A stretch of 64,000 bases of DNA from Spartobacteria bacterium. GTDB lineage: Bacteria; Verrucomicrobiota; Verrucomicrobiia; Chthoniobacterales; UBA10450. Numbering within the stretch: position 1 is the first letter of the stretch; every line of letters begins with the position of its first letter. Positions 1 through 64,000 of the stretch are shown piece by piece. Both the position numbers and the translations under genes were made by a program. Under the pieces are notes generated by a model. The model saw only the letters and a list, made by a program, of their open reading frames with translations. It searched no databases and was not told the DNA's origin. The stretch lies in the NCBI GenBank assembly GCA_003169975.1, contig PNAA01000021.1, positions 1-64,000 of the forward strand, read 5' to 3'.

Positions 1-203
1 GACATTCCGTCTGACACAGAACATGAGCGAAGTAATGATACGTCGTTTACAGAAAGCGCGTGCTAGGTTAATTTGAGGATATGAACAAACCAAAGGGGGG
101 TAGATAAGCGCCGAAAACACGTCGCTTCCAAATCATCAAAAGGCCTTGGGCCGCGCTTAGCGAATGTTTCGTCAACGATCTGCACAACTCAAACAGAAAA
201 CAT

Positions 204-467
204 ATGCTTCATTTAATCTGGTACCTCATTGTCGGTCTGATCGCGGGGCTGGTTGCCAACTCCGCCATGCATACGCATCTGACGCTCCTCTGGGCCTTGG
301 CGCTGGGGATCATCGGTTCGCTGGTGGGCGGATTTGTGACTCACTTGTTCGTCCGCCCACGCAGTGGAAGTTCCTTCCATCCGGCCGGAATTATTTTTTC
401 CATCCTCGGCGCTCTCCTGGTTTTGTTTCTTTTGACGAAAATAAACCTGCATCTATACCAACCGTGA
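204..467 (+). CDS. GlsB/YeaQ/YmgE family stress-response membrane protein
   Basis: Small integral membrane protein of 87 residues. Three hydrophobic stretches (about residues 4-18, 27-48 and 62-80) are separated by short polar loops. The glycine-rich pattern GLIAGLVA near the N-terminus and LGIIGSLVGGFVTHLF in the middle is typical of the transglycosylase-associated/GlsB family, whose members are usually 80-90 residues and linked to general stress; their biochemical role is unknown. No strong Shine-Dalgarno precedes the ATG. The gene stands alone, with no co-directional neighbour, in the lower-GC stretch before tRNA-Tyr. Family call is fairly secure; function is inferred only from the family. 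Confidence 0.8.
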   Translation: MLHLIWYLIVGLIAGLVANSAMHTHLTLLWALALGIIGSLVGGFVTHLFVRPRSGSSFHPAGIIFSILGALLVLFLLTKINLHLYQP

Positions 468-788
468 GTAATACCGATTTGCACGATCAACCCAGGTCCC
501 TCTGATTCCGTCATGGAAGGCAGAAATCCGCGCAACGCCGACGCCCTCTATGCGCAGGCGCTCGGAGCCGGCGCAATCACCCTTCGCCCGATGGCGCATC
601 AGCCTTTCGGCCACCCGTACCAACCGTCGAGCACGCCAATATAGCTAAGCCTGGCCTCCAGATCGCGTGGCCGCACGTAAGAGCAGAGTTAGAGAACAGC
701 CGCACACTCACAAAAAGGTATTGCAGGGGTTCAACCCTCGAGAAATCAGAACTTCTTACATAAATTTCTTGTCCACTTCAGTCGGATT
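468..788. other. Gene-free stretch between the GlsB-like gene and the XRE regulator
   Basis: About 320 bases with no convincing reading frame on either strand; short overlapping ORFs here have no recognisable protein pattern. No clear inverted repeat, tRNA or promoter is visible. It lacks the GCCTAAC word that is frequent in the rest of the window. Confidence 0.5.
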
Positions 789-1118
789 TCACAAAAGGGC
801 GAACGGACACCCTAGGCTCCGAACCACACTAGCCAATTCCTTCGCCAGCGGGCCTAAAAACGTTCTGATGGCAGAATATTTCTTACGCCGGGGACGAGTA
901 TGTCCCTTTTCCCAATTTACGATGGTCATTTCGTTGCAACCGATTGACTTTGCAGCATCGACTTGCCGAAGATTCAAATCGAGCCGGCGCTTGCGGATGG
1001 CTTCGCCGATTGATCTTGGCTGGAGCGGATATCGTTTTACGTTGATGTAATGCGGTCCTTGGGGGCAACGAATCCCATATAGTGTTGCCCGACAAAATGG
1101 CAATGCATCCATGCCCAT
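789..1118 (-). CDS. XRE-family helix-turn-helix DNA-binding protein
   Basis: A 109-residue protein with a lambda-repressor-like HTH at about residues 36-88. SIGEAIRKRRLDLNLRQVDA forms the first helices, AKSIGCNEMTIVNWEKG the recognition region, and RPRRKKYSAIRTFLG the last helix. The N-terminal 35 residues are not part of the fold. Such single-domain XRE proteins usually regulate neighbouring or mobile genes. The ATG at 1116-1118 gives the full HTH plus a leader; a later start is possible. It faces away from the GlsB-like gene and lies downstream of a broken gene of unknown function. The HTH assignment is sound; the target is unknown. Confidence 0.8.
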   Translation of the reverse strand: MGMDALPFCRATLYGIRCPQGPHYINVKRYPLQPRSIGEAIRKRRLDLNLRQVDAAKSIGCNEMTIVNWEKGHTRPRRKKYSAIRTFLGPLAKELASVVRSLGCPFALL

Positions 1119-1152
1119 GCGAAGTATTTACAATCTGAACTGGCATTTCGCT

Positions 1153-1640
1153 TCAAAATTTCCTCAACACCTTGGGACGATATTTACGGACGGATGATGG
1201 AGCCAACTCACTTAGGCGAGCAGCGATGTCTTCTGCCATTCCCGCGAGCCCCTTCAAACCGCACTTGATTGCGTTCAAGTGGCTTCGCAGTTCCTCTTCG
1301 TTGATCCTTTGTCGTCGGAATTCGTCAACTGCAGCAGCCTCTCGACTGGATATTTGGCTTCAGCGACTCGGTTCAGCGCCAGCTCGATTTCCAGCAATTT
1401 TCCTCGAACCCGACCGCCTAAATCCATGCGCGATCTTTTGCAATTGCCTCCGCAATTGTCAACCATCTCGGCCAAATGGGTGAACGTGGATGGCGCGATG
1501 ATTTGCCAAAAATCCGGTCGATCCAATGCAGGCTTGGCGCGACAAGCCAGTTGACTGGCGGCTTCTACCCAAGTGGCCGCAAACCCGATCTTTTTGAAAA
1601 AGCTGGGGATCGACCCTCCAATTGATTCTTCTTTGGCCAT
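1153..1640 (-). pseudogene. Hypothetical protein with an apparent frameshift
   Basis: Reading from the ATG at 1640, a protein-like frame runs to about position 1330 (ending ...YPVERLLQLT). It then becomes a short unlikely tail with a stop at 1275. The next frame carries on immediately with FRRQRINEEELRSHLNAIK and further helix-like sequence to ...RPKVLRKF and a TGA at 1153-1155. Joining the two at about 1322-1330 gives one helical protein of about 160 residues, so a one-base frameshift (decay or assembly error) is the simplest reading. I do not recognise the family. It lies directly downstream of a GGCGGAC repeat array and tRNA-Tyr, in the region without GCCTAAC words, so it may belong to a decayed insertion. 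Confidence 0.55.
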
Positions 1641-1641
1641 C

Positions 1642-1673
1642 GGCGGACAAAAAATGGCGGACAATTGGCGGAC
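1642..1673. repeat. Triple GGCGGAC direct repeat beside tRNA-Tyr
   Basis: GGCGGAC occurs at 1642-1648, 1656-1662 and 1667-1673 (GTCCGCC on the minus strand). The array lies immediately upstream of the broken gene's start and 45 bases beyond the 3' end of tRNA-Tyr. Two near-repeats (CGATAGAGTG and CGATAGGAGTG) lie between it and the tRNA. It could be an operator array or part of a former attachment region; the sequence alone does not decide. Confidence 0.6.
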
Positions 1674-1717
1674 ACTTTTTGACCGTTTCCGTATAGTCCG
1701 ATAGAGTGCGATAGGAG

Positions 1718-1800
1718 TGGGCAGGGCTGGATTCGAACCAGCGAAGGCGTAAGCCAGCGGATTTACAGTCCGCCCCGTTTGACCACTTCGGTACCTACCC
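1718..1800 (-). tRNA. tRNA-Tyr (anticodon GTA)
   Basis: On the minus strand a cloverleaf starts GGGTAGG and ends CCTGCCC plus discriminator A, giving a 7-bp acceptor stem with one G-T pair. The anticodon loop CTGTAAA contains GTA. A long variable arm of about 14 bases follows, as expected for bacterial tRNA-Tyr, and the T-arm has GGTTCGAATCC. CCA is not encoded. Its 3' end points toward the low-numbered region that looks foreign, a common arrangement for integrated elements. Confidence 0.95.
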
Positions 1801-1878
1801 GCGCCGCGAGCGTTTGATATAGGCTCGCTCGCCGGCGGTCGCAACTGTTTTGCCGGTGAGGTAGATTCCGGGACAATC

Positions 1879-2853
1879 ATGAATACGCCGCCTGCTCTTC
1901 CGACTCTTTCCGAGGCTGATCGCGAACAATTCTGGCCGCCGCTTCCTTTCGCCGCGTGGCAGGCGACAGCCGAGACGCTCCACCTGTGGACGCAGATCGT
2001 GGGCAAGGTCCGCCTCGCGCTCACTCCGTGGATCAACCATTCATGGCACGTCACGCTTTATCTCACGGCGCGTGGCCTAACGACTTCGCCAATCCCGCAC
2101 GGCTTGCATACCTTCGAGATCCGATTCGATTTCATCAGTCATGAATTGCGCGTTTTGAAAAGTGACGGGGCCCTCCGAGTCCTCCCGCTCCAGGCGCAGT
2201 CGGTCGCGACTTTTTATCACGCGGTGATGGCGGCGCTGAGCGAGCTGGAGTTGCCGGTCAGAATCGACCTCACGCCTAACGAGATCACCGATCCGATTCC
2301 GTTCGCTCGCGACGAAACGCATCGCGCGTACGATCCGGCCCAGGCCAACCGGTTCTGGCGCGTTCTCCTGCAATCGGATCGCGTCTTGCAGAAATTTCGC
2401 TCCCGCTTCTGCGGCAAGTGCAGCCCGGTCCATTTTTTCTGGGGCAGTTTCGATCTCGCGGTGACGCGCTTTTCCGGCCGCGCCGCCCCGCCGCATCCGG
2501 GCGGCATTCCGCATCTGCCCGATACAGTGACGCGCGAAGCCTACGCGCAGGAGGTGAGCAGCGTTGGCTTCTGGCCGGGCAGCGCGGCCAGTCCCACCCC
2601 GCTCTATTATTCCTACGCCTATCCCGAGCCGCCGGGGTTTGCCGAGGCGCAGACCCAACCGGCGGAGGCGAGCTATTACGCGCCGCTGCACGAATTCGTT
2701 CTGCCCTACGACGCCGTGCGCAGGGCTGCTTCGCCCGATGACGCGCTGCTCGCCTTCGCGCAAAGTGTCTACGACGCCGCTTCGATTCTCGGGAAGTGGG
2801 ATCGCGCCGCGTTGGAGGAAGTGCGGCTCAAGCCGCCAGCGAACCTGCCGTGA
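1879..2853 (+). CDS. DUF5996 family protein
   Basis: A soluble protein of 324 residues with no signal peptide. It shows the features of the DUF5996 family: an N-terminal FAAWQATAETLHLWTQIVGK segment, a WINHSWHVTLYLTARGL segment, a central DPAQANRFWRVL segment, and the long conserved SRFCGKCSPVHFFWGSFDLA motif. A C-terminal YYAPLHEFVLPYD region follows. Length matches the family. No reaction is known. The gene begins about 80 bases from tRNA-Tyr on the opposite strand and is followed by a convergent hydrolase gene. Two GCCTAACGA words lie inside it. The family assignment is confident; function is open. Confidence 0.88.
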   Translation: MNTPPALPTLSEADREQFWPPLPFAAWQATAETLHLWTQIVGKVRLALTPWINHSWHVTLYLTARGLTTSPIPHGLHTFEIRFDFISHELRVLKSDGALRVLPLQAQSVATFYHAVMAALSELELPVRIDLTPNEITDPIPFARDETHRAYDPAQANRFWRVLLQSDRVLQKFRSRFCGKCSPVHFFWGSFDLAVTRFSGRAAPPHPGGIPHLPDTVTREAYAQEVSSVGFWPGSAASPTPLYYSYAYPEPPGFAEAQTQPAEASYYAPLHEFVLPYDAVRRAASPDDALLAFAQSVYDAASILGKWDRAALEEVRLKPPANLP

Positions 2854-2894
2854 ACAGCGTTTTCCCGGGAAGCGGAGCCCAGCGCTCCAATGGT

Positions 2895-3514
2895 TTACGG
2901 CCCCAGCTTTTTTAGCCAGCGGCTCACCAACACGAATTCCTCGTTCGTTAGGCCGTGACCGGCTTCGAAGAAATGCGCGCTCACGTTCGCGCCCGCTGCC
3001 TGCAGAAGATCCGCCAGCCGCTGCGTCTCGGCCGGCGCAATGATCACATCCTGTTTTCCGCCGGCAATCCAGACCCGCACCGTGGAAAGATCCAGTAGCT
3101 TTTCGGGCAGGAACGGCACCATGGCGCGCAAAAGGACCGCGGTTTGCAGGACGCCCGCCCGGCGCAACAGGATGCTTGCCGCGATGTTCGCGCCGTTGGA
3201 ATAACCGACCGCCACCATTTTCTCGACCGCGAACTGATAATGGGCGGCCGCGGCCAAAACGAACTCGGCCAGCTCGTCTGTGCGTCGCTGCAAATCCTCC
3301 AGGTCAAACACCCCTTCGGCCAGCCGGCGAAAGAATCGCGCGTGGCCGTTCTCCAAAACTTTGCCCCTCGGACTGAGCAAGGCCGCCGCCGGATCGAGCT
3401 CGCGGCCGAGCGGGATGAGCTGATGCTCATTTCCCCCGGTCCCGTGCAATAGGAGCAGGGTCCGATCCGAAGAGCCGGGGACGAATCGGTGGACAAAATC
3501 GAGTTCGCTGCTCA
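2895..3514 (-). CDS. Alpha/beta hydrolase, phospholipase/carboxylesterase type
   Basis: Cytosolic serine hydrolase of the carboxylesterase/MhqD type, about 206 residues. LLLHGTGGNEHQL near the N-terminus forms the oxyanion region, GYSNGAN is the nucleophile elbow with the catalytic Ser, AGGKQDVIIAP supplies the Asp, and GHGLTNEE supplies the His. The triad therefore looks complete. Substrates of this family are small esters or thioesters; the actual substrate cannot be read from sequence. I chose the ATG at 3514, 8 bases after the upstream aminotransferase stop. The frame is open to a TTG at 3539, but that would overlap the aminotransferase gene. Probably co-transcribed with it. Confidence 0.85.
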
Positions 3515-3522
3515 TCGGTCGA

Positions 3523-4722
3523 TCAACCGTTGTCCGCAAAAAATGCGGCGATCGCGCCCACGACTTCGGCCTGCATTGCGCGCGTCAGCTCCGGGTAGAT
3601 GGGCAGGGCCAAGGTTTCGCGCGCGGCCCGTTCGGTCTCCGGCAAATCACCGGCACGATAGCCGAGCTGGGCGAAGCATTTCTGTTCGTGCAATCCGAGC
3701 GGATAATAAATGGCGGACCCGATCCCGCGCTGCGCAAGGTGTGTTTGCAGCGCGTCGCGCTGCGGCGTGCGGATGACGTATTGATGATAAATGTGATGAT
3801 TCGTCAGGCCACGCTCCCGATAGGGCTCCGCCGGCAACGTCACGCGATTCGTTAGGCCGCGCCGGGTGAATTCCTCGCGGTAGATATCCGCCACCGCCCG
3901 GCGCGCCGCGGACCATCCGTTGAGGTACGGCAGCTTGACCTTCAGGATAACGGCCTGCATCGCATCGATCCGAAAATTGCCGCCGATCACGTGATGAAAA
4001 TAGCGCGGCTCCATCCCGTGCTGGCGAAAACTGCGCAAGTGCCGGGCGAGTTCGTTATCGTCGCAAACGATCATGCCCGCGTCCCCGGCGGCGCCGAGAT
4101 TCTTTGAAGGGTAAAAGCTAAAACAACCAACCGCGCTCATCGTGCCGGCCTGTCGCGCGCCGCCCTTCTTCGTCGGATACTCCGCGCCAATCGCCTGCGC
4201 CGCGTCTTCGATCACCGTGAGTTGGGAGTGCTGGGCGAGTTCGTTGATCGCATCCATCTCGCAGCACAAACCAAAAAGGTGCACCGGGATGATCGCCCGC
4301 ACGATGCGTCCCACGGAATCGACCAGTTCGTTCTGCGCATTTCTCTGGCAATGGTTCGCCAGGAAATCCGCGATGGTCGCTGGCGAGATGTTGAAAGTGG
4401 CCGGGTCGATGTCGACAAAGATCGGCGTTGCGCCGACCCGGGCGATGCAGCCGCCGGTCGCGAAAAACGTGTAGGCGGTCGTGACCACCGCATCGCCGAG
4501 GCCAATCCCGAGCGCCATCAGGATTGCGAGCAGCGCATCCGTCCCCGAAGAGACGCCGATCGCATGTTTCGCGCCGCAATATTCCGCGAGCGCGCGCTCG
4601 AATTCCTCCACCTTCGGCCCGAGGATAAAACTTTGTGTCCGGAGGATGTCGTCCAGTTCCCGCCGGATCGGCTCTGCCAGCACCCGGTATTGTTCGCTCA
4701 GATCGAGCAACGGCACGCGCAT
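3523..4722 (-). CDS. DegT/DnrJ/EryC1/StrS-family PLP aminotransferase
   Basis: A 399-residue PLP enzyme that would transaminate a nucleotide-activated keto-sugar, as in amino-sugar synthesis for surface polysaccharides. The N-terminal VPLLDLSEQY, the GVSSGTDALLAIL cofactor-binding segment, PVHLFGLCCEM, the VIEDAAQAIGAEY segment (Asp pairs with the pyridine nitrogen) and SFYPSKNLGAAGDAG (Lys forms the Schiff base) are all present. The C-terminal IGSAIYYPLGLHEQKCF motif is also family-typical. No sugar dehydratase or glycosyltransferase is nearby; the exopolysaccharide cluster at 38-44 kb is a possible customer. ATG start at 4722. Confidence 0.92.
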   Translation of the reverse strand: MRVPLLDLSEQYRVLAEPIRRELDDILRTQSFILGPKVEEFERALAEYCGAKHAIGVSSGTDALLAILMALGIGLGDAVVTTAYTFFATGGCIARVGATPIFVDIDPATFNISPATIADFLANHCQRNAQNELVDSVGRIVRAIIPVHLFGLCCEMDAINELAQHSQLTVIEDAAQAIGAEYPTKKGGARQAGTMSAVGCFSFYPSKNLGAAGDAGMIVCDDNELARHLRSFRQHGMEPRYFHHVIGGNFRIDAMQAVILKVKLPYLNGWSAARRAVADIYREEFTRRGLTNRVTLPAEPYRERGLTNHHIYHQYVIRTPQRDALQTHLAQRGIGSAIYYPLGLHEQKCFAQLGYRAGDLPETERAARETLALPIYPELTRAMQAEVVGAIAAFFADNG

Positions 4723-4818
4723 GGGCTACCGAAGCATGGGGGACGGGCTCTGGCGAGGGCGAGGTAGTGTTCGTCGATTCTCAGACTGGTCGGTTTCGCT
4801 TACTTGGGCGAGCCGGGG

Positions 4819-4898
4819 TTGTAGCCGGGGTCGGTGAACCGGATCGCACGCAGACATCACGAGCCTCGCCCTGCCGGGATCAACGATCCCGGCTACAA
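4819..4898. repeat. Palindromic repeat, TGTAGCCGGGG type
   Basis: The ends TTGTAGCCGGGG and CCCGGCTACAA form an imperfect hairpin of about 80 bases between the aminotransferase gene and a small membrane-protein gene. The flanks (GTGTTCGTCGATTCTCAG at about 4767-4784 and a matching tail at about 4914-4929) recur in similar form around the copy at 12501-12573, so the full unit may be about 160 bases. Non-coding and REP-like. Confidence 0.75.
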
Positions 4899-4997
4899 GG
4901 CGCCACAGAGCGCGACTAACAATCATCGAATTACCCGCGCGCGGAGGATTGTGCTCCGGTCATTGACCGCAGAGAGCCGGTAAGCTACTCTCCGCGC

Positions 4998-5183
4998 GTG
5001 GGTGTCATCCGGAGTTTGTTCTGGTTCGTGCTGTTTGTGCTCTTCACTTTCAGCTTTGTCGTCCTTTTTGAATACGGGACGACCGACTTCGTCTCCGGCT
5101 TTCAAAAGGAATTTCACCGCGTGACGAAATTCGTGCAGGAAGCCGCCCACCCCGCGACGAAGAAGAAGAACACCACTCCCTAG
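4998..5183 (+). CDS. Small membrane-anchored protein, unknown function
   Basis: A 61-residue protein with a GTG start. One hydrophobic helix (about residues 5-26, FWFVLFVLFTFSFVVLFEYG) is followed by an amphipathic, lysine-rich tail ending KKKNTTP. This looks like a single-span inner-membrane protein with a cytoplasmic or periplasmic helix. I do not recognise a named family. It ends 14 bases before the convergent mqnD-like gene and starts after a palindromic repeat. The clean hydrophobic pattern and lack of a competing frame support a real gene, but the evidence is thin. Confidence 0.6.
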   Translation: MGVIRSLFWFVLFVLFTFSFVVLFEYGTTDFVSGFQKEFHRVTKFVQEAAHPATKKKNTTP

Positions 5184-5197
5184 CCGCGGGGCGAGGG

Positions 5198-6070
5198 TTA
5201 TTCGACAAACTCCAAGTCGCCCGCGGCTGGCACCAGCCCGCGCTCGCTCCCGGCACGCAGAAATTCCCGGATCGCAGCCCGCCCGGTCTCACCGTAATCG
5301 CGCGTAAAATCGTTCACATACATGCCGATGAATTTACCGGCGAGCACCGCGTCCATGTCGCGGGCATAGGGCAGCGAATGGCGCACCGCCGCGTCGCGAT
5401 GAGCCAGTCCGTAATCGATGCTTTCCCGGATGATTTGCGAAAGGTCGCGGCGCACTTGCGGCGGGAGATCCTTGCGCAGGACATTGCCGCCCAGGGGCAA
5501 GGGCAGGCTCGTCTTCGCTTTCCACCATTCGCCGAGATCGACCAGCTTGTTGAAGCCGGCCGCCGCATAGGTGAGCTGGCCTTCGTGAATAATGAGGCCG
5601 GTCGCCGCACGCCCCGATTTGACGGCTGCGAAAATCTGATCGAACGGCACGACCACGGATTCGAACTCGCCGAGAAAAAGCTGCAGGGCGAGGTAGGCGC
5701 TCGTCATTTTGCCCGGGACCGCGACCAGGCGGCCGCGCAGCCACTCGTAGAGTTCGTTAGGCATACCGCCCAGCGGCGCATCCGGGTCCGTCGCCACGAG
5801 CATCGGGCCGTAGCCGTCGCCCATGCTCGCGCCGCACGGGAGCAGCGCGTAGCGGTCACTCACATAAGCGTAGGCGTGGATGGAGATGGCCGAGATATCG
5901 AGTTCGCCCCGCAGCGCGCGCTCGTTCAGCCTCTGGATGTCCTCCAGCCGATGCTCGAATTGGTAGCCGCGCAAGTCGATCTTGTGCTCCGCCATCGCGT
6001 AAAACATGAAGGCATCATCCGGATCGGGGGAATGTCCAAGAGTGAAAACGCGCGCGTCGCTGGCCTGCAT
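5198..6070 (-). CDS. mqnD: 1,4-dihydroxy-6-naphthoate synthase-like protein (MqnD family)
   Basis: Enzyme of the futalosine route to menaquinone; MqnD opens cyclic de-hypoxanthine futalosine to give 1,4-dihydroxy-6-naphthoate. About 290 residues with a periplasmic-binding-protein-like fold. The diagnostic N-terminal GHSPDPDDAFMFYAM is present, followed by the family-typical ISIHAYAYVSDRYALLPCGA, VPGKMTSAYLALQLFL and GLIIHEGQLTYAAAG. I start at the ATG at 6070 because the GHSPDPDD motif lies about ten residues after it; the frame upstream is non-homologous. It stands apart from any other mqn gene in the window. It implies menaquinone-based respiration by the futalosine pathway. MqnA is a relative, but the motif set favours MqnD. 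Confidence 0.85.
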   Translation of the reverse strand: MQASDARVFTLGHSPDPDDAFMFYAMAEHKIDLRGYQFEHRLEDIQRLNERALRGELDISAISIHAYAYVSDRYALLPCGASMGDGYGPMLVATDPDAPLGGMPNELYEWLRGRLVAVPGKMTSAYLALQLFLGEFESVVVPFDQIFAAVKSGRAATGLIIHEGQLTYAAAGFNKLVDLGEWWKAKTSLPLPLGGNVLRKDLPPQVRRDLSQIIRESIDYGLAHRDAAVRHSLPYARDMDAVLAGKFIGMYVNDFTRDYGETGRAAIREFLRAGSERGLVPAAGDLEFVE

Positions 6071-6116
6071 GGCGGTGATGCTAACCGGGGGCGTTGCGTG
6101 GTGCAATCGACGCGGT

Positions 6117-6193
6117 TGTCGCCAGGGGCGTCGACCCCGGTGAGGACGCGGTCTCGCTGCTGAGATGCGGCCGGGTCGACGCCCCCGGCGACA
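6117..6193. repeat. Palindromic repeat, TGTCGCC...GGCGACA type
   Basis: The arms TGTCGCCAGGGGCGTCGACCC and GGGTCGACGCCCCCGGCGACA are complementary apart from one bulge, with a spacer of about 35 bases. It sits between the divergent mqnD and parB genes. It is related to the TGTAGCCGGGG elements elsewhere (same GGGGCGT/CGACCC core). Confidence 0.8.
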
Positions 6194-6232
6194 GTTGCTT
6201 TGCGCCAGTGCTTCCGATAGCCTGAGCCCGCG

Positions 6233-7114
6233 ATGGCAAAATCCGGTCTCGGCAAAGGTCTCGGCGCACTGATCAGCGTCGCCCCTTCCCTGCAATCAGC
6301 CGAGCCGGAAGCCGGCGAAAGAGTGCAACTGGTCAGCCTCGCCAGTATCGTGCCGAGCCCGCTCCAGCCGCGCCGGGAATTCGGGCGCGAGGCGCTCGAG
6401 GAGCTGGTCGACTCGATCCGGCAACGCGGCATCATCCAGCCCCTTATCGTTAGGCCGGTGAACCGCCAATTTGAGCTCATCGCGGGCGAGCGCCGCTGGC
6501 GCGCGGCCAAGGAAGTCGGCCTGACCGAGGCGCCGGTGATCGTTAGGCAAGCGACCGATCTCGAGGTGCTCGAGCTTTCCTTGATCGAAAATCTCCAGCG
6601 CTCCGACCTTAACCCGATCGAGGAAGCGCAGGCTTATGCCCGGCTCGCCGGTGAATTTGGCATGCGCCAGGACGACATCGCACAGAAGGTCGGCAAGAGC
6701 CGCGCCTCGATCGCGAACGCCATGCGGTTGCTCGATCTCGACCAACAGGTGCAGACCTGGGTGGTGCAGAATCTTCTCTCCGTGGGCCACGCCAAAGTGC
6801 TGCTCGGCTTGAAAGCGCACGATGAGCAACGGCTCCTTGCCGAGAAAATTTTACGGCAAAGCTCGACCGTCCGCACCACCGAGCGAATGGTCGCGCGCCA
6901 GCTCGGCAAGCTCGGCGGGACGCGGCGTCGCAAGCGCGCCGACACCGTCAGCTCGGCAGTCTTGAGCGATCTGGAAAATCGCCTGCGCGAACATTTCGCC
7001 ACCCACGTCAGCATTCATCACGGCGAGAAACGCGGCCGGATCGAGATCGAGTTTTATGGCAACGACGATCTCCAGCGCGTCATCGGAGTCCTCGGTCTGC
7101 CGCCCGATGCCTAA
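6233..7114 (+). CDS. parB: ParB/Spo0J-family chromosome partition protein
   Basis: DNA-binding CTPase-type partition protein, 293 residues, which loads at parS sites near the origin. MAKSGLGKGLGALIS is the typical start. IQPLIVRP...FELIAGERRWRAAKEVGL is the ParB/Srx (CTP-binding) region, and ENLQRSDLNPIEEAQAYARL is the box III region. An HTH follows (DDIAQKVGKSRASIANAMRLLDL), then a C-terminal dimerisation region. No parA is adjacent and I see no parS-like palindrome, so parA may lie elsewhere. The stop codon TAA lies inside a GCCTAAC word and overlaps the start of the M28 peptidase gene. Confidence 0.95.
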   Translation: MAKSGLGKGLGALISVAPSLQSAEPEAGERVQLVSLASIVPSPLQPRREFGREALEELVDSIRQRGIIQPLIVRPVNRQFELIAGERRWRAAKEVGLTEAPVIVRQATDLEVLELSLIENLQRSDLNPIEEAQAYARLAGEFGMRQDDIAQKVGKSRASIANAMRLLDLDQQVQTWVVQNLLSVGHAKVLLGLKAHDEQRLLAEKILRQSSTVRTTERMVARQLGKLGGTRRRKRADTVSSAVLSDLENRLREHFATHVSIHHGEKRGRIEIEFYGNDDLQRVIGVLGLPPDA

Positions 7115-8132
7115 CGACAAGAAGCGGCGCGGACGCGGCGCCGCAGCGAAATCGTGGCGGCGTTGGCGCGACGCTGGATGGCAATGGTGGCGGGCTGACA
7201 GTCTCGCCGCGAAGTGGCGGCGCTGGGGCGGCTTCGTGTTGCTCGCGCTCGCGCTTTTTCTCGTTTTTCTGTTCCTCGTCTTCCGGAGCACCGGCCCGCG
7301 CTACGGAGCGGTCTGGAACGAATTTTCCGGCGAAAAGGCGCTCGCCCATGTCCAGGCACTGGTTGATCTGGGACCGCGGCCGCCAGAGTCGGCGGCCATC
7401 AAAAAAGCGCGCGGCTACATTCGCAGATACCTCGAAGAAACCGGCTGGCAGGTGGAAGAACAACCTTTCACCGACCAGACCCCGCGCGGTTCGATCTCCT
7501 TCGTCAACCTAATCGCGCGCCGGCCTAACCAACCGCGCCACGCCAAATATTTTCTTCTCTGTTCGCATTACGACACCAAGACTTTCGAATCGATCCGCTT
7601 CGTCGGCGCGAACGACGGCGGCTCGAGCACCGGCGCTTTGCTCGAGATGGCACGCGTGCTGAGTCTGCATCTGGCGCTGGCCGCGCAGATCGAACTGGTT
7701 TTTTTCGATGGCGAGGAAGCTTACGATACCTTCAGTGCCACGGATGGCCTCTACGGCAGCCGCTATTTTGCCCGGCAGATCAGCGAAGCGAAAACCGGGA
7801 AAACGTATCGCGGCGGCATCCTCTGGGACATGATGGGCGACCGCGACCTGACGATCACGCTGCCGCTGGATTCGCCAGCCGATCTGGCGCGTGACATCTT
7901 CGCCGCCGCCGACGCGCTGCAGGTGCGCAACCATTTCACCTACTTCAGCCAGGACATTCTCGACGATCACTCGCCGCTCGATGCGATCGGCATCCCGACG
8001 ATCGACCTGATCGATTTCGATTACCCTCCCTGGCACACAGCTGGCGACACGATGGACAAGTTGAGCGCGCAGAGCCTGCAAACCGTCGGCGCGGTCACGC
8101 TCTATTATCTGTCCGAGCTGGCTTTCAAATGA
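7107..8132 (+). CDS. Membrane-anchored M28 zinc peptidase / glutaminyl cyclase-like protein
   Basis: About 341 residues. A basic N-terminus (RRGRGAAAKSWRRWR) is followed by one transmembrane helix (about residues 43-60), so the catalytic domain should be periplasmic. Metal-site motifs of family M28 are visible: SHYDTK (His), GANDGGSSTGALLEMA (Asp), FFDGEEAY (Glu pair), WDMMGD (Asp) and YPPWHTAGDTMDKLS (His). FDGEEA plus IPTIDLIDFDYPPWHT resembles the glutaminyl-peptide cyclotransferase branch more than aminopeptidases. I use the ATG at 7107, which overlaps the parB stop by 8 bases; the frame is open upstream only inside parB. Its stop overlaps the next gene, so the three form an operon. Confidence 0.88.
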   Translation: MPNDKKRRGRGAAAKSWRRWRDAGWQWWRADSLAAKWRRWGGFVLLALALFLVFLFLVFRSTGPRYGAVWNEFSGEKALAHVQALVDLGPRPPESAAIKKARGYIRRYLEETGWQVEEQPFTDQTPRGSISFVNLIARRPNQPRHAKYFLLCSHYDTKTFESIRFVGANDGGSSTGALLEMARVLSLHLALAAQIELVFFDGEEAYDTFSATDGLYGSRYFARQISEAKTGKTYRGGILWDMMGDRDLTITLPLDSPADLARDIFAAADALQVRNHFTYFSQDILDDHSPLDAIGIPTIDLIDFDYPPWHTAGDTMDKLSAQSLQTVGAVTLYYLSELAFK

Positions 8133-9097
8133 AGCGGATGCTTCTCGCTGCGACCGTCGCGCTCATGCTCGGCGTCGCGACCGGGGAATTCCTCACCCGC
8201 GACGCGCCCTTCCGCCGCTGGATCGCGCGGGTGGCGCACCGCGGCGAACTCGAAACACTCGTCGGCCGGCGCGGAATTTACGACACCGACCTCGAGCGCG
8301 CGTGGCAGGCCGAGGTTTTCGCCGGCGGCGGGGATCCGCAGGAGATCGAACGCTCGATCGCCGATCAGCAGAAGCGCGCCCTTCTCCCACGATTGATCGT
8401 GCAGGCACGGCTCGATGCAGCGGCCGCAGGGCAACCGATCCTCCCCGCTGCGCTGGCCCATGAGATGGACGTGCTCCGCTGGCAGTTCCGCAACGAGAAA
8501 GCCTGGGCCGCGATCCTGCAAAGCGTCGGGCTCAATCTGCGCGGACTGCGGCGCGAAGCCGCCACCAATCTGCGCGATCGTCAATGGATCGAGGCGCAAA
8601 TCGCGTCCAGGATTCAGCCTAACGAGGCGGAGTGCCGCCGCTATTTCGACGCGCATCGCCGGAGTTTCCAAGAGCCGTTGCGCTTCCGCGCGAGCCATCT
8701 TTTCCTCGCCGCCCCGGACGGATATCCGGCGGAGGTGATCGCGACGAAACGCACCCTGAGCGACGCCCTTTCCCGGCGGCTGGCCAATGGCGAATCGTTT
8801 CCCGCGCTCGTCGCAGAATTTTCCGAGGACGACGCAACCAATAAACGGGGCGGCGACCTCGGCTATTTCGCCGAGGAGCGCATGTTGCCCGCGGTTTTTC
8901 AAGCCGCGCAAAAGCTCTCTCCCGGCGAAATCAGCGTCCCAGTCCGCAGCCGCCTTGGGTTTCACATCATTCGCCTGACGGAGTTGCGACCCGCGCGCGC
9001 GCTTAGTTTCGAGGAGGCCCGGCCCGAAATCAGCGCGCGTCTTGAGAACCAACAACGAGCGAGCGCCGTCGCCGACTTGATCGCGGCACGGGAATGA
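8129..9097 (+). CDS. PpiC/SurA-type peptidyl-prolyl cis-trans isomerase, exported
   Basis: Periplasmic folding factor of 322 residues. A signal or anchor helix at residues 2-20 is followed by a helical chaperone region and a parvulin domain at about residues 185-300. Parvulin signatures include RASHLFLAAP, a LANGESFPALVAEFSEDDATNKRGGDLGYF stretch (about 230-260) and RSRLGFHIIRLTELRPA. The start codon overlaps the M28 gene stop (ATGA), indicating translational coupling. Together with the M28 enzyme it may serve envelope protein maturation; that is inference from linkage. Confidence 0.88.
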   Translation: MKRMLLAATVALMLGVATGEFLTRDAPFRRWIARVAHRGELETLVGRRGIYDTDLERAWQAEVFAGGGDPQEIERSIADQQKRALLPRLIVQARLDAAAAGQPILPAALAHEMDVLRWQFRNEKAWAAILQSVGLNLRGLRREAATNLRDRQWIEAQIASRIQPNEAECRRYFDAHRRSFQEPLRFRASHLFLAAPDGYPAEVIATKRTLSDALSRRLANGESFPALVAEFSEDDATNKRGGDLGYFAEERMLPAVFQAAQKLSPGEISVPVRSRLGFHIIRLTELRPARALSFEEARPEISARLENQQRASAVADLIAARE

Positions 9098-9209
9098 TCC
9101 GCCCCGCGGGGATCATCCGCAAAGTGCGAGGACGCAATTCTTGATTGCAGCGCGGCCCAATCAATTTGAGCTTGCCCCCGCGGCTTCCCGCACCAGGAGA
9201 CAACAGAAG

Positions 9210-10283
9210 ATGGCCCGCCCAAAATCCAAGAACGTCGGCATCATCGGACTCGGAATCATCGGTTCGCGAGTGGCCGGCGCTCTGCGCAAGCGCGGGCTCC
9301 AAGTCTTCGTTTGGAACCGAACTCCGCGCCCGGAGCAAAACTTTGTCGGTTCGCCGGGCGAGGTCGCGGAGCTCTGCGATGTGGTGCAGATTTTTGTTTC
9401 CGACGACGAGGCGCTCCGCGAGATCGTACGGCAACTCAGCCCCGCCCTGACGGCCCAACACATCGTCACCGCGCACTGCACGGTCTCGCCGGAGAGCATG
9501 CGCGCGGCCGCCGAGCTGGTGGAAAGGCGCGGTGCGCGCTTTCTTGAGGCACCTTTCACCGGGAGCAAAGTCGCGGCGGAAAACGGGCAGCTCGTCTACT
9601 ACATCGGCGGCGACGAGGCGGCCTTGAAACAGGCGCGCCCGATCCTGGAAGCGAGCAGCAAGGAGATCGTCGTCATCGGGGAAAAAATCGGGGACGCGAC
9701 CGTCATGAAAGTCGCGACCAATATCGTGACCGCCGCGACCGCGCAAGTGGCGGCGGAAGCGCTCGCGCTCGTCCGCAAAGCCGGAATTTCCACGGAACTT
9801 TTCGGCCGCGCGATGAAGAGCAATGCGAGCAACTCGACTACCCTCGAGATGAAAGTGCCGATGATGCTGGCCGGCGATTTTGAGCCGCACTTTTCGGTCA
9901 AGCACATGCTCAAGGACGTCCGGATCGCGGCCCACCTGGCCCGTGATTATTCACTCGATCTGCCGGTGACGGAAGTGGCGAGCGACATGCTGCTCGCCGA
10001 GCTGAAACAGGGCCGCGGCGACGCCGATTATTCCTCGGTGGCGCAAAAATATTTTCCGGCTCCTGCCAAGGTCGTTAGGCCAGAGCCGGAGAAGAAAGCG
10101 GAAGAACCGAAGCCAAAGGAGCCGGGCGAAGCGGTTGCTGATGAGAAATCGGCTGGGCGCGAGCGACCTGCCTGGGCGCGGCCGGCCGAACCGAAACCGG
10201 AGCCGCCGGCCGAACCGGAAAAGACCGCGGAAGCTCCCAATCTATCCGGTGGAATTCGCGGCTGGTTTAGCCGCCGGTCCTAA
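9210..10283 (+). CDS. 3-hydroxyisobutyrate dehydrogenase-family NAD(P) oxidoreductase with Pro/Glu/Lys-rich tail
   Basis: About 357 residues. An N-terminal Rossmann fold (VGIIGLGIIGSRVAGAL, then VFVWNRTP) is followed by the beta-HAD motif APFTGSKVAAENGQL (about 125-140). The catalytic-lysine helix KVATNIVTAATAQVAAEAL and a C-terminal helical domain follow. This matches beta-hydroxyacid dehydrogenases such as GarR and GLYR1-type enzymes; the substrate cannot be read. Unusually, about 75 residues follow the enzyme domain, rich in Pro, Glu, Lys and Ala and ending GGIRGWFSRRS. I start at the ATG at 9210, preceded by a good AGGAG; earlier in-frame codons give a non-homologous extension. Confidence 0.87.
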   Translation: MARPKSKNVGIIGLGIIGSRVAGALRKRGLQVFVWNRTPRPEQNFVGSPGEVAELCDVVQIFVSDDEALREIVRQLSPALTAQHIVTAHCTVSPESMRAAAELVERRGARFLEAPFTGSKVAAENGQLVYYIGGDEAALKQARPILEASSKEIVVIGEKIGDATVMKVATNIVTAATAQVAAEALALVRKAGISTELFGRAMKSNASNSTTLEMKVPMMLAGDFEPHFSVKHMLKDVRIAAHLARDYSLDLPVTEVASDMLLAELKQGRGDADYSSVAQKYFPAPAKVVRPEPEKKAEEPKPKEPGEAVADEKSAGRERPAWARPAEPKPEPPAEPEKTAEAPNLSGGIRGWFSRRS

Positions 10284-10303
10284 CGAACGCGGCGGCCAAT
10301 CTG

Positions 10304-11215
10304 ATGCCCCTGTTTGATCTCTCCGATCGCCTTAAACTGCGGCTGACCGGGAACGACCGGGTGCGGTTCCTGAATGGGCAGGTGACGAATGACGTCCGCA
10401 AGGCGAACGCCAACCTGTCGATGGCGGCCTGCGTCCTGAGCGCGAAAGGGAAAATGGATGCGCTCATTTTTATCGGCGCGGGGCCGGATGAATTATTCGT
10501 CGATGCCGACGCGGAGTTAAAGGCAGCGCTCGCGGCGCGGCTCGAGCGTTACCTCATCGCCGATGAGGTCACGCTCGAGGACGTGACGGAGCAGTTCGCG
10601 CTTTTTCACGTCACCGGGGAATCCGCGCCGACCTTGCCTAACGAAGCTCGCTGGCGCCGCGGGAAACGATTCGGCGCGGCCGGCTGGGATCTCGTCGTGC
10701 CGGCGGCGGAGCGCGAGAGCGTGCGCCAACTGCTGGCCGCGCAATACCCGATTTGCGATCCGGAGTGCGCCGAGCAGTTTCGCATCGAACAGGGTATTCC
10801 GCGCTGGGGCCGGGAGTTGACCGGCCAGATTATCCCGGTGGAGGCGGGTCTCGAGGGCGGCGCGATCGATTACGCGAAAGGTTGCTACATCGGCCAGGAG
10901 GTCATTTCGCGGATGAAGATATCGGGCCAAACGAACAAGCGTCTCTGCGGCTTGGTTTCGGTGGACGGATTGCCGCTTTCGCCCGTGATGCGGCTTTACG
11001 CGGCGGATGTAGCCGGGGGCGCTGACCCCGGCCGGAAAGCGAAGGATGTCGGCTGGATCACGAGTGCGACACGGATGGAATCGTCAGGCAAGGAGGTCGC
11101 GCTCGGTTTTGTGAAGCGCGGCTCGAACGAAATCGGGACGCGGTTGTCCGCGCGGAAAGCGGACGACGCGGCGGGCGCGGTGGCGGTCGAGGTGGCCGAG
11201 TTGCCGTTTCGTTAG
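10304..11215 (+). CDS. ygfZ: YgfZ/GcvT-like folate-binding protein
   Basis: Folate-dependent protein that helps maintain certain iron-sulfur enzymes and tRNA modification (YgfZ/IBA57 family). About 303 residues. RFLNGQVTNDVR near residue 20 and the signature KGCYIGQEVISR (about 188-199) with its conserved Cys are diagnostic. RIEQGIPRWGREL precedes the signature as in homologues. A segment in the C-terminal domain (VAGGADPGRK) is encoded by half of a TGTAGCCGGGG repeat, so the repeat has entered the gene in frame. The stop TAG is inside a GTTAGGC word. It follows the dehydrogenase gene by 20 bases and is probably co-transcribed. Confidence 0.9.
   Translation: MPLFDLSDRLKLRLTGNDRVRFLNGQVTNDVRKANANLSMAACVLSAKGKMDALIFIGAGPDELFVDADAELKAALAARLERYLIADEVTLEDVTEQFALFHVTGESAPTLPNEARWRRGKRFGAAGWDLVVPAAERESVRQLLAAQYPICDPECAEQFRIEQGIPRWGRELTGQIIPVEAGLEGGAIDYAKGCYIGQEVISRMKISGQTNKRLCGLVSVDGLPLSPVMRLYAADVAGGADPGRKAKDVGWITSATRMESSGKEVALGFVKRGSNEIGTRLSARKADDAAGAVAVEVAELPFR
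11009..11033. repeat. Partial TGTAGCCGGGG repeat inside ygfZ
   Basis: A stretch beginning TGTAGCCGGGGGCGCTGACC and continuing CCGG matches the left arm of the palindromic repeats at 12501 and 34974. It lies in frame within ygfZ and encodes about eight residues. The right arm is absent. It looks like a truncated in-gene copy. Confidence 0.65.
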
Positions 11216-11306
11216 GCAACGCGGCGATTGCGCTTGCTTCGAGGAGCGCGGGCGAGAAGTGGATTGACCCATTTCGGGCCCCTCCCTAGTTTGGCCCCTC
11301 TTCTTC

Positions 11307-12440
11307 ATGGCCAAGGTCTCCGTCAAAAACGTTTTCAAAATCTATCCCGGCGAAAAGGGCGGAAACGTGACCGCAGTCAAAGACGTCAGCCTCGAGATCG
11401 CGGATCGCGAGTTCGTCGTGCTCGTCGGACCGTCGGGTTGCGGAAAATCCACGACCCTGCGGATGATCGCGGGCCTCGAGGAGATCTCGCAGGGTGATGT
11501 CTACATCGGCGACAAGCGGGTCAACGACGTCGCGCCGAAGGACCGCGATATTGCGATGGTTTTCCAAAATTATGCGCTCTATCCACATATGAGCGTCTAC
11601 GACAATCTCGCCTTCGGGCTCAAGCTGCGGAAATATCCGAAGGCGGAAATCAAGAAACGGGTGATCGACGCGGCGAGCATTTTGGGCATCGAGGCGTTGC
11701 TCGAGCGGAAACCAAAAGCGCTTTCCGGTGGACAGCGACAAAGGGTGGCGGTGGGCCGCGCCATTGTCCGGCAGCCAAAGGTTTTCCTCTTCGACGAACC
11801 GCTCTCCAACCTCGACGCCAAGATGCGGGTGCAAATGCGCACCGAGATCACCAAGCTCCATCAGCGGCTCCAGGCGACGATGATTTACGTCACCCACGAC
11901 CAGGTCGAGGCGATGACGATGGGCGACCGAATCGTGGTGATGAATAACGGCGTGGTGCAGCAGAACGACACGCCGCTCGCGCTCTACAACGCGCCGGTGA
12001 ACCTCTTCGTGGCCGGCTTTCTCGGCAGTCCCCCGATGAATTTCATCACGGGCACGCTCAAACCAGAGGGCGACAAGATTCGATTTCGCGAGATCGAAGG
12101 CGGAACGATTGATGTGGCCTTCCCGGCCGCGGATCGGCCCGCGGCGCGCGAGTTTATCGGGCAAAATGTGATTCTCGGGATCCGGCCGGAAGATATTGAA
12201 GTGGCAACCTTCAGCCGCAAGGAAGGCAGGGCGGCGGCCACCGGATTTCCCGCCATCGTCGACATCGTGGAGCCGATGGGCGCGGAGACCAGTCTCTATC
12301 TGCAGACCGGCGCCCACACGCTTGTCTGCCGAAGCCAGGGGGCGCTCGATCATCGCGAGGCCGGCCATCGTCTTCAGTTCGAAATGACTTTGGCCAAGGC
12401 TCATCTTTTCGATCCCGTCTCGACCAAGCGCCTGAGCTAG
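11307..12440 (+). CDS. ABC transporter ATP-binding protein, UgpC/MsmK/MalK type
   Basis: ATPase subunit of a carbohydrate importer, 377 residues. Walker A is GPSGCGKST, the Q-loop region is MVFQNYALYPHMSVYDNLAFG, the signature is LSGGQRQRVAVGRAI, and Walker B is VFLFDEPLSNLDAKMR, followed by the THDQ switch. A C-terminal OB/TOBE region from about residue 235 includes GIRPEDIEV, typical of the MalK/UgpC branch. No permease or binding-protein gene lies near it, so it probably serves several importers, as MsmX does. It stands between ygfZ and a regulator gene. Downstream glgE suggests a role in alpha-glucan metabolism, which is inference. Confidence 0.92.
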   Translation: MAKVSVKNVFKIYPGEKGGNVTAVKDVSLEIADREFVVLVGPSGCGKSTTLRMIAGLEEISQGDVYIGDKRVNDVAPKDRDIAMVFQNYALYPHMSVYDNLAFGLKLRKYPKAEIKKRVIDAASILGIEALLERKPKALSGGQRQRVAVGRAIVRQPKVFLFDEPLSNLDAKMRVQMRTEITKLHQRLQATMIYVTHDQVEAMTMGDRIVVMNNGVVQQNDTPLALYNAPVNLFVAGFLGSPPMNFITGTLKPEGDKIRFREIEGGTIDVAFPAADRPAAREFIGQNVILGIRPEDIEVATFSRKEGRAAATGFPAIVDIVEPMGAETSLYLQTGAHTLVCRSQGALDHREAGHRLQFEMTLAKAHLFDPVSTKRLS

Positions 12441-12500
12441 CGACCTCTTCGCCGCCGAGGCTTGGTCGTGTTCGTTGATTGTCAGTCACGGGCTGTCGCG

Positions 12501-12573
12501 GGTTGTAGCCGGGGCGTTGACCCCGGTCGCGACGACGTTCGGACCGCCGAGATCACCGATCCCGGCTACAACC
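12501..12573. repeat. Palindromic repeat, TGTAGCCGGGG type
   Basis: GGTTGTAGCCGGGGCGTTGA and, 40 bases later, CGATCCCGGCTACAACC form a hairpin; an inner GGGGCGTTGACCCC palindrome is present. Flanking TCGTTGATTGTCAG (about 12472-12485) resembles the flank of the copy at 4819. It lies in the 259-base gap between the ABC ATPase gene and the regulator gene. No other feature is seen in that gap. Confidence 0.8.
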
Positions 12574-12699
12574 CAGGCTCGTCACCTGAGCAAACCGATC
12601 AATGACAATCGACCAACGCCAGCCCGAGGCTTTTCCGGCGCGGAGATTTGCTTGCGCTGCGCCGCGCGCCTCACTTATAAAGCAAAGCCTCCCCCGGAA

Positions 12700-13362
12700 A
12701 TGCTCGAACCGGAGACCACTGTGAACCAACGATTACTCGCCGAAATTGGCCGCACCCAGCGCCTGGAAATTCTCAACACACTCAAGCGAACCCGCGGCCT
12801 CTCCGTCAACCAGCTCGTCGCCAAAATGAAGATGAGCTACATGGGGATCAAGCAGCATTGCCTGACCCTCGAGCGCGACGGTTATCTCGATACCTGGCGA
12901 CGCCCGCAGAAAATGGGCCGGCCCGAGATGGTCTACCGTCTGACCCGGCGCAGCCACGGGCTCTTCCAGGCCGACAGCAACGCGTTCACGCTCGATCTGT
13001 TGCAATCGATCGAGGAAATTCACGGCACCAACGCTCCTGAGAAGCTGCTCTACAATCTCTTCGAACGGAAGACGCGCGCGCTGAAGGACAAGGTCAAGGG
13101 AAACACCGTCGAAGAGCGCGCGAAATCGCTCGCGGCCATTCGCGACGAGGAGGGCCACATGTCGCAATTCGTCAATGAACCGACCGAAGGCGGCACCCAG
13201 ATTCTGGAATGCCACTCGCCGATCATGAATCTGATCGAGCGTTACGAAATCATCGGCCGGCTCGAACAGGACATGTTCGAGAAACTCCTCCAGACTCCGG
13301 TGCGGCGCGAAGAGACCTGGACCTCCGGCCTCTACGAGGCCGCCTTTTACTTCGCGACCTGA
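12700..13362 (+). CDS. Winged-helix transcriptional regulator (COG2345/ArsR-like)
   Basis: A 220-residue DNA-binding protein. An N-terminal winged helix (about residues 13-75) reads EIGRTQRLEILNTLKRTRGL, then NQLVAKMKMSYMGIKQHCLT with the recognition helix. DGYLDTWRRPQKMGRPEMVYRLT forms the wing. The C-terminal half resembles the SufR/COG2345 effector domain, but it keeps only one Cys (ECHSP) of the cluster-binding set, so it may not bind an iron-sulfur cluster. I chose the ATG at 12700 just ahead of the domain. The gene precedes glgE and follows the sugar ATPase gene, which suggests but does not prove that it controls carbohydrate genes. Confidence 0.82.
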   Translation: MLEPETTVNQRLLAEIGRTQRLEILNTLKRTRGLSVNQLVAKMKMSYMGIKQHCLTLERDGYLDTWRRPQKMGRPEMVYRLTRRSHGLFQADSNAFTLDLLQSIEEIHGTNAPEKLLYNLFERKTRALKDKVKGNTVEERAKSLAAIRDEEGHMSQFVNEPTEGGTQILECHSPIMNLIERYEIIGRLEQDMFEKLLQTPVRREETWTSGLYEAAFYFAT

Positions 13363-13454
13363 GCGCTCGCCAAGTCGGTCGCGGCCGCCATCGGCGCGAC
13401 GGCACGCGGGAATTTACCCTTTCGCTACCCGTGGATTTCAGTTGATTGGTGGCG

Positions 13455-15419
13455 ATGCCCAGCCAATTCCCCGCCGCCGTCATCGAGAACCTGGAACCTC
13501 TGATCGACGGTGGTCGCTACCCGATCAAGCGCGTCGTGGGCGAGGACGTGGTGGTGGAGGCGGATATTTTCAAAGACGGCCATGACATCGTGGCGGCGGC
13601 GTTGAAGTGGCGGGCCGCCGGCCAGGCGCGCTGGCACGAGACCGCGATGAAGCACGTCGACAACGATCGCTGGCGGGGGGCGATTTCCCTCTACGAAAAT
13701 GCGACCTACGAGTACACGGTCGAAGCCTGGACCGATGTGTTCGCCGGGTGGCAACATGAGTTCACGGCAAAATTCGAAGCCGGCCTCGCCAACCTGACGA
13801 GCGAAAAACTGGAAGGTGCGGCGCTCCTCGCCGCCGCCGCCAAACGCGCCCGCGGCGCCGACACCAAACGCCTGCGCGAATTCGCCGAGCAAATGCGCGC
13901 CGGCACCGACGCGGTCGTCCACCGCCTGGCGCATTCGGGCGAGCTCGAGGTGCTGATGGCAACCTACGCCGCGCGTTCCGGCGCGACGCAATACACGCCG
14001 CCGCCGCGCGTGATCGTCGATCGCGTCGCCGCGCGGACCGCCGCCTGGTACGAGTTTTTTCCCCGCTCCGCGGAGGGACGGGCCGACCGCGGCTCGACTT
14101 TTCGCGACTGTCTTCCGCGGGTCGAGGATGCGCAGGCGATGGGCTTCGACGTCATCTACTTTCCACCGATCCATCCGATTGGCCTAACGAATCGCAAAGG
14201 CCGCAATAATTCCGTCAGCTGCCGGCCGGGCGAACCGGGCGTGCCCTACGCGATCGGGAATCGCAACCTGGGTTGCCCGAACGGCGGCGGGCACAAGGAT
14301 ATCGAGCCGTCGTTAGGCACATTCGCCGATTTTGCCTGGCTGGAAAAACAAATCCGCCGTCGCGGGATGGAGATCGCGCTCGATTTCGCGCTCAACTGCT
14401 CGCCCGATCATCCCTATGTCGCGGAGCATCCGGAGTGGTTCTACAAACGGCCCGACGGCACGATCAAGTACGCCGAGAATCCGCCCAAGAAATACGAGGA
14501 CATTTACCCGCTCAACTTTCGCTGCTCGAACTGGCAGGAGCTGTGGGAGGAGATGAAAAGCATCATCCTCTTCTGGGCCGAACTCGGGGTGCGGATTTTC
14601 CGGGTCGATAACCCGCACACCAAGCCGGTCGCGTTTTGGGAATTCCTCATCTCCGGGGTGCGCGAAAAATTCCCGGACACGATCTTCCTCTCCGAAGCCT
14701 TCACCCGGCCGAAAATGATGAAAGCGCTGGCCAAAGCCGGCTTCACCCAGAGCTACACCTACTTCACCTGGCGCACGGGCAAGCAGGAGCTGGCGGAATA
14801 TTTCACCGAGCTGACACAGACCGAGATGCGTGAATATTTTCGCGGCAATATCTTCACCAACACGCCGGATATCTTGCCGCTTCACTTGCAGACCGGCGGC
14901 CGGCCAATGTTCCAGATCCGCGCTGTTCTCGCAGCGACGTTGTCGAGCGTTTACGGCATCTACAGCGGCTTCGAGCTCTGCGAAAACGCCGCACTCCCCG
15001 GACGTGAGGAGTATGCCGATTCGGAGAAATATCAGCTCAAGGAACGCGATTGGGATGCGCCCGGAAACATCAAGGAACTAATCACGAGCCTGAACCGGAT
15101 CCGGCGCGAGAATCGCGCCCTCCATTTCTACGATAACCTCCGGTTCCATCCCGCCGAGAACGACGCGATCCTCTTCTACAGCAAGATGACGCCGGCGCGC
15201 GACAGCATCATTCTCATCGTCGTGAATCTCGACCCGAGCTACACGCAGACCACCTTCGTGCATGCGCCGATCGAAGATTTCGGCGAGATCGGGAGCGAGA
15301 GTTACGAGGTGCACGACCTCCTGACCGACGCCCGTTACGTCTGGCACGGGGAGCGCAACTACGTCGCGCTGCATCCGGGCGTGCAGCCCGCGCATATTTT
15401 TCGGGTGCGGCGGTTGTAA
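13455..15419 (+). CDS. glgE: Alpha-1,4-glucan:maltose-1-phosphate maltosyltransferase (GlgE)
   Basis: GH13 enzyme that transfers maltosyl units from maltose-1-phosphate to glucan chains. About 654 residues, near the family norm. An N-terminal carbohydrate-binding-like region (WRAAGQARWHETAMKHVDND) is followed by a helical insert and the catalytic barrel. The barrel shows WYEFFPRS, GFDVIYFPPIHPIG, ALDFALNCSPDHPYV, GVRIFRVDNPHTKP with the nucleophile Asp, TIFLSEAFTRP with the acid Glu, and TNTPDILP. The frame opens at a TTG at 13446, but the ATG at 13455 is preferred. No treS, mak or glgB is adjacent. Confidence 0.93.
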   Translation: MPSQFPAAVIENLEPLIDGGRYPIKRVVGEDVVVEADIFKDGHDIVAAALKWRAAGQARWHETAMKHVDNDRWRGAISLYENATYEYTVEAWTDVFAGWQHEFTAKFEAGLANLTSEKLEGAALLAAAAKRARGADTKRLREFAEQMRAGTDAVVHRLAHSGELEVLMATYAARSGATQYTPPPRVIVDRVAARTAAWYEFFPRSAEGRADRGSTFRDCLPRVEDAQAMGFDVIYFPPIHPIGLTNRKGRNNSVSCRPGEPGVPYAIGNRNLGCPNGGGHKDIEPSLGTFADFAWLEKQIRRRGMEIALDFALNCSPDHPYVAEHPEWFYKRPDGTIKYAENPPKKYEDIYPLNFRCSNWQELWEEMKSIILFWAELGVRIFRVDNPHTKPVAFWEFLISGVREKFPDTIFLSEAFTRPKMMKALAKAGFTQSYTYFTWRTGKQELAEYFTELTQTEMREYFRGNIFTNTPDILPLHLQTGGRPMFQIRAVLAATLSSVYGIYSGFELCENAALPGREEYADSEKYQLKERDWDAPGNIKELITSLNRIRRENRALHFYDNLRFHPAENDAILFYSKMTPARDSIILIVVNLDPSYTQTTFVHAPIEDFGEIGSESYEVHDLLTDARYVWHGERNYVALHPGVQPAHIFRVRRL

Positions 15420-15443
15420 CTCCCACTCATGCAGGAGAAGAAG

Positions 15444-16295
15444 ATGAACGATCGCACTAAGACCACTGTCTCAGCGCCGGTGAGTTGCATCGTCATCCCT
15501 CGCGCCTATGCTAAGTCCGAATTGAGCATGAAGAGTTTCCTTTCACTGCTCGTCGTGTTCGCGAGCGCCGGTTCCGTCCTCGCGCAAGCTCCGGCGTCTG
15601 AGCCACCCATCCTCCCGCGCACGACCAACATCCTCGAAGCCATGATCGCCGCCGGCCCGGTCATGCTGCTGCTCTTCCTCCTTTCCGTCTTCTCGGTCAT
15701 GTTGATCATCGTTTATTTTTTCACCATCCGGCGCGGCGCGATCGTCACCAGCGGCTACATGGCGACCGCCGACGCGCTCCTCCGCAAGCGCGACTATCTC
15801 GGCTTGCTCGCGGTTTCGAATCGGCACGGCGAAGCGATCGCGCGTGTCGTCCAGAAGACGCTCGATTTCATGACGAAAAATCCCGCGGCGGACTTTGCCC
15901 AGGCCCGCGAGATCGCGGAAACCGAAGGCACCCGGGTCGCCACCAACCTGAACAACCGGGTCACCTATCTGGCGGATATCGCGACGATCGGGCCGCTGGT
16001 TGGTTTGTTCGGGACAGTGATCGGAATCATCCGCTCGTTTGGCGCGCTCGGCTCCGAGCTCGGCCCGATGCGCTATGTCCTGCTCTCGAAAGGCATCAGC
16101 GAAGCGCTCATCAACACCTGCGGCGGTCTCGGGATCGGCATCACCGCGATGATCTTCTACGCCTTTTTTCGGGGGCGCGCGCAGCGGCTCGTCTCCGACC
16201 TTGAATCCGCCAGCACCCACATCGTGGCTCTCCTCTCGCTCCAACGGAGCCCGCGCCGCGAACGCGCCTCGGCGCTGCTCGAAGATGAATTTTGA
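15444..16295 (+). CDS. exbB: MotA/TolQ/ExbB proton-channel family protein
   Basis: Inner-membrane proton-channel subunit that would energise an outer-membrane process with ExbD. A signal-like helix is followed by a transmembrane helix (AAGPVMLLLFLLSVFSVMLI). A cytoplasmic region carries NNRVTYLADIATIGPLVGLFGTVIGIIRSF (the conserved ExbB pore helix), then GISEALINTCGGLGIGITAM. Start is ambiguous: the ATG at 15444 has an excellent AGGAG seven bases upstream, whereas the ATG at 15528 begins an ordinary signal peptide (MKSFLSLLVVFASAGSVLAQ). I list the former; the extra 28 residues may be a leader. It heads an ExbB-ExbD-TPR operon, 25 bases after glgE. Confidence 0.88.
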   Translation: MNDRTKTTVSAPVSCIVIPRAYAKSELSMKSFLSLLVVFASAGSVLAQAPASEPPILPRTTNILEAMIAAGPVMLLLFLLSVFSVMLIIVYFFTIRRGAIVTSGYMATADALLRKRDYLGLLAVSNRHGEAIARVVQKTLDFMTKNPAADFAQAREIAETEGTRVATNLNNRVTYLADIATIGPLVGLFGTVIGIIRSFGALGSELGPMRYVLLSKGISEALINTCGGLGIGITAMIFYAFFRGRAQRLVSDLESASTHIVALLSLQRSPRRERASALLEDEF

Positions 16296-16344
16296 GCGAC
16301 GTTAGGCGTCGAAACTTTTGCGTCCCTCCCGGACGTTGACTCAG

Positions 16345-16752
16345 ATGAACTTCCGCAGCCGCACCGCTTCGCCCCATCCGGGCATTCAACTCGCGCCCCT
16401 GGTCGACGTCCTCCTGCTGCTCCTCATCTTTTTTCTCATGACCTGGAATGCGGCGCGCAACGAAAACGAGCTCGACGTCAAGGTGCCCAAAGCGAGCGCC
16501 GCGAAGGAAAAAACGGCCCCGATCGGCGACGTGATCGTGAATGTAAAAAGCAACGGCAACGTGGTCGTGAATCGGCGCACCCTCTCCGAACCCGACCTCA
16601 CGACGATGTTGCAGGGCCTGGTGAAGCTCAATCCCGACCAGGCGGTCGTGATTCGCGGCGATGAAGCCGGCGCCTACAAAAACGTCGTCAACGTGCTCAA
16701 CATTTGCAGCCAGGCGGGGGTCACCAACGTCGCCTTCGCAACCGCAAAATGA
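16345..16752 (+). CDS. exbD: ExbD/TolR biopolymer transport protein
   Basis: A 135-residue single-span inner-membrane partner of ExbB. The transmembrane helix IQLAPLVDVLLLLLIFFLMT (about 14-33) carries the conserved Asp that relays protons. A periplasmic domain follows with the typical GDVIVNVKSNGNVVVNRR strand and DQAVVIRGDEAGAYKNVVNV. The frame opens at a TTG at 16318, but the ATG at 16345 places the helix correctly. Its stop overlaps the start of the TPR gene (ATGA). No TonB gene is in the operon, so the energised partner may be the TPR protein or a distant TonB. Confidence 0.92.
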   Translation: MNFRSRTASPHPGIQLAPLVDVLLLLLIFFLMTWNAARNENELDVKVPKASAAKEKTAPIGDVIVNVKSNGNVVVNRRTLSEPDLTTMLQGLVKLNPDQAVVIRGDEAGAYKNVVNVLNICSQAGVTNVAFATAK

Positions 16753-19274
16753 AGCCGCGGCGTCGCGCGGCCACACTCATCGTCGCGGCCGCAGTTTTGT
16801 TTTTGCGGCGCGACGCAGCCGGGCAAACGCCGACGCCCATCCGGCGCGCCATCCCGGTGCAGGAGCCACCTGTCGCGCGCGCCCTCCCCGTCGAAACACC
16901 GCCGCCGGCACCCGCGCCCACGATCATGCGAGCGCTACCCGTGCCGGTCGAAACCGAACCGGTTGCGCCCTCCCCGCCCCCGAGCCGGTCGTCCGCCGGC
17001 GGTCCACCGCCGGAAAGCGCCGAGCCGCCGGAGCAACGGCAGCTTAACTACGCCAACGCGCTTTTCGGCCGTAAGCTCTACGATCTCGCCGTCCCGGAGT
17101 ACGAAAAATTTCTCGGCCTCTACCCGGATTCTCCCGACCGCGGGAGCGCGCTTTTCTACCTCGGCGAAGCGTATCGCGCGCTCGGTCGCACCCCAGCCGC
17201 GCGCACCAGCTTTCAAAGTGTCCTCCAGGATTTTCCCGAGGGCGATCTGGCCGGGCCCGCTTCCTATGGCCTCGCGGAGATCGCCTTCAACGAGAAAGAC
17301 TACGCCTCGGCCCTCCCCCTGTTTCATCGCGCGGCGGCGAAAGTGAAAGCCTCCGAGCTGGCGCTTTCGGCGCGCTATTTTGAAGGCCGTTGCCTCGAAA
17401 ATCTCGAACGCAAAGATGAAGCGCGCGACGTTTACCAGCAGGTCGTCGAAGCAAAGAATCCGAATCCCTATCGTGATGACTCGCGCTTCGCGGTCGCGCT
17501 GATCTTCCTCGCCAATGGACGCAAAGGCGATGCCCTGAAACAATTCGAAGCGCTCGCCGAGGAGACGAGCAAGCCGTCGCTCAGGGCGGAGGCGACAGTG
17601 CGTGCGGGTTTGGTCGCGGTCGATCTCGTGCAATCGGACAAGGGCAAACCGGACAAAGCGATGACGGCGAAAGCGACCACCTTGCTGCAAAAAGGCCGCA
17701 CCCTGCCGGGAGCCGGACGCTGGAGCGGGATCGCGGCCGTCGGGCTGTTGCGTCTCGAGTATCAGGCGGGTCAGTACGCGCAGGCAGTCGCCGATTATCA
17801 GCGGAGCAAAGATCAGGTTCCGGAGGAGGTGCGGCCCGAGATGATGCTGCTCACGGCGAACAGCCAGCGGCAGCTCGGCCATTTCAAGGAAGCGCAAGAT
17901 CTTTATCGGCAGATCATCCAAAAATATCCGGGCCGCGAGGTGGCGAAGGACGCGCGCTACCAGCATTTGATCGGTCTCTACAACGCCAACGATCCGGCGT
18001 TGCGCGATGAGATCGACGATTTCATCCGGGACAATCCCGACAGTGAGCGCGGCGACCAGGCGAAGCTGCTCAAGGCCGAAGCGCTCTACAAGGAGCATGA
18101 TTTCGCCGCCGCCGCTCTGCTTTATACCGGGCTGCGCGATTCGAAGTTGTCCGCCAAACTGCGCGCTGAATCGGCCTTCAAACTCGGCTGGTGCTTTGTG
18201 CAAACGAAGGAACCGGCCAACGCGATCGACGCTTTCGCTTATTTTCTCCAGGCTTTCCCCGATAATCCGCAGGTCCCGTCCGCTTTGGCCCAGCGCGCGC
18301 TCGCCTACCAGGAAGACAAACAGTACGAGAGCGCCCGGGCCGATCTCGACCGGTTGCTGACGAAGTATCCCGAGGCGCGCGAGCGGGAGGCCGCGCTTCA
18401 GCAAAAAGCCCTCATCCTTGGACAAACCGACGACGCGCAGGGAATGACCGCGACGTTTCAACAGTTGCTGAAGGAATTTCCGAAGAGCGCGGCCGCGGCA
18501 CAGGCGTATTACTATGTCGGCAAATCGGCCTTCGAAGCAAAGGATTACGACAGCGCGATTTCGGAGATGAACAAGGCGCGCCAGCTGAACCCGGAGCAAT
18601 ACGGGACGCCCGCGGCGTTGCGCATCATGTCTTCGTATTTCTATCTCAAGCAACGCGCCGCACTGGCCAAAGAGGTGAACCAGTTCTACGAAGCTTCGCC
18701 TGACGGACAGGTGCCGGCGGAGATTCTCGAATGGCTCGGGATCGATTTCTACAATGCCCGGGACTACGCCGCCGCGGCCAAATACCTGACCGCGCTGAGT
18801 AAAGCCGCCATCGTGAGCAGCGTGAAACCGGATTTCTGGTTTTACCTCGGCGACGCAGAAATGAAATTGAATCAACCGGCGGAGGCGGAGGTTGCGCTCC
18901 AGAAGTTTGTCGAAACCGCGAGCGATCCGGCGGCGAAAGCGAAAGGACTCCTTGCCCTCGGCGCGGCCAAGATCGGGGCGCACAAGCCGGACGACGCGCA
19001 AAAAATCGCGGACGAAATCATGACCTTGCAACCGGAAGGCCGAACCAACGCGCAAGCGCGTCTCCTCGCCGGCGACGTCGAGATGGAACGCAACCAATTT
19101 GAAGACGCGGGTAAAGCGTTCATGAGCGTCGCCCTGCTTTACGACGACCCGGAGATCACGCCCCAGGCGCTCGCCAAGGCCGCGAAAGCCTACGAAAAAG
19201 CGGGCAAACTTGACGAAGCGAAGCGGGTCGATGCGCAACTGCATCAAAAATATCCCGATTACGCCGGCGGTTAA
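16749..19274 (+). CDS. Exported tetratricopeptide-repeat protein
   Basis: About 841 residues. A signal peptide (about residues 1-26, RRRAATLIVAAAVLFL then AAGQ) is followed by a proline-rich linker to about 95. The rest is a long array of TPR-like helical pairs such as LYDLAVPEYEKFLGLYPDSP, GSALFYLGEAYRALGRTPAA and DYDSAISEMNKARQLNPEQY. The protein should be periplasmic, perhaps contacting peptidoglycan or outer-membrane partners, as TPR proteins linked to ExbB/ExbD or TolQ/TolR loci do. The start overlaps the exbD stop, so the three are coupled. The YbgF/CpoB-like end (ALLYDDPEITPQALAKAAKA) is suggestive only. Confidence 0.88.
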   Translation: MKPRRRAATLIVAAAVLFLRRDAAGQTPTPIRRAIPVQEPPVARALPVETPPPAPAPTIMRALPVPVETEPVAPSPPPSRSSAGGPPPESAEPPEQRQLNYANALFGRKLYDLAVPEYEKFLGLYPDSPDRGSALFYLGEAYRALGRTPAARTSFQSVLQDFPEGDLAGPASYGLAEIAFNEKDYASALPLFHRAAAKVKASELALSARYFEGRCLENLERKDEARDVYQQVVEAKNPNPYRDDSRFAVALIFLANGRKGDALKQFEALAEETSKPSLRAEATVRAGLVAVDLVQSDKGKPDKAMTAKATTLLQKGRTLPGAGRWSGIAAVGLLRLEYQAGQYAQAVADYQRSKDQVPEEVRPEMMLLTANSQRQLGHFKEAQDLYRQIIQKYPGREVAKDARYQHLIGLYNANDPALRDEIDDFIRDNPDSERGDQAKLLKAEALYKEHDFAAAALLYTGLRDSKLSAKLRAESAFKLGWCFVQTKEPANAIDAFAYFLQAFPDNPQVPSALAQRALAYQEDKQYESARADLDRLLTKYPEAREREAALQQKALILGQTDDAQGMTATFQQLLKEFPKSAAAAQAYYYVGKSAFEAKDYDSAISEMNKARQLNPEQYGTPAALRIMSSYFYLKQRAALAKEVNQFYEASPDGQVPAEILEWLGIDFYNARDYAAAAKYLTALSKAAIVSSVKPDFWFYLGDAEMKLNQPAEAEVALQKFVETASDPAAKAKGLLALGAAKIGAHKPDDAQKIADEIMTLQPEGRTNAQARLLAGDVEMERNQFEDAGKAFMSVALLYDDPEITPQALAKAAKAYEKAGKLDEAKRVDAQLHQKYPDYAGG

Positions 19275-19300
19275 ATCGGGCTGACGCGAGGAGTCGTCTT

Positions 19301-19451
19301 CCGGGTAGCGCACACGTCTCGGGTGCTGGCGAATGCGTTTCGCATTCGCGAACTTTCTGGAAGTCCTCGATCTGGGGAGTGGCGTTCGGTTCAGAAAAGT
19401 TCGTCCCCGCGGAACGCGGCGACCAGCACACGAGACGTGTGCGCTACCCGG
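19301..19451. repeat. Palindromic repeat, GGGTAGCGCACACGTCTCG type
   Basis: The terminal arms of about 29 bases (CCGGGTAGCGCACACGTCTC... and its complement ...GAGACGTGTGCGCTACCCGG) are nearly perfect. Inside are further inverted words (GCGAACTTTCTG near 19348 and CAGAAAAGTTCG near 19392). A second copy of the same family lies inside dnaE2 at 32602-32754. This copy abuts the broken end of the imuB N-terminal ORF. Confidence 0.85.
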
Positions 19452-19462
19452 AGAATCGATTT

Positions 19463-19479
19463 GGCGCTCAGAGAGCGCC
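19463..19479. other. Short hairpin at the end of the imuB N-terminal ORF
   Basis: GGCGCTC, loop AGA, GAGCGCC. The stop codon of the imuB N-terminal ORF (19468-19470) lies inside it. No T-run follows on the minus strand, so it is not a classical intrinsic terminator. Confidence 0.5.
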
Positions 19480-20010
19480 GCTCAGGCGCGGCAGATGGCG
19501 CAGGGTTTCAATCGGCAGCGGCGCGAGAAATTTTTGCGGATCATCGATCTGCAGGATCGGCCGCGCCAGGCAGGCGGCGAGAAAACTGAGATCGGGCGTC
19601 GTGGCGAGGCCGGCCTGCGCGGTCAATTGCAACTGGGCAAGTTGCCTAACGACGCGTTCGATATTCTCGCGGCAATTTCTTGACGAGCTAAATCGCACCG
19701 TGCAAACGCCGGGCGCGGTCGCCTCGATCTCCGGCGCCAGGGTCGCCGCGTGATGCAGTAAAATTTCGCCGGCGATTTTCTCCTGCGCACGCGCCCGCGG
19801 TTTGAGGATCAGGCACAAACAGCGCGCCAGCCCCTGGCTCGGCGTCATCCCTGCGCTTACGCCGGCTTCCGCCGCGCTTGGCGTGAGCTGCATGATGGTC
19901 GCTTTCGCTGCCTCATCATCGAGCAAGGCGAGCGGCTTTCGGTGCAACTCGGGCTCGTGCCGTAAGGCCGCTTGCAATTCAAAATCCGGGAGATAAAGCG
20001 CGGCGAACAT
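19468..20010 (-). CDS. imuB: ImuB, N-terminal half only (Y-family polymerase-like, mutasome)
   Basis: ImuB is the non-catalytic Y-family polymerase homologue that links ImuA and DnaE2 (ImuC) to the beta clamp during SOS mutagenesis. This 180-residue ORF covers the palm/fingers part: FAALYLPDFELQAALRH, GVSAGMTPSQGLARC, EIEATAPGVCTVRF and AGLATTPDLSFLAACLA, ending ...PLPIETLRHLP then RLSGAL and a stop. Normal ImuB continues here into the helix-hairpin-helix. That missing part is a separate ORF at 31218-32126 on the other strand. The start overlaps the imuA stop (TGATG), so translation is coupled to imuA. It ends beside a palindromic repeat. The frame has no internal stop; it may act as one half of a split protein. 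Confidence 0.85.
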   Translation of the reverse strand: MFAALYLPDFELQAALRHEPELHRKPLALLDDEAAKATIMQLTPSAAEAGVSAGMTPSQGLARCLCLILKPRARAQEKIAGEILLHHAATLAPEIEATAPGVCTVRFSSSRNCRENIERVVRQLAQLQLTAQAGLATTPDLSFLAACLARPILQIDDPQKFLAPLPIETLRHLPRLSGAL

Positions 20011-20675
20011 CAGCCGGCCCGGGCGATTTTGGGATCGCTCCTCCATTTGTTAGGCTGAGCGCGTTGTAACCGAATCTTCAGTTGCGCCTGCAAGTCGGCC
20101 ACGGCCACATCGAGCTGTAGAAGCGTCCAGCGATTTTCCAAAACCAGTTTCCATTGCGCGCTGCTGATCATGCTTCGCGGAGTGAGAACGAGAAACGCCG
20201 TCGGCGCCGGCTCGACCAAGCGTTGCAGGCGATACCAGTTGCTCGCGGGAATCCGGCTCAATTCCGTTAGCGGATTGAGAACGAGATCGAGGATGACGAG
20301 CGGAAAATTCCCGTCGCGCAACAGCAGATCGGCCGCCTGCATCGCTTCGCTCGTTTTCCGACAGCGCACCCAAAGGAGATGGCGCAACGCGGCGCCGCCG
20401 AGGGATGGCGGGGCGAACGAATCGCGGCCATCGATCAGCGCCATGAAATAGCGCTCACCGCAGGCGCGTTGCAGGAGCGCGGCGATCATCGACGCGCTGC
20501 CAGCACTCGGGGGCGCGCTGGTCAATTCCGTGATCGCCCCTTTCGTGAGGCCGCCGCCGAGCGCTTGATCGAAAAAGGGCAGCCCGGTGGCGAATGGATC
20601 CCCGGCAGGCAGGGATTCCTGCGGAAATTTTTCCGCCAGAAGTCTGCGCAGATCGATGATCTTGCCTGTCGCCAT
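20010..20675 (-). CDS. imuA: ImuA, SOS mutagenesis RecA-like protein
   Basis: RecA/SulA-related partner of ImuB in the SOS-induced error-prone mutasome. About 221 residues. FATGLPFFDQALGGGLTKGAITEL opens the RecA-like core, followed by SAGSASMIAALLQRA (Walker A-like but lacking GKT), YFMALIDGRDSFAPPSL, HLLWVRCRKTSEAMQAADLLL and FPLVILDLVLNPLTELSRIP. I start at the ATG at 20675 because the frame upstream crosses the operator. A TGTTC-TTTT-AAACA box (minus-strand sense) lies 25 bases upstream, indicating LexA control. It is followed immediately by the imuB N-terminal ORF. Confidence 0.88.
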   Translation of the reverse strand: MATGKIIDLRRLLAEKFPQESLPAGDPFATGLPFFDQALGGGLTKGAITELTSAPPSAGSASMIAALLQRACGERYFMALIDGRDSFAPPSLGGAALRHLLWVRCRKTSEAMQAADLLLRDGNFPLVILDLVLNPLTELSRIPASNWYRLQRLVEPAPTAFLVLTPRSMISSAQWKLVLENRWTLLQLDVAVADLQAQLKIRLQRAQPNKWRSDPKIARAG

Positions 20676-20700
20676 GCACGAAAGATGACATTGAATGATA

Positions 20701-20714
20701 TGTTTAAAAGAACA
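20701..20714. promoter_or_regulatory. LexA box upstream of imuA
   Basis: TGTTT-AAAA-GAACA on the plus strand matches the Verrucomicrobia LexA motif TGTTC-N4-GAACA at nine of ten positions. It sits 25 bases before the imuA start codon. The surrounding bases (TATGTTCT.TT.AACATAT in gene sense) match the box before the imuB C-terminal ORF. The motif is recalled from the literature on Verrucomicrobia LexA, not checked here. Confidence 0.8.
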
Positions 20715-20791
20715 TATTTCCACCGACCGCTCGATACCTTCCGCCCCTAAAAGCTGTGACACGAGCGGCAGAATTTGCTATAAGCGCCGGC

Positions 20792-22528
20792 ATGCCTCCA
20801 AACAAAACCTCTCCAGCATTTCCATTTCGCCCAGCGCTGCTCTTTCTCCGGCCGAGAATCGTCGGACTGGGAGCGCTGCTTTTCCTTGGGCTGTCGCTAC
20901 GGGCTTTTGCTGGTAGCGCGACATGGAATACCAACCCGGGAAGCAACTCCTGGAACACCGCCAAGAACTGGACTCCCGCTACTGTTCCCAATGGCCCGGA
21001 AGATCTTGCAAGTTTCAATGTTTCCAACATAACCGACCTGATCCTCGATACGGACATCGATCTCACCGCGATGATTTTTGATCCGGGAGCGAGTGCCTAC
21101 AATTTCACTCTTCCCCTTGGGTCTACGCTGAACTTTTTCGGAGACGGAATCACAAATGATTCGGGGGAGTTGCAAAGCTTCTTGCTCTCTATCCGCAAAC
21201 TCAATTTTTATAACCAAGCGACCGCTGGCAGTGAGACTCTCTTTCAAGCCGGTCAGATCAGCTTTTACGACAACGCCACAGCCGGTGAAGCAACTTTTGA
21301 AACCATCGCCAGCTTAATTGCGTTTCATGGCAGTTCCAGCGCCGACCACGGCACTTTCCTCAACGGCGGATTTGACCAACGGGACCACACCATAGACGGC
21401 ATTTCCTTTTTCGATCAGTCGTCTGCCGGTGAAGGTTATTTCGTCGATAACGCCTCCACGCGCGGTCTTGAGAACAACGGCTCTGTTTACATCGCCGCGG
21501 GCGCGACAGCGGATACCGCGACAGTTGTTAACATGGCTGGCACCTTTGTCGGCGCGCTTCCGGGTACCATGACAATCGACGGCACTGGAGCCAGTGGCAC
21601 TTTCTCAGCCCTTGGGAGCAACGTAGCGGGAGCTGCTGGCGGGCAAATCCTGGTCTTCGGTAATGCCGATAACGCTTCTTACACAGCGACAGGTGGGAGC
21701 AATGGTGGCAACGGCGGCATTTTGTTTTTTTCTCTGGGAGCACAGGGCGGTACCGCTCGGTGTACCGTCCTGGGGAACGCGACGATGAAGATGGGCACCA
21801 CTGACGGTATCGACCTTTCGATTGGTAGCCTCAATGGCGACGGTCTTGTCTTTATCACGACCTTGGGCTTTGGCGAGAAACAACTCACGGTCGGAACGAA
21901 CAATCTTGATGCGACCTTTTCTGGGGTTATCGGCAATGGGATCGACCAGGCAGCGTCAGCCGGAAGTTTGCTTAAGACCGGTAGTGCAACCTTTACTTTG
22001 GCCGGTGAGAATACCTACACCGGTGGAACCGTCGTTCAGGAAGGCAAGCTTATTGTCGCTACCCAAACCGGCTCCGCAACCGGTCCCGGGCGGGTGCGCG
22101 TCGATGCCGGAACCCTCGGGGGCACGGGAGTGATTGAGGGCAGGGTGCGGGTCGGCGCCGCCGGCACCAGTGCCTTTCTTTCTCCCGGAATAACTGGAGT
22201 AGGCATGCTTGAGTTGCACAAAGACCTCGTGTTCGCCCGCCATGCCACCTACGACTGCGAGATAGACACGGATCAGTCAAAAGCGGATGTCGTAAGCGCA
22301 AAGAAAGTAATCATTCAAAGCAGCGCAATGTTTTCTCTCACTGAACTGGGAACAGCAATTCTTCCCATTGGCACGACCTTTCGGGTGATTGAAATGAAAC
22401 ACCTCGGTCCCATCGTGGGGACGTTTGCTAATTTGCCGGACCGAGCGGTCATCGCCGTTAGCAATCGTTATCAAGCCAGCTACGAAGGGGGCGATGGCAA
22501 CGATCTAACCCTTACCGTCGTGCCCTAG
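20792..22528 (+). CDS. Secreted PATR (autotransporter-associated beta-strand repeat) protein
   Basis: About 578 residues. A long signal segment (about 1-40, with FPFRPALLFLRPRIVGLGAL and ending RAFAG) is followed by a repetitive beta-helix passenger. Near residue 400, SAGSLLKTGSATFTLAGENT and the following YTGGTVVQEGKLIVA form a clear passenger-associated transport repeat. The last 140 residues resemble the end of such passengers; I see no terminal beta-barrel. It is likely cell-surface or secreted. It is transcribed away from imuA across a short intergenic region. Its codon use is visibly less GC-rich and it has no GCCTAAC word, unlike its neighbours, so it could have been acquired. Confidence 0.8.
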   Translation: MPPNKTSPAFPFRPALLFLRPRIVGLGALLFLGLSLRAFAGSATWNTNPGSNSWNTAKNWTPATVPNGPEDLASFNVSNITDLILDTDIDLTAMIFDPGASAYNFTLPLGSTLNFFGDGITNDSGELQSFLLSIRKLNFYNQATAGSETLFQAGQISFYDNATAGEATFETIASLIAFHGSSSADHGTFLNGGFDQRDHTIDGISFFDQSSAGEGYFVDNASTRGLENNGSVYIAAGATADTATVVNMAGTFVGALPGTMTIDGTGASGTFSALGSNVAGAAGGQILVFGNADNASYTATGGSNGGNGGILFFSLGAQGGTARCTVLGNATMKMGTTDGIDLSIGSLNGDGLVFITTLGFGEKQLTVGTNNLDATFSGVIGNGIDQAASAGSLLKTGSATFTLAGENTYTGGTVVQEGKLIVATQTGSATGPGRVRVDAGTLGGTGVIEGRVRVGAAGTSAFLSPGITGVGMLELHKDLVFARHATYDCEIDTDQSKADVVSAKKVIIQSSAMFSLTELGTAILPIGTTFRVIEMKHLGPIVGTFANLPDRAVIAVSNRYQASYEGGDGNDLTLTVVP

Positions 22529-22571
22529 CACAAAGAGGCCGACCGAGAAGAACCCTCCCAAAGGAAAGGTG

Positions 22572-23180
22572 CTACCGCGCCACCTGTTTCCGCACGAGCG
22601 ATGTCATCACGCCCTGGATGCGCAACTCCCGCGCCGGAACCAGATCCGGAAACCGCGGATTCTCCGCCTTCAAGTAGGGTCGCCCCCGCTCAATGACATA
22701 ACGTTTCAAGGTCGTCTCGCCATCGATCAACGCCGCCACGATGTCGCCATTTTTCGCGGTCTGCCGATCTTCCAAAATCACGATGTCTCCATCGAGAATA
22801 TGCGCGCCGATCATCGAGTCGCCCCGCACGCGCAAGGCGAAAGTGCGGGCGCTCCGTGAGGCGTTGAGCGATTCGAGGTCGAGCGCGACGTGCCCCTCGA
22901 TGTTTTGCTCGGCGAGGGTGGCCATACCGGCGGGAATCTCCCCGTAGATCGGGATGTCGACCACCCGGCTCTGCGGCGCGGCGGTAATCAAGGCGCGCGC
23001 CTTGCGCGCATGACGCTGGAGAAACCCTTTCCGCTCGAGCGCGGCAATGTATTGCATGACCGAGGTCTGACTCGCGAAGCCGAAGTGTTCCTGAATCTCG
23101 CGCGTGCTCGGCGTCAGCCCTTTGGTGCGCTGTTCGGCCTGGATGAAGTGCAGGATGTTCTTTTGCCCGGGCGTGAGCAT
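22572..23180 (-). CDS. lexA: LexA repressor
   Basis: SOS repressor of 202 residues. The N-terminal winged helix (LTPSTREIQEHFGFASQTSV, about 22-41) binds DNA. The C-terminal S24 peptidase domain has the cleavage bond at Ala84-Gly85 (GEIPAG), the nucleophile Ser122 (RGDSMIGAHILDGDIV) and the general base Lys159 (ETTLKRY). The ATG at 23180 gives the normal length; the open frame upstream crosses a repeat. A weaker match to the LexA box overlaps the start codon, suggesting self-regulation. It lies between the two halves of imuB and would control both. Confidence 0.95.
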   Translation of the reverse strand: MLTPGQKNILHFIQAEQRTKGLTPSTREIQEHFGFASQTSVMQYIAALERKGFLQRHARKARALITAAPQSRVVDIPIYGEIPAGMATLAEQNIEGHVALDLESLNASRSARTFALRVRGDSMIGAHILDGDIVILEDRQTAKNGDIVAALIDGETTLKRYVIERGRPYLKAENPRFPDLVPARELRIQGVMTSLVRKQVAR

Positions 23181-23187
23181 ATGAACA
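23174..23187. promoter_or_regulatory. Candidate LexA box at the lexA start codon
   Basis: TGAGC-ATAT-GAACA on the plus strand matches TGTTC-N4-GAACA at eight of ten positions and overlaps the lexA ATG. One half-site is perfect. The position is unusual for an operator, so this is tentative. Confidence 0.4.
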
Positions 23188-23220
23188 TGTTGGCGAAAAC
23201 CGCCGCGCGCGCAAGGTGCA

Positions 23221-23294
23221 ATGTGGGAGGGCCTTTGTGCCCCGAGGGGGAGAGGCAGCCACCGCGGATCGGGGCACAAAGGCCCATCCCACAT
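23221..23294. repeat. Palindromic repeat, ATGTGGGAGGGCC type
   Basis: The arms ATGTGGGAGGGCCTTTGTGC (continuing CCC) and its near complement ending GGCCCATCCCACAT enclose about 27 bases. It lies between the lexA and hscB genes, both on the minus strand. The ATGTGGGA head also occurs in the palindrome at 45456-45534. Confidence 0.8.
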
Positions 23295-23301
23295 TAGCCA
23301 A

Positions 23302-23832
23302 TTAGCCAGCAGCCAACTGAAATCTCTTTTCCGCGGTCTGCTCGAGGAGGCGGGTGAAATAGGCGATGGAATCATAGCGCTCCACCATCCGCGACATCTC
23401 GTTAGGCCAGTCGATCTCGCCGCGCGGCAATTGCGCGAGCTCGGCCTGGTAGGTGGCCCGCAACTGCTCCTCCAGCTTGCCTAACCGTTGCTCCAGCTTC
23501 CCCCGCTCCGGCTGGAGCAGCGCGCGCGCGAGGGTGCTTCCCGCCGCCTGGTTCCGGAGCAGCCAGCGTTCGACCTCGCGCAGCAAGGTTCCGCTGTTCC
23601 AGAAAAGTTCCGCCACCGACGGCGGAACCGGGCGACCGGCGGTGAGCTCGGCACCTTCCAGCGTGAGCAGATGATGCAGGCGCAGCTTCGGATCGCTCAG
23701 AACGCGAAACGCTTCGTTTAATTCCGCATCTGCGGGTGCCGCGCGGGCCAGCGAGAAATATTTTTCCTTCAGCTTTTCCGGATCGAGCCAGGGCCGTCGC
23801 GCTTCACCAAGGAGCGCGAAGTAATCGGTCAT
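23302..23832 (-). CDS. hscB: HscB-like iron-sulfur co-chaperone (J-domain protein)
   Basis: About 176 residues. It has an N-terminal J-like domain (DYFALLGEARRPWLDPEKLKE, then ELNEAFRVLSDPKLRLHHLL) and a C-terminal three-helix domain of the HscB type (EVERWLLRNQ... and EMSRMVERYDSIAYFTRLLEQ). The HPD tripeptide is not visible at its normal place, so interaction with an Hsp70 may be altered. The start overlaps the iscA stop (ATGA). Linkage to iscA supports a role in iron-sulfur cluster delivery. The upstream open frame to 23982 lies inside iscA and is rejected. Confidence 0.78.
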   Translation of the reverse strand: MTDYFALLGEARRPWLDPEKLKEKYFSLARAAPADAELNEAFRVLSDPKLRLHHLLTLEGAELTAGRPVPPSVAELFWNSGTLLREVERWLLRNQAAGSTLARALLQPERGKLEQRLGKLEEQLRATYQAELAQLPRGEIDWPNEMSRMVERYDSIAYFTRLLEQTAEKRFQLAAG

Positions 23833-24209
23833 GCCGAGAAGCTTTCGCCACAGGAACAATGCGCGACGGCATTCGGATTCGTCACTTTGAAGCCGCCTTT
23901 TTGCAGGTCGTCGCTGAAATCGAGCACCGACCCGCTGACGAAAAGTGCGCTCTTCGGATCGACCACGACTCGTACGTTGCAAGACTCGACGATGATGTCG
24001 CGATTCGCGGGGCCATCGACCAGATCCATCTTGTACTGCAGCCCCGAGCAGCCGCCGCCGATGACCGCAACGCGCAACGCTCCATGCGCGCGACCCTGCT
24101 TTTGCAGGAGGGACGTGAGTTTGCGCGACGCGTTCTCGGTCACTTTGACGAGACGCTCGTTGCCGATCTTGAACTTGATTTCGCCCGGGGGCGGAGAGGC
24201 TGCGGACAC
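23829..24209 (-). CDS. iscA: IscA/HesB/ErpA-family iron-sulfur assembly protein
   Basis: A-type iron-sulfur carrier of about 126 residues. The three conserved cysteines are present in GGGCSGLQYKM and the C-terminal CSCGESF. VTENASRKLTSLLQ and PKSALFVSGSVLDF are family-typical. There is no ATG in the frame before the domain; the GTG at 24207-24209, nine bases after the upstream dus stop, is the likely start. The stop overlaps the hscB start, so dus-iscA-hscB form one transcription unit. Confidence 0.9.
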   Translation of the reverse strand: MSAASPPPGEIKFKIGNERLVKVTENASRKLTSLLQKQGRAHGALRVAVIGGGCSGLQYKMDLVDGPANRDIIVESCNVRVVVDPKSALFVSGSVLDFSDDLQKGGFKVTNPNAVAHCSCGESFSA

Positions 24210-24217
24210 AGGGGAAT

Positions 24218-25201
24218 TTACGCCGCTTCGAGACAGGTTGCCAAATGGAGGCTCGCGATTTCTTCCACCTCCTGCAAAGTGGACACGCGCTGAAACCTTT
24301 CGCGCAGCAATTTGCTGCCAGGCAGTCCCTTTGAATAGGCCATCAAGCGGCCGCGCATCGAACGCATGGCGAGGTCTTCGACGCCGCATTCCGCGACCGC
24401 CAGTTCGCAATGCCGCTGGATGAGTGCCCATTTTTCCGCCGGCTCCGGCGGCGGCAGCAATTCGCTGGTCGCGAGATAATGTTTCGTCTGCGAAAAAATC
24501 CACGGAGAACTCATCGCGGCGCGCCCGATCATGGCGCCGGCGATGCCGGATTCGGTCCGGCGTCGGGCCACGTCGGCCGCGGAAAAGAGATCGCCATTGC
24601 CGATCACCGGGATGGACACGGCGGCCGCCACTTGCGCGATCACGTCCCAATCGGCGGCGCCGGAGTAGCCCTGGGCCCGGGTGCGACCGTGGACCGCGAG
24701 AGCAGCGATGCCCAACGATTCCAAAAGTTGCGCCACGCGCACGGCATTGACCGTGGCGTCGTCCCAGCCGGTCCGGATTTTTGCCGTGACCGGGAGCGGG
24801 GCGACTGCCCTAACGACCGCTTCCGCCACCGTGCCTAACGTTGGACAATCCTTGAGCAGGGCGGAGCCGCCGTTCTTCGCGACCACCTTGTTGACCGGGC
24901 AACCAAAGTTGAGATCGATGAAATCCGGCTGCACCCATTCGACCACCGCCCGCGCGGCCTCCGCCATGTGTTCGGCGTTCCCACCGAAAAGCTGGACACC
25001 GATCGGTCGTTCGATGGCGTCGAAGTCGAGGTAGCCGCGGGTGCGGGCATTGCGTCGGAAGACGCCTTCCGACGAAACAAACTCCGTCACCAAAACATCG
25101 GCGCCGCGCTCCTTGCAGAGCTGCCGGAAAATTTTATCCGAGACGCCGGCCATCGGCGCGAGGTAGAGCGGGAAACGCCCGTTGGAAAACCAGGAAAGCA
25201 T
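24218..25201 (-). CDS. dus: tRNA-dihydrouridine synthase (DusB-like)
   Basis: FMN-dependent enzyme that reduces uridines in tRNA. 327 residues. YLAPMAGVSDKIFRQLC starts the TIM barrel, DFIDLNFGCPVNKVVAKNGG contains the catalytic Cys, and VTAKIRTGWDD, AVHGRTRAQGYSGAADWDVI and VIGNGDLFSAADV bind FMN and substrate. A C-terminal helical tRNA-binding domain follows. Start ATG at 25201. It heads a unit with iscA and hscB. Two GCCTAAC-related words lie close together inside it (24809 and 24833). Confidence 0.93.
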   Translation of the reverse strand: MLSWFSNGRFPLYLAPMAGVSDKIFRQLCKERGADVLVTEFVSSEGVFRRNARTRGYLDFDAIERPIGVQLFGGNAEHMAEAARAVVEWVQPDFIDLNFGCPVNKVVAKNGGSALLKDCPTLGTVAEAVVRAVAPLPVTAKIRTGWDDATVNAVRVAQLLESLGIAALAVHGRTRAQGYSGAADWDVIAQVAAAVSIPVIGNGDLFSAADVARRRTESGIAGAMIGRAAMSSPWIFSQTKHYLATSELLPPPEPAEKWALIQRHCELAVAECGVEDLAMRSMRGRLMAYSKGLPGSKLLRERFQRVSTLQEVEEIASLHLATCLEAA

Positions 25202-25229
25202 GGGAGGGATTAAATGACTAATTTCGAAG

Positions 25230-25339
25230 GACGAATTCCGAAGGAATGACGAAGCCCGAAGGCCGGAAGGTTGGATGAGTCGGTTTTGTCATTCGGCATT
25301 GGTCATTCCTTCGTCATTCATCATTCGGCATTGGTCATC
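25230..25339. repeat. Direct and inverted repeats, CATTCGGCATTGGTCAT type
   Basis: CATTCGGCATTGGTCAT occurs at about 25290-25306 and again at about 25322-25338. GAAGGAATGACGAAG at about 25240-25254 is the inverse of CTTCGTCATTCCTTC-like words nearby. The right edge overlaps the end of the next gene, whose last codons (MTNAE, stop) are made by the repeat. Confidence 0.75.
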
Positions 25340-25827
25340 AAACCCATCACTTCCGCCTGCACTCCGCCGAGTTCGTCGAGGCGCAACTGCGGATCGGGCA
25401 CGACAAAGACATCCCCGGTTTTCGCATGCTCATAGATCAGGACGCGGCCGTGGTCGCCGTTCTCGGTTTGGATCTGCTTGAGGATCCGTTTTCTCTCCAG
25501 CATGGCCGCGAGCACGTAACAGGCATTGGCGTTCGCGCGATCCGCGGCCGCGACCAGGCGTCGAAAAAGTTCCTCCGCATTTTCCTTCGGCAACGGCTCC
25601 GGCGGCGCGGCGGGCGGCGGCTCGAAACGGGCCCGCCAAAAAGAAAACGGCTGCAAATTTTCGTTGCGTTGCTGCCAGGCTTCTTCGCTCAAATCCTGCC
25701 GGCGAAAACCAGCGCCCTCGCGAAAGAGCAGCGTGTAAAAATTCTCACCGGGCGCAAACGGGCGGCCCGTGACCGCGCACGCTTCGGCCCGGTGTTGGAT
25801 CGACCATTCGTCCGCCAGAGGATTCAT
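25321..25827 (-). CDS. Conserved hypothetical protein
   Basis: A 168-residue soluble protein of unknown function. WSIQHRAEACAVTGRPFAPG near the N-terminus suggests a small structural motif (a Cys and His are present but no full zinc ribbon). LSEEAWQQ and FWRARFEPPP follow, then a helical region FRRLVAAADRANANACYVLAAMLERKRILKQ, and a final VLIYEHAKTGDVFVVPDPQL. I believe similar proteins occur in planctomycetes and verrucomicrobia but cannot name the family. The start overlaps the stop of the LptF-like gene (ATGA). The C-terminal five residues come from a repeat. Confidence 0.7.
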   Translation of the reverse strand: MNPLADEWSIQHRAEACAVTGRPFAPGENFYTLLFREGAGFRRQDLSEEAWQQRNENLQPFSFWRARFEPPPAAPPEPLPKENAEELFRRLVAAADRANANACYVLAAMLERKRILKQIQTENGDHGRVLIYEHAKTGDVFVVPDPQLRLDELGGVQAEVMGLMTNAE

Positions 25828-26972
25828 GCCGCGCGCAAACTACGCCAGAGCGCAGCCAGATTAAAGCTGGGCGCTTCGCGGTTCGTCGCGCGCAGATGGA
25901 GCAGATAAAGGCCGATCACAAAAAAGATCAGGTTCGGTGCCCAGGCGGCGGTGAACGCCGAAACCCGGTCCCCCTCCCCGAGCGCGAGAAACAAGTGGGT
26001 CAAAAAATTCATCGAGAAGACGAGCCCGATCGCCACCGACACGCTGGCCAGAATCCCGCGCCGGGAGAAACCGATCCCGAGCGGCGTCGCCATGATGGCG
26101 ACCACGAAACAAGTCCAGGGCAGCGCCCAACGGTATTGCAACTGGGTGCGGAAGGGGGCGAGGAGCGTCTCGGGAAAATCGGCGTTGAAGCGTAAATAAT
26201 CCTGCAGCTCGGAGATGCCGAGAAACTCCGGGCGGACGTTGGCGCTGCTCAAGCGATAGGGGGTCTCGCTCCAGCCGGTGAGCAGAAGATAGGGGACTAC
26301 CACATCGTTCGTAATGTTGCCGGCCGTGTCGTAGGTCGCCATCCTCGTCTTTTCCAGCCGCCAGGCTTTGATCGCCGGCTCGTAGAAAGCCTCGGTCGAA
26401 ATATAGTTCCGGACGATATTCTCCTGCGCATCCTGCTGCACGATTTGCACGCCGAAGAATTCATTCGAGTTCGGCCGGAAACGCGAAACATACCAGGTGC
26501 GATGGTCGGTGCGGTTGCGAAAAACCTGTCCGTAGATAATCACGTCGCGCACTCCCCCGCGATTGACCTGGTCGAAGAAATTTTTCCGGGCCAGCTCGGC
26601 GTGGGCGGCGAGCGAGTAATTCAAAGCGAGCGTCGCCCCGGTAGTGAGGAGACCAATCACGAGCAACGGCAGGACGACTCGCGGCACGCTCACTCCGGCC
26701 GTCAACATCGAGACGATCTCATTCGAGCGCGACATCCGGCCGAGGGCGAAAAGGAGCGCCAGGAGCAACGAAACAGGCAAGAGGATCACCATCACCTGGG
26801 GGATCTGGGTCCAGTAAAATTTCACCACCAGCGCGAGCGGCGCGCGCTCATCGAAGATGGTCGAGCTGTTGTCGCTGATGTCGAAGATCAGCCAGATCGA
26901 AAGGAAGCCGAGGATGCAATAGACGTACGGCTGGAGGAAATTTCGAATGATGTAGCGGTCGAGCAGTCTCAC
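25824..26972 (-). CDS. LptF/LptG-family lipopolysaccharide export permease
   Basis: Inner-membrane permease that, with LptB, extracts lipopolysaccharide for transport to the outer membrane. 382 residues. RLLDRYIIRNFLQPYVYCIL starts the first helix. There are six hydrophobic helices in two groups of three, split by a large periplasmic beta-jellyroll (about residues 130-280). SRSNEIVSMLTAGVSVPRV is the coupling-helix region typical of this family. GTG start at 26970-26972. The gene diverges from the dinG-like gene. Whether it is LptF or LptG cannot be settled without its partner. Confidence 0.88.
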   Translation of the reverse strand: MRLLDRYIIRNFLQPYVYCILGFLSIWLIFDISDNSSTIFDERAPLALVVKFYWTQIPQVMVILLPVSLLLALLFALGRMSRSNEIVSMLTAGVSVPRVVLPLLVIGLLTTGATLALNYSLAAHAELARKNFFDQVNRGGVRDVIIYGQVFRNRTDHRTWYVSRFRPNSNEFFGVQIVQQDAQENIVRNYISTEAFYEPAIKAWRLEKTRMATYDTAGNITNDVVVPYLLLTGWSETPYRLSSANVRPEFLGISELQDYLRFNADFPETLLAPFRTQLQYRWALPWTCFVVAIMATPLGIGFSRRGILASVSVAIGLVFSMNFLTHLFLALGEGDRVSAFTAAWAPNLIFFVIGLYLLHLRATNREAPSFNLAALWRSLRAA

Positions 26973-26980
26973 GGGATTGG

Positions 26981-27008
26981 CGATTTACGATTTTCGATTT
27001 GCGAATTG
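26981..27008. repeat. Four tandem CGATTTN heptamers
   Basis: CGATTTA, CGATTTT, CGATTTG and CGAATTG follow each other in the short divergent gap between the LptF-like and dinG-like genes. AT-rich, so it may contribute to promoter function, but no clear -35/-10 pair is assigned. Confidence 0.55.
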
Positions 27009-27083
27009 ACTCCGGCTCCGCGCCATTGTTCCGGTGGCTTCCGAGACAATGCGCCCAGCGCAAACCGGCAAACGCGATTGCTC

Positions 27084-29066
27084 ATGATTGCGCTCAAAGA
27101 TTCCCTTGAGAGCGACTTTGTCGAGCGCGTGCGGACGATTTTTGCCGAGGACGGCCTGTTGGCGAAAGCGCGCAACTTCGAATATCGGCCCGAGCAGCAG
27201 GCGATGGCCGCGGCGGTCGCGCGGACATTGGAGGAGGAACGCCATCTCGTCGTCGAAGCCGGTACCGGAGTCGGCAAGTCACTCGCTTATCTCGTGCCGG
27301 CGATCCTCTTCGCGGTCGAGAAAAAGAAGAAGGCGATCGTCTCGACGCACACCATCAACCTGCAGGAGCAACTCCTCTACAAGGACATCCCGATCGTAAA
27401 AAAAATTCTGCCGGTCGAGTTCGAGGCCGCGCTCATGAAAGGACGGCAGAATTATCTTTGCCCCCGGCGGCTGGAGCGCGCCCTGCAAAACGCGAACGAA
27501 CTCTTCAACACCACCGAGCAGGCCGACCTGGCCCGGCTCGCCGACTGGGCGCGCACGACGAGCGATGGGACGTTGAGCGACCTGCCGCTCGAACCCGATC
27601 CGAAAGTCTGGACCCAGGTTTGCAGTGAAGCGCACCTCTGCACGCAGAAGACCTGCGGGCAAAATTCGCGCTGTTTTTTCCAGCAAGCGAGGAGGCGGCT
27701 GCTCGCGGCCGACGTGGTGGTGATCAATCACACCCTCCTCTTCATGCTGCTCGGCAGCCCGGAAGAGCAGGAGGATCGCGCAGAAGGCTATCTTTTCCCT
27801 AACGACTTCATCATTTTCGACGAAGCGCACACCATTGAACAGGTGGCTTCCCGGCAGATCGGGATCGGGATTTCGCAGTACGGATTGCGCGCCACCATCC
27901 AGCGGCTCTATAACGCGCGCTCCAAGAAAGGGCTTTTCACCGTGACGCGCGACGCGGCCGGCGTGACCCTGGCCGCTTCGCTCGTCGAGGAGGCGGACCG
28001 CTTTTTCGCCGCGATCGATGAACGCGCCAACTTCAAGAAAGGCCGCGAATACCGCGTGCGCGAAGCGGATTTTGTCGACGACCAAATCACCGCGCGCTTG
28101 ATGGCGCTGCAGGGGCGCATCATCGAAGTGGTCCGGAAAACCGAGGACGAATTTCTCAAGTCGGAGCTGCAGGAACTCGGCCGTCGCATCGCGGCGGCGC
28201 GCGAAGGGATCGGGATTTTTCTGCAACAAAGCGAAGAGAACTACGTCTACTGGATCGAGCGCACGGGGAAGACTTCGCAGAATATCTCGCTCAACGCCGC
28301 TCCTGTCGATGTCGCGCCGGTCCTCCGCCGGATGCTCTTTCGCGAAAACTGCGCGAGCGTGATGACAAGCGCGACGCTCGCCGTTGGCCGGCCGGATCTC
28401 GCGTATTTCCGGCGACGGATCGGGGCGGATGAAGCCGAGCCGTTGCAGCTCGGCAGCCCGTTCGATTTCCAAAAACAAATGAAGCTGTTCGTCGTGCGAA
28501 AAATGCCCGACCCGCGCGACGAAGCCTACAGCGCAGCGCTGGCGGAATGGGTGGCACGCTTCGTCGAAGATACGGAGGGGCGCGCGTTTGTGCTCTTCAC
28601 CAGCTACCGCGCGATGCAACAACTGGCGCTGGAGATGGAGGATTTTTTCGCGAGCCGCAAAATGAATTTGCTTGTGCAGGGCAAAGGCGCGCCGCGCAGC
28701 CAGCTCCTCGAGCAATTCAAAACGACGCCGCGCAGCGTGCTCTTCGGGACCGACAGTTTTTGGATGGGCGTCGATGTCCCGGGCGACGCGCTCTCCAACG
28801 TCATCATCACGCGCCTTCCGTTCGCCGTCCCCGATCATCCGCTGATCGAAGCGAAGCTCGAACTCATTCAAGCGCGCGGCGGCGACGCCTTCACGGAATA
28901 CTCGTTGCCGGAAGCGATCCTGAAATTCCGGCAGGGCGTCGGGCGCCTGATCCGGACCAAGAGTGACCGCGGCATCGTGGTCATCCTCGACAACCGGGTC
29001 GTGACGAAAACTTACGGGCGGGCGTTTCTGAAAGCATTGCCGGAGTGCCCGGTGAAGATTTTGTGA
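27084..29066 (+). CDS. dinG: DinG/XPD-type ATP-dependent DNA helicase
   Basis: Superfamily 2 5'-to-3' helicase of about 660 residues. YRPEQQAMAAAVARTL precedes Walker A (EAGTGVGKSLAYL). A four-Cys cluster (VCSEAHLCTQKTCGQNSRC) at about 172-190 should bind 4Fe-4S. INHTLLF, the DEAH box (IFDEAHTIEQ), TSATL, LFTSYRAM, GTDSFWMGVDVPGD and QGVGRLIR complete the helicase motifs. I start at the ATG at 27084; the open frame upstream overlaps the divergent LptF gene. DinG is an SOS gene in some bacteria, and this copy lies in an SOS-rich block, but I see no clear LexA box before it. Confidence 0.92.
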   Translation: MIALKDSLESDFVERVRTIFAEDGLLAKARNFEYRPEQQAMAAAVARTLEEERHLVVEAGTGVGKSLAYLVPAILFAVEKKKKAIVSTHTINLQEQLLYKDIPIVKKILPVEFEAALMKGRQNYLCPRRLERALQNANELFNTTEQADLARLADWARTTSDGTLSDLPLEPDPKVWTQVCSEAHLCTQKTCGQNSRCFFQQARRRLLAADVVVINHTLLFMLLGSPEEQEDRAEGYLFPNDFIIFDEAHTIEQVASRQIGIGISQYGLRATIQRLYNARSKKGLFTVTRDAAGVTLAASLVEEADRFFAAIDERANFKKGREYRVREADFVDDQITARLMALQGRIIEVVRKTEDEFLKSELQELGRRIAAAREGIGIFLQQSEENYVYWIERTGKTSQNISLNAAPVDVAPVLRRMLFRENCASVMTSATLAVGRPDLAYFRRRIGADEAEPLQLGSPFDFQKQMKLFVVRKMPDPRDEAYSAALAEWVARFVEDTEGRAFVLFTSYRAMQQLALEMEDFFASRKMNLLVQGKGAPRSQLLEQFKTTPRSVLFGTDSFWMGVDVPGDALSNVIITRLPFAVPDHPLIEAKLELIQARGGDAFTEYSLPEAILKFRQGVGRLIRTKSDRGIVVILDNRVVTKTYGRAFLKALPECPVKIL

Positions 29067-29136
29067 GACGGTGGGGTTTGCTCAACTCCGTTCGGCGTGC
29101 CCAGATTTCCCACCGTGACCAGTTACTTTTCTTGCC

Positions 29137-31071
29137 ATGAAGCGTTTCGTTCTTGCCGCCGCGGCAGCCTTTCTCGTCGGTCTGGCCGTCGGGCGTTACA
29201 CCCTCCCGCAGCCCCGGCTAACGACCGCGCCCGTTTCCTTTCCGGGCAATTCGTTAGGCGAAATAACGGCGGCGCCTGGTTTCGCATCCTCTCCGGCGAT
29301 CGCTTCCTCCCCGCGCCATTCCAGCACAACGGTGGCCGAACCTGCGCCCACGGAAACAATCATCGCCGCCATCAAAAATGCGCTGGCGCGGCCCCCTAAT
29401 CGACACGACTACGTCGAGCTGAGCAGATTGATCGACGGCACCGACCCGAAAAATGTGCGTCCGGTGCTCGACGCGCTGCAAACTCTGCCTGACCAACGCG
29501 AGAAATCGAACTACCAGGCGATGCTCATCGCGCGCTGGGCGGAGGGCGATCCGCAGGCCGCGCTCGCTTATGCGCAGACCGCCGGCAGCGCTTCGGATCG
29601 CAAATCGGCGGTCCCGGCCGCCCTCCACTCCTGGGCGGAGAAAGATGCGACCGCTGCCAAGGCCTGGGTCCTGCAAATGCCGGCCGGCCAAGACCGCGAT
29701 CGCGCCCTGCAAGCGGTGGTCTCCTCGTTAGCGGAAAACGATCCAGCAGCCGCGCTCGACATGATGCAAACGTTGCCCGCCACCGGCAGCGGACGGCAAA
29801 ATTTTTACTGGCCGATTTTTTCTCGTTGGGCCAGCACCGACCCGGTGACAGCCGCGGCGCGCGCCGTGCAATTGCCGCCCGGTTCCGGGCACGATACCGC
29901 CCTCCAGGTCGTCGCCTCCACCTGGGCGAATCAAGATGCCGAGGCCGCTTTCGCGTGGGCGAACACTTTGCCGCCCGGCCAGGGACGCAACAACGCCGTG
30001 CAAAGCATTTTATCCAGCTGGGCAAATAAGGATCCGCAACGCGTCGCCACCGTGGCCGCGGCCCTGCCGGCCGGTGCGATGCGCGATCAGGCGACCGCCA
30101 GCGTCGCGCGGCAATGGGCGCAGAACGATCCCACTGCCGCGCTCGCCTGGACGCAGGAACTTCCAACTGGCGAAGGACAACGCCGCGCGCTGCAAAGCGT
30201 CCTGACCAGTTGGGCGCAAAGCGATCCGGCGGCGGCGGCGGATTACGTGGCGACGCTGCCCGCGGGTAAAACGCAGGAGGACGCAGTGAGATCGATCGCC
30301 CAGCAACTCGCGAATGCCGATGTGCAACTGGCATTGCATTGGGCGCAAAAACTTCCCGATGGCGCGACGCGGCAAAACGCGCTCAATCCCATCGTCGCGC
30401 AATGGAGCGAAACGGATCCGGCCGCCGCCGCGGATTTTGTCCTGGGCAATAGCAGCGGAGACACGCGCCGGAATTTGCTCGAAGATATTTCGCGCCGCTG
30501 GGCGCAGAGCGATCCGCAAGCCGCCTTGGGTTGGGCGCAAGATTTGTCCGACCCCGCCGCCCGCGCCGCCGTCCTGCCGAACATCATTTCCGCGGTGGCC
30601 GAAAGCGATCCGGCGAGAGCCGCGCAGATGACGCTGCGACTCTCCGGCGAAGCGCAAACCGCGGCGGCCCCTTCCATTATCTCGCAATGGGCGGGGAGCG
30701 ATGCGCAGGCCGCCAGCACGTGGGCCGCCTCGTTTCCAGAAGGAAAAACGCGCGTCCAGGTTTTTCAAAATTTAATCAGTCGTTGGGCGCAAAGTGATCC
30801 GGCCGCGGCCGCGAGCTGGCTCGGGAATTTATCCGAGGGCCCTTCGCGCGACCAGGCGGTGAGCGTTTTCACCAACCGGATCAGTTCCTCCGATCCGCAA
30901 GCCGCAGTGCAATGGGCGGCGACGATCAGCAACGATAGCCTGCGCAACAGCCAGGTAGAATCCACCGTCCGCACCTGGCTGAGAAGCGATCCGCACAACG
31001 CCTCCGCCTGGATCACCAATTCGTCGTTGCCGGACGAGACGAAGGCGCGGTTGCTGAATCCGGGCGAGTAA
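29137..31071 (+). CDS. Exported WAxxDPxAA-repeat protein, unknown function
   Basis: A 644-residue protein. An N-terminal signal or anchor helix (KRFVLAAAAAFLVGLAVGRY) is followed by a linker. From about residue 110 to the end there is a repeat of about 31-33 residues with the pattern WAxxDPxAAxxWAxxLPxGxxRxxALxxV. Examples are WAQNDPTAALAWTQELPTGE and WAQSDPAAAADYVATLPAGK. Roughly 15 units are visible; each looks like a pair of helices, so the protein should form an extended solenoid in the periplasm. I do not recognise a named family. The neighbour downstream is a palindromic repeat and the imuB C-terminal ORF. Confidence 0.75.
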   Translation: MKRFVLAAAAAFLVGLAVGRYTLPQPRLTTAPVSFPGNSLGEITAAPGFASSPAIASSPRHSSTTVAEPAPTETIIAAIKNALARPPNRHDYVELSRLIDGTDPKNVRPVLDALQTLPDQREKSNYQAMLIARWAEGDPQAALAYAQTAGSASDRKSAVPAALHSWAEKDATAAKAWVLQMPAGQDRDRALQAVVSSLAENDPAAALDMMQTLPATGSGRQNFYWPIFSRWASTDPVTAAARAVQLPPGSGHDTALQVVASTWANQDAEAAFAWANTLPPGQGRNNAVQSILSSWANKDPQRVATVAAALPAGAMRDQATASVARQWAQNDPTAALAWTQELPTGEGQRRALQSVLTSWAQSDPAAAADYVATLPAGKTQEDAVRSIAQQLANADVQLALHWAQKLPDGATRQNALNPIVAQWSETDPAAAADFVLGNSSGDTRRNLLEDISRRWAQSDPQAALGWAQDLSDPAARAAVLPNIISAVAESDPARAAQMTLRLSGEAQTAAAPSIISQWAGSDAQAASTWAASFPEGKTRVQVFQNLISRWAQSDPAAAASWLGNLSEGPSRDQAVSVFTNRISSSDPQAAVQWAATISNDSLRNSQVESTVRTWLRSDPHNASAWITNSSLPDETKARLLNPGE

Positions 31072-31074
31072 AGG

Positions 31075-31158
31075 TGTAGAGGCGGGCTGTCGCCCGCTGA
31101 GGGGGACGTCGCCGGTGAGCAAAGTCCACCTTTTGCGGCCGACACGGCCGCCGCTACA
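31075..31158. repeat. Palindromic repeat, TGTAGAGGCGG...CCGCCGCTACA type
   Basis: The ends TGTAGAGGCGGGC and GGCCGCCGCTACA are imperfectly complementary. Inner pairs GCGGGC/GCCCGC and GCGGCC/GGCCGC make further stems. It lies between the WAxxDP-repeat gene and the LexA box ahead of the imuB C-terminal ORF, at one inferred inversion boundary. Confidence 0.75.
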
Positions 31159-31175
31159 TTGGCCGGCTATTATTA

Positions 31176-31189
31176 TGTTCTGTTGAACA
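31176..31189. promoter_or_regulatory. LexA box upstream of the imuB C-terminal ORF and dnaE2
   Basis: TGTTC-TGTT-GAACA is a perfect match to the TGTTC-N4-GAACA LexA motif described for Verrucomicrobia (from memory). It lies 28 bases before the start codon, almost the same spacing as at imuA. This indicates that the second half of the split mutasome is also SOS-controlled. Confidence 0.88.
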
Positions 31190-31217
31190 TATTCTTTTCC
31201 GGCTCTAATTTTCGGCC

Positions 31218-32126
31218 ATGAAGGACGAGCGCGCCGCGGAAATTTCGCACATTTTCTCGATCCTCCACAAATGGGGCGTGCACACGTTAGGCGAACTCGC
31301 CGCCCTCGCGCCGGATGAACTCGGCGCCCGCCTTGGCCCGGTCGCGGTGCGGCTCTGGGAACAGGCCAACGGCCGGGCAACGCGGCTCTTGCAACTCGTC
31401 AGGCCAACGGAAATTTTCGCCGAGCAGCTCGAATTCGAGCACGAGATCGAGACGGCGGAACCGCTCCTTTTTGTTCTCCGGCGCTTTCTCGAGCAATTAA
31501 ACCTGCGCCTCGGCGCGCTCTATTTCGTCGCGCAAGAGATCACGCTCGAAATGACTTTTGCCGACAAGTCCCGCTACGAGCACCGCTTCCACATTCCCGA
31601 TCCGACCAACTCGCTGGAGATTTTATTTCGGTTGCTCCAGACCCATCTCGACACTTTTCGAGCGGACCACCCGATCGTGGCCGTGGGGCTCGCCGCGCAG
31701 GCGAACCAACCGGCGCGGCAACAGTTTCATTTTTTCGAGACGCCCTTGCGCGACCCGGGCCGGCTGCACGAAACGCTCACCCGGCTCACGGGATTGTTAG
31801 GCCGAGAGCGGGTCGGGACGCCGATCCTGGAGGATTCGCATCGGCCCGATGCCTTTCATCTCGAGGCGTTTTCCTGGGAGTTGGCGCCCGCGCCTAACGA
31901 TTTACCGATGATGATCGGTCCGGCGTTTCGCCGGTTTCGCGCCGAATTTTTGCCCTCATGCGATGAGACGGTCATGGCACGACAGGGTCCTTATCTCGCC
32001 TCGGGTGATTGGTGGGACGAAAAGAAGTGGCAGCGGGCGGAGTGGGATTTGGAGCTCGCGGACGGCGTGGTTTGCCGCGTGCAGGAACGGGCCGGCGGAT
32101 GGGAAGTCGAGGGGATGTATGACTGA
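31218..32126 (+). CDS. imuB: ImuB, C-terminal half only (little finger and C-terminal domain)
   Basis: A 302-residue ORF that is the missing second half of ImuB. It begins MKDERAAEISHIFSILHKWG and continues VHTLGELAALAPDELGARLG, the helix-hairpin-helix that normally follows the palm/fingers. LFVLRRFLEQLNLRLG and the little-finger region follow. The C-terminus ends CRVQERAGGWEVEGMYD, matching the usual ImuB ending. It starts with its own ATG and LexA box. With the 180-residue N-terminal half at 19468-20010 it totals 482 residues, the size of one complete ImuB. dnaE2 follows in the same direction after a 72-base palindromic repeat. An unbroken frame and a promoter suggest that it is still made. 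Confidence 0.87.
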   Translation: MKDERAAEISHIFSILHKWGVHTLGELAALAPDELGARLGPVAVRLWEQANGRATRLLQLVRPTEIFAEQLEFEHEIETAEPLLFVLRRFLEQLNLRLGALYFVAQEITLEMTFADKSRYEHRFHIPDPTNSLEILFRLLQTHLDTFRADHPIVAVGLAAQANQPARQQFHFFETPLRDPGRLHETLTRLTGLLGRERVGTPILEDSHRPDAFHLEAFSWELAPAPNDLPMMIGPAFRRFRAEFLPSCDETVMARQGPYLASGDWWDEKKWQRAEWDLELADGVVCRVQERAGGWEVEGMYD

Positions 32127-32143
32127 GCCCAGCGTTTTTTTTG

Positions 32144-32215
32144 TTGTAGCGGCGGTCTATGACCGCCGAACCACTTTGTTCTGCCCCGTTCGGCGGTCAC
32201 AGACCGCCGCTACAA
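32144..32215. repeat. Palindromic repeat, TTGTAGCGGCGGTC type
   Basis: The arms TTGTAGCGGCGGTCTATGAC... and ...TTCGGCGGTCACAGACCGCC... are almost perfect complements (27 bases each) around an 18-base spacer. It lies between the imuB C-terminal ORF and dnaE2, inside what should be one operon, so the transcript would carry a strong hairpin. Confidence 0.85.
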
Positions 32216-32238
32216 CCCCACACTGAGATTGCCGCCCC

Positions 32239-35200
32239 ATGTCCTATGCCGAACTGCACACCGCCAGTGCTTTCAGTTTTCTCCGCGGCGCTTCTTTTCC
32301 TGAGCAGCTGGCGGAGCGCGCAGCGGAGTTGGAGCTACCGGCTGTCGCGCTGCTCGATCGCAACGGCGTCTACGGCGCGCAGCGTTTTTCCGTCGCCTGT
32401 CGCGAGCATGGAGTGCGGCCGATTGTCGGTTGCGACCTAACGATGGAATGCGGCGCAGTTCTGCCGGTGCTGGTGGAAAATCGCGTCGGCTACGCCAACC
32501 TTTGCTCCCTCCTCACCCAGGCGCATCTGCGTAGCGCAAAGGGAAGCTGCGCGGTGCGGTGGGAAGAATTGGCCGAATTCTCCCCGGGGTTGATCGCACT
32601 GCTGGGTAGCGCATGCGTCTCGCGTGCTGGCGACGGCGTCCTCGCTGTCGCGAACTTTTCTGATGATCGACGATTTCAAGGCAAGCGACGCGTGCAGAAA
32701 AGTTTGTCGCGCTGGAACAGCGCGACCAGCACGCGAGACGCGTGCGCTACCCAGCCAGGAGACCGCGTGCGACGACTGCTCGACGCTTTTGGCCGGGACC
32801 AGGTTTACGTCGAGTTGCAGCGGCACCTCGTGCGCGGTGAAGAGCGGGTAAACCGCCAGCTGATCGATCTCGCCCAGCACCACAGTCTCCCGCTGCTCGC
32901 GACCAACGGCGTGCAACACGCCACGCCTCTGGGTCGCGAAGTGCTCGACGTTTTTACCTGCATCCGCGAACACACCCATCTCGACGCCGCCGGCACCCGC
33001 CTAACGACAAATGCGGAACGCCATTTGAAGAGCGCCGCGGAAATGAAAGCGCTCTTTCGCGATCGGCCGGACGCGATTGAGAACACCTTCCGCCTCGCGG
33101 AACGCCTCCAGTTTTCCCTCGCGAACCTCGGCTACGATTTCCCCGCTTACCCCGTGCCGGAGGGCCATTCGATGGATTCCTTTCTGCGCACGATCACCCT
33201 CTTCGGCGCGCAACAACGCTACGCCGCGATCAGCCGCGCGGTACAGGCAAAGCTCAACGAGGAACTGGCGCTCATCCAAAAGCTCGGGTTCTCCGGTTAT
33301 TTTTTGATCGTCTGGGACATCGTCAATTTCTGCCGCGAACACAACATCATGGTGCAGGGGCGGGGCAGCGCGGCGAATAGCGCGGTCTGTTTTTGTCTCG
33401 GCATCACCCCAGTCGATCCGGTGAGCAACCATCTCGTCTTCGAACGCTTTTTGAGCGAAGGACGCAAAGGCTGGCCGGATATCGATCTCGATCTCCCGAG
33501 CGGCGACCGGCGCGAAAGCGTCATCCAGGAAATTTATCGGCGTTACGGCAAACACGGCGCCGCGATGACGGCGAACGTAATCACTTATCGCGGCCGGAGC
33601 GCGGCGCGCGAGATCGGCAAATCGCTCAACTTTGCGCCGAACATTCTCGACCGTTTCTCGCACCTCTTTGCCCACGGCGATTTCCCGCACACCCTTGAGC
33701 TTCAGGCGCAGATCGAGCAATCGGGTCTGCCCAAGACGCATCCGCGCATGCCGGCATTCGTTAGGCTTTATCAATCGATTTACGGCTTGCCACGGCATCT
33801 CGGGCAGCACTCCGGCGGGATGATCATCTGCCGGGACAAACTAAGCTCCTTTGTCCCGCTGGAGAACGCGTCGATGCCCGGCCGGGTCGTCGCGCAGTGG
33901 GACAAGGATGACTGCGAGGATCTCGGGATCGTGAAAGTCGACTTGTTAGGCCTGGGCATGATGTCGGTCATGCAGGACACCTTCGAGCTTTGCCGCGCGC
34001 GCGGGCGGCCGCTCGACCTGGCCCACATTCCGAAGGATAACCCCGCCACTTTCGCGATGATGCAGCGGGCCGACACGATCGGCGTTTTCCAGATCGAGAG
34101 CCGCGCCCAGATGGCGACGCTGCCGCGGATGCAGCCGAAATGTTTTTACGACGTGGTGATCGAGGTCGCGATCATCCGCCCGGGGCCGATCCAGGGCGAC
34201 ATGGTGCATCCTTATCTGAACCGGCGCGCGGGGCGCGAGCCGGTGACCTATTTCGACGCGCGGCTGGAACCGATCCTCGAGCGGACGTTAGGCGTGCCCT
34301 TGTTTCAGGAGCAAATGCTCAAGATCGCGATGATCATGGCCGATTTTTCCGGCGCGGAAGCGGAAGAGCTGCGCCGCGCGCTCAGTTTCCATCGCTCGCC
34401 CGAGCGGATGGAAAAAGTGAGCGTCAAGCTGCGCGCCGGGATGGAAAGAAATGGCGTCGCGCCTGAGGTGATCGTGAAGATCATTCAAGCGATCAGCTCG
34501 TTTGCGCTCTATGGATTTCCGGAGTCGCACGCGATCAGTTTCGCCATTCTCGCCTACGGGAGCGCGTATCTGAAAGTGCATCGCGCGGCGGAGTTTTACG
34601 CCAGCCTGTTGAACAATCAGCCGATGGGGTTTTATGCCCCGGCGACGATCGTGAAGGACGCGCACCGCCATGGCATCCGGATGCGCCCGGTTTGTGCAGC
34701 GGAGTCGCAATGGCGTTGCGCGGTCGAGTCGAATGAGAGTGTGCGGCTGGGGTTTTGTGTCGTAAATGGTTTGCGGCAGGAGCATGCTGAAGAACTCGTT
34801 AGGCGACGCGGGGAGAGTGCCTTTCGGTCGCTGGAGGATTTCAAGCGGCGCGTTGCATTAACAAAAGACGAGCTGCGCGCGCTGGCGGAACTCGGCGCGC
34901 TCAATTGTTTCGCGGAGCATCGGCGTGCCGCGCTCTGGAACGTCGAAGAACCGGCGCCGAACGGGCTCTTTGCTGTAGCCGGGGGCGTTGACCCCAGCTC
35001 CTCTGTGGCCCCGTTTCTCCCCGCCGGGTTCAACGCCCCCGGCTACAACGGACCGCTCGCTCCCATGACGCTGCCGGAACGGGTGCAGGCCGATTACGCA
35101 CGAATGAACCTCACGACGGGCCCGCATCCGATGAAGTTGTTGCGGGAACAGTTGCCTAACATCTCGCGGGCCACCGATCTGGCGCAAGCGCGTCATGGCG

Positions 35201-35478
35201 CCACGGTGCAGATCGCCGGGAACGTGATTTGCCGGCAGCGACCCGGGACGGCGAAGGGGTTTGTCTTCATCAGCCTGGAGGATGAAACCGGGGTCGCGAA
35301 TGCGATTGTCACGCCCGATTTGTTTGAACGCATTCGCCTGGTGATTACGGAAGAGCCGTTTCTGCTCATCGAAGGTGAAGTGCAAAACACGGAGAACGTG
35401 GTGCTCGTGAAGGCGCGGAACATTCGCCCGCTGGCCCACGCCCAACTCGCCGGAAGCGAGTCGCACGATTTTCGTTAG
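32239..35478 (+). CDS. dnaE2: Error-prone DNA polymerase III alpha subunit DnaE2 (ImuC)
   Basis: Catalytic polymerase of the ImuA-ImuB-DnaE2 mutasome, 1079 residues. An N-terminal PHP domain begins YAELHTASAFSFLRGASFPE. The polymerase palm has QGRGSAANSAVCFCLGITPV, WPDIDLDLPSGDRRESV with the metal-binding aspartates, and IVKVDLLGLGMMSV. GIFQIESRAQM-like FQIESRAQMATLPRM and IIRPGPIQGDMVHPYL follow. The OB domain is near the C-terminus. Two palindromic repeats are inserted in frame: residues about 122-172 and about 912-936. The frame stays open across both, and neither touches the aspartates. It lacks its usual imuA-imuB upstream; only the imuB C-terminal half precedes it. Confidence 0.93.
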   Translation: MSYAELHTASAFSFLRGASFPEQLAERAAELELPAVALLDRNGVYGAQRFSVACREHGVRPIVGCDLTMECGAVLPVLVENRVGYANLCSLLTQAHLRSAKGSCAVRWEELAEFSPGLIALLGSACVSRAGDGVLAVANFSDDRRFQGKRRVQKSLSRWNSATSTRDACATQPGDRVRRLLDAFGRDQVYVELQRHLVRGEERVNRQLIDLAQHHSLPLLATNGVQHATPLGREVLDVFTCIREHTHLDAAGTRLTTNAERHLKSAAEMKALFRDRPDAIENTFRLAERLQFSLANLGYDFPAYPVPEGHSMDSFLRTITLFGAQQRYAAISRAVQAKLNEELALIQKLGFSGYFLIVWDIVNFCREHNIMVQGRGSAANSAVCFCLGITPVDPVSNHLVFERFLSEGRKGWPDIDLDLPSGDRRESVIQEIYRRYGKHGAAMTANVITYRGRSAAREIGKSLNFAPNILDRFSHLFAHGDFPHTLELQAQIEQSGLPKTHPRMPAFVRLYQSIYGLPRHLGQHSGGMIICRDKLSSFVPLENASMPGRVVAQWDKDDCEDLGIVKVDLLGLGMMSVMQDTFELCRARGRPLDLAHIPKDNPATFAMMQRADTIGVFQIESRAQMATLPRMQPKCFYDVVIEVAIIRPGPIQGDMVHPYLNRRAGREPVTYFDARLEPILERTLGVPLFQEQMLKIAMIMADFSGAEAEELRRALSFHRSPERMEKVSVKLRAGMERNGVAPEVIVKIIQAISSFALYGFPESHAISFAILAYGSAYLKVHRAAEFYASLLNNQPMGFYAPATIVKDAHRHGIRMRPVCAAESQWRCAVESNESVRLGFCVVNGLRQEHAEELVRRRGESAFRSLEDFKRRVALTKDELRALAELGALNCFAEHRRAALWNVEEPAPNGLFAVAGGVDPSSSVAPFLPAGFNAPGYNGPLAPMTLPERVQADYARMNLTTGPHPMKLLREQLPNISRATDLAQARHGATVQIAGNVICRQRPGTAKGFVFISLEDETGVANAIVTPDLFERIRLVITEEPFLLIEGEVQNTENVVLVKARNIRPLAHAQLAGSESHDFR
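32602..32754. repeat. GGGTAGCGCA-type palindromic repeat inserted in dnaE2
   Basis: The 29-base terminal arms (CTGGGTAGCGCATGCGTCTC... and its complement) differ by one base. Total length 153 bases, exactly 51 codons. Inner words GCGAACTTTTCTG and CAGAAAAGTTTG match the copy at 19301-19451. It encodes ACVSRAGDG...TSTRDACATQP within dnaE2 without a stop. Confidence 0.88.
34974..35047. repeat. TGTAGCCGGGG-type palindromic repeat inserted in dnaE2
   Basis: The arms TGTAGCCGGGGGCGTTGACC and its complement GGTTCAACGCCCCCGGCTACA surround about 32 bases. It encodes VAGGVDPSS...FNAPGY in frame near the C-terminus, between the helical domain and the OB region. It is the same family as the copies at 4819 and 12501. 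Confidence 0.87.
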
Positions 35479-35485
35479 GCGCGCT

Positions 35486-35710
35486 TCAATGACAGCCGCA
35501 GCCGGGGCCGCAGGAATTCCCGACGGAACCGACCGACGGACCGGTTGACCCGCCGGGCACGTGGACACCATAGCCGCCGGAGATGACGCGCTTCACGGGT
35601 TCGCCCGTTTCCGGATCAACCCGCAGCGGCTCATCTTTCATGCTCTGCTTGACTTCGAAGCGCCGCGCCGGCTTGGACGGATCGGTTGTTTCGTAAACGT
35701 AGGTTGGCAT
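35486..35710 (-). CDS. FmdB-like small protein with a Cys-rich tail
   Basis: A 74-residue protein resembling FmdB/zinc-ribbon regulatory proteins: it begins MPTYVYET and has EPLRVDPETGEPVKRVISGG in the place of the usual ribbon. The normal CxxC pairs are missing; instead the C-terminus is SCGPGCGCH, which could bind a metal. It begins 16 bases after the end of gnd on the same strand and converges on dnaE2. Probably co-transcribed with gnd. Function is unknown. Confidence 0.78.
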   Translation of the reverse strand: MPTYVYETTDPSKPARRFEVKQSMKDEPLRVDPETGEPVKRVISGGYGVHVPGGSTGPSVGSVGNSCGPGCGCH

Positions 35711-35725
35711 AACGAATGGGGTGAC

Positions 35726-37210
35726 TTACTCGGCCGCGTGCCGCCGGGATGGTTCTTTTGGTTCGGCCGCTTTTTCGCTAGGATGCTCGCCCGGTTGCAT
35801 CCACTCGGTGTGGAAAACGCCCGGCTTGTCGACCCGCTCGTAGGTGTGGGCGCCGAAGAAATCGCGCTGCGCCTGGAGCAGATTGGAGGAGAGGCGCGCC
35901 TGGCGGTAACTGTCGAAGTAGCCTAACGACGCGCTGAAGGCCGGGACCGCCACCCCCTGCTGCACCGCGGTCGCGACCGCGATCCGCCAGTTATGCTGCG
36001 TCTTTTGAATGATGTCGGTGAAGTAGGAGTCGAGGAGCAGATTGTTCAAGGCCAGATCGCGCTCGTAGGCTTCGCGGATGCGGTTCAGGAATTTCGCCCG
36101 GATGATGCAGCCGCCCCGCCAGATGGTCGCGATGTCGCCGAAGTTCAGGTTCCAGTTGAACTCCTTGCTGGCCGCGCCTAACAATTCCATCCCCTGCGCG
36201 TAGGAGACGATCTTCGAGGCGTAAAGGGCGTCGCGCACCGCGGTGATGAGCGCGTCGCGCTGGCCGCTGAATTTTTCAACCTTTGGCTGGGGCAGAATCT
36301 TCGAGGCCCTGACCCGATCGTCCTTCCGCGAAGAAATGACGCGGGCTTCGACCGCAGCGTTGATCGTGGAGATGACGACCGATTGGCGGATGGCCGATTG
36401 CAGCGTCCAAATGCCGGTGCCTTTCTGGCCCGCCTTGTCGAGGATGACATCGACCATCGGTTTGCCGGTGTCCGGATCACGCTTGCGGAAAATCTGCGCC
36501 GTGATGTCGATGAGGTAGCTGTCGAGATCGCCACGGTTCCACTCGGTGAAAATGTCCGCCAGCGCAGCGGCATCGAGCCCGAGGACGCCGCTCAGGATTG
36601 CGTAGGCTTCGCAGATCAACTGCATGTCGCCGTACTCGATCCCGTTGTGCACCATCTTGACGTAATGGCCGGCGCCGTCCGACCCCATGTAGCGGCAGCA
36701 GGGCTCGCCATCGACCACCGCGGCGATCTTGCGGAAAATCGGCGCGATGATTTCCCACGAGGCGCGCGGGCCGCCGGGCATGAGCGAGGGACCTTTGAGC
36801 GCGCCTTCTTCGCCGCCGGAAACGCCGCAGCCGACAAAATGAATGCCGCGCCCTTCCAGATCCTTGCAGCGCCGTTGCGTATCGGTGAAAAGGGAGTTGC
36901 CGCCGTCGATGATGACGTCGCCCTTTTCGAGCAGCGGGACGAGCTGATCGATGACCGCGTCGACCGGCGCGCCGGCCTTGACCATGATCATCGCCTTGCG
37001 CGGTCGTTGCAACGCGCCGACGAATTCCTCCATCGTGGTGGTCGGCTGGATGTTTTTTCCTTTCGCTCGATTGGCCGCAAATTTTTCGGTGACTGCGGCG
37101 GTGCGATTGAAAACGGCGACATGGAAGCCCTTCGACTCCATATTGAGGACGAGATTTTCGCCCATGACGGCGAGGCCGATCAGGCCAATATCACATTGAT
37201 TCGTTTTCAT
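35726..37210 (-). CDS. gnd: 6-phosphogluconate dehydrogenase, decarboxylating
   Basis: Oxidative pentose phosphate pathway enzyme, 6-phosphogluconate + NADP to ribulose-5-phosphate + CO2. 494 residues. The Rossmann start DIGLIGLAVMGENLVLN, VIIDGGNSLFTDTQRR, FVGCGVSGGEEGALKGPSLM, KMVHNGIEYGDMQLICEAY (substrate-binding, with catalytic Lys) and NLNFGDIATIWRGGCIIRA are all present. A C-terminal 30-residue tail rich in Glu, Pro and Ala follows the usual end. ATG start at 37210. Confidence 0.96.
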   Translation of the reverse strand: MKTNQCDIGLIGLAVMGENLVLNMESKGFHVAVFNRTAAVTEKFAANRAKGKNIQPTTTMEEFVGALQRPRKAMIMVKAGAPVDAVIDQLVPLLEKGDVIIDGGNSLFTDTQRRCKDLEGRGIHFVGCGVSGGEEGALKGPSLMPGGPRASWEIIAPIFRKIAAVVDGEPCCRYMGSDGAGHYVKMVHNGIEYGDMQLICEAYAILSGVLGLDAAALADIFTEWNRGDLDSYLIDITAQIFRKRDPDTGKPMVDVILDKAGQKGTGIWTLQSAIRQSVVISTINAAVEARVISSRKDDRVRASKILPQPKVEKFSGQRDALITAVRDALYASKIVSYAQGMELLGAASKEFNWNLNFGDIATIWRGGCIIRAKFLNRIREAYERDLALNNLLLDSYFTDIIQKTQHNWRIAVATAVQQGVAVPAFSASLGYFDSYRQARLSSNLLQAQRDFFGAHTYERVDKPGVFHTEWMQPGEHPSEKAAEPKEPSRRHAAE

Positions 37211-37272
37211 TTTCGTTTTCTCCGGAATGCGTCACCATGCCGTAGCGTGAGCGTGCGGACGCGTTGAAGCAG

Positions 37273-37689
37273 ATGGCAACTTGGCATTTGGGAATCCTTA
37301 TCACAACCACCCCGTTGCAAGCACGCCCGAATGACTGGAGCGGTCGAGCCGGCGCGACGCTCGATTTCTGGGGCGTGGTGCGGGCGCGGGAGGAGGGACG
37401 CGAGATCTCCGGGATCGAATATGAAGCGCACCAGGCGATGGCGGAGCACCAGATGAAAACGATCGCGGAGGCCGCGCGGGCCGAGTTCGGCCTGGAGGAG
37501 GTGATTCTGGAGCATCGGATCGGCTTCGTGGGCGCGGGCGAAGCGTCGCTTTTCCTCCGCGTCGCCAGTGCGCATCGCGCTGTCGCCTACCAGGGAAGCG
37601 CCTGGATCGTGGCCGAGTTGAAGCAAAAAGTGCCGATCTGGAAGCGCCCTGTTTTCGTTAGGCAAGAGCAGACCACGACCGCGGAATGA
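37273..37689 (+). CDS. moaE: Molybdopterin synthase catalytic subunit (MoaE-like)
   Basis: Transfers sulfur from MoaD thiocarboxylate to precursor Z to make molybdopterin. About 138 residues. IEYEAHQAMAEHQMKTIAE, LEHRIGFVGAGEASLFLRVA, SAHRAVAY and the active-site region LKQKVPIWKRPVF with its lysines are all present. The frame opens at a TTG at 37264; the ATG at 37273 is preferred. No moaD or other cofactor genes are adjacent. The stop overlaps the pgsA start (ATGA). Confidence 0.9.
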   Translation: MATWHLGILITTTPLQARPNDWSGRAGATLDFWGVVRAREEGREISGIEYEAHQAMAEHQMKTIAEAARAEFGLEEVILEHRIGFVGAGEASLFLRVASAHRAVAYQGSAWIVAELKQKVPIWKRPVFVRQEQTTTAE

Positions 37690-38273
37690 ACTGGGCCAAT
37701 CGACTCACTCTCGGCCGGTTGGCGTTGACGATTGTCTTCGTCCTCGCGCTCAGCTCCACCTGGGTTTACGGCCGCACCATCGCACTCCTGCTCTTTATTC
37801 TCGCCGGGATCAGCGATTATCTCGACGGCGAAATCGCCCGGCGCTACGGGATCGTGACGAACTTCGGGAAACTCATCGATCCGCTGGTCGACAAGGTGAT
37901 GATGGCGGCCGCCTTCATCTGTCTGGTGCCGCTCGGGGCGGTGCCCGCCTGGGTAGCGACGATCGTCGTGGCGCGCGACTTCCTCATCACCGGCCTGCGC
38001 CTCCTCGCTTCGTCGGAAGGAACCGTCCTCGCGGCGGAGAAGCTTGGGAAACACAAGACCTCGTGGCAAATCGCGACGGTCCTCTTTTTTCTCCTCCTCC
38101 TCTCGACGCGCGAGCTGGGGCCCACGGTTGAGGAAACCGCCTGGTGGCAAAACGCCTGGCGCTATGGGGGGGACGCCCTGCTCTGGATCACGATCGGCCT
38201 CACGATCTACTCCGGGCTGGGCTATCTCTGGCGGCATCGCGCCCTCATTCTGCCCACGGGGGCCCGTGCCTAA
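37686..38273 (+). CDS. pgsA: CDP-diacylglycerol-glycerol-3-phosphate 3-phosphatidyltransferase
   Basis: Membrane enzyme making phosphatidylglycerophosphate. 195 residues with several hydrophobic helices. The CDP-alcohol phosphotransferase motif is intact: DYLDGEIARRYGIVTNFGKL followed by IDPLVDK (D-x2-DG-x2-AR-x8-G-x3-D-x3-D). The start NWANRLTLGRL is typical. It is translationally coupled to moaE. The stop codon lies in a GCCTAACGA word; a perfect 36-base palindrome follows 66 bases later. Confidence 0.94.
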   Translation: MNWANRLTLGRLALTIVFVLALSSTWVYGRTIALLLFILAGISDYLDGEIARRYGIVTNFGKLIDPLVDKVMMAAAFICLVPLGAVPAWVATIVVARDFLITGLRLLASSEGTVLAAEKLGKHKTSWQIATVLFFLLLLSTRELGPTVEETAWWQNAWRYGGDALLWITIGLTIYSGLGYLWRHRALILPTGARA

Positions 38274-38339
38274 CGACAGCGCTTGCGGAGTCCTGTATCC
38301 CCTGAAGAGTACGCGATCAGCGCGCCCGACCCGTGACGA

Positions 38340-38375
38340 GCGGAAGCGTGTCCCTCCGGAGGGACACGCTTCCGC
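38340..38375. repeat. Perfect 36-base palindrome between convergent genes
   Basis: GCGGAAGCGTGTCCCTCC is followed directly by its exact complement. It lies between the convergent pgsA and polysaccharide-export genes and could act as a two-way terminator hairpin. A degenerate relative is at 61608-61659. Confidence 0.85.
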
Positions 38376-38443
38376 ATGTTCAGGACGCGCCGCGGCGAGT
38401 CTCTCGGAGAAACGGCGTCTTCACTTTGCAATCACTCAGGGCA

Positions 38444-38995
38444 CTAGAAAAAACTCTGCGGCACTTCGATCTTGTCGCCGGGCTGCAGCTTCGGATCGAG
38501 CCCCGGCTCACGCCGGAACTGACGCACGTCATAAACCTTTGCTTCACTGCCGCGAAGGAGGCGCACCCGCTTCTGGTCGGCAAAATCGTTGAAGCCGCCC
38601 GCCGCACTGATCGCGGTCAGCAGCGTCATATCCTCGGTAAAAGAGATGCGGGCGGGGGCGCGGACGGCGCCGCCGATGTTGACGAAGCGCGTCTGTGGCT
38701 GCATCATAATCGTGATCGTCGGGTTGGAAAAAATCTTCGCGGACTTGTAGCCGTTCTCGATCGCACTGGCGAGTTGCGCCGGGGTCAAGCCCTCGGCCCG
38801 CACTTTGTTGATGTAAGGCATGTTGACCATGCCGTTGGCATCCACCGTATAGACGTTGTTGACCTGGGTTTGCTCGTCCGTTGGGACGCCGCTGATCCTC
38901 ATTTCCACGGGATCGCCGGCGCGCAGGACGGCATCCGCGAAGGCCGTGGGCGACAGCGCGGCGAGAGCAAGCAAGGCCAGGAGCGAGGTGCGCAT
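38444..38995 (-). CDS. Polysaccharide biosynthesis/export protein (Wza-like, SLBB)
   Basis: Exported 183-residue protein. A signal peptide (SLLALLALAALSPTAFA) is followed by a Poly_export domain (LRAGDPVEMRISGVPTDE, VDANGMVNMPYINKVRAEGL) and one SLBB-like domain (VNIGGAVRAPARISFTEDMT, LLTAISAAGGFNDFA). This is the short form of the outer-membrane/periplasmic polysaccharide channel component. No lipobox is evident. It is immediately downstream of the tyrosine-kinase gene (adjacent codons at 38995), so the two should work together in export. Confidence 0.9.
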   Translation of the reverse strand: MRTSLLALLALAALSPTAFADAVLRAGDPVEMRISGVPTDEQTQVNNVYTVDANGMVNMPYINKVRAEGLTPAQLASAIENGYKSAKIFSNPTITIMMQPQTRFVNIGGAVRAPARISFTEDMTLLTAISAAGGFNDFADQKRVRLLRGSEAKVYDVRQFRREPGLDPKLQPGDKIEVPQSFF

Positions 38996-41136
38996 TAGTA
39001 TTCTTCCGGGCCAGCCGCGCCATTGCGCGTGGGGGCGGTCGTTTTCTGACGGCGACTTGCTTTCAGCTCGCCCGTCCGCGGATGATAGTAACTGGCGTAG
39101 CTTGTGTAGTAATAGTAATTCTGATCGTGTCTCAGGTCGACATTGTTCAGGACCACGCCAAGCACGCTGCCTCCGACTCCCACGATGGCCTGTTTCACCC
39201 GGGTCAACATCGCGCGCGGGAAGCGGCGATGCTGCACGACGATGATCGTCTGATCGACTTCACTCGCGAGGACGGAAGCATCGCTCACCCCGAGCATCGG
39301 CGGGGAATCGAAGAAGATGATGTCGTAGCGAGTCTTTAACTCGGCGATCAGGTCCGACATGCGCTGCGAATTAAGAATTCCGACCGCGTCGGCCGGCAGA
39401 ACGCCGCTCGGGAGGAGGGAAAGATTCGGGACCGAGGTCGGGAAAATCACTTTTTCGATCGCCAGGTCGGTCGTCAGATAGTTCGTTAGGCCAATTTTCT
39501 TGTCGACGTCGAAGAGGGTGTGTTGCACCGGCCGGCGCAGATCGGCGTCGACAATCAAGGTGGAATAGCCGCCTTGCGCCGAGATAAAAGCGAGGTTGGC
39601 CAGGGTGGTTGATTTGCCCTCACCCGGTCCGCCACTGGCGAGCGAGATGGTGTTGGCGTCGGGACTTTTCCGGTTGAACTCGATGTTGGTGCGCAGTATC
39701 CGGTAGGCCTCGGCATCGGGCGTATCGCCGCCTTCGCGGAAAAGGAGCCGGATGTTCTGCGGGATGATGGCCAGGACCGGCACGTCCAGCAGGGTCTCGA
39801 CGTCGTCCATCGTTTTCACGCTGGTGTCGAGATACTCGATGAAAAAGGCGAGCCCGAGGCCGAGGACCAGGCCGACGAGGGCGCCGAGCGCCAGGTTGAG
39901 GGCGACGCGCGGACGGGCAGCGGTCGAAGGCGGTTCCGCCACCTGCTTCACGCTCACGGCCTGGCGCGGCATCGCCATCTCCATCGTTTGCGTTTGGGCC
40001 CGCAGGCGGACGCCATCGCGCAGGCTTTTTTCTTTGATGTAAGCGTTTTTCGCGCGGGTGTAATTGGCGCTCAGATTCTTGGAAACGAGTTGCTGTTCGT
40101 TGATCGCTCCGAGATGTTTTTGCAATTCGTCGCGGGTGGCTGAAGCCGAATTCAGGTTGCGCTGGAGCCCATCGCGCACACTCGCGACCTGCTGTTCCAG
40201 TTGCCGCACGTAAACTTCCTTCGTCGCCCGCAAGGCCTTGACCCTGGGATGATTCTCTCCCAGCCCGGAATTCAAAAGCTGTGCTTCGTTGGCGACCGCT
40301 TCCTGATAGTTAGGCAGGATTTTTTGGATGGTCGGATCCTGGATGTTGAGCGTCGGCATCATCCGCATCAGATCGTCGCCCTTGAGGGACTCGATTTGTT
40401 GCAGCTTGGCGGTGAGGGTGGCGACGTTCGTCTCGGCGTCGTTCACTTCGCCCTCCTGTTTGACGACGTTTTGGTTGGCCGCGGTGAGCGAATCTTCGGT
40501 CCCTTCCGGGTTCAGATCGATGATGTGTTCTTCATCGCGAATCCGCGCCACTTGGTTGGAAGCGGCCTCCACTTTTTGCTCTTCCTTCGCCACCTCCTCG
40601 TTCATCGTCTCGACCGCGCGATTGAGAATTTCCCTCTCTTCCTGGACACGTTTCTCCTGGTAAACGGCGACGATCTTATTGGCGATATCAGCCGCTTCCT
40701 GCGGGTCGGTGTCGAAGACGCTGATCTGGAGAAGGTCGGTATTGCGGACTTCATCCAGATCGAGCTTGCCGCGCAGGATCTGATAGGCCTGTTCGCGCGA
40801 CGGGCGATTACCATCCCGGGCCCATTTGTCCTGGAGCTTCAGATCCTCGATGACCGGATAAAGAATGCCCGTCCGCTGAATGATTTGATAAACCGTCGGC
40901 GCGAGCTGCGGGTCGTGATAGGGAATGTTCCCTTCGTTTCCGAAGATCCGGGGAGTTTCGGCGGTCGATTTTACTTCAATAAAGACCGACGACTGATACT
41001 CACGCGGTTGAAAGTAGGTGACGACCGCCGTCGTGATGACAACGAGGAGGAAGGCCAGGAGAATGAGCACCCACCGGACGCGGATGACGCGCCAATAGTC
41101 GAGGAAATGAAGCCTGACTTCTTCGGTGTGTGCCAT
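38995..41136 (-). CDS. Polysaccharide co-polymerase with tyrosine autokinase domain (Wzc/GumC-like)
   Basis: Inner-membrane chain-length regulator and BY-kinase, about 713 residues. A Wzz domain with a first helix (RVRWVLILLAFLLVVITTAV), a long periplasmic coiled-coil region (about 180-400), and a second helix (NLALGALVGLVLGLGLAFFI) are present. A cytoplasmic kinase has Walker A (SGGPGEGKSTTLANLA), Walker A' (TLIVDADLRRP) and Walker B (IIFFDSPPML). The C-terminal tyrosine cluster is QNYYYYTSYASYYHP. The ATG at 41136 has a GGAG at good spacing; the upstream frame is rejected. It heads the export pair. Confidence 0.93.
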   Translation of the reverse strand: MAHTEEVRLHFLDYWRVIRVRWVLILLAFLLVVITTAVVTYFQPREYQSSVFIEVKSTAETPRIFGNEGNIPYHDPQLAPTVYQIIQRTGILYPVIEDLKLQDKWARDGNRPSREQAYQILRGKLDLDEVRNTDLLQISVFDTDPQEAADIANKIVAVYQEKRVQEEREILNRAVETMNEEVAKEEQKVEAASNQVARIRDEEHIIDLNPEGTEDSLTAANQNVVKQEGEVNDAETNVATLTAKLQQIESLKGDDLMRMMPTLNIQDPTIQKILPNYQEAVANEAQLLNSGLGENHPRVKALRATKEVYVRQLEQQVASVRDGLQRNLNSASATRDELQKHLGAINEQQLVSKNLSANYTRAKNAYIKEKSLRDGVRLRAQTQTMEMAMPRQAVSVKQVAEPPSTAARPRVALNLALGALVGLVLGLGLAFFIEYLDTSVKTMDDVETLLDVPVLAIIPQNIRLLFREGGDTPDAEAYRILRTNIEFNRKSPDANTISLASGGPGEGKSTTLANLAFISAQGGYSTLIVDADLRRPVQHTLFDVDKKIGLTNYLTTDLAIEKVIFPTSVPNLSLLPSGVLPADAVGILNSQRMSDLIAELKTRYDIIFFDSPPMLGVSDASVLASEVDQTIIVVQHRRFPRAMLTRVKQAIVGVGGSVLGVVLNNVDLRHDQNYYYYTSYASYYHPRTGELKASRRQKTTAPTRNGAAGPEEY

Positions 41137-41217
41137 GGATTCTCCGGTGCGAACGGGCGGTGAATCTACCAGAAGATTGACCTGAAGCAAAAGGTCGACG
41201 GGGTAAACCCGGGCCCG

Positions 41218-42546
41218 CTAAAAGGACGCGTTCAGGCCCAGATAATATCGGTTCCGCGCATAGTCACGGAGATTGATATCCGAAAAGACTTCGGTGTGGC
41301 TGTAGCCGGCGAGCAGGGCGAATGTCCGATTGATTTCATAGCGCAGGCCCAGGCTGAGATCGATCGAATCTTCGTTGAAGCCCGGGACGACAAAGGTCGG
41401 CGTCGCGATGCCATCGTTCTGATCGTGCTGATAGAAGAGTGCCATCGTGGTGCTGAATCGGGGAGAAATGGCATAGGCAACGTTTAAGCCGGTGCGGAAG
41501 GTCGTGCGCGAGGGAGTGCCGGGCACATCGGGTTCGTCCAAGCCATAACGATTTGTCCAGCTGATCGAGGTGCGCTCTCCGAGCGAATACTTAAGTGTGG
41601 CCTCGCCATAGGGCGAAGTCTTTTCGCCGAAGTTATCGAATTCGCGAAATTCGACGCCGCCGCGCAGTGAAACATTGAACCGCGGACTGAAGCTGTGGTC
41701 CACGCCAGCCAGCACGAAATGCGTCGTCGAATCGCTCGGCGCGGTATCGAAATCGATGATTTGGTAACGGTATTCGCCGACGAGCGTCGTCGTGGGCAGA
41801 AGGAGGAAGCGAAGCTCATTCCCAAAGGTATGTTCGAAGCGATCCTCATAAGCGCCGATCGCGCTGTCTTCGTAGTTGATCACGCCTAACGTATAACTCG
41901 TCACGGTCGAGAAGCGCGGCGCCCATTGGTAGGAGGTCGAGAACTTGTCCGAGGTATAAAAGTAGTTTCCGCTTCGTCGGTTGATCCCGAAGCCGGTGCT
42001 GAAATCCGGCTCCGACTGATACGCCAGGTAAACCGCGGCGGCGAAACCAAGACGCGGGGTCGCCTGATGACTCGCGCTAATCGTTAGTCCACTATTGATA
42101 TCGTAGCTCTGCCCGGAAGGTCGGGAGTAATAGTAGGTGGCTCCGCCGAAAACCTGCAGGTCGAAATTGGTTCGTGCGCTGCCAAACTTATAATCGAGGG
42201 ACACACTGCCATTAGTGAAAAAAGACCCGACTGGATCCTGGTGAGTCGTGTAAACATTGTCGTCGTAACCCTCCCGCACCGAGACCGAGATGTGGAAGGG
42301 CGAGCGGGCGAAATTTCCCGTGCCGAGATCCGGTCCTGCCGCCTCGACCTCGCCGCTGCCCGTACTACTGGAAGCAGCGCTGAATGTCTTGCTGGATCCA
42401 TCCTCCTGCTGGGCGCGAAGTGGGAGCGGGGCCAGCGCCAGGACGAAAACGATCAACCCGGCCGCCAATGGCCTGCGACCTGGCGTCCCCTGGAAAAGAC
42501 GGGCGCAAAAAAATGTGAGCGGATGCAGCGGTCTTCTTCGGGCCAT
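41218..42546 (-). CDS. Outer-membrane beta-barrel protein of the exopolysaccharide locus
   Basis: About 442 residues. A signal segment (RPLAAGLIVFVLALAPLPLRA) is followed by a Ser/Gly-rich linker and about 350 residues of alternating beta-strands, such as FHISVSVREGYDDNVYTTHQ, GATYYYSRPSGQSYDINSG and RTSISWTNRYGLDEP. It ends RNRYYLGLNASF with a terminal Phe, typical of BamA-recognised barrels. It resembles VpsM/outer-membrane proteins near Wzc-like genes. I start at the ATG at 42546; a TTG at 42600 is an alternative. Likely role: passage of the polysaccharide through the outer membrane. Confidence 0.82.
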   Translation of the reverse strand: MARRRPLHPLTFFCARLFQGTPGRRPLAAGLIVFVLALAPLPLRAQQEDGSSKTFSAASSSTGSGEVEAAGPDLGTGNFARSPFHISVSVREGYDDNVYTTHQDPVGSFFTNGSVSLDYKFGSARTNFDLQVFGGATYYYSRPSGQSYDINSGLTISASHQATPRLGFAAAVYLAYQSEPDFSTGFGINRRSGNYFYTSDKFSTSYQWAPRFSTVTSYTLGVINYEDSAIGAYEDRFEHTFGNELRFLLLPTTTLVGEYRYQIIDFDTAPSDSTTHFVLAGVDHSFSPRFNVSLRGGVEFREFDNFGEKTSPYGEATLKYSLGERTSISWTNRYGLDEPDVPGTPSRTTFRTGLNVAYAISPRFSTTMALFYQHDQNDGIATPTFVVPGFNEDSIDLSLGLRYEINRTFALLAGYSHTEVFSDINLRDYARNRYYLGLNASF

Positions 42547-42642
42547 CTCGGCGAAGAGTAGGCGTTGGGAGAAATCGCGGCAATCTCTTTCCTCTGACAA
42601 TCAACGGTCAGCTTCCCCCTCAGCACGGAGACCCGGAATCAG

Positions 42643-44508
42643 TCAGGGGCGAGCCGCCGGCGGCTCTGGCAACGGCGCGTTTTTATCCGGCAACTCCCAT
42701 CTCGGCTCGGAGTCCACGCCGGGCCTTGTTGCGCTCCAGCGGGCGAGATGTGCGGCGTAGGATTTCTGGACGACGGTCGATTTCGGATCCCAGTCCCGCG
42801 CTCTGCCATACATCCATTCCGCCTCCGGGAAACGTCCCAGCGCATCGTAAACCCGGCCGAGCGCGAGGAGGAATGTCTCATCGTTAGGCGCGAGCGCCCG
42901 CGCCCGCTCGAACGGCTCCAGCGCCGCGCGGAAGAAAGAATCCCTCGCCGCCGCGTTCGTGATATCCTCCGCGCGCCGCACGCGGCTTTCGCCCAGATAA
43001 AAAAATGTCTCCGGGTTCTGCCCATCCCGCGCGATGGCCTGGCGCGCCCAGCGCATCGCTTCCAGGTGGCGTTCATCCCGCAAAGCGACCCGCGATCGCT
43101 CGGCGTAAAACTCCGCTCGCGTGTAGCGGACTGAGCCGGCGACCAAGAGCAAAGCGAGCAGCGCCAGGGCAAGCCGACCGGAGGCCACCCGCGAAATGGC
43201 ACCGGCAGCCTCGCTTTCACGTTCGAACCCGGGGTTGGCCAGAATTCCAAAGACGAAGGCGAGCAACAAAACATTGGCCGGGATGTGGAGGTTAAAATCA
43301 AGCAACGAATGAACCACGAATGCGGTCACGGCGCCGAGCGCACCGAGATTCAGCGCCAGGTTGTTGCTCAGCAACTGGGAAGAAAGCGCCACCCGCCGTG
43401 GCCCTAATTTTTGAAAAGCGATCCCACCGCGCCAGAGATGCGCGCCGAGAAAAAAGAGGAAGGCCGCCCCGCCGACGGCGCCGTATTCGGCGAGCAATTG
43501 CAGGTAATCGTTGTGCACTTCGACCGGATCCAGCTGCACGCGCGAGGTCCGAAACCGTCTTCCGTAATAAAGATAAGTCCCGCTCCCGGCGCCGGTGGCG
43601 GGCTGCAATTTCCACTGCGCGATCGCCCCCTGCCAGAGATCCAGACGAATGTTCCCGGTATCGAGTAGATTCTGCGCCCGGCCGCTGAGGTAATCGCTTT
43701 TCTTGAATCCAAAGAAGAGCGCCGCGCTCAGCACGAGTGCGAAAACGCCGCCCGCGACCGCCGTGCGCCAGAAAATCTCGCTCCCGGCTTTGCGCAACGC
43801 GACCAGCGTCAGAACGGCGACCACGACCAGGCTCACGCCTGCGCTCAAGTAGCCGCCGCGACTTCCGGTGAGGGCGAGACCGGCATAGCAAAGAGCGCCG
43901 GCATAGCCGATCAGCAATTTGGTCCAGAGCGGCCAACGACTCCAGCAGGTGAGAGTGACGCAAAAGACGCCGAGCACTTCGAGCAACCCCGCCAGGTGAT
44001 TCGGGCAGCCGTAGAATCCGCTCGCCCGCCGGCCGTAATCGAAGCGCTGTAAGAACGGGATCAGCATGAAATTGTTCCCGTTGCGAAACTGAATCGCACC
44101 GATCACCACCTGCACCAACGCCACCAGGAGGAGGAACAAAAGAATGGCCATTCGCCAGCGAGACGAGATGAAAATCAGCGCGACGGCGAGATAAACGACA
44201 AGCCCGCCCAGCACCGGGAAAATATCGGCCCGCGCAAGGTAGGGGACGGGCGAGAACCAGGCGCGAACGAGAACATAGCCAAAGAAGAGCACCGAAGACA
44301 AAAGACAGGCGCGGCCGGGCGAAGGCTTCGCGCGCCGCATAGAGAAGACCGCGAACAGACCCCCAAGCCCGAGGAGCGCGTAGACCGGCAGGGCGTAGGC
44401 CAGGCGCGTGCCGCCGATGAAGACCTGCATCCCGGCCAAAGCAATCGCCACCAGGCTCGCGCCGAGCATCTCGCTGGCGCGAGAGATGAGAGATGCGTTT
44501 CCGGCCAC
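42643..44508 (-). CDS. O-antigen ligase/polymerase-family membrane protein with TPR tail
   Basis: 621 residues with about ten hydrophobic helices in the first 440 residues. A conserved Wzy_C-like region, QPATGAGSGTYLYYGRRFRT, is followed by EVHNDYLQLLAEYGAVGGAA (HNDYLQ is the family signature). The C-terminal 150 residues form helical TPR-like pairs (EAMRWARQAIARDGQNPETF, LALGRVYDALGRFPEAEWMY). Likely polymerises or ligates the polysaccharide repeat unit. GTG start at 44508. No glycosyltransferase genes are in the window, so the locus is incomplete here. Confidence 0.88.
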   Translation of the reverse strand: MAGNASLISRASEMLGASLVAIALAGMQVFIGGTRLAYALPVYALLGLGGLFAVFSMRRAKPSPGRACLLSSVLFFGYVLVRAWFSPVPYLARADIFPVLGGLVVYLAVALIFISSRWRMAILLFLLLVALVQVVIGAIQFRNGNNFMLIPFLQRFDYGRRASGFYGCPNHLAGLLEVLGVFCVTLTCWSRWPLWTKLLIGYAGALCYAGLALTGSRGGYLSAGVSLVVVAVLTLVALRKAGSEIFWRTAVAGGVFALVLSAALFFGFKKSDYLSGRAQNLLDTGNIRLDLWQGAIAQWKLQPATGAGSGTYLYYGRRFRTSRVQLDPVEVHNDYLQLLAEYGAVGGAAFLFFLGAHLWRGGIAFQKLGPRRVALSSQLLSNNLALNLGALGAVTAFVVHSLLDFNLHIPANVLLLAFVFGILANPGFERESEAAGAISRVASGRLALALLALLLVAGSVRYTRAEFYAERSRVALRDERHLEAMRWARQAIARDGQNPETFFYLGESRVRRAEDITNAAARDSFFRAALEPFERARALAPNDETFLLALGRVYDALGRFPEAEWMYGRARDWDPKSTVVQKSYAAHLARWSATRPGVDSEPRWELPDKNAPLPEPPAARP

Positions 44509-44562
44509 AGAGCGGCGAGGTTACAGCAATTCGCCTCTCGCCGCCAACGCAGGATCACCCGC

Positions 44563-45279
44563 TTACTTGTTCGCCGCCGGAGTCGGCGTCGGGGGACATG
44601 AGCCAACAACAGCTCCCTGATGCGAGTGGAGATATTCGTCGAGCTGGCTTTGTCGGACCGTGCGCTGGGTGCCATCATCACACACCAGGATGAGCTGCTC
44701 ATGTGGATCGAATCCCTCGCCCGTGTCTTTGCTCGTCGAATTGGATAATGGATTCTGATTGTCTGGCCCAACCGCGTCGGAGTCGGCACGATCGCCGCCA
44801 CCGCTTGCCGCGTGGGGAACCGCGCTTTGAATCGCGTCCGCGCAATCGGGCGCCGTCGCGATCGCGGCATCAGCGATCGTCGTCGCCGCATTGTCATTTG
44901 CAGAGATGGCCGCAGACACAATCGACCCGACAAATTTGCAATCGCTTTTCCTACCGCAGCGCAGCACGGTTCCGACAATTTCGCCGGTGAAGTCGCGGCG
45001 CGCCCCGACCGCCACCTCCGTGATGGCCGCGGCCACAGTCCGATGCTTCCGCACGGCGGCGCAGACGGCCGCGAGAAATTCCGATTTGGTCGCGCGCTTG
45101 ATCGTTTTCGCGGCCGGCAAACCGTCTTCAATCATCTCCTTCGGCGTCTGGTCGCGACCGAGCGCCGCGGGAGGAGCGGCGACCCAAAGTCCGGCGGCCA
45201 GGGCGACCAGCAACAAGAGCAAGAGGGCGCTCCGCCCGATCCTCGCAGGGACTAGCCCGTCGGTTGAAACCGCGGACAT
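44563..45279 (-). CDS. Exported hypothetical protein with alanine-rich helical repeats
   Basis: About 238 residues. A transmembrane or signal helix (ALLLLLLVALAAGLWVAA) lies near residue 20-40. The middle part consists of short helical units with the pattern AAVxxxRxxAxxIxxxAV, including VGTVLRCGRKSDCKFVGSIV and AAIATAPDCADAIQSAVP with paired cysteines. The C-terminus contains LILVCDDGTQRTVRQSQLDE, then a short proline-rich end. I do not recognise the family. ATG at 45279 is preferred over the longer frame because a GGAAA element precedes it. It lies between tRNA-Gly and the polysaccharide locus. Confidence 0.68.
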   Translation of the reverse strand: MSAVSTDGLVPARIGRSALLLLLLVALAAGLWVAAPPAALGRDQTPKEMIEDGLPAAKTIKRATKSEFLAAVCAAVRKHRTVAAAITEVAVGARRDFTGEIVGTVLRCGRKSDCKFVGSIVSAAISANDNAATTIADAAIATAPDCADAIQSAVPHAASGGGDRADSDAVGPDNQNPLSNSTSKDTGEGFDPHEQLILVCDDGTQRTVRQSQLDEYLHSHQGAVVGSCPPTPTPAANK

Positions 45280-45354
45280 TTTTTTCCGCGGCAGGCGAGG
45301 AGGAGTCCGGCTTCTCAAAGCGACGATGATCACTATTTTGCGCGCTCGTCAGAA

Positions 45355-45425
45355 AGCGGGCAACGGGAATCGAACCCGCATGGCCAGCTTGGAAGGCTGG
45401 AACTTTACCATTAAGCTATGCCCGC
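45355..45425 (-). tRNA. tRNA-Gly (anticodon TCC)
   Basis: On the minus strand the acceptor arms GCGGGCA and TGCCCGC pair over seven bases, with discriminator T. The anticodon loop CTTCCAA contains TCC within CCAGC...GCTGG, and the T-arm is GGGTTCGATTCCC. Short variable loop, 71 bases, CCA not encoded. Confidence 0.95.
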
Positions 45426-45455
45426 GCGCGGTTAAGCTGCCGCGCCCGCACCTGC

Positions 45456-45534
45456 TTGCCAAGTTTTTTCCGAGAATGTGGGAGCCCCGATCTTCGCCGC
45501 ACAAAGGCGGCTCCCACATTCCGCAAACTTGCCA
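45456..45534. repeat. Palindromic repeat, GAATGTGGGAGCC type
   Basis: Inner arms GAATGTGGGAGCC and GGCTCCCACATTC are perfect complements. Outer words TGCCAAGTTTTTTCCG and CCGCAAACTTGCC also pair. It lies between tRNA-Gly and the DUF4412 gene and shares its ATGTGGGA head with the copy at 23221. Confidence 0.82.
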
Positions 45535-45564
45535 ATCGCGCAGACTCCAGCTAGCAACTGCCAT

Positions 45565-46257
45565 ATGAAATCACTGCACCTGTTCGGGATCGCTTCTCTC
45601 GCGCTTCTCGCCACCAGCCGCGCCGACCTGACCATCGTCCAGAAGGTGGAGGGGGCCGGGGGCCTCCACGAGCTCACTCTGAAAGTGAAGGGTGACAAAG
45701 CGCGCGTCGACGTCAACCCGCAGATCACGACCATCATCGACGCGAAAACCGGCGAAGTAACGACCTTGTTGAACGATAAGAAAACCGTGATGCGCATCTC
45801 CGGCGAGAAGGCGAAAGCGATGGCGGAGGTGGCCAAGGCATTCGCCAAGGAAGAGGCGCCGGCGCAGGCCCTGCCGAAACCCACAGGGAAGAAAGAGACG
45901 ATCAACGGCTACGAGACCGAAGAGTATGTGACCGATTCTCCGAAGTACCACGCCAGCTACTGGATCGCCAAGAGCTACCCGAATTACGAGAGCATCCTCA
46001 AGCAGATGTCGATCATGCAGCAGGGCGCCTTCGCCGGGCTGACCAAAGGCATGCCCGATTACCACGCCCTCCCGGGCCTTCCGCTGCGCACCCAGGTCAA
46101 GGTTCCCGGGCAGGACGACATCACGAGCACGATCGAAAGTCTGAAACTTGATCCCCTCCCCGACACGGACTTTGCCATCCCGGCCGGCTATTCTGAAATG
46201 AAGATGCCCGATTTTATTCGCGGCACGCAAGCGCCCGGCAAACCGGACGACCCCTGA
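45565..46257 (+). CDS. Exported DUF4412-like protein
   Basis: About 230 residues. A signal peptide (KSLHLFGIASLALLATSRA) is followed by a lipoprotein-carrier-like beta fold: LTIVQKVEGAGGLHELTLKVKG, ARVDVNPQITTIIDAKTGEV, KKTVMRISGEKAKAMAE, and INGYETEEYV. These match the DUF4412 pattern in verrucomicrobial and myxobacterial secreted proteins. Function is unknown. I start at the ATG at 45565, right before the signal peptide. The maf gene follows after only a few bases. Confidence 0.82.
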   Translation: MKSLHLFGIASLALLATSRADLTIVQKVEGAGGLHELTLKVKGDKARVDVNPQITTIIDAKTGEVTTLLNDKKTVMRISGEKAKAMAEVAKAFAKEEAPAQALPKPTGKKETINGYETEEYVTDSPKYHASYWIAKSYPNYESILKQMSIMQQGAFAGLTKGMPDYHALPGLPLRTQVKVPGQDDITSTIESLKLDPLPDTDFAIPAGYSEMKMPDFIRGTQAPGKPDDP

Positions 46258-46261
46258 ACGA

Positions 46262-46855
46262 ATGACCAGCGACGCGCCGCGTTTCATCCTCGCGTCGGCT
46301 TCGCCCCGCCGCCGCCAGTTGCTGGCGGATGCTGGCTTTGCTTTCGACGTTGTCGAACCCGAGGTGGATGAAATCCTTTCCGCCAACTTCACCGTCAGCG
46401 AGGCGACTTGCTGGAACGCGCTGCGCAAGGGCCTCGTCGTGGCGCGGGCTCATCCCGAGCAAGTCGTTCTCGCCGCCGACACGCTGGTGGGCCTCGGCCA
46501 GCAAATCATCGGCAAGCCCGCGGATCGCGCCGCGGCGGCGCGCATTCTCCGTCGGCTCAGTGGCCGGACGCATGTCGTCGTCTCGGCAGTTTTCATCGCG
46601 CATTTGCGCCGCGGAAAATCGGAGAGCTTCTCCGTCAGCTCGCGCGTGGTTTTCAAAAGATTGAGCGACCGGATGATCGATAATTATCTCGCCCTGATCG
46701 ACCCGCTCGACAAAGCCGGCGCCTATGCCGCGCAGGGCCACGGCAGCGCAATCATCGCGCGGATCATTGGTTCACGGAGCAACGTCATCGGCCTGCCATT
46801 GGAGAAGACCCGCGCCGGGCTCGCGCGCTTCGATGTTCACCGGCGGCCCGCCTAA
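46262..46855 (+). CDS. maf: Maf-like nucleoside triphosphate pyrophosphatase
   Basis: House-cleaning pyrophosphatase for non-canonical or pyrimidine nucleotides. 197 residues. The N-terminal FILASASPRRRQLLADAGF, VVLAADTLVGLG with the catalytic Asp, IGKPADRAAAARILRRLSGR, and the C-terminal DKAGAYAAQGHG and VIGLPLE are all diagnostic. The stop codon lies in a tandem GCCTAACGCCTAACGAC shared with the convergent gene. Confidence 0.93.
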   Translation: MTSDAPRFILASASPRRRQLLADAGFAFDVVEPEVDEILSANFTVSEATCWNALRKGLVVARAHPEQVVLAADTLVGLGQQIIGKPADRAAAARILRRLSGRTHVVVSAVFIAHLRRGKSESFSVSSRVVFKRLSDRMIDNYLALIDPLDKAGAYAAQGHGSAIIARIIGSRSNVIGLPLEKTRAGLARFDVHRRPA

Positions 46856-46858
46856 CGC

Positions 46859-47404
46859 CTAACGACTTTCCACCGGCGTCCGCTCATCGTCCGCCGGCAC
46901 CGCGAGTTCCTCGCGCTTTTCGCGGCGCAGCACGCGGTAAAGGAACCAAACGATGAAGCAGTTGGCCCCCACGAGAATGAGCGCGACCGCGCCGGGACTG
47001 CGCCAGACGTGCCGCACTTCGAAAGGAATCAACGCGCCGGTCGCCACCACCATGAGCAGCTCGGCCCAGCGCTTTTGCAGATAAACCCCGATCCCTTCGG
47101 TGCAGAGGACAGCCGCCGAGACCAGCGCGACCAAGCCGGTCACCTGGAGCAAGCCACCCGCGACCACATCCTGCCACTTGCTCAGGAGATAGAGCATCGC
47201 CCGGCTGTGCGCGACCATCAGCTCGCCGTCGACCCACTCCGAGATTCCATCCAGCCAGCGCGTGCGACTATGCAAAAAGAGGAGCGAAATTCCGATACTA
47301 AAGAGGATCGCGCCCTGCAACATCTTGAAGATCGCAATGATTTTCAGGTAACGAACGCGCCGCTGCGGCCGCAGCATTTTCGGGATTGGCGCGACGTCGC
47401 TCAT
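46859..47404 (-). CDS. DUF2127 family membrane protein
   Basis: About 181 residues with four hydrophobic helices. YLKIIAIFKMLQGAILFSIG near the N-terminus, a central ALYLLSKWQDVVAGG-type segment (YLLSKWQDVVAGGLLQVTGL), and EGIGVYLQKRWAELLMVVATGALIPFEV are the DUF2127 pattern. Function unknown. I use the ATG at 47404; the longer open frame is in the antisense of the VOC gene. Its TAG stop is inside a GTTAGGC word next to the maf stop. Confidence 0.85.
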   Translation of the reverse strand: MSDVAPIPKMLRPQRRVRYLKIIAIFKMLQGAILFSIGISLLFLHSRTRWLDGISEWVDGELMVAHSRAMLYLLSKWQDVVAGGLLQVTGLVALVSAAVLCTEGIGVYLQKRWAELLMVVATGALIPFEVRHVWRSPGAVALILVGANCFIVWFLYRVLRREKREELAVPADDERTPVESR

Positions 47405-47435
47405 CTCGATACGTCTCGCAGAAGCAACCGCGATC

Positions 47436-47831
47436 TCAAGCGGTGAGACTCTGCCGGCAGCAGATCTCGAGCTTGTTTCCGCTCGGGTCCTCGAAGAAAA
47501 CGCCGTAGTAGCCGGGCGAATATTCGCGCCAGAGCGCCGGGCCCTCCAGGTTTTGGCCACCCGCTTGCCTAACGATCTCGGCCAGCCGATCCACTTCCGC
47601 GCGGCTCCCGGCCCAGAAGGCGATGCGGTTGTCGTTAGGCTGATGTTCGGCCGACTCGGTGAAGCCGAAGAATTCGACCGGCCCTTCGCCCGCCGCCTGC
47701 CAGATGCACCATTCATCGCCGCTCGAGTTGATCGCGAAACCAAGCTCGGGCAGAAGCTTCTCGTAAAAGCGCTTCGCCGCCTCGAGGTCGTTTACCCGCA
47801 GGTCAATGTGGTCGAAGCGTCGCGTTTTCAT
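47436..47831 (-). CDS. VOC-family (glyoxalase/dioxygenase fold) protein
   Basis: A 131-residue protein with two beta-alpha-beta-beta-beta modules: FDHIDLRVNDLEAAKRFYEK at the start and GYYGVFFEDPSGNKLEICC at the end. The metal-ligand positions (His near residue 8, Glu near the C-terminus) are present. Substrate is unknown. ATG at 47831. Stands 32 bases upstream of the DUF2127 gene on the same strand. Confidence 0.87.
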   Translation of the reverse strand: MKTRRFDHIDLRVNDLEAAKRFYEKLLPELGFAINSSGDEWCIWQAAGEGPVEFFGFTESAEHQPNDNRIAFWAGSRAEVDRLAEIVRQAGGQNLEGPALWREYSPGYYGVFFEDPSGNKLEICCRQSLTA

Positions 47832-47854
47832 TTTCCGTCCTTCTCATTCACCCC

Positions 47855-47885
47855 TTTGTAGAGGCGGCCGTGCCGGCCGCAACAA
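47855..47885. repeat. Short palindrome, TTTGTAGAGGCGGCC type
   Basis: TGTAGAGGCGGCC then GTGCC then GGCCGCAACA. The left end matches the repeat at 31075-31158 (TGTAGAGGCGG). Probably a shortened member of that family, between the VOC gene and the mgtE-like gene. Confidence 0.6.
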
Positions 47886-47952
47886 GGAATCCAAAATGCG
47901 GGCGACACTCCCCCTCCAACCTTTGATTTCGAGCGGACATCTTTCATCTTCG

Positions 47953-48945
47953 TTAGGCGGGTCTGAGCAGCCAGCTCGCGATCGAAAGATAAAAAAGCAG
48001 CGTCAGGAGGTCGGCGAACGCGAGCGTGAGCGGGCCGGCCGCGATTTTCGGGTCGAGTCGCAAGGCATGCAGGAGCGACGGGATGCTTAACCCCAGCACA
48101 CACGCCATCACGAGCGAAGTCCAAATGCTTGCCCCGATCACCACTGCCGGCCACCCAACGCCGATCCAGAACCAGACGATCGTCGCCACGAGCAGGCCGC
48201 AGGCTGCGCCTAACAAAAGCGCCGTGGCCACCTCGCGCCGGAGCGTTTCGGCATACCAGCGCAAGGTCGGCCGGGTCGCATGCAACGCCTGGATCGTCAC
48301 CGCCATCGACTGGATGCTGACGCTTTCTCCCAGCCCGAGGACAAGGGTGAGGAAGAATGCAATCACCAGGCTTTGCGCAAGGGTGAGCGCAAACACACTC
48401 GCGAGGAGCGCGCAGGCCGTCCCGCTCCCGATCGTCGCGAGCAGCCAGGGAAACCGGTAACGAAACGCCTTGAATGGCCCCGCGCCGCGCACTTGCGCCA
48501 CGTGAAAGCCGATCGTCTCAAAAACATCCTCGTGTTGTTCGCGCTCCGCGATGTCGAAGACCTCCTCCGTAAAAACGCCGACATCGATCAAGCCCAGGAT
48601 GCGCCGTCCCGCGTCCACCACCGGGAAGGCAAAAAACTTGTGGAGCACGAAAAATTCGCACGCTTCGAGCAGGGTCGCGGTCTGCGGAATGGCGATGATC
48701 CGTTTGATCATCAAATCGCCGATCCGATGGTCGAGCGCCGCGGTCAGCAAGCGCCGGGTCGGCAGCACGCCGACGAGCCGTTTTTCCTCGTCCACGACAT
48801 AGAAATAAACGATCTTTTCGCCGATCCCTTCCTCCCGCACGGCGTCGAGCGCCTGGCGCGCGGTCATCGATTCCTGCAGCTGCGCAAAATCCTTCCGGAT
48901 AAAATCGCTCACCGGCTGGTCGAGATGTTGCGGCGCAGCATTCAT
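47953..48945 (-). CDS. MgtE-like divalent-cation transporter with CBS domains
   Basis: 330 residues. Two CBS domains (about residues 15-140; FYVVDEEKRLVGVLPTRRL and FPVVDAGRRILGLIDVGVFT) are followed by an MgtE transmembrane domain of five helices with RFPWLLATIGSGTACALLAS and LGLGESVSIQSMAVTIQALH, which forms part of the ion path. The usual N-terminal MgtE domain is missing, so this is the short form. Likely a magnesium or cobalt transporter. ATG at 48945; the stop is in a GCCTAACGA word. Confidence 0.87.
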   Translation of the reverse strand: MNAAPQHLDQPVSDFIRKDFAQLQESMTARQALDAVREEGIGEKIVYFYVVDEEKRLVGVLPTRRLLTAALDHRIGDLMIKRIIAIPQTATLLEACEFFVLHKFFAFPVVDAGRRILGLIDVGVFTEEVFDIAEREQHEDVFETIGFHVAQVRGAGPFKAFRYRFPWLLATIGSGTACALLASVFALTLAQSLVIAFFLTLVLGLGESVSIQSMAVTIQALHATRPTLRWYAETLRREVATALLLGAACGLLVATIVWFWIGVGWPAVVIGASIWTSLVMACVLGLSIPSLLHALRLDPKIAAGPLTLAFADLLTLLFYLSIASWLLRPA

Positions 48946-49038
48946 CGGCGGGATGATACCTGCTCAGACGCCATCTTTCGAGACGCGAAATGGATCGTCC
49001 TTGCCGGACGGACGGGCGCAGTTAACACTCGGCCCCCT

Positions 49039-49344
49039 ATGACTCGCCGGATTAAACGAATCGCGCCGTTCCAAGCCGGAAAAATGCTCGCCGTGGTTTA
49101 CGGCTGCATGGGGTTGATTTTCCTCCCCTTCTTCGCCCTCGCCGGGATGCTCGGCGCTTTTGCGCAACATGCCCAACCGAATCAGGCGGCGCCGGCTGCG
49201 CTCGTCGGTGGTCTCCTGCTTGGGATGGGAATTTTCTTCCCAATCATCTACGCCGCGATGGGATTCATTCTCGGCATCGTCAGCGCGGCGCTCTACAATC
49301 TTGTTGCTCGCTGGATCGGCGGTTTCGAGGTAGAGGTGGAATAG
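49039..49344 (+). CDS. Small membrane protein, two transmembrane helices
   Basis: 101 residues. RRIKRIAPFQAGKMLAVVYG is followed by a first helix (LIFLPFFALAGMLGAFA), then a second helix (FFPIIYAAMGFILGIVSAAL) and a short ARWIGGFEVEVE tail. Similar proteins occur in acidobacteria and planctomycetes (DUF3566-like), but I give no firm family. Only the end of a much longer open frame is real; the ATG at 49039 is preferred. Precedes hflK by about 80 bases. Confidence 0.72.
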   Translation: MTRRIKRIAPFQAGKMLAVVYGCMGLIFLPFFALAGMLGAFAQHAQPNQAAPAALVGGLLLGMGIFFPIIYAAMGFILGIVSAALYNLVARWIGGFEVEVE

Positions 49345-49427
49345 CGGAAGAGAGAGCACATTTTCTCGACGGCTGATCGGCGGGCCCGCTTGGGCGCCGT
49401 GCCAGGATCCCTTCGTTCGTTGACGTT

Positions 49428-50438
49428 ATGCAAATCACCACCTCTTCCGGTTCGTCGGCGTCGCCCTTTCCGCCCGGGTTCAAGTTCCGGCCGTTCCGCT
49501 TTGTGCTCGGCATCATCGGAGTCATCGGAATCCTGCTCACGCTCTTCTCGCTCCTCTTCGGCTTCGTCTCTATCCCGACCAACTCGGTCGGCGTGAAACT
49601 GCGTTTCGGCGCTTATCACAGCACGGAAGGGCCGGGTTTGGCTTACGCGATTCCTTACGTGGATGAGATCACGCTCGTGCCGACGCAGCGCTTGCTGAAG
49701 CTGGAGTTCGGGTTCACCACGCCGGAGGCGACCAACGGATTCCAAGGCGATCAGCAACCGGAGGACACGGAGACGATGATCACGGGAGATCTCAACACCG
49801 CCCTCGTGCCCTGGGTGGTGCAATACCGGATCACCGATCCGAAACAGTATCTTTTCGGCGCGCGCGAACCGGAGCAGACCTTGCGCGATCTCTCGGAAAG
49901 CGTGATGCGCGAGGTGATCGGCGACCGCACGGTGGATGAGGTCCTGACGATCGGCCGGCACGATATCGAAACGGCGGCGCTCGGGCGGCTGGCGAAATTG
50001 TCGTCGGAATACGGGCTCGGTCTGCAAATCCAGCAAGTGCAATTAGCGACGGTGCGGCCGCCGCCAGCGGTGCAGGCGGCGTTCAACGAAGTGAACCAGG
50101 CGCAGCAGGAAAAACAGACTGCGATCAATCAGGCGTGGGCGATTTACAACGACGCCGTGCCCAACGCCCGCGGCCAGGCCAAGGAGCGCGAGAAACAAGC
50201 CGAGGCCTACGCTTTTCGCCGAGTCAATGGCGCCAAGGGTGATACCGAAAAATTTTCGCTGCTCCTGACGGAGTATGCCAAGGCGCCGGAGATCACGCGG
50301 CGCCGACTTTATTTCGAATCGATGGAAGCGATCCTGCCGGCGCTCGAACGCAAGGTGATCGTGGATGACAGCATCAAAGGTGTGCTGCAAACCCTGCCGC
50401 TTATGGCGCCCACGTCCAAGCCGGCGCCGCAACCTTGA
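49428..50438 (+). CDS. hflK: SPFH-domain protein, HflK-like
   Basis: 336 residues. One N-terminal transmembrane helix (FVLGIIGVIGILLTLFSLLF), then an SPFH/band 7 domain (SIPTNSVGVKLRFGAYHSTE, PGLAYAIPYVDEITLVPTQR, VPWVVQYRITDPKQYLFG) and a helical C-terminus. HflK with HflC forms a large cage around FtsH and modulates membrane proteolysis. hflC follows after 33 bases, with GCCTAACAATACCTAACC in the gap. Confidence 0.88.
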   Translation: MQITTSSGSSASPFPPGFKFRPFRFVLGIIGVIGILLTLFSLLFGFVSIPTNSVGVKLRFGAYHSTEGPGLAYAIPYVDEITLVPTQRLLKLEFGFTTPEATNGFQGDQQPEDTETMITGDLNTALVPWVVQYRITDPKQYLFGAREPEQTLRDLSESVMREVIGDRTVDEVLTIGRHDIETAALGRLAKLSSEYGLGLQIQQVQLATVRPPPAVQAAFNEVNQAQQEKQTAINQAWAIYNDAVPNARGQAKEREKQAEAYAFRRVNGAKGDTEKFSLLLTEYAKAPEITRRRLYFESMEAILPALERKVIVDDSIKGVLQTLPLMAPTSKPAPQP

Positions 50439-50471
50439 AGAAAGAAATTGCCTAACAATACCTAACCAATC

Positions 50472-51506
50472 ATGGACACCATTTATCGCCCACAACTTCC
50501 CACCCGCTTCATGGGTTTTATGCAGAATCCGGTGCTCGCGATCATCGGAGTCATCGTCCTCTTTGTGGCGCTGAAATGGGGCACGTTCCTTTTCACCGTG
50601 CATCAGTACGAGACCGCAATCGTGACCCGTTTTGGCAAGGCCATCCGGGTGGAGACCACCCCAGGCTTGAAATTCAAGATGCCGATGATCGACGCCGTAC
50701 ATCGCTTCGACAATCGCATCCTCGCCTGGGACGGCCCGCCGACGGAAACGCCGACCAAGGACAAGCTTTACCTCATCGTCGATTGCTTCGCGCGCTGGCG
50801 GATCAGCGACCCGCTCCTCTATTACAATCGCTTGAACGACGAGCGCAGCGCTCTCTCGCGCCTCGACGACATCCTCGGCAGCGAAACCCGCACCGCCGTT
50901 GCGTCAAACGACCTGGTAGAGATCGTCAGGGTGACGAAAGGACGCCAGCCGGTGCACGACGAAGAGCTGGAAAAAAGCGGTACCGTGCTCCCGAGCAATC
51001 TGCCCGATATCGAGCTTGGTCGCAGCGCGATCGAGGAACAGATCACCCAGCGCGCGCGACAGAAAATCGAAGGCTTCGGAATTGAGCTGCTCGATGAGCG
51101 ATTCAAGCGGAGCAAATACAATCCGGCCGTGGCCGAGAAAATCATCGAGCGAATGTCGAGCGAGCGGCACCAGATCGCCTCGAAGTTTCGCTCCGAGGGG
51201 CGCGGCGAAGCGGCCAACATCAACGGACAAAAAGAGAGCGATGTCGCTTCCATTCAATCCGCCGCGACCCGCAACGCGCTGAAGATCGAGGGCGAAGCCG
51301 ACGCCGAGGCGGCGCGCATCTACACCGCGGCCTACGCTTCGCCGGAAGCGCAAACCCTCTATTCGTTTGTCCGCCGGCTCGACGTAGCGCGCTACGGATT
51401 TAGTCAGGGCACGACCGCCGTGTTCTCGACCGAGAGCGATTTCGGCAACGTGCTGAAAGGGATCGGCAGCGCCGGGATCATGCCCGCGCCCACGCCGGCG
51501 CGCTAA
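50472..51506 (+). CDS. hflC: SPFH-domain protein, HflC-like
   Basis: 344 residues, second subunit of the HflKC complex. A transmembrane helix (PVLAIIGVIVLFVALKWGTF) is followed by the SPFH domain (YETAIVTRFGKAIRVETTPG, LKFKMPMIDAVHRFDNRIL) and a coiled-coil (KSKYNPAV-type SERHQIASKFRSEGRGEAAN). The characteristic RWRISDPLLYYN and a C-terminal AYASPEAQTLYSFVRRLD are present. ATG at 50472. Same operon as hflK. Confidence 0.9.
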   Translation: MDTIYRPQLPTRFMGFMQNPVLAIIGVIVLFVALKWGTFLFTVHQYETAIVTRFGKAIRVETTPGLKFKMPMIDAVHRFDNRILAWDGPPTETPTKDKLYLIVDCFARWRISDPLLYYNRLNDERSALSRLDDILGSETRTAVASNDLVEIVRVTKGRQPVHDEELEKSGTVLPSNLPDIELGRSAIEEQITQRARQKIEGFGIELLDERFKRSKYNPAVAEKIIERMSSERHQIASKFRSEGRGEAANINGQKESDVASIQSAATRNALKIEGEADAEAARIYTAAYASPEAQTLYSFVRRLDVARYGFSQGTTAVFSTESDFGNVLKGIGSAGIMPAPTPAR

Positions 51507-51546
51507 ATTGCGCGGGTCGCTGGAACGGGTAACATGCGGGCACGCG

Positions 51547-51726
51547 ATGACCAGACGAACTTTCTTCCCCCTCCTCTGCGCCCTGGCGGTGAGCATGGGA
51601 TGCGCGCTGGGTGGTTGCGCGACTGATCGCCAGGCGCACGACGCCAATCCCTATCACGTCGAGCAAACCGGAAACACCGAGGTTCATGGTGAAGCGGGCG
51701 TCTCCTACGGTCAGCGCGCGCATTAG
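51547..51726 (+). CDS. Small lipoprotein, unknown function
   Basis: 59 residues. A signal peptide (RRTFFPLLCALAVSMGCAL) ends in the lipobox LGGC, followed by ATDRQAHDANPYHVEQTGN and a short Gly-rich end. Probably a lipoprotein. The ATG at 51547 gives a normal signal peptide; the longer frame from 51508 does not. It follows hflC by 40 bases and precedes the desaturase by 70. Confidence 0.65.
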   Translation: MTRRTFFPLLCALAVSMGCALGGCATDRQAHDANPYHVEQTGNTEVHGEAGVSYGQRAH

Positions 51727-51796
51727 CGCCACTTGATTTATCCGCCGTGTTTCGCGAGACTTTTTGCCTCGCTGACCATTTCCGTCGGCGCTTTCC

Positions 51797-52732
51797 ATGA
51801 TCGCTGATCCCATTAAAGTCGAACGCGTCACGACCGATTCGAAAATCTTCGCCTACAGCCGCTGGGACGCGTTGCCGGCACTGGCTGGCCTTTTTCACAG
51901 CGCTTTCTTCTTCGCCCTCTTCTTTCTCTACCCGCATACGCCGCTCTGGCTGATGCTCATTCTCGGCTTCATCTACGCCTTGATGATCAACGCCAACATC
52001 AACGGGGTGGCGCATAATTTTATCCACAACCCGTTCTTTCGCGCGCCGCTCCTCAACCGCCTTTTCGGCATCGTCGAATCGGTCGCCTGCTGCTTTTCGC
52101 AGACCTATTACGACGTCGTCCATCTCCAGCACCACAAGGGAAACAGCGACCGGAAAAACGAGGCGGGCGAGACGATCGATTGGCTTTCGATCTATCGCCA
52201 CGGGCACGATGACGAAGCGGAAAATCCGTGGAGCTATGTCTTCCTCAGTTTCTTTCGCGACAATCCCGCGGCGATCAAACGCGAGCTGCGCAAGCGCGGC
52301 GAGCTCGAGGTGAGGTGGGGCAACATCGAATTGGCGGCGGTCGTGGTCGTGCTCCTGACGATGTTTTTCTTTAACTGGCGCTACGTCATTTTTTATTTTC
52401 TGCCCTTCTTTTACCTTGGGCACTGCTTCAGCTACCTGAACGGTTATTTTCGGCATTACGGCGCCGACCCCGACAAGCCGATCGCCTGGGGCGTGAGCAG
52501 CTATGGCAAGATTTATAACTGGCTCTTTTTCTACAACGGCTACCACGCGGAACATCATTTCCGGCCCAAGGTGCACTGGACCAAAATCGAAGAGTTCCAC
52601 CAGCAGATCGCCGAACAGCAACGGCAGGAAGGTGTGCGCGTGATCGAGCGCGCCCACATGCTCGGGTTCCTCGATCCGAATCTCCCGACGCGGAAAGGCA
52701 GCGGCGGCCAGCCCGCCACCGCTTCCTCCTAG
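51797..52732 (+). CDS. Membrane fatty-acid desaturase family protein
   Basis: 311 residues with four to five hydrophobic helices. The di-iron histidine boxes are seen as HNFIHN (residue about 75), HLQHHKG (about 113) and HAEHHF (about 250). The spacing and order fit the membrane desaturase/hydroxylase family. Substrate unknown; it could be a lipid desaturase or a carotenoid-type hydroxylase. A palindromic repeat of about 107 bases follows. Confidence 0.88.
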   Translation: MIADPIKVERVTTDSKIFAYSRWDALPALAGLFHSAFFFALFFLYPHTPLWLMLILGFIYALMINANINGVAHNFIHNPFFRAPLLNRLFGIVESVACCFSQTYYDVVHLQHHKGNSDRKNEAGETIDWLSIYRHGHDDEAENPWSYVFLSFFRDNPAAIKRELRKRGELEVRWGNIELAAVVVVLLTMFFFNWRYVIFYFLPFFYLGHCFSYLNGYFRHYGADPDKPIAWGVSSYGKIYNWLFFYNGYHAEHHFRPKVHWTKIEEFHQQIAEQQRQEGVRVIERAHMLGFLDPNLPTRKGSGGQPATASS

Positions 52733-52749
52733 CGGAGGTTCGGCGCTCC

Positions 52750-52856
52750 CGGAAGTCAGGCATCTTGCCTGACTCGGCGGGCAGCCTTCCAGCCTGCCCA
52801 AAGAGCCGACGGGCTGGAAGGCCGTCGGCCGAGTCAGGCGGAACGCCTGACTTCCG
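52750..52856. repeat. Complex palindromic repeat overlapping the gpmI end
   Basis: CGGAAGTCAGGC at the left and GCCTGACTTCCG at the right are complementary. Inside, AGTCAGGC-ATCTT-GCCTGACT and GGGCAGCCTTCCAGCC...GGGCTGGAAGGC form further stems, so the unit can fold as a branched hairpin. Its right part encodes the last six gpmI residues (EVRRSA) and its stop. Confidence 0.85.
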
Positions 52857-54378
52857 CCAGCAGGCAATGCCCCGTCATTTCCGCCGGCTTCGGCAAGCCG
52901 AGGAGGAAAAGCAACGTTGGCGCGATGTCGGCCAGAATTCCGCTCTCGAGGCGAATGTTTTTCGCGTCCTCCGCGACATAAATGAGGTGGACCAAATTCG
53001 TGGTGTGCGCGGTGTTCGGCGAGCCGTCGGGATTGCGCATCTGCTCGCAGTTCCCGTGGTCGGCCGTGAGCAGAAGTTTTCCGCCTAACGACAACACGGC
53101 GGGGACGAGCCGCGCCACGCAGGCGTCGATCGTCTCGACGGCTTTCACTCCCGCAGCCACGATTCCAGTGTGCCCCACCATGTCGGGATTGGCGTAGTTC
53201 AGGATGATCAAATCGTATTGCCCGAGCCGGCTGAGGGCCTCGTCAGTCACCTGCACCGCGCTCATCTCCGGCTGCAAATCGTACGTCGCGACCTTGGGCG
53301 ACGGAATAATCTTGCGATCCTCGCCCTGAGCCGGTTTCTCGACCCCGCCGTTAAAGAAATAAGTGACGTGCGGATATTTCTCCGTCTCGGCGATCCGCAA
53401 CTGGGTCTTTCCCGCCGCGCTCACCACATCGTCGAGAATGTTCTTGAGGGACTGCGGTCCGAAAACCATCGGGCAATCGTAGGTCGCGTCGTACTCCGTC
53501 AGAGTGACGTAATGCACGCGCGGCCAAACCTTCCGCTCGAAGCCGTCGAAATCCTTGCACAGAAAAGCCTGCGACAGCTGCCGGGCGCGATCGGCGCGGA
53601 AGTTGAAGAAGATCACGGTGTCGCCGTCGCGGATACGCTGCTCGTTAGGCTCGGCGAAAATCAGTGCCGGCATGAATTCGTCCGTTTTGCCGGCCGCGTA
53701 ATGCCGGCTAACCGCCCCGGCCGGCGATTCCTTGCAAGCCTCGCCGCGCCCGAGAACGATCGCATCCCAGGCCAGCTTCGTCCGGTCCCAGCGCCGATCG
53801 CGATCCATCGCGAAGTAGCGCCCGACGACCGTGATGATCCGCGCCTCGCTCTGCGCCAGCTGCGCGGCGCAAGTCGTTAGGTAATCCGCCCCACCCGTCG
53901 GCGAAGCGTCGCGTCCGTCGGTGATCGCGTGGACAAGAATCTGTTGCACGCCCGCCTCCTTCGCGGCCGCGGCCAGGGCGAGGAGGTGCTGATAATGACT
54001 GTGGACCCCGCCGTCGGACACCAGCCCGATGAAGTGCAGCCGCCCGCTCCGCGCTTGCGCAAAAGCTTCCTCCAAGACTTCGTTTTCCTTCAGTTCGCCA
54101 TCCGCGATCGCCTTGTTGATCCGGGTCAGGTCCTGGTAAACGATCCGGCCCGCGCCGAGGTTGAGATGACCGACCTCGGAATTTCCCATCTGCCCCGCCG
54201 GCAGGCCGACGTCTTCGCCACTCGCGCTGAGCGTGGCGCAGGGATAATCGCGGTAGAGCCGATCGTGAAAGGGCGTTTGTGCGAGCAAGGTCGCGTCGCC
54301 GTTCTTCTCGCGCTCCGCTTTTCCCCCGGGATTAATCCCCCACCCGTCGCGGATGACCAAAACGATCGGCTTCGCCAT
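52834..54378 (-). CDS. gpmI: 2,3-bisphosphoglycerate-independent phosphoglycerate mutase
   Basis: Glycolytic enzyme converting 3-phosphoglycerate to 2-phosphoglycerate via a phosphoserine. 514 residues. PIVLVIRDGWGINPGG begins the alkaline-phosphatase-like domain; GQMGNSEVGHLNLGAG contains the catalytic Ser; HAITDGRDASPTGG, FFNFRADRARQLSQ, LNYANPDMVGHTG and LLTADHGNCEQM provide metal and substrate residues. Full length. The last six residues come from a repeat. ATG at 54378. Confidence 0.95.
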   Translation of the reverse strand: MAKPIVLVIRDGWGINPGGKAEREKNGDATLLAQTPFHDRLYRDYPCATLSASGEDVGLPAGQMGNSEVGHLNLGAGRIVYQDLTRINKAIADGELKENEVLEEAFAQARSGRLHFIGLVSDGGVHSHYQHLLALAAAAKEAGVQQILVHAITDGRDASPTGGADYLTTCAAQLAQSEARIITVVGRYFAMDRDRRWDRTKLAWDAIVLGRGEACKESPAGAVSRHYAAGKTDEFMPALIFAEPNEQRIRDGDTVIFFNFRADRARQLSQAFLCKDFDGFERKVWPRVHYVTLTEYDATYDCPMVFGPQSLKNILDDVVSAAGKTQLRIAETEKYPHVTYFFNGGVEKPAQGEDRKIIPSPKVATYDLQPEMSAVQVTDEALSRLGQYDLIILNYANPDMVGHTGIVAAGVKAVETIDACVARLVPAVLSLGGKLLLTADHGNCEQMRNPDGSPNTAHTTNLVHLIYVAEDAKNIRLESGILADIAPTLLFLLGLPKPAEMTGHCLLAEVRRSA

Positions 54379-54470
54379 GGCCTATTCTCCCGGCGCAGGC
54401 CTGTGCCCTCAAGCGGTTTCCCGCGGCTGCGGGATTGACAAGGCCCGCTGTCGCTCCCTCTATCGATTGA

Positions 54471-55745
54471 ATGAAATGGCGTAACCAGATCCTGGCGCTT
54501 CTTTGCCTAACGGCTTTTGTTGCGCTGGGCGTCCTCTATTTTCGTCATTGGGTCGTGCAAAAGCCGTTCGGGATCGTGCTTTTCATCGGCGAAGGATTGA
54601 CTCCCGACCGCATCGCCGCGACGCGTCTCTACGCTGGTGGAGCGAATACGCGGTTAGCGATCGAGTCGCTGCCGACGATGGCCATGCTGAGCAATTTTTC
54701 GCAGGACTTCGCCGTGCCCGATGAAGCCGCCGCCGCCACCACCCTGGCGACCGGCGTGAAGGTGAACAATCGCAGCCTCGGCCTCGGCCCCGACGGCGAA
54801 AAGCTGAAAAGCATCGTCGACCTCGCCCGCGACAAAGGACGCGCGATCGGATTGGTCACGAATGCGCGGTTGACCGATCCGACGGTGGCCGCGTTTTACG
54901 CCCGAGGAAAAGGCGGTGCCTCAGAGGTCGCGCGCCAACTGGCGGACGAGAAAAAAATCGACATCGTGCTCGGCGGCGGCGGCTCGGATTTTCTCCCCGA
55001 AGCCAAAGGCGGGCAACGCACCGATGGGCGCGACCTGGTCCTTGAGCTACGGCGCAACGGTTTCGAGATCGTGCGGACGAAAGCCGAATTGGAAGGCATT
55101 CCGCAATGGCGGCGACCGAAGTTGCTCGGTCTTTTCAGCGACGGCGAAATGGCTTTCGCTAACGACATCGCGTCTGGGAGCGATCAACCCGCCATCGCGG
55201 ACATGACACGGAGGGCCATCCAACTTCTGCAATGGAATGCGGGAGGTTACCTGTTGATCGTCGATGCCGGCCTGATGCGCAGCGCCGCGCGCCAGAATCA
55301 CGGGGAGCGCACCCTGGCCGAGACGGTCGAGTTGGATCGCGCGGTCGCCGCGGCACGCAGCTACGCGGGCGATAACGCGACGATTCTGGTGGCGGGCAAT
55401 TTCGGCATTGGCGGACTCTCGCTCAATGGCTTCCCTTTCCGGCGCGACAGCGGCGTCGCGCTGCTCGGCATCAACTCGTCCGGCGAACCGGCGCTCACCT
55501 GGGCGACGGGGCCGAACGGAATCGTCACGCGGAGCGCTCCGCCAGATTCAGCCCTGGAAGATCCCGCACCGCCTGGAGCCCGTCCAACTCCGCCCAGCGG
55601 ACAAGAGCCAGCCGCTGTCTATGCCCCATGGGCGCGCAATACGGTCGCCGACGTCCTCGCCGCCGGCAGCGGACCCGGAACGGACACGCTGCACGGCTTC
55701 CTCGATAACACGATCATTTTCAAAATCGTCGCGAACCAGCTGTAG
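54471..55745 (+). CDS. Alkaline phosphatase-fold protein lacking catalytic residues
   Basis: 424 residues with a signal/anchor helix (ILALLCLTAFVALGVLYF). The fold is clear: FGIVLFIGEGLTPDRIAATR, DEAAAATTLATGVKVNN, IGLVTNARLTDPTVAAFYAR and ERTLAETVELDRAVAAARSY all align with bacterial alkaline phosphatases. However, the nucleophile Ser of DSAAAAT is Glu (DEAAAAT), the first metal Asp of GDGM is Glu (GEGL), TADHETGG is AGNFGIGG, and the C-terminal HTG His is absent. It is therefore probably a binding or scaffold protein. The stop TAG belongs to an adjacent repeat. Confidence 0.8.
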   Translation: MKWRNQILALLCLTAFVALGVLYFRHWVVQKPFGIVLFIGEGLTPDRIAATRLYAGGANTRLAIESLPTMAMLSNFSQDFAVPDEAAAATTLATGVKVNNRSLGLGPDGEKLKSIVDLARDKGRAIGLVTNARLTDPTVAAFYARGKGGASEVARQLADEKKIDIVLGGGGSDFLPEAKGGQRTDGRDLVLELRRNGFEIVRTKAELEGIPQWRRPKLLGLFSDGEMAFANDIASGSDQPAIADMTRRAIQLLQWNAGGYLLIVDAGLMRSAARQNHGERTLAETVELDRAVAAARSYAGDNATILVAGNFGIGGLSLNGFPFRRDSGVALLGINSSGEPALTWATGPNGIVTRSAPPDSALEDPAPPGARPTPPSGQEPAAVYAPWARNTVADVLAAGSGPGTDTLHGFLDNTIIFKIVANQL

Positions 55746-55837
55746 ACGCTTCGCTCTGCGAAGCGCGGCGGTGGAGGTCCCTCGGGAAATGTGCTCGCGC
55801 GAATCTCTCCCGCGCCTCCCACAGGGAGGCGTCTACA
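55741..55837. repeat. Palindromic repeat providing both convergent stop codons
   Basis: TGTAGACGC at 55741-55749 and GCGTCTACA at 55829-55837 are the ends. Inner hairpins (CGCTTCGCTCTGCGAAGCG and GCCTCCCACAGGGAGGC) are also visible. The TAG at each end is the stop codon of the phosphatase-fold gene (plus strand) and of the rhodanese gene (minus strand). Confidence 0.85.
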
Positions 55838-56205
55838 GGCTCGTCGGCAAACCGGCCGCTTTCCAATCGCGAAAGCCGCCCGTCATCGAGCGCACGTTCG
55901 TGTAGCCCATATTCTGCAGACTCTCCGCGACCGGCGCGGAACGGCTGCCGCCACCGCAACAATAAATAATTCTTTGACCGAGATCCGGCACTTGTTCCTC
56001 GATCTCCGCTTCGATTTCGCCCCGGTCACGATGCTTCGCGCCACGCGCGTGGCCCGCCTTCCATTCGTTGTCCGAGCGCACGTCGATCAGGGTCGCCGTC
56101 CCGCAACCGAGTTCCAGCGCGGCGTCGTTAGGCGAGATTTCCTTGATGTCGCGCTTCGCGGTCGCGACAGGCTCTCGAAAACGGCTCGGCTGCTTTATTC
56201 TTCAT
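55833..56205 (-). CDS. Rhodanese-like domain protein with an apparent frameshift near its start
   Basis: Small sulfurtransferase-like protein. RIIYCCGGGSRSAPVAESLQ contains the active-site loop (Cys-x5-Arg type), and MTGGFRDWKAAGLPTSL ends the domain. In the same frame upstream lie ISPNDAALELGCGTATLIDV and RSDNEWKAGHARGA, the expected rhodanese N-terminus, but this frame has no ordinary start codon before the ABC permease stop. An ATG at 56205 overlaps that stop (ATGA) and reads MKNKAAEPFSRACRD in the next frame, ending soon after. A single frameshift at about 56130-56160 would join them. Only the 82-residue part from a GTG at 56081 is open as it stands. Confidence 0.7.
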
Positions 56206-57419
56206 TCGTAGCGCAGGGCCTCGATCGGGTCGAGCCGCGCTGCTTCCCGCGCGGGATAGAAGCCGAAAAAGATTCCGACCGCGGCACTGACGAAAAACGC
56301 CGCGATAATCGACGGAATCGAGATGAGGGTCGGCCAGTGCGCGAAGACGGAGAGCATCCACGAAGCGCCAAGACCGAGCATGATTCCGATCACGCCGCCG
56401 ATCACGCTCAAGGTCACCGCCTCGATCAAGAACTGGGTGAGAATGTCGCGCCCATGCGCGCCGACCGCGAGGCGCACGCCGATCTCGCGCGTCCGCTCGG
56501 TTACGCTCACGAGCATGATGTTCATGATGCCGATCCCGCCGACGACGAGCGAGACGCTGGCGATCGCGCCTAACAACAAGGTCATGATCCGCGAGGTCGC
56601 GGTCGCCGTTTCGGCGATCTCCTGCTGGTTGCGGACGGTAAAATCGTCGTCGCGCCCGGCGCGAATGTTGTGCCGCTGGCGGAGCAGTTCGTTGATCTGC
56701 TGTTGCGCGGGTGCGAGATCGTTAGGCGAAGCGACCTGCACGTTGATCCCGCGCAGGATCGTTCCGCCGATGACCCGTTTCATCGCGCTCGTGTAGGGCA
56801 TGATGACGATGTCGTCCTGGTCCGTTCCCTGCGGACTGAGTCCTTTCGGCGTAAGCACGCCGGTGATGAGAAACGGCACGCCCTTGATGCGCAGCACCTG
56901 GCCGACGGGACTCTCCGACCCGAAAATCTGGCTCGCGGTCGTGCGCCCGATCACGCACACCTTGTTCGCGCTCCGCACGTCCTGGGGAGTGAAATTCGCA
57001 CCGTCGCTCAAGGGCCATTGCCGGATATCGAAATACTCCGGCGACTCACCGTAAATGCGGGTAAACCAGTTCTGATTGCCAGCCGAGACCTGACTGGTGG
57101 AAAACACTTCCTCGCTCACCGCGATGACCCCTGGCACCTCGCGCCGGATCGCTTCCGCGTCTTCGATCTTCAAAGTGCCGGCACTCCCCCAGCCCGTGCG
57201 AATTCCGCTCGAGGTCACGCTCCCGGAAAAAATCAGGATCACATTTTCGCCGAGGCTGGCGATCTGTTGTTCAACCTGCGCCTTGGCGCCATTGCCAATG
57301 CTGACCATCGCGATGACCGCGCCGACGCCGATGATAATGCCGAGCGCAGTGAGGACAGAGCGAAGCTTGTTTCGCTGCAAGGCGCGGAAAGCAATCTTGA
57401 AGGTCGAGTCGACTCTCAT
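56202..57419 (-). CDS. MacB-type ABC transporter permease
   Basis: 405 residues. FKIAFRALQRNKLRSVLTAL is the first helix region, followed by a periplasmic MacB_PCD domain and three C-terminal helices (LLLGAIASVSLVVGGIGIMN, ERTREIGVRLAVGAHGRDIL, and the end FGFYPAREAARLDPIEALRYE). The FtsX-like domain is complete. It is the permease of a tripartite MacAB-type efflux or lipoprotein-type system with the ATPase and adaptor genes upstream. The ATG at 57419 overlaps the ATPase stop. Confidence 0.93.
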   Translation of the reverse strand: MRVDSTFKIAFRALQRNKLRSVLTALGIIIGVGAVIAMVSIGNGAKAQVEQQIASLGENVILIFSGSVTSSGIRTGWGSAGTLKIEDAEAIRREVPGVIAVSEEVFSTSQVSAGNQNWFTRIYGESPEYFDIRQWPLSDGANFTPQDVRSANKVCVIGRTTASQIFGSESPVGQVLRIKGVPFLITGVLTPKGLSPQGTDQDDIVIMPYTSAMKRVIGGTILRGINVQVASPNDLAPAQQQINELLRQRHNIRAGRDDDFTVRNQQEIAETATATSRIMTLLLGAIASVSLVVGGIGIMNIMLVSVTERTREIGVRLAVGAHGRDILTQFLIEAVTLSVIGGVIGIMLGLGASWMLSVFAHWPTLISIPSIIAAFFVSAAVGIFFGFYPAREAARLDPIEALRYE

Positions 57420-58165
57420 GCCGGCGGCTCCAGTTTCTTCGCTGCCTCTTCCGCGGTCAGCCGGCGCGCCACCGGGCGATCGATTTGCACCAGACCATCG
57501 CGCATCATGATGTTGCGCCGGGCATAGGCCGCGATGTCCCTCTCGTGCGTCACCATCACGATCGTGATCCCGCGCTCGTTGAGCTTTTGAAAAATGTCCA
57601 TGATTTCGGCGCTGGTGCGGCTGTCGAGATTGCCGGTCGGCTCGTCGGCGAGGACGACCTCCGGATCGTTGATCAGGGCGCGCGCGATCGCGACGCGCTG
57701 CTGCTGGCCGCCGGAGAGCTGGCTTGGATGATGATCCTCGCGGCCGGTCAGGCCGACCGCGGCGAGCACCTTCTCGGCTTGCGCGCGCAATTGCGCGTTC
57801 GTTAGGCGATGCTCGCCGTAAAGCAGGGGCAGCTCCACATTTTCCAGGGCCGAAGTCCGCGCGAGCAGGTTGAAGCTCTGGAAAACGAAACCGAGCTTGC
57901 GATTGCGAATGTCGGCGAGCTGGTCGCGATCGAGTCCCGAAACATCGAAGCCGTCGAGCAGGTAGCGGCCCTTCGTCGGGCGATCGAGGCAACCGAGCAG
58001 ATTCATGAGGGTCGATTTGCCCGAGCCGCTCGAGCCCATGAAGGCGACAAATTCGCCGCGCGCGATTTCCAGGGAAACGCCGCGCACGGCATGCACGTCC
58101 ACTTCGCCCGTGCGGTAGGTCTTGTGCACGTCCTCCAGCCTAACGACAGCAGTGTTCCCGGCCAT
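57416..58165 (-). CDS. MacB/LolD-type ABC transporter ATP-binding protein
   Basis: 249 residues. Walker [11 protein letters not shown]-loop [18 protein letters not shown], signature [16 protein letters not shown], Walker [18 protein letters not shown]-loop MVTHERDI. It has the insert of the MacB/LolD subfamily. The ATG at 58165 fits; the longer frame reaches into the adaptor gene. It lies between the adaptor and permease genes and couples to the permease by an ATGA overlap. Confidence 0.94.
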
Positions 58166-58175
58166 CGCAATTCGG

Positions 58176-59342
58176 CTAAAAGCGGCGCTGTCCGCCGGCC
58201 AATGGATTATTCGATGACTGCGCGGAGGAGGCACCCTTGCCGGTCATTGCCGTGACGACGCGATCGCCTTCCTGCAAACCATCGAGCACTTCGGTGTAAA
58301 TCCCGTCGCTGATCCCGGTCTTGATTTGCACCGGGCTCGGCTTGGAGCCGCGCAAGACGTAGACGGTCCGCTCGGTGAGATGTTCGCCCGGCTTGCCCCG
58401 ATGCCCGGTCGCACCACCGGGCCGCGGGGTCGCATCCGGTGGACGAAAACGCAGTGCGGCGTTACTGATCTTCAAGGCGTTGTCCCGCTGCGCGCCGACG
58501 ATCGAGACATTCGCGGTCATGCCGGGCTTGAGCTTCAGATCGGCGTTGTTCACGCCGATGACGGTGTCGTAAGTGACAACGTTCTGCACCGTGATCGGCG
58601 CGTTGCGCACCTGCACGACCTCGCCGTGGAAAGTCCGCTGGGGAAATGCATCGACCGTGAAATCGACTTTCTGCTCCGCTTCCACCGTCCCGATATCCGC
58701 CTCGGCCACGTTGGCGTCGATCTGCATTTTCGCGAGATCGTTCGCGATCGTAAAAATGACCGGCGCGCTCAGGCTCGCCGCGACGGTTTGCCCGACATCG
58801 ACGCTGCGCGAAATGACCTCGCCATCGACGGGCGAAGTGATCGTGCAATGATCGAGATCGGCCTGGGCTTTATCCAGCGCGCCTTGTTTGAATTTCACGT
58901 TGGCCTCGGCCTGATGCAGATTCGCCACTGCCTGGTCGACATCGGCCTGGGCGGAATTCTTCTTCTCGAATAACTCCTGGGTCCGCGCGTCGTTGATTTT
59001 CGCCAGCTCCAGGGCGGCTTGCGCGCTCGCCAGATCGCCCTCGGCCTGGGTGACAGCTGCTTTGAACAGAGTCGGGTCGATCTGGGCCACCACCTCGCCC
59101 GCTTTCACCTTGGAATTAAAATCGACAAACAGCTTTTGAATATTGCCCGAAACCTGGCTGCCGACCTGCACGTTGACGACCGGGTTGAGCGTGCCGGTGG
59201 CCGTGACCGCCTGCGTAATCGGGCCTCGCGTAACCGTGACGGTCTGATATTCGGCCGGGCCGTTCCCGCCGCAGCGGCGGAAGGCGAAAAGCGCCAGCAA
59301 GACAAGCAGCACCGCGCCGCCGATAAGGGTGATTCGTTTCAT
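58176..59342 (-). CDS. MacA/HlyD-type periplasmic adaptor
   Basis: 388 residues. An N-terminal anchor (RITLIGGAVLLVLLALFAFR), then a lipoyl/barrel-sandwich region (GTLNPVVNVQVGSQVSGNIQ), a coiled-coil hairpin (about 95-165), and beta-barrel parts (CTITSPVDGEVISRSVDVGQ, LKPGMTANVSIVG). Membrane-fusion protein that joins the ABC exporter to an outer-membrane channel, which is not present in the window. ATG at 59342. First gene of the exporter unit. Confidence 0.93.
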   Translation of the reverse strand: MKRITLIGGAVLLVLLALFAFRRCGGNGPAEYQTVTVTRGPITQAVTATGTLNPVVNVQVGSQVSGNIQKLFVDFNSKVKAGEVVAQIDPTLFKAAVTQAEGDLASAQAALELAKINDARTQELFEKKNSAQADVDQAVANLHQAEANVKFKQGALDKAQADLDHCTITSPVDGEVISRSVDVGQTVAASLSAPVIFTIANDLAKMQIDANVAEADIGTVEAEQKVDFTVDAFPQRTFHGEVVQVRNAPITVQNVVTYDTVIGVNNADLKLKPGMTANVSIVGAQRDNALKISNAALRFRPPDATPRPGGATGHRGKPGEHLTERTVYVLRGSKPSPVQIKTGISDGIYTEVLDGLQEGDRVVTAMTGKGASSAQSSNNPLAGGQRRF

Positions 59343-59416
59343 GAAAAAAGGCCGACGAATAGACGTCGGCAGCTATTGTTTAGACCGCTCGGACCGAAAC
59401 TAGTTACACGATAATC

Positions 59417-60211
59417 ATGGGCCGCTATCTCGAAATCTACTCGATCATGCTGCGCAACTCGCTCATTCGCGAGCTGAGTTTCAAGGCCAACTTCATCCTC
59501 TGGATGATCGTGGAGGTGCTTTGGTTTTGCGGCCAGATTCTCTTCTTCAGCATCATTTTTGGTCAGGTCAATCAGATCGGCGACTGGACGAAATGGGAAG
59601 TGGTGCTGCTCGTCGGCACGCACCAGATTATCGCGCAGTTATTCCAGGCGTTTTTCTTCGTCAATGTGGCGAACATTCCCGAGTTGGTGCGAACCGGAAA
59701 GCTCGATTCGCTCCTCGTCCTGCCGATCGACAGCCAGTTCGCGGTCTCGACGAAGCAATTCGGCCTCGACAGCGTGATCAACGCGCTTATCGGCGCGGCG
59801 GTGGTGATTTTCTCTCTGCGGCAATTGCACGTCGTGCCCGGCCCGCTCGCCGTCGCGCTCTATCTCGTCGCGCTCGGGTTTGGGGTCGCGATCCACTACT
59901 CGATCATGCTCGCGCTCGCCGCGGTCAGCTTCTGGATCGTGCGCGCGCAGGGCCTCGTTTACGGCTATTTCAATTTCCTCAACATTGCCCGTTATCCCGA
60001 CGTGATTTTTCCGCAACTTTTCCGCTGGGTTTTCGGGTGGATCATCCCGGTGATCATCGTGGCGAACATCCCGGCACGCTTGCTCATCAAGTCGCTCGGG
60101 CAGCCCGCCTGGCTGATGTTTCACCTCGTCGTCGCCGGGACGATCGCGGCCCTGCTCAGCCGCGCCTTTTGGCTCTGGGCGCTCCGGCATTATTCGAGCG
60201 CCAGTTCCTGA
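59417..60211 (+). CDS. ABC-2 type permease (DUF990-like)
   Basis: 264 residues with six hydrophobic helices. SLIRELSFKANFILWMIVEV begins the first helix, followed by QIIAQLFQAFFFVNVANIPE and the LVRTGKLDSLLVLPIDSQF motif. It ends in ALLSRAFWLWALRHYSSASS. This matches the ABC-2/DUF990 permease family. Its ATPase partner is not adjacent. It diverges from the MacA-like gene by 74 bases. Confidence 0.88.
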   Translation: MGRYLEIYSIMLRNSLIRELSFKANFILWMIVEVLWFCGQILFFSIIFGQVNQIGDWTKWEVVLLVGTHQIIAQLFQAFFFVNVANIPELVRTGKLDSLLVLPIDSQFAVSTKQFGLDSVINALIGAAVVIFSLRQLHVVPGPLAVALYLVALGFGVAIHYSIMLALAAVSFWIVRAQGLVYGYFNFLNIARYPDVIFPQLFRWVFGWIIPVIIVANIPARLLIKSLGQPAWLMFHLVVAGTIAALLSRAFWLWALRHYSSASS

Positions 60212-60345
60212 GCCTCGGCGCCGTTTACAGAGACAAGCGCGCTCCCCAAAATCGCTCCAAAACCGCTTGCGCCAAAATTGAAATGCCCTTAATTAAGCCT
60301 CCCCTTAGTCCGGACGAGAGGATACGCAGCTCCGACTATCACCTT

Positions 60346-61101
60346 ATGGCCCGTTCAACGAAAAAATCCGCTCCCAAAAAGCCAGCGAAGAAACCAGCTT
60401 CCAAGAAGCCGGCGAAGAAAGCCGCGCCCAAGAAGGCCGCCAGGCGAAAAGCCCCGGCCGCGAAGAAGAAGCCGGCGCTCGCCCGCAAGCCAAAGCCGGT
60501 CAAGTCGATCAAGTCGAGCAGGCCCGCCGCGTCGGCCATCCGTTCTGCTAATGGCAAGGCCCTAAAGGCGGGCAAAGCCAATCAAACGCTCACGATCATC
60601 GGCAATCACGTGAAGCCAAAAAAAGAGCGCCGGCTCGATCCCTTTACCCGTGGGCAAAAGGAGAAGCTCCTGCAGCTCCGCGACGCGATGGTGGATTCGA
60701 TGGCCGGTGTCGCGCAGGACACCTTGCGCGCGCGCGCTGAGGGGAGCGAGGCTTCTGCTTTCGGAATGCACCAGGCGGATGCGGGGAGCGACGCATACGA
60801 TCGCGATTTCGCGCTCAGTCTTTTGTCCCAGGAACAGGACGCGCTCTATGAGATCGACGAGGCGCTGAAGCGCATCGATCTCGGCTCGTACGGGAAATGC
60901 GAAATGTCGGGCAAGCCGATTCTGCGCGCCCGGCTCGAGGCGATCCCGTTTGCCCGCTTCACCGTGGAATGCCAGTCGCAGCTCGAGAAACAGAGCAAGG
61001 CGTCGCGCGTTCGTCAGTCAGTCACCTCGCTTTTTGGCCTAACGGATGAAGAAGCGCGCGAAGGCGAGGAAGAAGAGCCGGCGGCAGACACGAAGGAATA
61101 A
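60346..61101 (+). CDS. TraR/DksA-family protein with Lys/Ala/Pro-rich N-terminus
   Basis: About 251 residues. The first 80 residues are Lys/Ala/Pro repeats ([20 protein letters not shown]), a histone H1-like basic arm. The C-terminal part resembles DksA/YteA: a coiled-coil ([20 protein letters not shown]), then [20 protein letters not shown] and [20 protein letters not shown]. Of the four zinc Cys positions, only the first and last are Cys (C-x2-S and T-x2-C). RNA polymerase-binding regulator is the family role; nucleic-acid binding by the arm is inference. ATG at 60346 chosen; the frame also has an ATG at 60283. Confidence 0.85.
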
Positions 61102-61106
61102 CGAAC

Positions 61107-61280
61107 ATGGCCCAGGAAATCATCACCCTCGAATGCACGGAGGCCAAGGCGGCCGGGGCACCCGTTTCGCGCTACATGACCACGCGGAACAAGAAAAGCC
61201 CGCGCACCCCGAACCGGCTCGAAAAGAAAAAGTATAATCCTTTCCTGAAGCGGCATACGCTCCATCGCGAGACCAAGTAA
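61107..61280 (+). CDS. rpmG: Ribosomal protein bL33
   Basis: 57 residues, so shorter than most gene callers' limits. [14 protein letters not shown], then [18 protein letters not shown] and [17 protein letters not shown], match L33. It has one Cys rather than the two CxxC pairs, i.e. the zinc-free form. It starts five bases after the DksA-like gene and is followed two bases later by rpsR. Confidence 0.92.
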
Positions 61281-61282
61281 CC

Positions 61283-61522
61283 ATGCAACCGAAAACTGCC
61301 AAACGCCGTTCGGCTTTTCGCCGCGCCAACCGCACCATGCCTCGCCGTCGGATCGACATTGCGGCCGAGGCGATCGATTACAAAAACCCGGATTTGCTCC
61401 GCAAGTTCGTCACCGAGAGCGGAAAAATTCTGCCGCGCCGCGTGACCGGAATGCCGGCGCACATGCACCGCAAGATCACCCGCGAAATCAAGCGCAGCCG
61501 CTCGGTGCTCTTGATGAAGTAA
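61283..61522 (+). CDS. rpsR: Ribosomal protein bS18
   Basis: 79 residues. [20 protein letters not shown] followed by [20 protein letters not shown] is the S18 signature. ATG at 61283, two bases after the rpmG stop, so the two are one operon with the DksA-like gene. Confidence 0.95.
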
Positions 61523-61607
61523 GTCGAGCTTTGCCCGCTCCCCTGGACGCTTCGCTCCGCGAAGATATCTGCTTGGCGTCGCCCAAGGTTTCCTTCACGC
61601 ACACTTC

Positions 61608-61659
61608 CTGGACGCGCGGAAGCGCGTCCCTCCGGAGGGGCATGCTTCCGCATGTCCAG
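61608..61659. repeat. Imperfect palindrome, GCGGAAGCGCGTCCCTCC type
   Basis: CTGGAC and GTCCAG are the ends. GCGGAAGCGCGTCCCTCC is followed by GGAGGGGCATGCTTCCGC, an imperfect complement. It is a degenerate relative of the perfect palindrome at 38340-38375 and lies downstream of rpsR, where it may terminate transcription. Confidence 0.8.
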
Positions 61660-61738
61660 TTTGAGGCCGGATCGCGAGGGATCGATCCGGCCGTGGTTGG
61701 AATTCACCCGCCAAAGGGCGGGCGACGCTGGTGCTGAA

Positions 61739-62136
61739 TTACGGAGCGATCCGATCGGTCAACGTGTCGTTATGGAAAGCGGCATGGTTGCGCAGTTCAA
61801 ACCACCCTCTTTCTTGTTCGTTTGCGCGACGCCCGTTCACAAAAGTGTCGTTGTGCTTTTCCATCAACAGGCGCGCTCAATCTCGACGTAGTCCCATTCG
61901 TCGCCTTCCTGATGGCGCAGGAGAATGCTGTGTTGCGGGCCGGTGGCGTTCGGATCCGGTTGTTTCAGGAAATCCGCCAGCTCGGCTGCTTTGCCGAGGG
62001 CCGCTTTGACGAAGAAGACGTGATAGACATCGGTCCGTTTGGGACTCGACGCGGGCGAAGTGTCCTGCGCCCAGAGCGACGCGGCCGGCGCGAGCCCGAG
62101 GAGTGAGAGAACAAGGATTCGAATGAGTGATTGCAT
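61739..62136 (-). pseudogene. Exported protein of unknown function with an apparent frameshift
   Basis: A signal peptide (LIRILVLSLLGLAPAASLWA) and DVYHVFFVKAALGKAAELAD, HSILLRHQEGDEWDYVEIE read in one frame to a stop at 61864. The next frame then continues LLMEKHNDTFVNGRRANEQE and RGWFELRNHAAFHNDTLTDR to a stop at 61739. Both parts look like one protein of about 132 residues with HNDT repeated, so a single frameshift at about 61865-61875 is likely. The N-terminal half resembles a dimeric alpha-beta barrel. No named family recognised. Decay and sequencing or assembly error cannot be told apart. Confidence 0.65.
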
Positions 62137-62291
62137 GGTGACCTTTCGTGTTGGCAGAGAAAGGGAACGCTCCGAAATATCAACGCCCTGTGATCGGGGG
62201 AGCGTTGCAAGCCGAACCCTTTAGCTGGATTTCCCGCAGTTTCTCAGCGCAGCGCTCGCGAGTCAATGCATCCGAGAGGCGCCCGCCGCGC

Positions 62292-62654
62292 TCACGCTTT
62301 GCGCGTCCGTTCGCCCTGCTCGATCAACTTCCAGAATTCTCTCGTCTTCCCGAGTTGATCGTCTTCCGCCATCGGCAGTTTGCTCCGGAAAAGAAAATCC
62401 CGCAGCGTGTTCTTGTGCAGGACGCGGTGCACCGTCACGCCTTCCGGACTGCGCTCGAAATAAATCCGGTAATCTTTTGCCCGGTAACGATGCAGTTTTT
62501 TTCCCTCGCGCTCGATCACGCCGAAGCGCCGGGCGTCGAGGTGGTCGAGGTCTTCCGGCAGAATTTGAAATTCCGCGAGCAACTCGAGCTGGAGAGTCTT
62601 CGGCAACGCCGCCATCTCGGCCGCACTCAGTTGGTTGAAGATGATCTGGAACAT
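62292..62654 (-). CDS. RelE/ParE-like toxin-fold protein
   Basis: About 120 residues. FQIIFNQLSAAEMAALPKTL starts it, then KKLHRYRAKDYRIYFERSPE and GVTVHRVLHKNTLRDFLFRS, which resemble the RelE/ParE beta-sheet with its basic residues. A longer helical C-terminus follows. No antitoxin gene is visible on either side, so it may be a stand-alone relative rather than a working toxin. ATG at 62654 preferred over the longer frame. Confidence 0.68.
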   Translation of the reverse strand: MFQIIFNQLSAAEMAALPKTLQLELLAEFQILPEDLDHLDARRFGVIEREGKKLHRYRAKDYRIYFERSPEGVTVHRVLHKNTLRDFLFRSKLPMAEDDQLGKTREFWKLIEQGERTRKA

Positions 62655-62673
62655 GGTGTCCGTGAATCTCGAA

Positions 62674-63771
62674 TCACAGATACACCCGCCGCGCCCGGCT
62701 GCCAATGCCGGTAAAAATCTCCCAGGCGATCGTCCCCGCGCGCTCCGCCACCTCCGCGACCAAGATCTCTTCGGCGCCCTGCTTTCCGATCAGCACCACT
62801 TCATCGCCCAGCTTGGCCTCCGGAACTGCGGTCACGTCGACCATCGAGAGGTCCATCGTCACGCGGCCGAGCACCGGGCACCGTCTTCCGTCAATCAGGA
62901 CCGTCCCGTCGCGATTCGAAATCGAGCGCGGGTAACCATCGGCATACCCGGCGCTGATCGTCGCGACCCGCGTCGGCCGGGCGGTGATAAAAGTCCGCCC
63001 GTAACTCACGCTCCGGCCCGCGGGCAGATCGCGCAGCAGCGCGACGCGCGCCTTCAACGCCAGCACCGGCCGCAGGAGTTTCTGTTCGCGTAGCAGGGGC
63101 GAGCTGCCATAGAGCATCAGCCCCGCGCGCACGATGTCGTAGCGATGGTGTGCGAAGCCGAGAATCCCGGCGCTCAGCAAGAGGTGAACTTTGAAAGCTG
63201 TGGGCACGCGGGCGCGTATTTGCCTAACGAGTACGTCAAACTGGACGAGTTGCATTTCGCTGAAGGCTTCGTCTTCATCCGCGACCGGCAGATGGGTCGA
63301 GACGCTATGGAGCGTGAGATTTGGGAGGCGCGCGATTTTTTCCAACTCCGCGAGCGCGTCGTCCGGCGCGCAGCCCATTCGGCCCATGCCCGTATCGATC
63401 ACGAAGTTGATCCCCGCGGCGCTCCCCTCGAAGGCCAGCGCTTCGGCCAGGCTCGAAACCGAGGCGATGAATCCACCGGCCTTGATCGCCGCCCGTTCTT
63501 CCGGCAGCGCCGGCCCGAGGATCAGAACCGGGTGCGAGATGCCGCCCTCGCGCAATGCCAGCGCCTCCTGCAGGTTCGCGACCCCAAAGAGCTCCGCGTC
63601 CTCGCGCAAAGCGCGCGCGACCTCGACCATGCCGTGGCCGTAGCCGTCCGCTTTGACGACCGCGAGCAGGGCGGGTTGAGGGCCGACCCGCTCCCGCGCG
63701 ACACGCGCGTTGTGACGCAGCGCGGCGCGATCCACCTCCGCCCAACAGCGGTCTATGCCTAACGACTTCAT
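62674..63771 (-). CDS. alr: Alanine racemase
   Basis: PLP enzyme making D-alanine for peptidoglycan. 365 residues. AEVDRAALRHNARVARERVG starts the barrel; AVVKADGYGHG contains the PLP Lys; VIDTGMGRMG, STHLPVADEDE and GLMLYGSSP follow; and the C-terminal domain has SAGYADGYPRS with the catalytic Tyr, and RVTMDLSMVDVT. The ATG at 63771 overlaps the preceding tsaB-like stop (ATGA). A GTTAGGC word lies in the second to fifth codons. Confidence 0.94.
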   Translation of the reverse strand: MKSLGIDRCWAEVDRAALRHNARVARERVGPQPALLAVVKADGYGHGMVEVARALREDAELFGVANLQEALALREGGISHPVLILGPALPEERAAIKAGGFIASVSSLAEALAFEGSAAGINFVIDTGMGRMGCAPDDALAELEKIARLPNLTLHSVSTHLPVADEDEAFSEMQLVQFDVLVRQIRARVPTAFKVHLLLSAGILGFAHHRYDIVRAGLMLYGSSPLLREQKLLRPVLALKARVALLRDLPAGRSVSYGRTFITARPTRVATISAGYADGYPRSISNRDGTVLIDGRRCPVLGRVTMDLSMVDVTAVPEAKLGDEVVLIGKQGAEEILVAEVAERAGTIAWEIFTGIGSRARRVYL

Positions 63772-64000
63772 TTTTTTGGTGTTGTAATATACGGCTCGCG
63801 CAAATAAATCGGCTCGAGCGTTTGGCCGGGGTCGATCTTCGCTTGATTCGCGAGCACGGCCAACCGCAGCGCCGACGGATGCGCCACCGAGACGTTGGCA
63901 AATTGCGGCAGCGGCTGCGTGGCGAGGATCGGCAGATCCGGCCATGAGCTCAGCTTCGCGCGCAGCTCTTCCTCGGTGGCCAGCGTCGGCCCCTCCACAC
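63768..64000 (-). CDS. tsaB: C-terminal part of TsaB-like tRNA threonylcarbamoyladenosine protein (partial)
   Basis: Only the last 77 codons are inside the window; the gene runs off the right edge. HPSALRLAVLANQAKIDPGQ and TLEPIYLREPYITTPKK resemble the end of TsaB/YeaZ, which pairs with TsaD in t6A synthesis. The stop overlaps the alr start. The identification rests on the C-terminal motif only. Confidence 0.65.
   Translation of the reverse strand, partial: VEGPTLATEEELRAKLSSWPDLPILATQPLPQFANVSVAHPSALRLAVLANQAKIDPGQTLEPIYLREPYITTPKK

What the first reader, a model, noticed from the sequence alone, without database searches (positions are those of the whole stretch)
19468..32126. ImuB split into two intact ORFs 11 kb apart, on opposite strands, each behind a LexA box
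The N-terminal 180 residues of ImuB follow imuA on the minus strand (19468-20010) and stop at ...PLPIETLRHLP plus six unrelated residues. The C-terminal 302 residues, starting at the helix-hairpin-helix (HKWGVHTLGELAAL), precede dnaE2 on the plus strand (31218-32126). Together they give 482 residues, a complete ImuB, with nothing obviously lost. Inverting 19.46-31.2 kb would restore a colinear imuA-imuB-dnaE2 operon, so an inversion is the simplest origin. Both halves remain open, and each has a LexA box at nearly the same distance (25 and 28 bases) from its start, which is unexpected for a dead gene. A split ImuB mutasome under dual SOS control would be new to my knowledge.
Basis: partly seen in the sequence, partly recalled or inferred. 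Interest (0 to 1): 0.88.

Follow-up and report, generated by a model that had tools for sequence, protein, structure and literature searches.

The report
ImuB split into two SOS genes
In one whole family of uncultured Verrucomicrobia, ImuB, the hub of the mutation-making DNA repair machine ImuA-ImuB-DnaE2, is encoded as two separate conserved genes, each in its own damage-controlled operon, so a protein known elsewhere as one chain has become two subunits.

Summary
The window has an ImuB N-half (19468-20010, minus; palm and fingers; second gene after imuA) and an ImuB C-half (31218-32126, plus; thumb, little finger, clamp motif, ImuB-C region; before dnaE2). No other imuB was found in the genome. 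The split is not private to this genome or an assembly error. In the whole GTDB family (83 species genomes, 14 genera) C-halves with both ends closed have only 16-76 open residues before the helix-hairpin-helix, and N-halves stop at the same place, just after PLPIETL. In 93 other genomes of the class with a clear ImuB, it is one chain, apart from one copy cut by a contig edge. A tree gives one origin (support 99). Both halves are under purifying selection (dN/dS 0.17 and 0.15), and the N-half is not relaxed relative to fused ImuB. A LexA box precedes imuA-imuBN and imuBC (or its operon) in nearly all genomes with enough sequence. In at least three genomes the halves lie on different contigs, yet both persist. 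Most likely this is a four-subunit SOS mutasome with a two-piece ImuB. Non-covalent reassembly is inferred, not shown. The proposed simple 11.7-kb inversion is not confirmed.

The parts
19468..20010 (-). imuBN: N-terminal half of ImuB (palm + fingers, first thumb helices), catalytically dead Y-family fold, 180 aa
   Evidence: Pfam IMS 6e-11; AlphaFold pLDDT 88.5, pTM 0.80, Foldseek to DinB/Dpo4 E 1e-11..1e-9; orthologue ending at the same point in the family
20010..20675 (-). imuA (221 aa from ATG 20675); first gene of the imuA-imuBN operon, stop overlaps imuBN start (TGATG)
   Evidence: NCBIfam ImuA 2.5e-9, below its curated cutoff; overlap or gap <=14 bp in 55 family genomes; family-wide orthologues
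20701..20714 (-). LexA-type box (TGTTCTTTTAAACA, 1 mismatch), 25 bases before imuA
   Evidence: 63 of 68 family imuA genes have a box with <=1 mismatch
31176..31189 (+). LexA-type box (TGTTCTGTTGAACA, exact), 28 bases before imuBC
   Evidence: exact in 48 of 66 family genomes
31218..32126 (+). imuBC: C-terminal half of ImuB (thumb HhH, little finger, clamp motif QFHFF, candidate RecA-NT region, C-terminal beta region), 302 aa
   Evidence: Pfam IMS_C 6e-8, present in 34 of 34 family members; conserved Q169, F170, F173
32239..35478 (+). dnaE2, error-prone C-family polymerase, downstream of imuBC
   Evidence: NCBIfam error-prone DNA polymerase 1194 bits; same order in family
22572..23375 (-). lexA (SOS repressor; conserved part about 23192-22575), upstream of imuA, here separated from it by an autotransporter-repeat ORF
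   Evidence: TIGR00498 6.9e-48; adjacent to imuA in most of the family

Best explanation
ImuB was broken once, in the ancestor of this Chthoniobacterales family, at the short loop between the first thumb helices and the helix-hairpin-helix. The two pieces are now two obligate subunits of one SOS mutasome. ImuBN (inactive palm and fingers) is made with ImuA from one LexA-controlled operon, probably translationally coupled. ImuBC is made with DnaE2 from a second LexA-controlled operon; it carries the clamp-binding motif and the regions known or modelled elsewhere to hold ImuA and DnaE2. After damage LexA is cleaved, both operons come on together, ImuBC recruits DnaE2 and ImuA to the clamp, and ImuBN docks non-covalently to rebuild the full ImuB shape. 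SHOWN: the split, its age, single origin, conserved break point, purifying selection on both halves, paired LexA boxes. INFERRED: co-induction, physical association, and that the rebuilt complex does error-prone bypass.
For: Family-wide split: 64 closed C-half frames of at most 398 aa with 16-76 residues before the HhH; N-halves end 2-16 residues after PLPIETL. 93 non-family genomes of the class have a fused frame of at least 478 aa, except one cut by a contig edge. One change on the tree, support 99. Median dN/dS 0.173 (N), 0.154 (C), 0.197 (imuA). N/C distance ratio 1.11 in the split family versus 1.29 in fused lineages, so no relaxation of N. Paired LexA boxes. Partial distance correlation N-C 0.40, p=0.002, 15 genomes. 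Two genomes lack all four genes. N-half predicted to fold alone. Clamp motif conserved. Roles of the C-half regions in other bacteria: PMC10421592, PMC12926913.
Against: No experiment and no co-fold of the halves. The C-half model is only moderate (pLDDT 69). Reduced ImuBs elsewhere keep only thumb, little finger and ImuB-C (PMC12926913), so the C-half might work without the N-half. The correlation test is small. Many family genomes are incomplete, fragmented assemblies. One family member (G026) has an in-frame stop in imuBC.
Confidence: 0.78

Rival explanations
1. ImuBC with ImuA and DnaE2 is the whole working mutasome. ImuBN has taken on a separate job with ImuA, for example regulating ImuA or binding DNA, and no longer docks on ImuBC.
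For: In the most reduced ImuBs known, only thumb, little finger and ImuB-C remain (PMC12926913). ImuBN is coupled to imuA and its distances follow imuA as well as imuBC (partial r 0.34).
Against: ImuBN keeps the ordinary ImuB palm-finger fold and ends exactly at the old domain edge. The strongest residual correlation is with imuBC (0.40; C with imuA 0.07). No well-sampled genome was found that keeps one half and has clearly lost the other.
Confidence: 0.15
2. The two halves are remnants of a dead gene that happen to stay open.
For: One genome (G026) has a stop in imuBC and two genomes have lost the module.
Against: dN/dS about 0.15-0.17 across the family, same break across the family's genera, conserved LexA boxes and clamp motif.
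Confidence: 0.02
3. Assembly chimera or genome-bin error in this genome.
For: The genome is a 59-contig assembly.
Against: The same split and gene order occur in many independent assemblies, including 10-contig and 20-contig ones.
Confidence: 0.01
4. The halves are rejoined into one chain by a split intein or by RNA trans-splicing.
For: Split polymerases joined by inteins exist (archaeal PolB, cited in PMC4104785).
Against: Tails after the break are 2-16 residues on N and 16-76 open residues on C, too short for intein halves. No group II intron or other matching RNA at the locus. No intein domain in Pfam scans.
Confidence: 0.02

Closest known systems
ImuA-ImuB-DnaE2 mutasome (Mycobacterium, Pseudomonas, Caulobacter type)
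   Same: Same three components by sequence, catalytically dead Y-family part, clamp motif, LexA boxes
   Different: ImuB is two polypeptides from two operons. The split cassette of mycobacteria (imuA'-imuB / dnaE2) breaks between genes, not inside imuB.
DnaE2X systems: inactive PolY + standalone ImuB-C + RecA (PMC12926913)
   Same: Described there as something that may be considered a split ImuB with DnaE2
   Different: There the break leaves a PolY plus a standalone ImuB-C domain, not a cut before the thumb HhH; uses RecA instead of ImuA; proposed there as an ancestral state, whereas here the split is derived from a fused ImuB.
Reduced ImuB proteins lacking palm/finger elements (PMC12926913)
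   Same: The C-half here equals the part that is always kept (thumb, little finger, ImuB-C)
   Different: Here the palm and fingers are not lost but kept as a separate conserved gene.
Split archaeal PolB genes (Methanobacteriales, Nanoarchaeum; PMC4104785)
   Same: A polymerase-family protein encoded by two genes, in places non-adjacent
   Different: Those are attributed to inteins; no intein trace here, and the protein is an inactive accessory factor.

Membership tests
ImuB | Y-family palm/fingers fold | tested here: met
   N-half IMS E=6e-11; model matches DinB/Dpo4 structures
ImuB | Loss of the catalytic acidic residues | tested here: met
   DinB DE pair falls on G101 and V/I102 in the profile alignments; same pattern as fused ImuB
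ImuB | Thumb HhH and little finger | tested here: met
   C-half IMS_C in 34 of 34 members; profile match to PolIV 7yll thumb/LF
ImuB | Beta-clamp binding motif | tested here: met
   QFxLF-like motif with Q169, F170, F173 conserved in the family; binding itself not tested
ImuB | RecA-NT motif and ImuB-C beta-barrel | tested here: inconclusive
   Conserved helix-glycine-strand region after the clamp motif and a beta-rich C-terminal region, but low model confidence
ImuB | Single polypeptide | tested here: not met
   Two separate genes in all scored family genomes
LexA-controlled imuA-imuB-dnaE2 cassette | Genes co-encoded in one operon | tested here: not met
   Two divergent operons in the family
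LexA-controlled imuA-imuB-dnaE2 cassette | LexA box before the genes | tested here: met
DnaE2X iPolY + ImuB-C system | Standalone ImuB-C domain separate from a complete PolY | tested here: not met
   Break lies before the thumb HhH, so the C-half keeps thumb and little finger
DnaE2X iPolY + ImuB-C system | RecA in place of ImuA | tested here: not met
   imuA found with the N-half in most family genomes
Intein-split polymerase | Split intein at the break | tested here: not met
   Tails too short, no intein domain

The most novel reading that the evidence does not exclude
The split makes ImuB a switchable two-subunit hub. ImuBC-DnaE2 and ImuA-ImuBN are two half-complexes made from separate promoters, and only their meeting gives a mutagenic machine, so mutagenesis needs both to be induced and can be tuned by their ratio.
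Probability: 0.25. Interest if true: 0.88.

Novelty: new variant of a known kind. Interest (0 to 1): 0.74.

Why it matters
ImuB is the hub of the mutasome that drives damage-induced mutation in many bacteria, yet what its inactive palm and fingers do is unclear. A family in which nature has cut them off and kept them as a separate gene makes that question directly testable: each half can be deleted, swapped or mixed on its own. It is also a case of gene fission inside a Y-family protein, fixed for a whole bacterial family and kept under matching SOS control. I found no report of it in the papers searched.

Tried and rejected
Dead-gene, chimera and intein readings were tested and rejected (see rivals). 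Apparent short ImuB frames in two outgroup genomes (G105, G109) are contig edges, not independent splits. The simple 11.7-kb inversion was tested by outgroup gene order and by inverted repeats, and not confirmed. The lexA next to imuA in several outgroups is a distant paralogue (about 38% identity), so adjacency to lexA is not safe evidence of the ancestral order. Naming by genome contigs gave only 'Chthoniobacterales' MAG titles. A first multi-region request failed on length. Large imuA-imuBN gaps (97 bp or more) in some genomes are partly caused by my ORF extension, and were not used.

Full report
1. Observation. The N-half starts at the ATG overlapping the imuA stop (TGATG) and ends at 19468; the C-half runs 31218-32126 and is followed by dnaE2. 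Pfam places them in IMS and IMS_C respectively. The LexA boxes lie 25 and 28 bases from the imuA and imuBC starts. The genome (4.47 Mb, 59 contigs, 97% complete) has one match to each half and no other imuB match.

2. It is a family trait. In the window's GTDB family (83 genomes, 14 genera) the C-half was found in 68 genomes and the N-half search matched 74, one of them (G035) only by a weak DinB-like hit, so about 73. Of 64 C-halves with both ends closed, the longest open frame is 398 aa. In the 63 where the motif was found, only 16-76 residues lie open before the helix-hairpin-helix. N-halves stop 2-16 residues after PLPIETL in 68 of 72; the other four did not fit my motif or ORF rule. Missing halves are mostly in incomplete genomes or at contig ends. 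Two genomes (G033, G035) lack imuA, both halves and dnaE2 together.

3. It is unique to that family within the class sample. In the order, fused frames that I examined are 484 aa or longer, except two contig-edge cases. Across 384 genomes of the class, 93 non-family genomes have a clear ImuB match and all are fused (at least 478 aa) except one of those contig-edge cases. A tree of the C region needs one change between split and fused, support 99, with fused G085/G087 as nearest relatives.

4. Where the break is. Aligned to fused ImuB, the N-half ends and the C-half begins in a short variable loop between the first thumb helices and the HhH. Nothing conserved is lost. The C-half has gained a short, partly conserved helical start, ERxxEIxxILxILHKWG. 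One fused outgroup protein (G104) carries a similar helical insert at this very point.

5. Selection. Median pairwise dN/dS (NG86, dS<1.5) is 0.173 for N, 0.154 for C and 0.197 for imuA. The N/C distance ratio is lower in the split family (1.11) than in fused lineages (1.29), so the N-half has not relaxed. After removing background from four neighbouring genes, N and C distances still correlate (r 0.40, p 0.002, 15 genomes), as do N and imuA (0.34) and C and dnaE2 (0.33), but not C and imuA (0.07). The sample is small.

6. Regulation and neighbourhood. The usual order is TPR> <imuBN <imuA <lexA <hscB <dusB ... <lptFG dinG> (HEAT-like>) imuBC> dnaE2> <gnd. An exact LexA box precedes imuBC in 48 of 66 family genomes, against 0 of 27 at the matching place in fused genes. 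Where a HEAT-like gene lies directly upstream in the same direction, the box (0-2 mismatches) lies before that gene wherever enough sequence is held. imuA has a box with at most one mismatch in 63 of 68. imuA and imuBN overlap or lie within 14 bp in 55 genomes. In G038, G041 and G042 the halves are on different contigs, away from each other's neighbours, and both are kept.

7. Structure. The N-half is predicted with high confidence to fold on its own (pLDDT 88.5, pTM 0.80) and matches DinB/Dpo4 palm and fingers. The catalytic DE pair of DinB falls on Gly and Val/Ile. The C-half model is moderate (69, 0.40), with thumb and little finger recognisable. The clamp motif QFxLF is conserved.

8. Mechanism. 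In other bacteria the ImuB clamp motif is essential (PMC10421592). ImuB binds ImuA through RecA-NT and ImuB-C, and models put DnaE2 on the thumb and ImuB-C (PMC12926913). All of these lie in the C-half here. The simplest model is that ImuBC is the hub and ImuBN docks to it, with both operons under LexA. Association, co-induction and function are inferred.

9. Origin. Outgroups do not have the dinG-lptFG-dusB block at the imu locus, dinG is elsewhere, and no inverted repeat joins the edges. What is shown is one ancient rearrangement.

10. Novelty. PMC12926913 sampled 3070 complete genomes and describes a different split (PolY plus ImuB-C) in DnaE2X systems; 'Verrucomicrobia' occurs once in it, about Pol I. 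I found no report of this split. It is a new variant of a known kind: not a new machine, but a new subunit architecture fixed in a family.

Noticed in passing
window 29137-31071 and L085, L086, L088, L090-L094, L185: A HEAT-like repeat protein gene lies upstream of imuBC; in several genera it is joined to imuBC-dnaE2 (gap 15-76 bp) with the LexA box before it, so it looks like an SOS-operon member of unknown role.
   Followed up: partly
window 22572-23375: Most family lexA genes have an upstream box (GCAAGTTCAAATGAACA), but no such box was seen before lexA in the window or in L084, so autoregulation may have changed in these genera.
   Followed up: no
window 20756-22528: An ORF with an autotransporter-associated repeat (PATR) sits between lexA and imuA, divergent from imuA, with the imuA LexA box between them; absent from that place in most relatives.
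   Followed up: no
window 32143-32216: A near-perfect 29-nt inverted repeat (97% complementary) lies between imuBC and dnaE2 and could act as a hairpin or attenuator between them.
   Followed up: no
L068 (G104) 5924 and 11637: A fused-ImuB outgroup has a second exact LexA box directly before dnaE2, and a helical insert in ImuB at the point where the split occurs in the window's family.
   Followed up: partly
L013 (G026) 1501-2445: imuBC of this family member has one in-frame TAA: sequencing error or decay.
   Followed up: no

Follow-up and report, generated by a model that had tools for sequence, protein, structure and literature searches.

A split ImuB in a verrucomicrobial family with a conserved LexA box before each of its two operons

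The 64,000-nucleotide stretch of DNA analysed here (the window) encodes ImuB as two pieces on opposite strands, one beside imuA and the other beside dnaE2, and each of the two operons carries a predicted LexA operator. The split is found in all sampled members of the bacterial family that have the gene, and we consider it likely, with a probability of roughly 0.78, that an ancestral fission of ImuB, LexA operators on both operons, their joint release and a mutasome formed in trans together explain the locus. According to this reading, an ancestral rearrangement involving an inversion would have split a lexA-imuA-imuB-dnaE2 cassette between the palm and the thumb of ImuB; the palm-fingers half would have remained with imuA under the imuA LexA box, and the half with thumb, little finger and ImuB-C domain would have remained with dnaE2 and acquired a second LexA box. 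LexA lying over the -35 region would repress the promoter driving imuB-C and dnaE2, and upon DNA damage it would leave both promoters together, such that ImuA and ImuB-N would be made simultaneously with ImuB-C and DnaE2 and would assemble into a mutasome in trans. LexA binding, SOS induction and the assembly of the two ImuB pieces are what we infer from the sequences. In its strongest form, where ImuB is an obligate two-subunit, split inactive polymerase and a mutasome arises only when both LexA-controlled operons fire, the proposal is tentative and in our view falls a little short of an even bet.

The C-terminal half, imuB-C (31218..32126, plus strand, 302 aa), contains the Pfam IMS_C domain and comprises the thumb, the little finger, a clamp-motif-like and a RecA-NT-like segment and the ImuB-C domain. 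It precedes dnaE2 (32239..35478, plus strand; NF004225 above cut-off), which encodes the error-prone polymerase. The palm-fingers half, imuB-N, lies on the minus strand (19468..20007; roughly 180 residues; Pfam IMS, E 6e-11) and is translationally coupled to the RecA-like imuA (20010..20676, minus strand; NCBIfam ImuA model, E 2.5e-9, which is below cut-off), the imuB-N start and the imuA stop codon sharing one base (TGATG). Between the two halves, on the same strand as imuA, lies lexA (22572..23180; TIGR00498 above cut-off). Thus, in place of a single chain combining an inactive Y-family core with an ImuB-C domain, the window has two ORFs on opposite strands that jointly cover the fused protein, and in place of one operon or an imuA-imuB/dnaE2 layout it has divergent imuA-imuB-N and imuB-C-dnaE2 units. 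Aligned with fused ImuBs of other families, the two pieces join end to end and every conserved block is accounted for; in this alignment the N-half ends in ...APLPIETLRHLPRLSGAL (also given as ...FLAPLPIETLRHLPRLSGAL) and the C-half starts at ...IFSILHKWGVHTLG (also given as MKDERAAEISHIFSILHKWGVHTLG). By matching a fused-ImuB profile to Pol IV structures, with what we take to be the Pol IV domain boundaries, the junction was placed near the limit between palm and thumb. The QQFHFF segment of the C-half aligns with a QFxLF segment of the outgroups and reads as a clamp-motif-like element by analogy, the mycobacterial counterpart being QLPLWG, while the segment ETLTRLTGLLGRERVG reads as a RecA-NT-like motif. 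AlphaFold2 predictions of the two halves from shallow alignments reached a mean pLDDT of 59 and 42, too poor for use. Since a 29-base inverted repeat (97% complementary; 32143-32216) lies between imuB-C and dnaE2 and could attenuate read-through into the latter, their co-transcription is not certain.

The split is old and common to the family. Among 67 family genomes in a survey of the order, both halves occur in 53, the N-half alone in 10, the C-half alone in 2 and no half in 2, as counted by hand from the survey tables; all 15 genomes that are at least 95% complete have both. The two genomes with neither half (G082 and G190, genus g7) are 93% and 90% complete, and it is possible that they have lost the whole mutasome. 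When the family was searched more widely, 68 of 83 genomes yielded the C-half, and its open frame never exceeded 398 aa. Outside the family, in the rest of the order and in the class and phylum samples, ImuB is a single ORF with a length of some 480 aa or above (the class sample has a minimum of 478 aa); the few exceptions lie at the end of a contig or have a broken reading frame. In a FastTree tree of ImuB-C and DnaE2 the family sequences group in a single clade (support 1.0), which points to a single old fission. A recent break or an assembly error is ruled out, as many genera, represented by independent genomes, have the split in common.

Whenever both halves fall on a single contig, 7-18 kb separates them and they occupy opposite strands, in the order imuB-N, imuA and lexA on the minus strand, then, further on, dus and lptF on the minus strand and dinG, in some cases rep644, imuB-C and dnaE2 on the plus strand. 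Many outgroup loci are instead colinear lexA-imuA-imuB-dnaE2, where imuA was deduced from the gap between lexA and imuB because the window ImuA is too diverged to match; dus, lptF and dinG were not found next to lexA-imuA in the outgroup stretches fetched. These layouts are most simply explained by an inversion that had one of its ends within imuB. The first-pass annotation had reasoned from an inversion breaking imuB, and ImuB is indeed broken at a single point, with its halves in opposite orientation; the event must, however, be placed in the ancestry of the family and was no recent accident of a single genome.

A perfect LexA box, TGTTCTGTTGAACA, occupies 31176..31189 on the plus strand, exactly 28 bases before the imuB-C ATG at 31218, as had been noted at first reading; box start and start codon are 42 bases apart, a spacing repeated in relatives. 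It is the only perfect TGTTCN4GAACA palindrome in the window and one of three in the genome. The extended word TATGTTCTNTTNAACATAT around it (31174-31192, plus strand) recurs in the window only on the minus strand at 20698-20716, in the imuA promoter, which bears out the further claim that it surrounds the imuA box as well; shuffled sequence gave no match to this 19-base word. The predicted imuA operator (20698..20716, minus strand; TATGTTCTTTTAAACATAT) has an imperfect box, TGTTCTTTTAAACA, with one mismatch in the core. When the 4.47-Mb genome was searched with the 18-base core ATGTTCNNTTGAACATAT, the imuB-C site was the single perfect match and the imuA site was among the next best, with one mismatch; the reversed control pattern found nothing genome-wide. 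No LexA box was found in front of imuB-N or dinG. The LexA-binding motif of Verrucomicrobia is reportedly TGTTC-N4-GAACA, the same in palindrome and spacing as the imuB-C box, although the window adds an asymmetric extension, TTGAACATAT, that we read as an overlap with the -35 element. With this palindrome in the promoter, its conservation before orthologous SOS genes in relatives and a LexA encoded in the genome, the imuB-C box is, judged by sequence, a true Verrucomicrobia-type LexA operator. A binding motif for LexA in this phylum is credited to Erill et al. 2016 in PMC8565304.

We searched 150 bases upstream of imuB-C in 53 genomes and found the box directly before the gene in 40 of 40 genomes of g1, g5, g6, g8, g9 and g10 (37 perfect, one with one mismatch, two with two), while none of 2,650 shuffled upstream regions contained a perfect site. 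All 13 genomes of g2, g3, g4, g7, g11 and g13 lack a box within this range. In the genera without a directly adjoining box, rep644 intervenes between box and imuB-C, and a box with 0-2 mismatches precedes rep644 in G008, G019, G028, G037, G051, G058, G064, G091, G175, G194 and G149, and also in G200; G167 and G187 were left out of this check, their contigs ending inside rep644. As the left arm is often damaged in these genera (TGATC, TGCTC, TACTC) with TTGAACAT retained, LexA control may be weak there. On the other side, every N-half region examined on long loci has a box with no or one mismatch before imuA. Conservation on this scale argues for selection keeping both halves under LexA control, and it supports the earlier proposal that the C-half gained an SOS-type promoter of its own and that co-regulation is selected; the conserved box probably keeps the two halves working together. 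Perfect boxes at other new junctions of the cassette, one at the dnaE2 start in G160, of another family (L107:15537-15550), where imuB and dnaE2 flank two rep644-type genes, and one immediately before dnaE2 in G201 (g7; L143:1889-1902), support repeated selection for SOS control of detached pieces.

The gene rep644 encodes a repeat protein and lies upstream of the box in the window (29137..31071, plus strand). It is present in single copy in the genome, and its product has an N-terminal signal-like segment and a weak match to Pfam ELYS only, with no NCBIfam match. In g2, g3, g4 and g7 it heads the predicted SOS operon as the first gene after the box, and two of its relatives lie between imuB and dnaE2 in G160 (L107:12272-15426). 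These positions make rep644 a candidate SOS-linked gene.

Because the box stands one gene upstream, before rep644, in several genera, it may have been inherited with rep644 rather than evolved for imuB-C. It is possible, at odds that we place below even, that rep644 was already LexA-controlled when the rearrangement put imuB-C behind it, and that rep644 was later lost or the promoter moved. The order box, rep644, imuB-C, dnaE2 in g2, g3, g4 and g7 is what such a capture predicts, in g4 the promoters of rep644 have the same -10 word, at the same spacing, as those of imuB-C, and the rep644 homologues in the outgroup G160 likewise sit within the cassette. Against it, g1 and g9, which are sister to all others, have the box after rep644, and the genera without rep644 show no clear remnant of it before imuB-C. 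Every part of the family has a box on the imuB-C/dnaE2 operon, but the differing position in g1 and g9 leaves the ancestral placement of the box, first before rep644 or first before imuB-C, ambiguous.

The C-half might also be the sole working part, a reduced ImuB consisting of its thumb, little-finger and ImuB-C domains, with the N-half persisting near imuA as a relic. The most reduced ImuBs known retain exactly these parts, and thumb and ImuB-C have been modelled as the contacts to DnaE2 (PMC12926913). We nevertheless hold this to be unlikely, for the N-half is present in 63 of 67 family genomes, including all that are at least 95% complete, its start overlaps the imuA stop codon and it evolves under constraint. 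In pairwise comparisons with dS 0.1-1.5, which are not independent so that the values are descriptive, the N-half has a median dN/dS of 0.25 over 331 pairs and the C-half one of 0.18 over 294 pairs, compared with 0.12 for dnaE2 and 0.09 for lexA; imuA was left out on account of absurd values, probably caused by gapped low-identity matches that shift the ORFs out of frame. Both halves are thus under purifying selection, and the C-half is a conserved gene and not debris.

In the imuB-C promoter of the window a putative -35 element, TTGAAC (31183..31188, plus strand), falls inside the operator right arm, and a putative -10 region, TCTAATTT (31204..31211, plus strand), follows; it is weak in the window, relatives having TTAAAT/TAAATT, and a strict sigma-70 scan at the imuB-C promoter of the window detected no promoter. 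Hardly any change is seen in the right arm, TTGAACAT, among the 40 imuB-C promoters, in contrast to the variable left bases of the spacer, and in most of them a TTAAAT/TAAATT/TAGATT word stands about 15-18 bases after the -35. From this pattern the right arm seems to serve as the -35 element too, which LexA would then cover.

The same promoters speak against the idea, raised by the first-pass annotation, that the SOS promoter of imuB-C was copied from imuA. The 19-base word common to both sites in the window would fit a duplication; however, a comparison of the two upstream regions for common origin found the flanks outside this word matching at chance (27% identity in register, shuffled baseline 25%), the downstream elements differ, with a conserved TGCCAT block in imuA promoters and a TTAAAT block in imuB-C promoters, and among the promoters compared no relative has long homologous flanks around both boxes. 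The shared word equals the consensus of LexA site and -35 throughout the family, and with flank identity at baseline it reflects a common regulator and -35 element, not a copied segment; a duplicate origin is accordingly rejected as highly improbable. A chance palindrome without function, for which nothing more specific speaks than that about one GAACN4GTTC word is expected per window, has next to no likelihood and is rejected by the genome search and the shuffles, given 37 perfect boxes at the same place in 53 genomes against none in 2,650 shuffled regions and a site that is the single best match genome-wide.

An ancestral fission with a box on each piece sets the locus apart from the nearest systems described. 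It agrees with the LexA-regulated imuA-imuB-dnaE2 cassette in its ImuA, ImuB domains, DnaE2, LexA boxes and lexA beside imuA, and differs from the standard form in that ImuB is two proteins, cut between palm and thumb, in two divergent operons each with a box. In mycobacteria the cassette is divided into two damage-inducible units, imuA'-imuB and dnaE2 (PMC6511836, PMC10421592), but ImuB is whole there, whereas the cut in the window falls inside it. The systems of DnaE2X, iPolY and stand-alone ImuB-C, the last without thumb and little finger, are a 'split ImuB' that lacks imuA and uses RecA in its place, in a state proposed to be ancestral (PMC12926913). There, as in the family of the window, polymerase-like and ImuB-C parts reside on separate proteins; however, the DnaE2X cut precedes the ImuB-C domain, while here imuA is present and the C-half starts at the thumb and has IMS_C, thumb and little finger staying with ImuB-C. 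Their split is proposed to be ancestral and that of the window family derives from a fused ancestor: with a fused ImuB in all sampled outgroups, a split ImuB can be derived and not only ancestral. We found no report of a palm-thumb fission of ImuB in the open-licence literature.

In published models, ImuB touches DnaE2 via its thumb and ImuB-C barrel, and its contacts to ImuA are RecA-NT and ImuB-C (PMC12926913). The window C-half holds thumb, little finger and ImuB-C, and its gene is paired with dnaE2; that for palm and fingers is paired with imuA. Nature has here separated the parts modelled against DnaE2 and ImuA (thumb, little finger, RecA-NT, ImuB-C) from the palm-fingers, which makes a standing question testable, namely what purpose the dead polymerase core of ImuB serves. 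It is also a case of a split SOS complex that has retained a LexA box on each piece over the lifetime of its family.

Beyond the mutasome, recA of the window genome (L137) has no LexA box, its best site having 4 mismatches. Most other family genomes have a TGTTCATTTGAACT box about 40 bases before lexA, which is absent in the window genome (23170-23300) and in G095 (g9); both have only a degenerate box word overlapping the lexA start codon, and in these genera LexA may regulate itself differently. A recA without a box and a lexA whose box is degenerate make the local SOS regulon unusual. Near-perfect boxes (L133, L134) stand 18-20 bases ahead of two ORFs, one radical-SAM photolyase-like and one GIY-YIG-like, identified by eye from their translations, and these are probable further members of the predicted LexA regulon.

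The locus also carries a mobile-element-like repeat. A MITE-like sequence of about 150 bases with palindromic ends, which matches dozens of places in the genome in full or in part, occurs at 19305-19449, just beyond the imuB-N stop, and at 32606-32757, where it lies in frame inside the PHP region of dnaE2; similar insertions are found at the same point of dnaE2 in G099 (L005) and G070 (L091).
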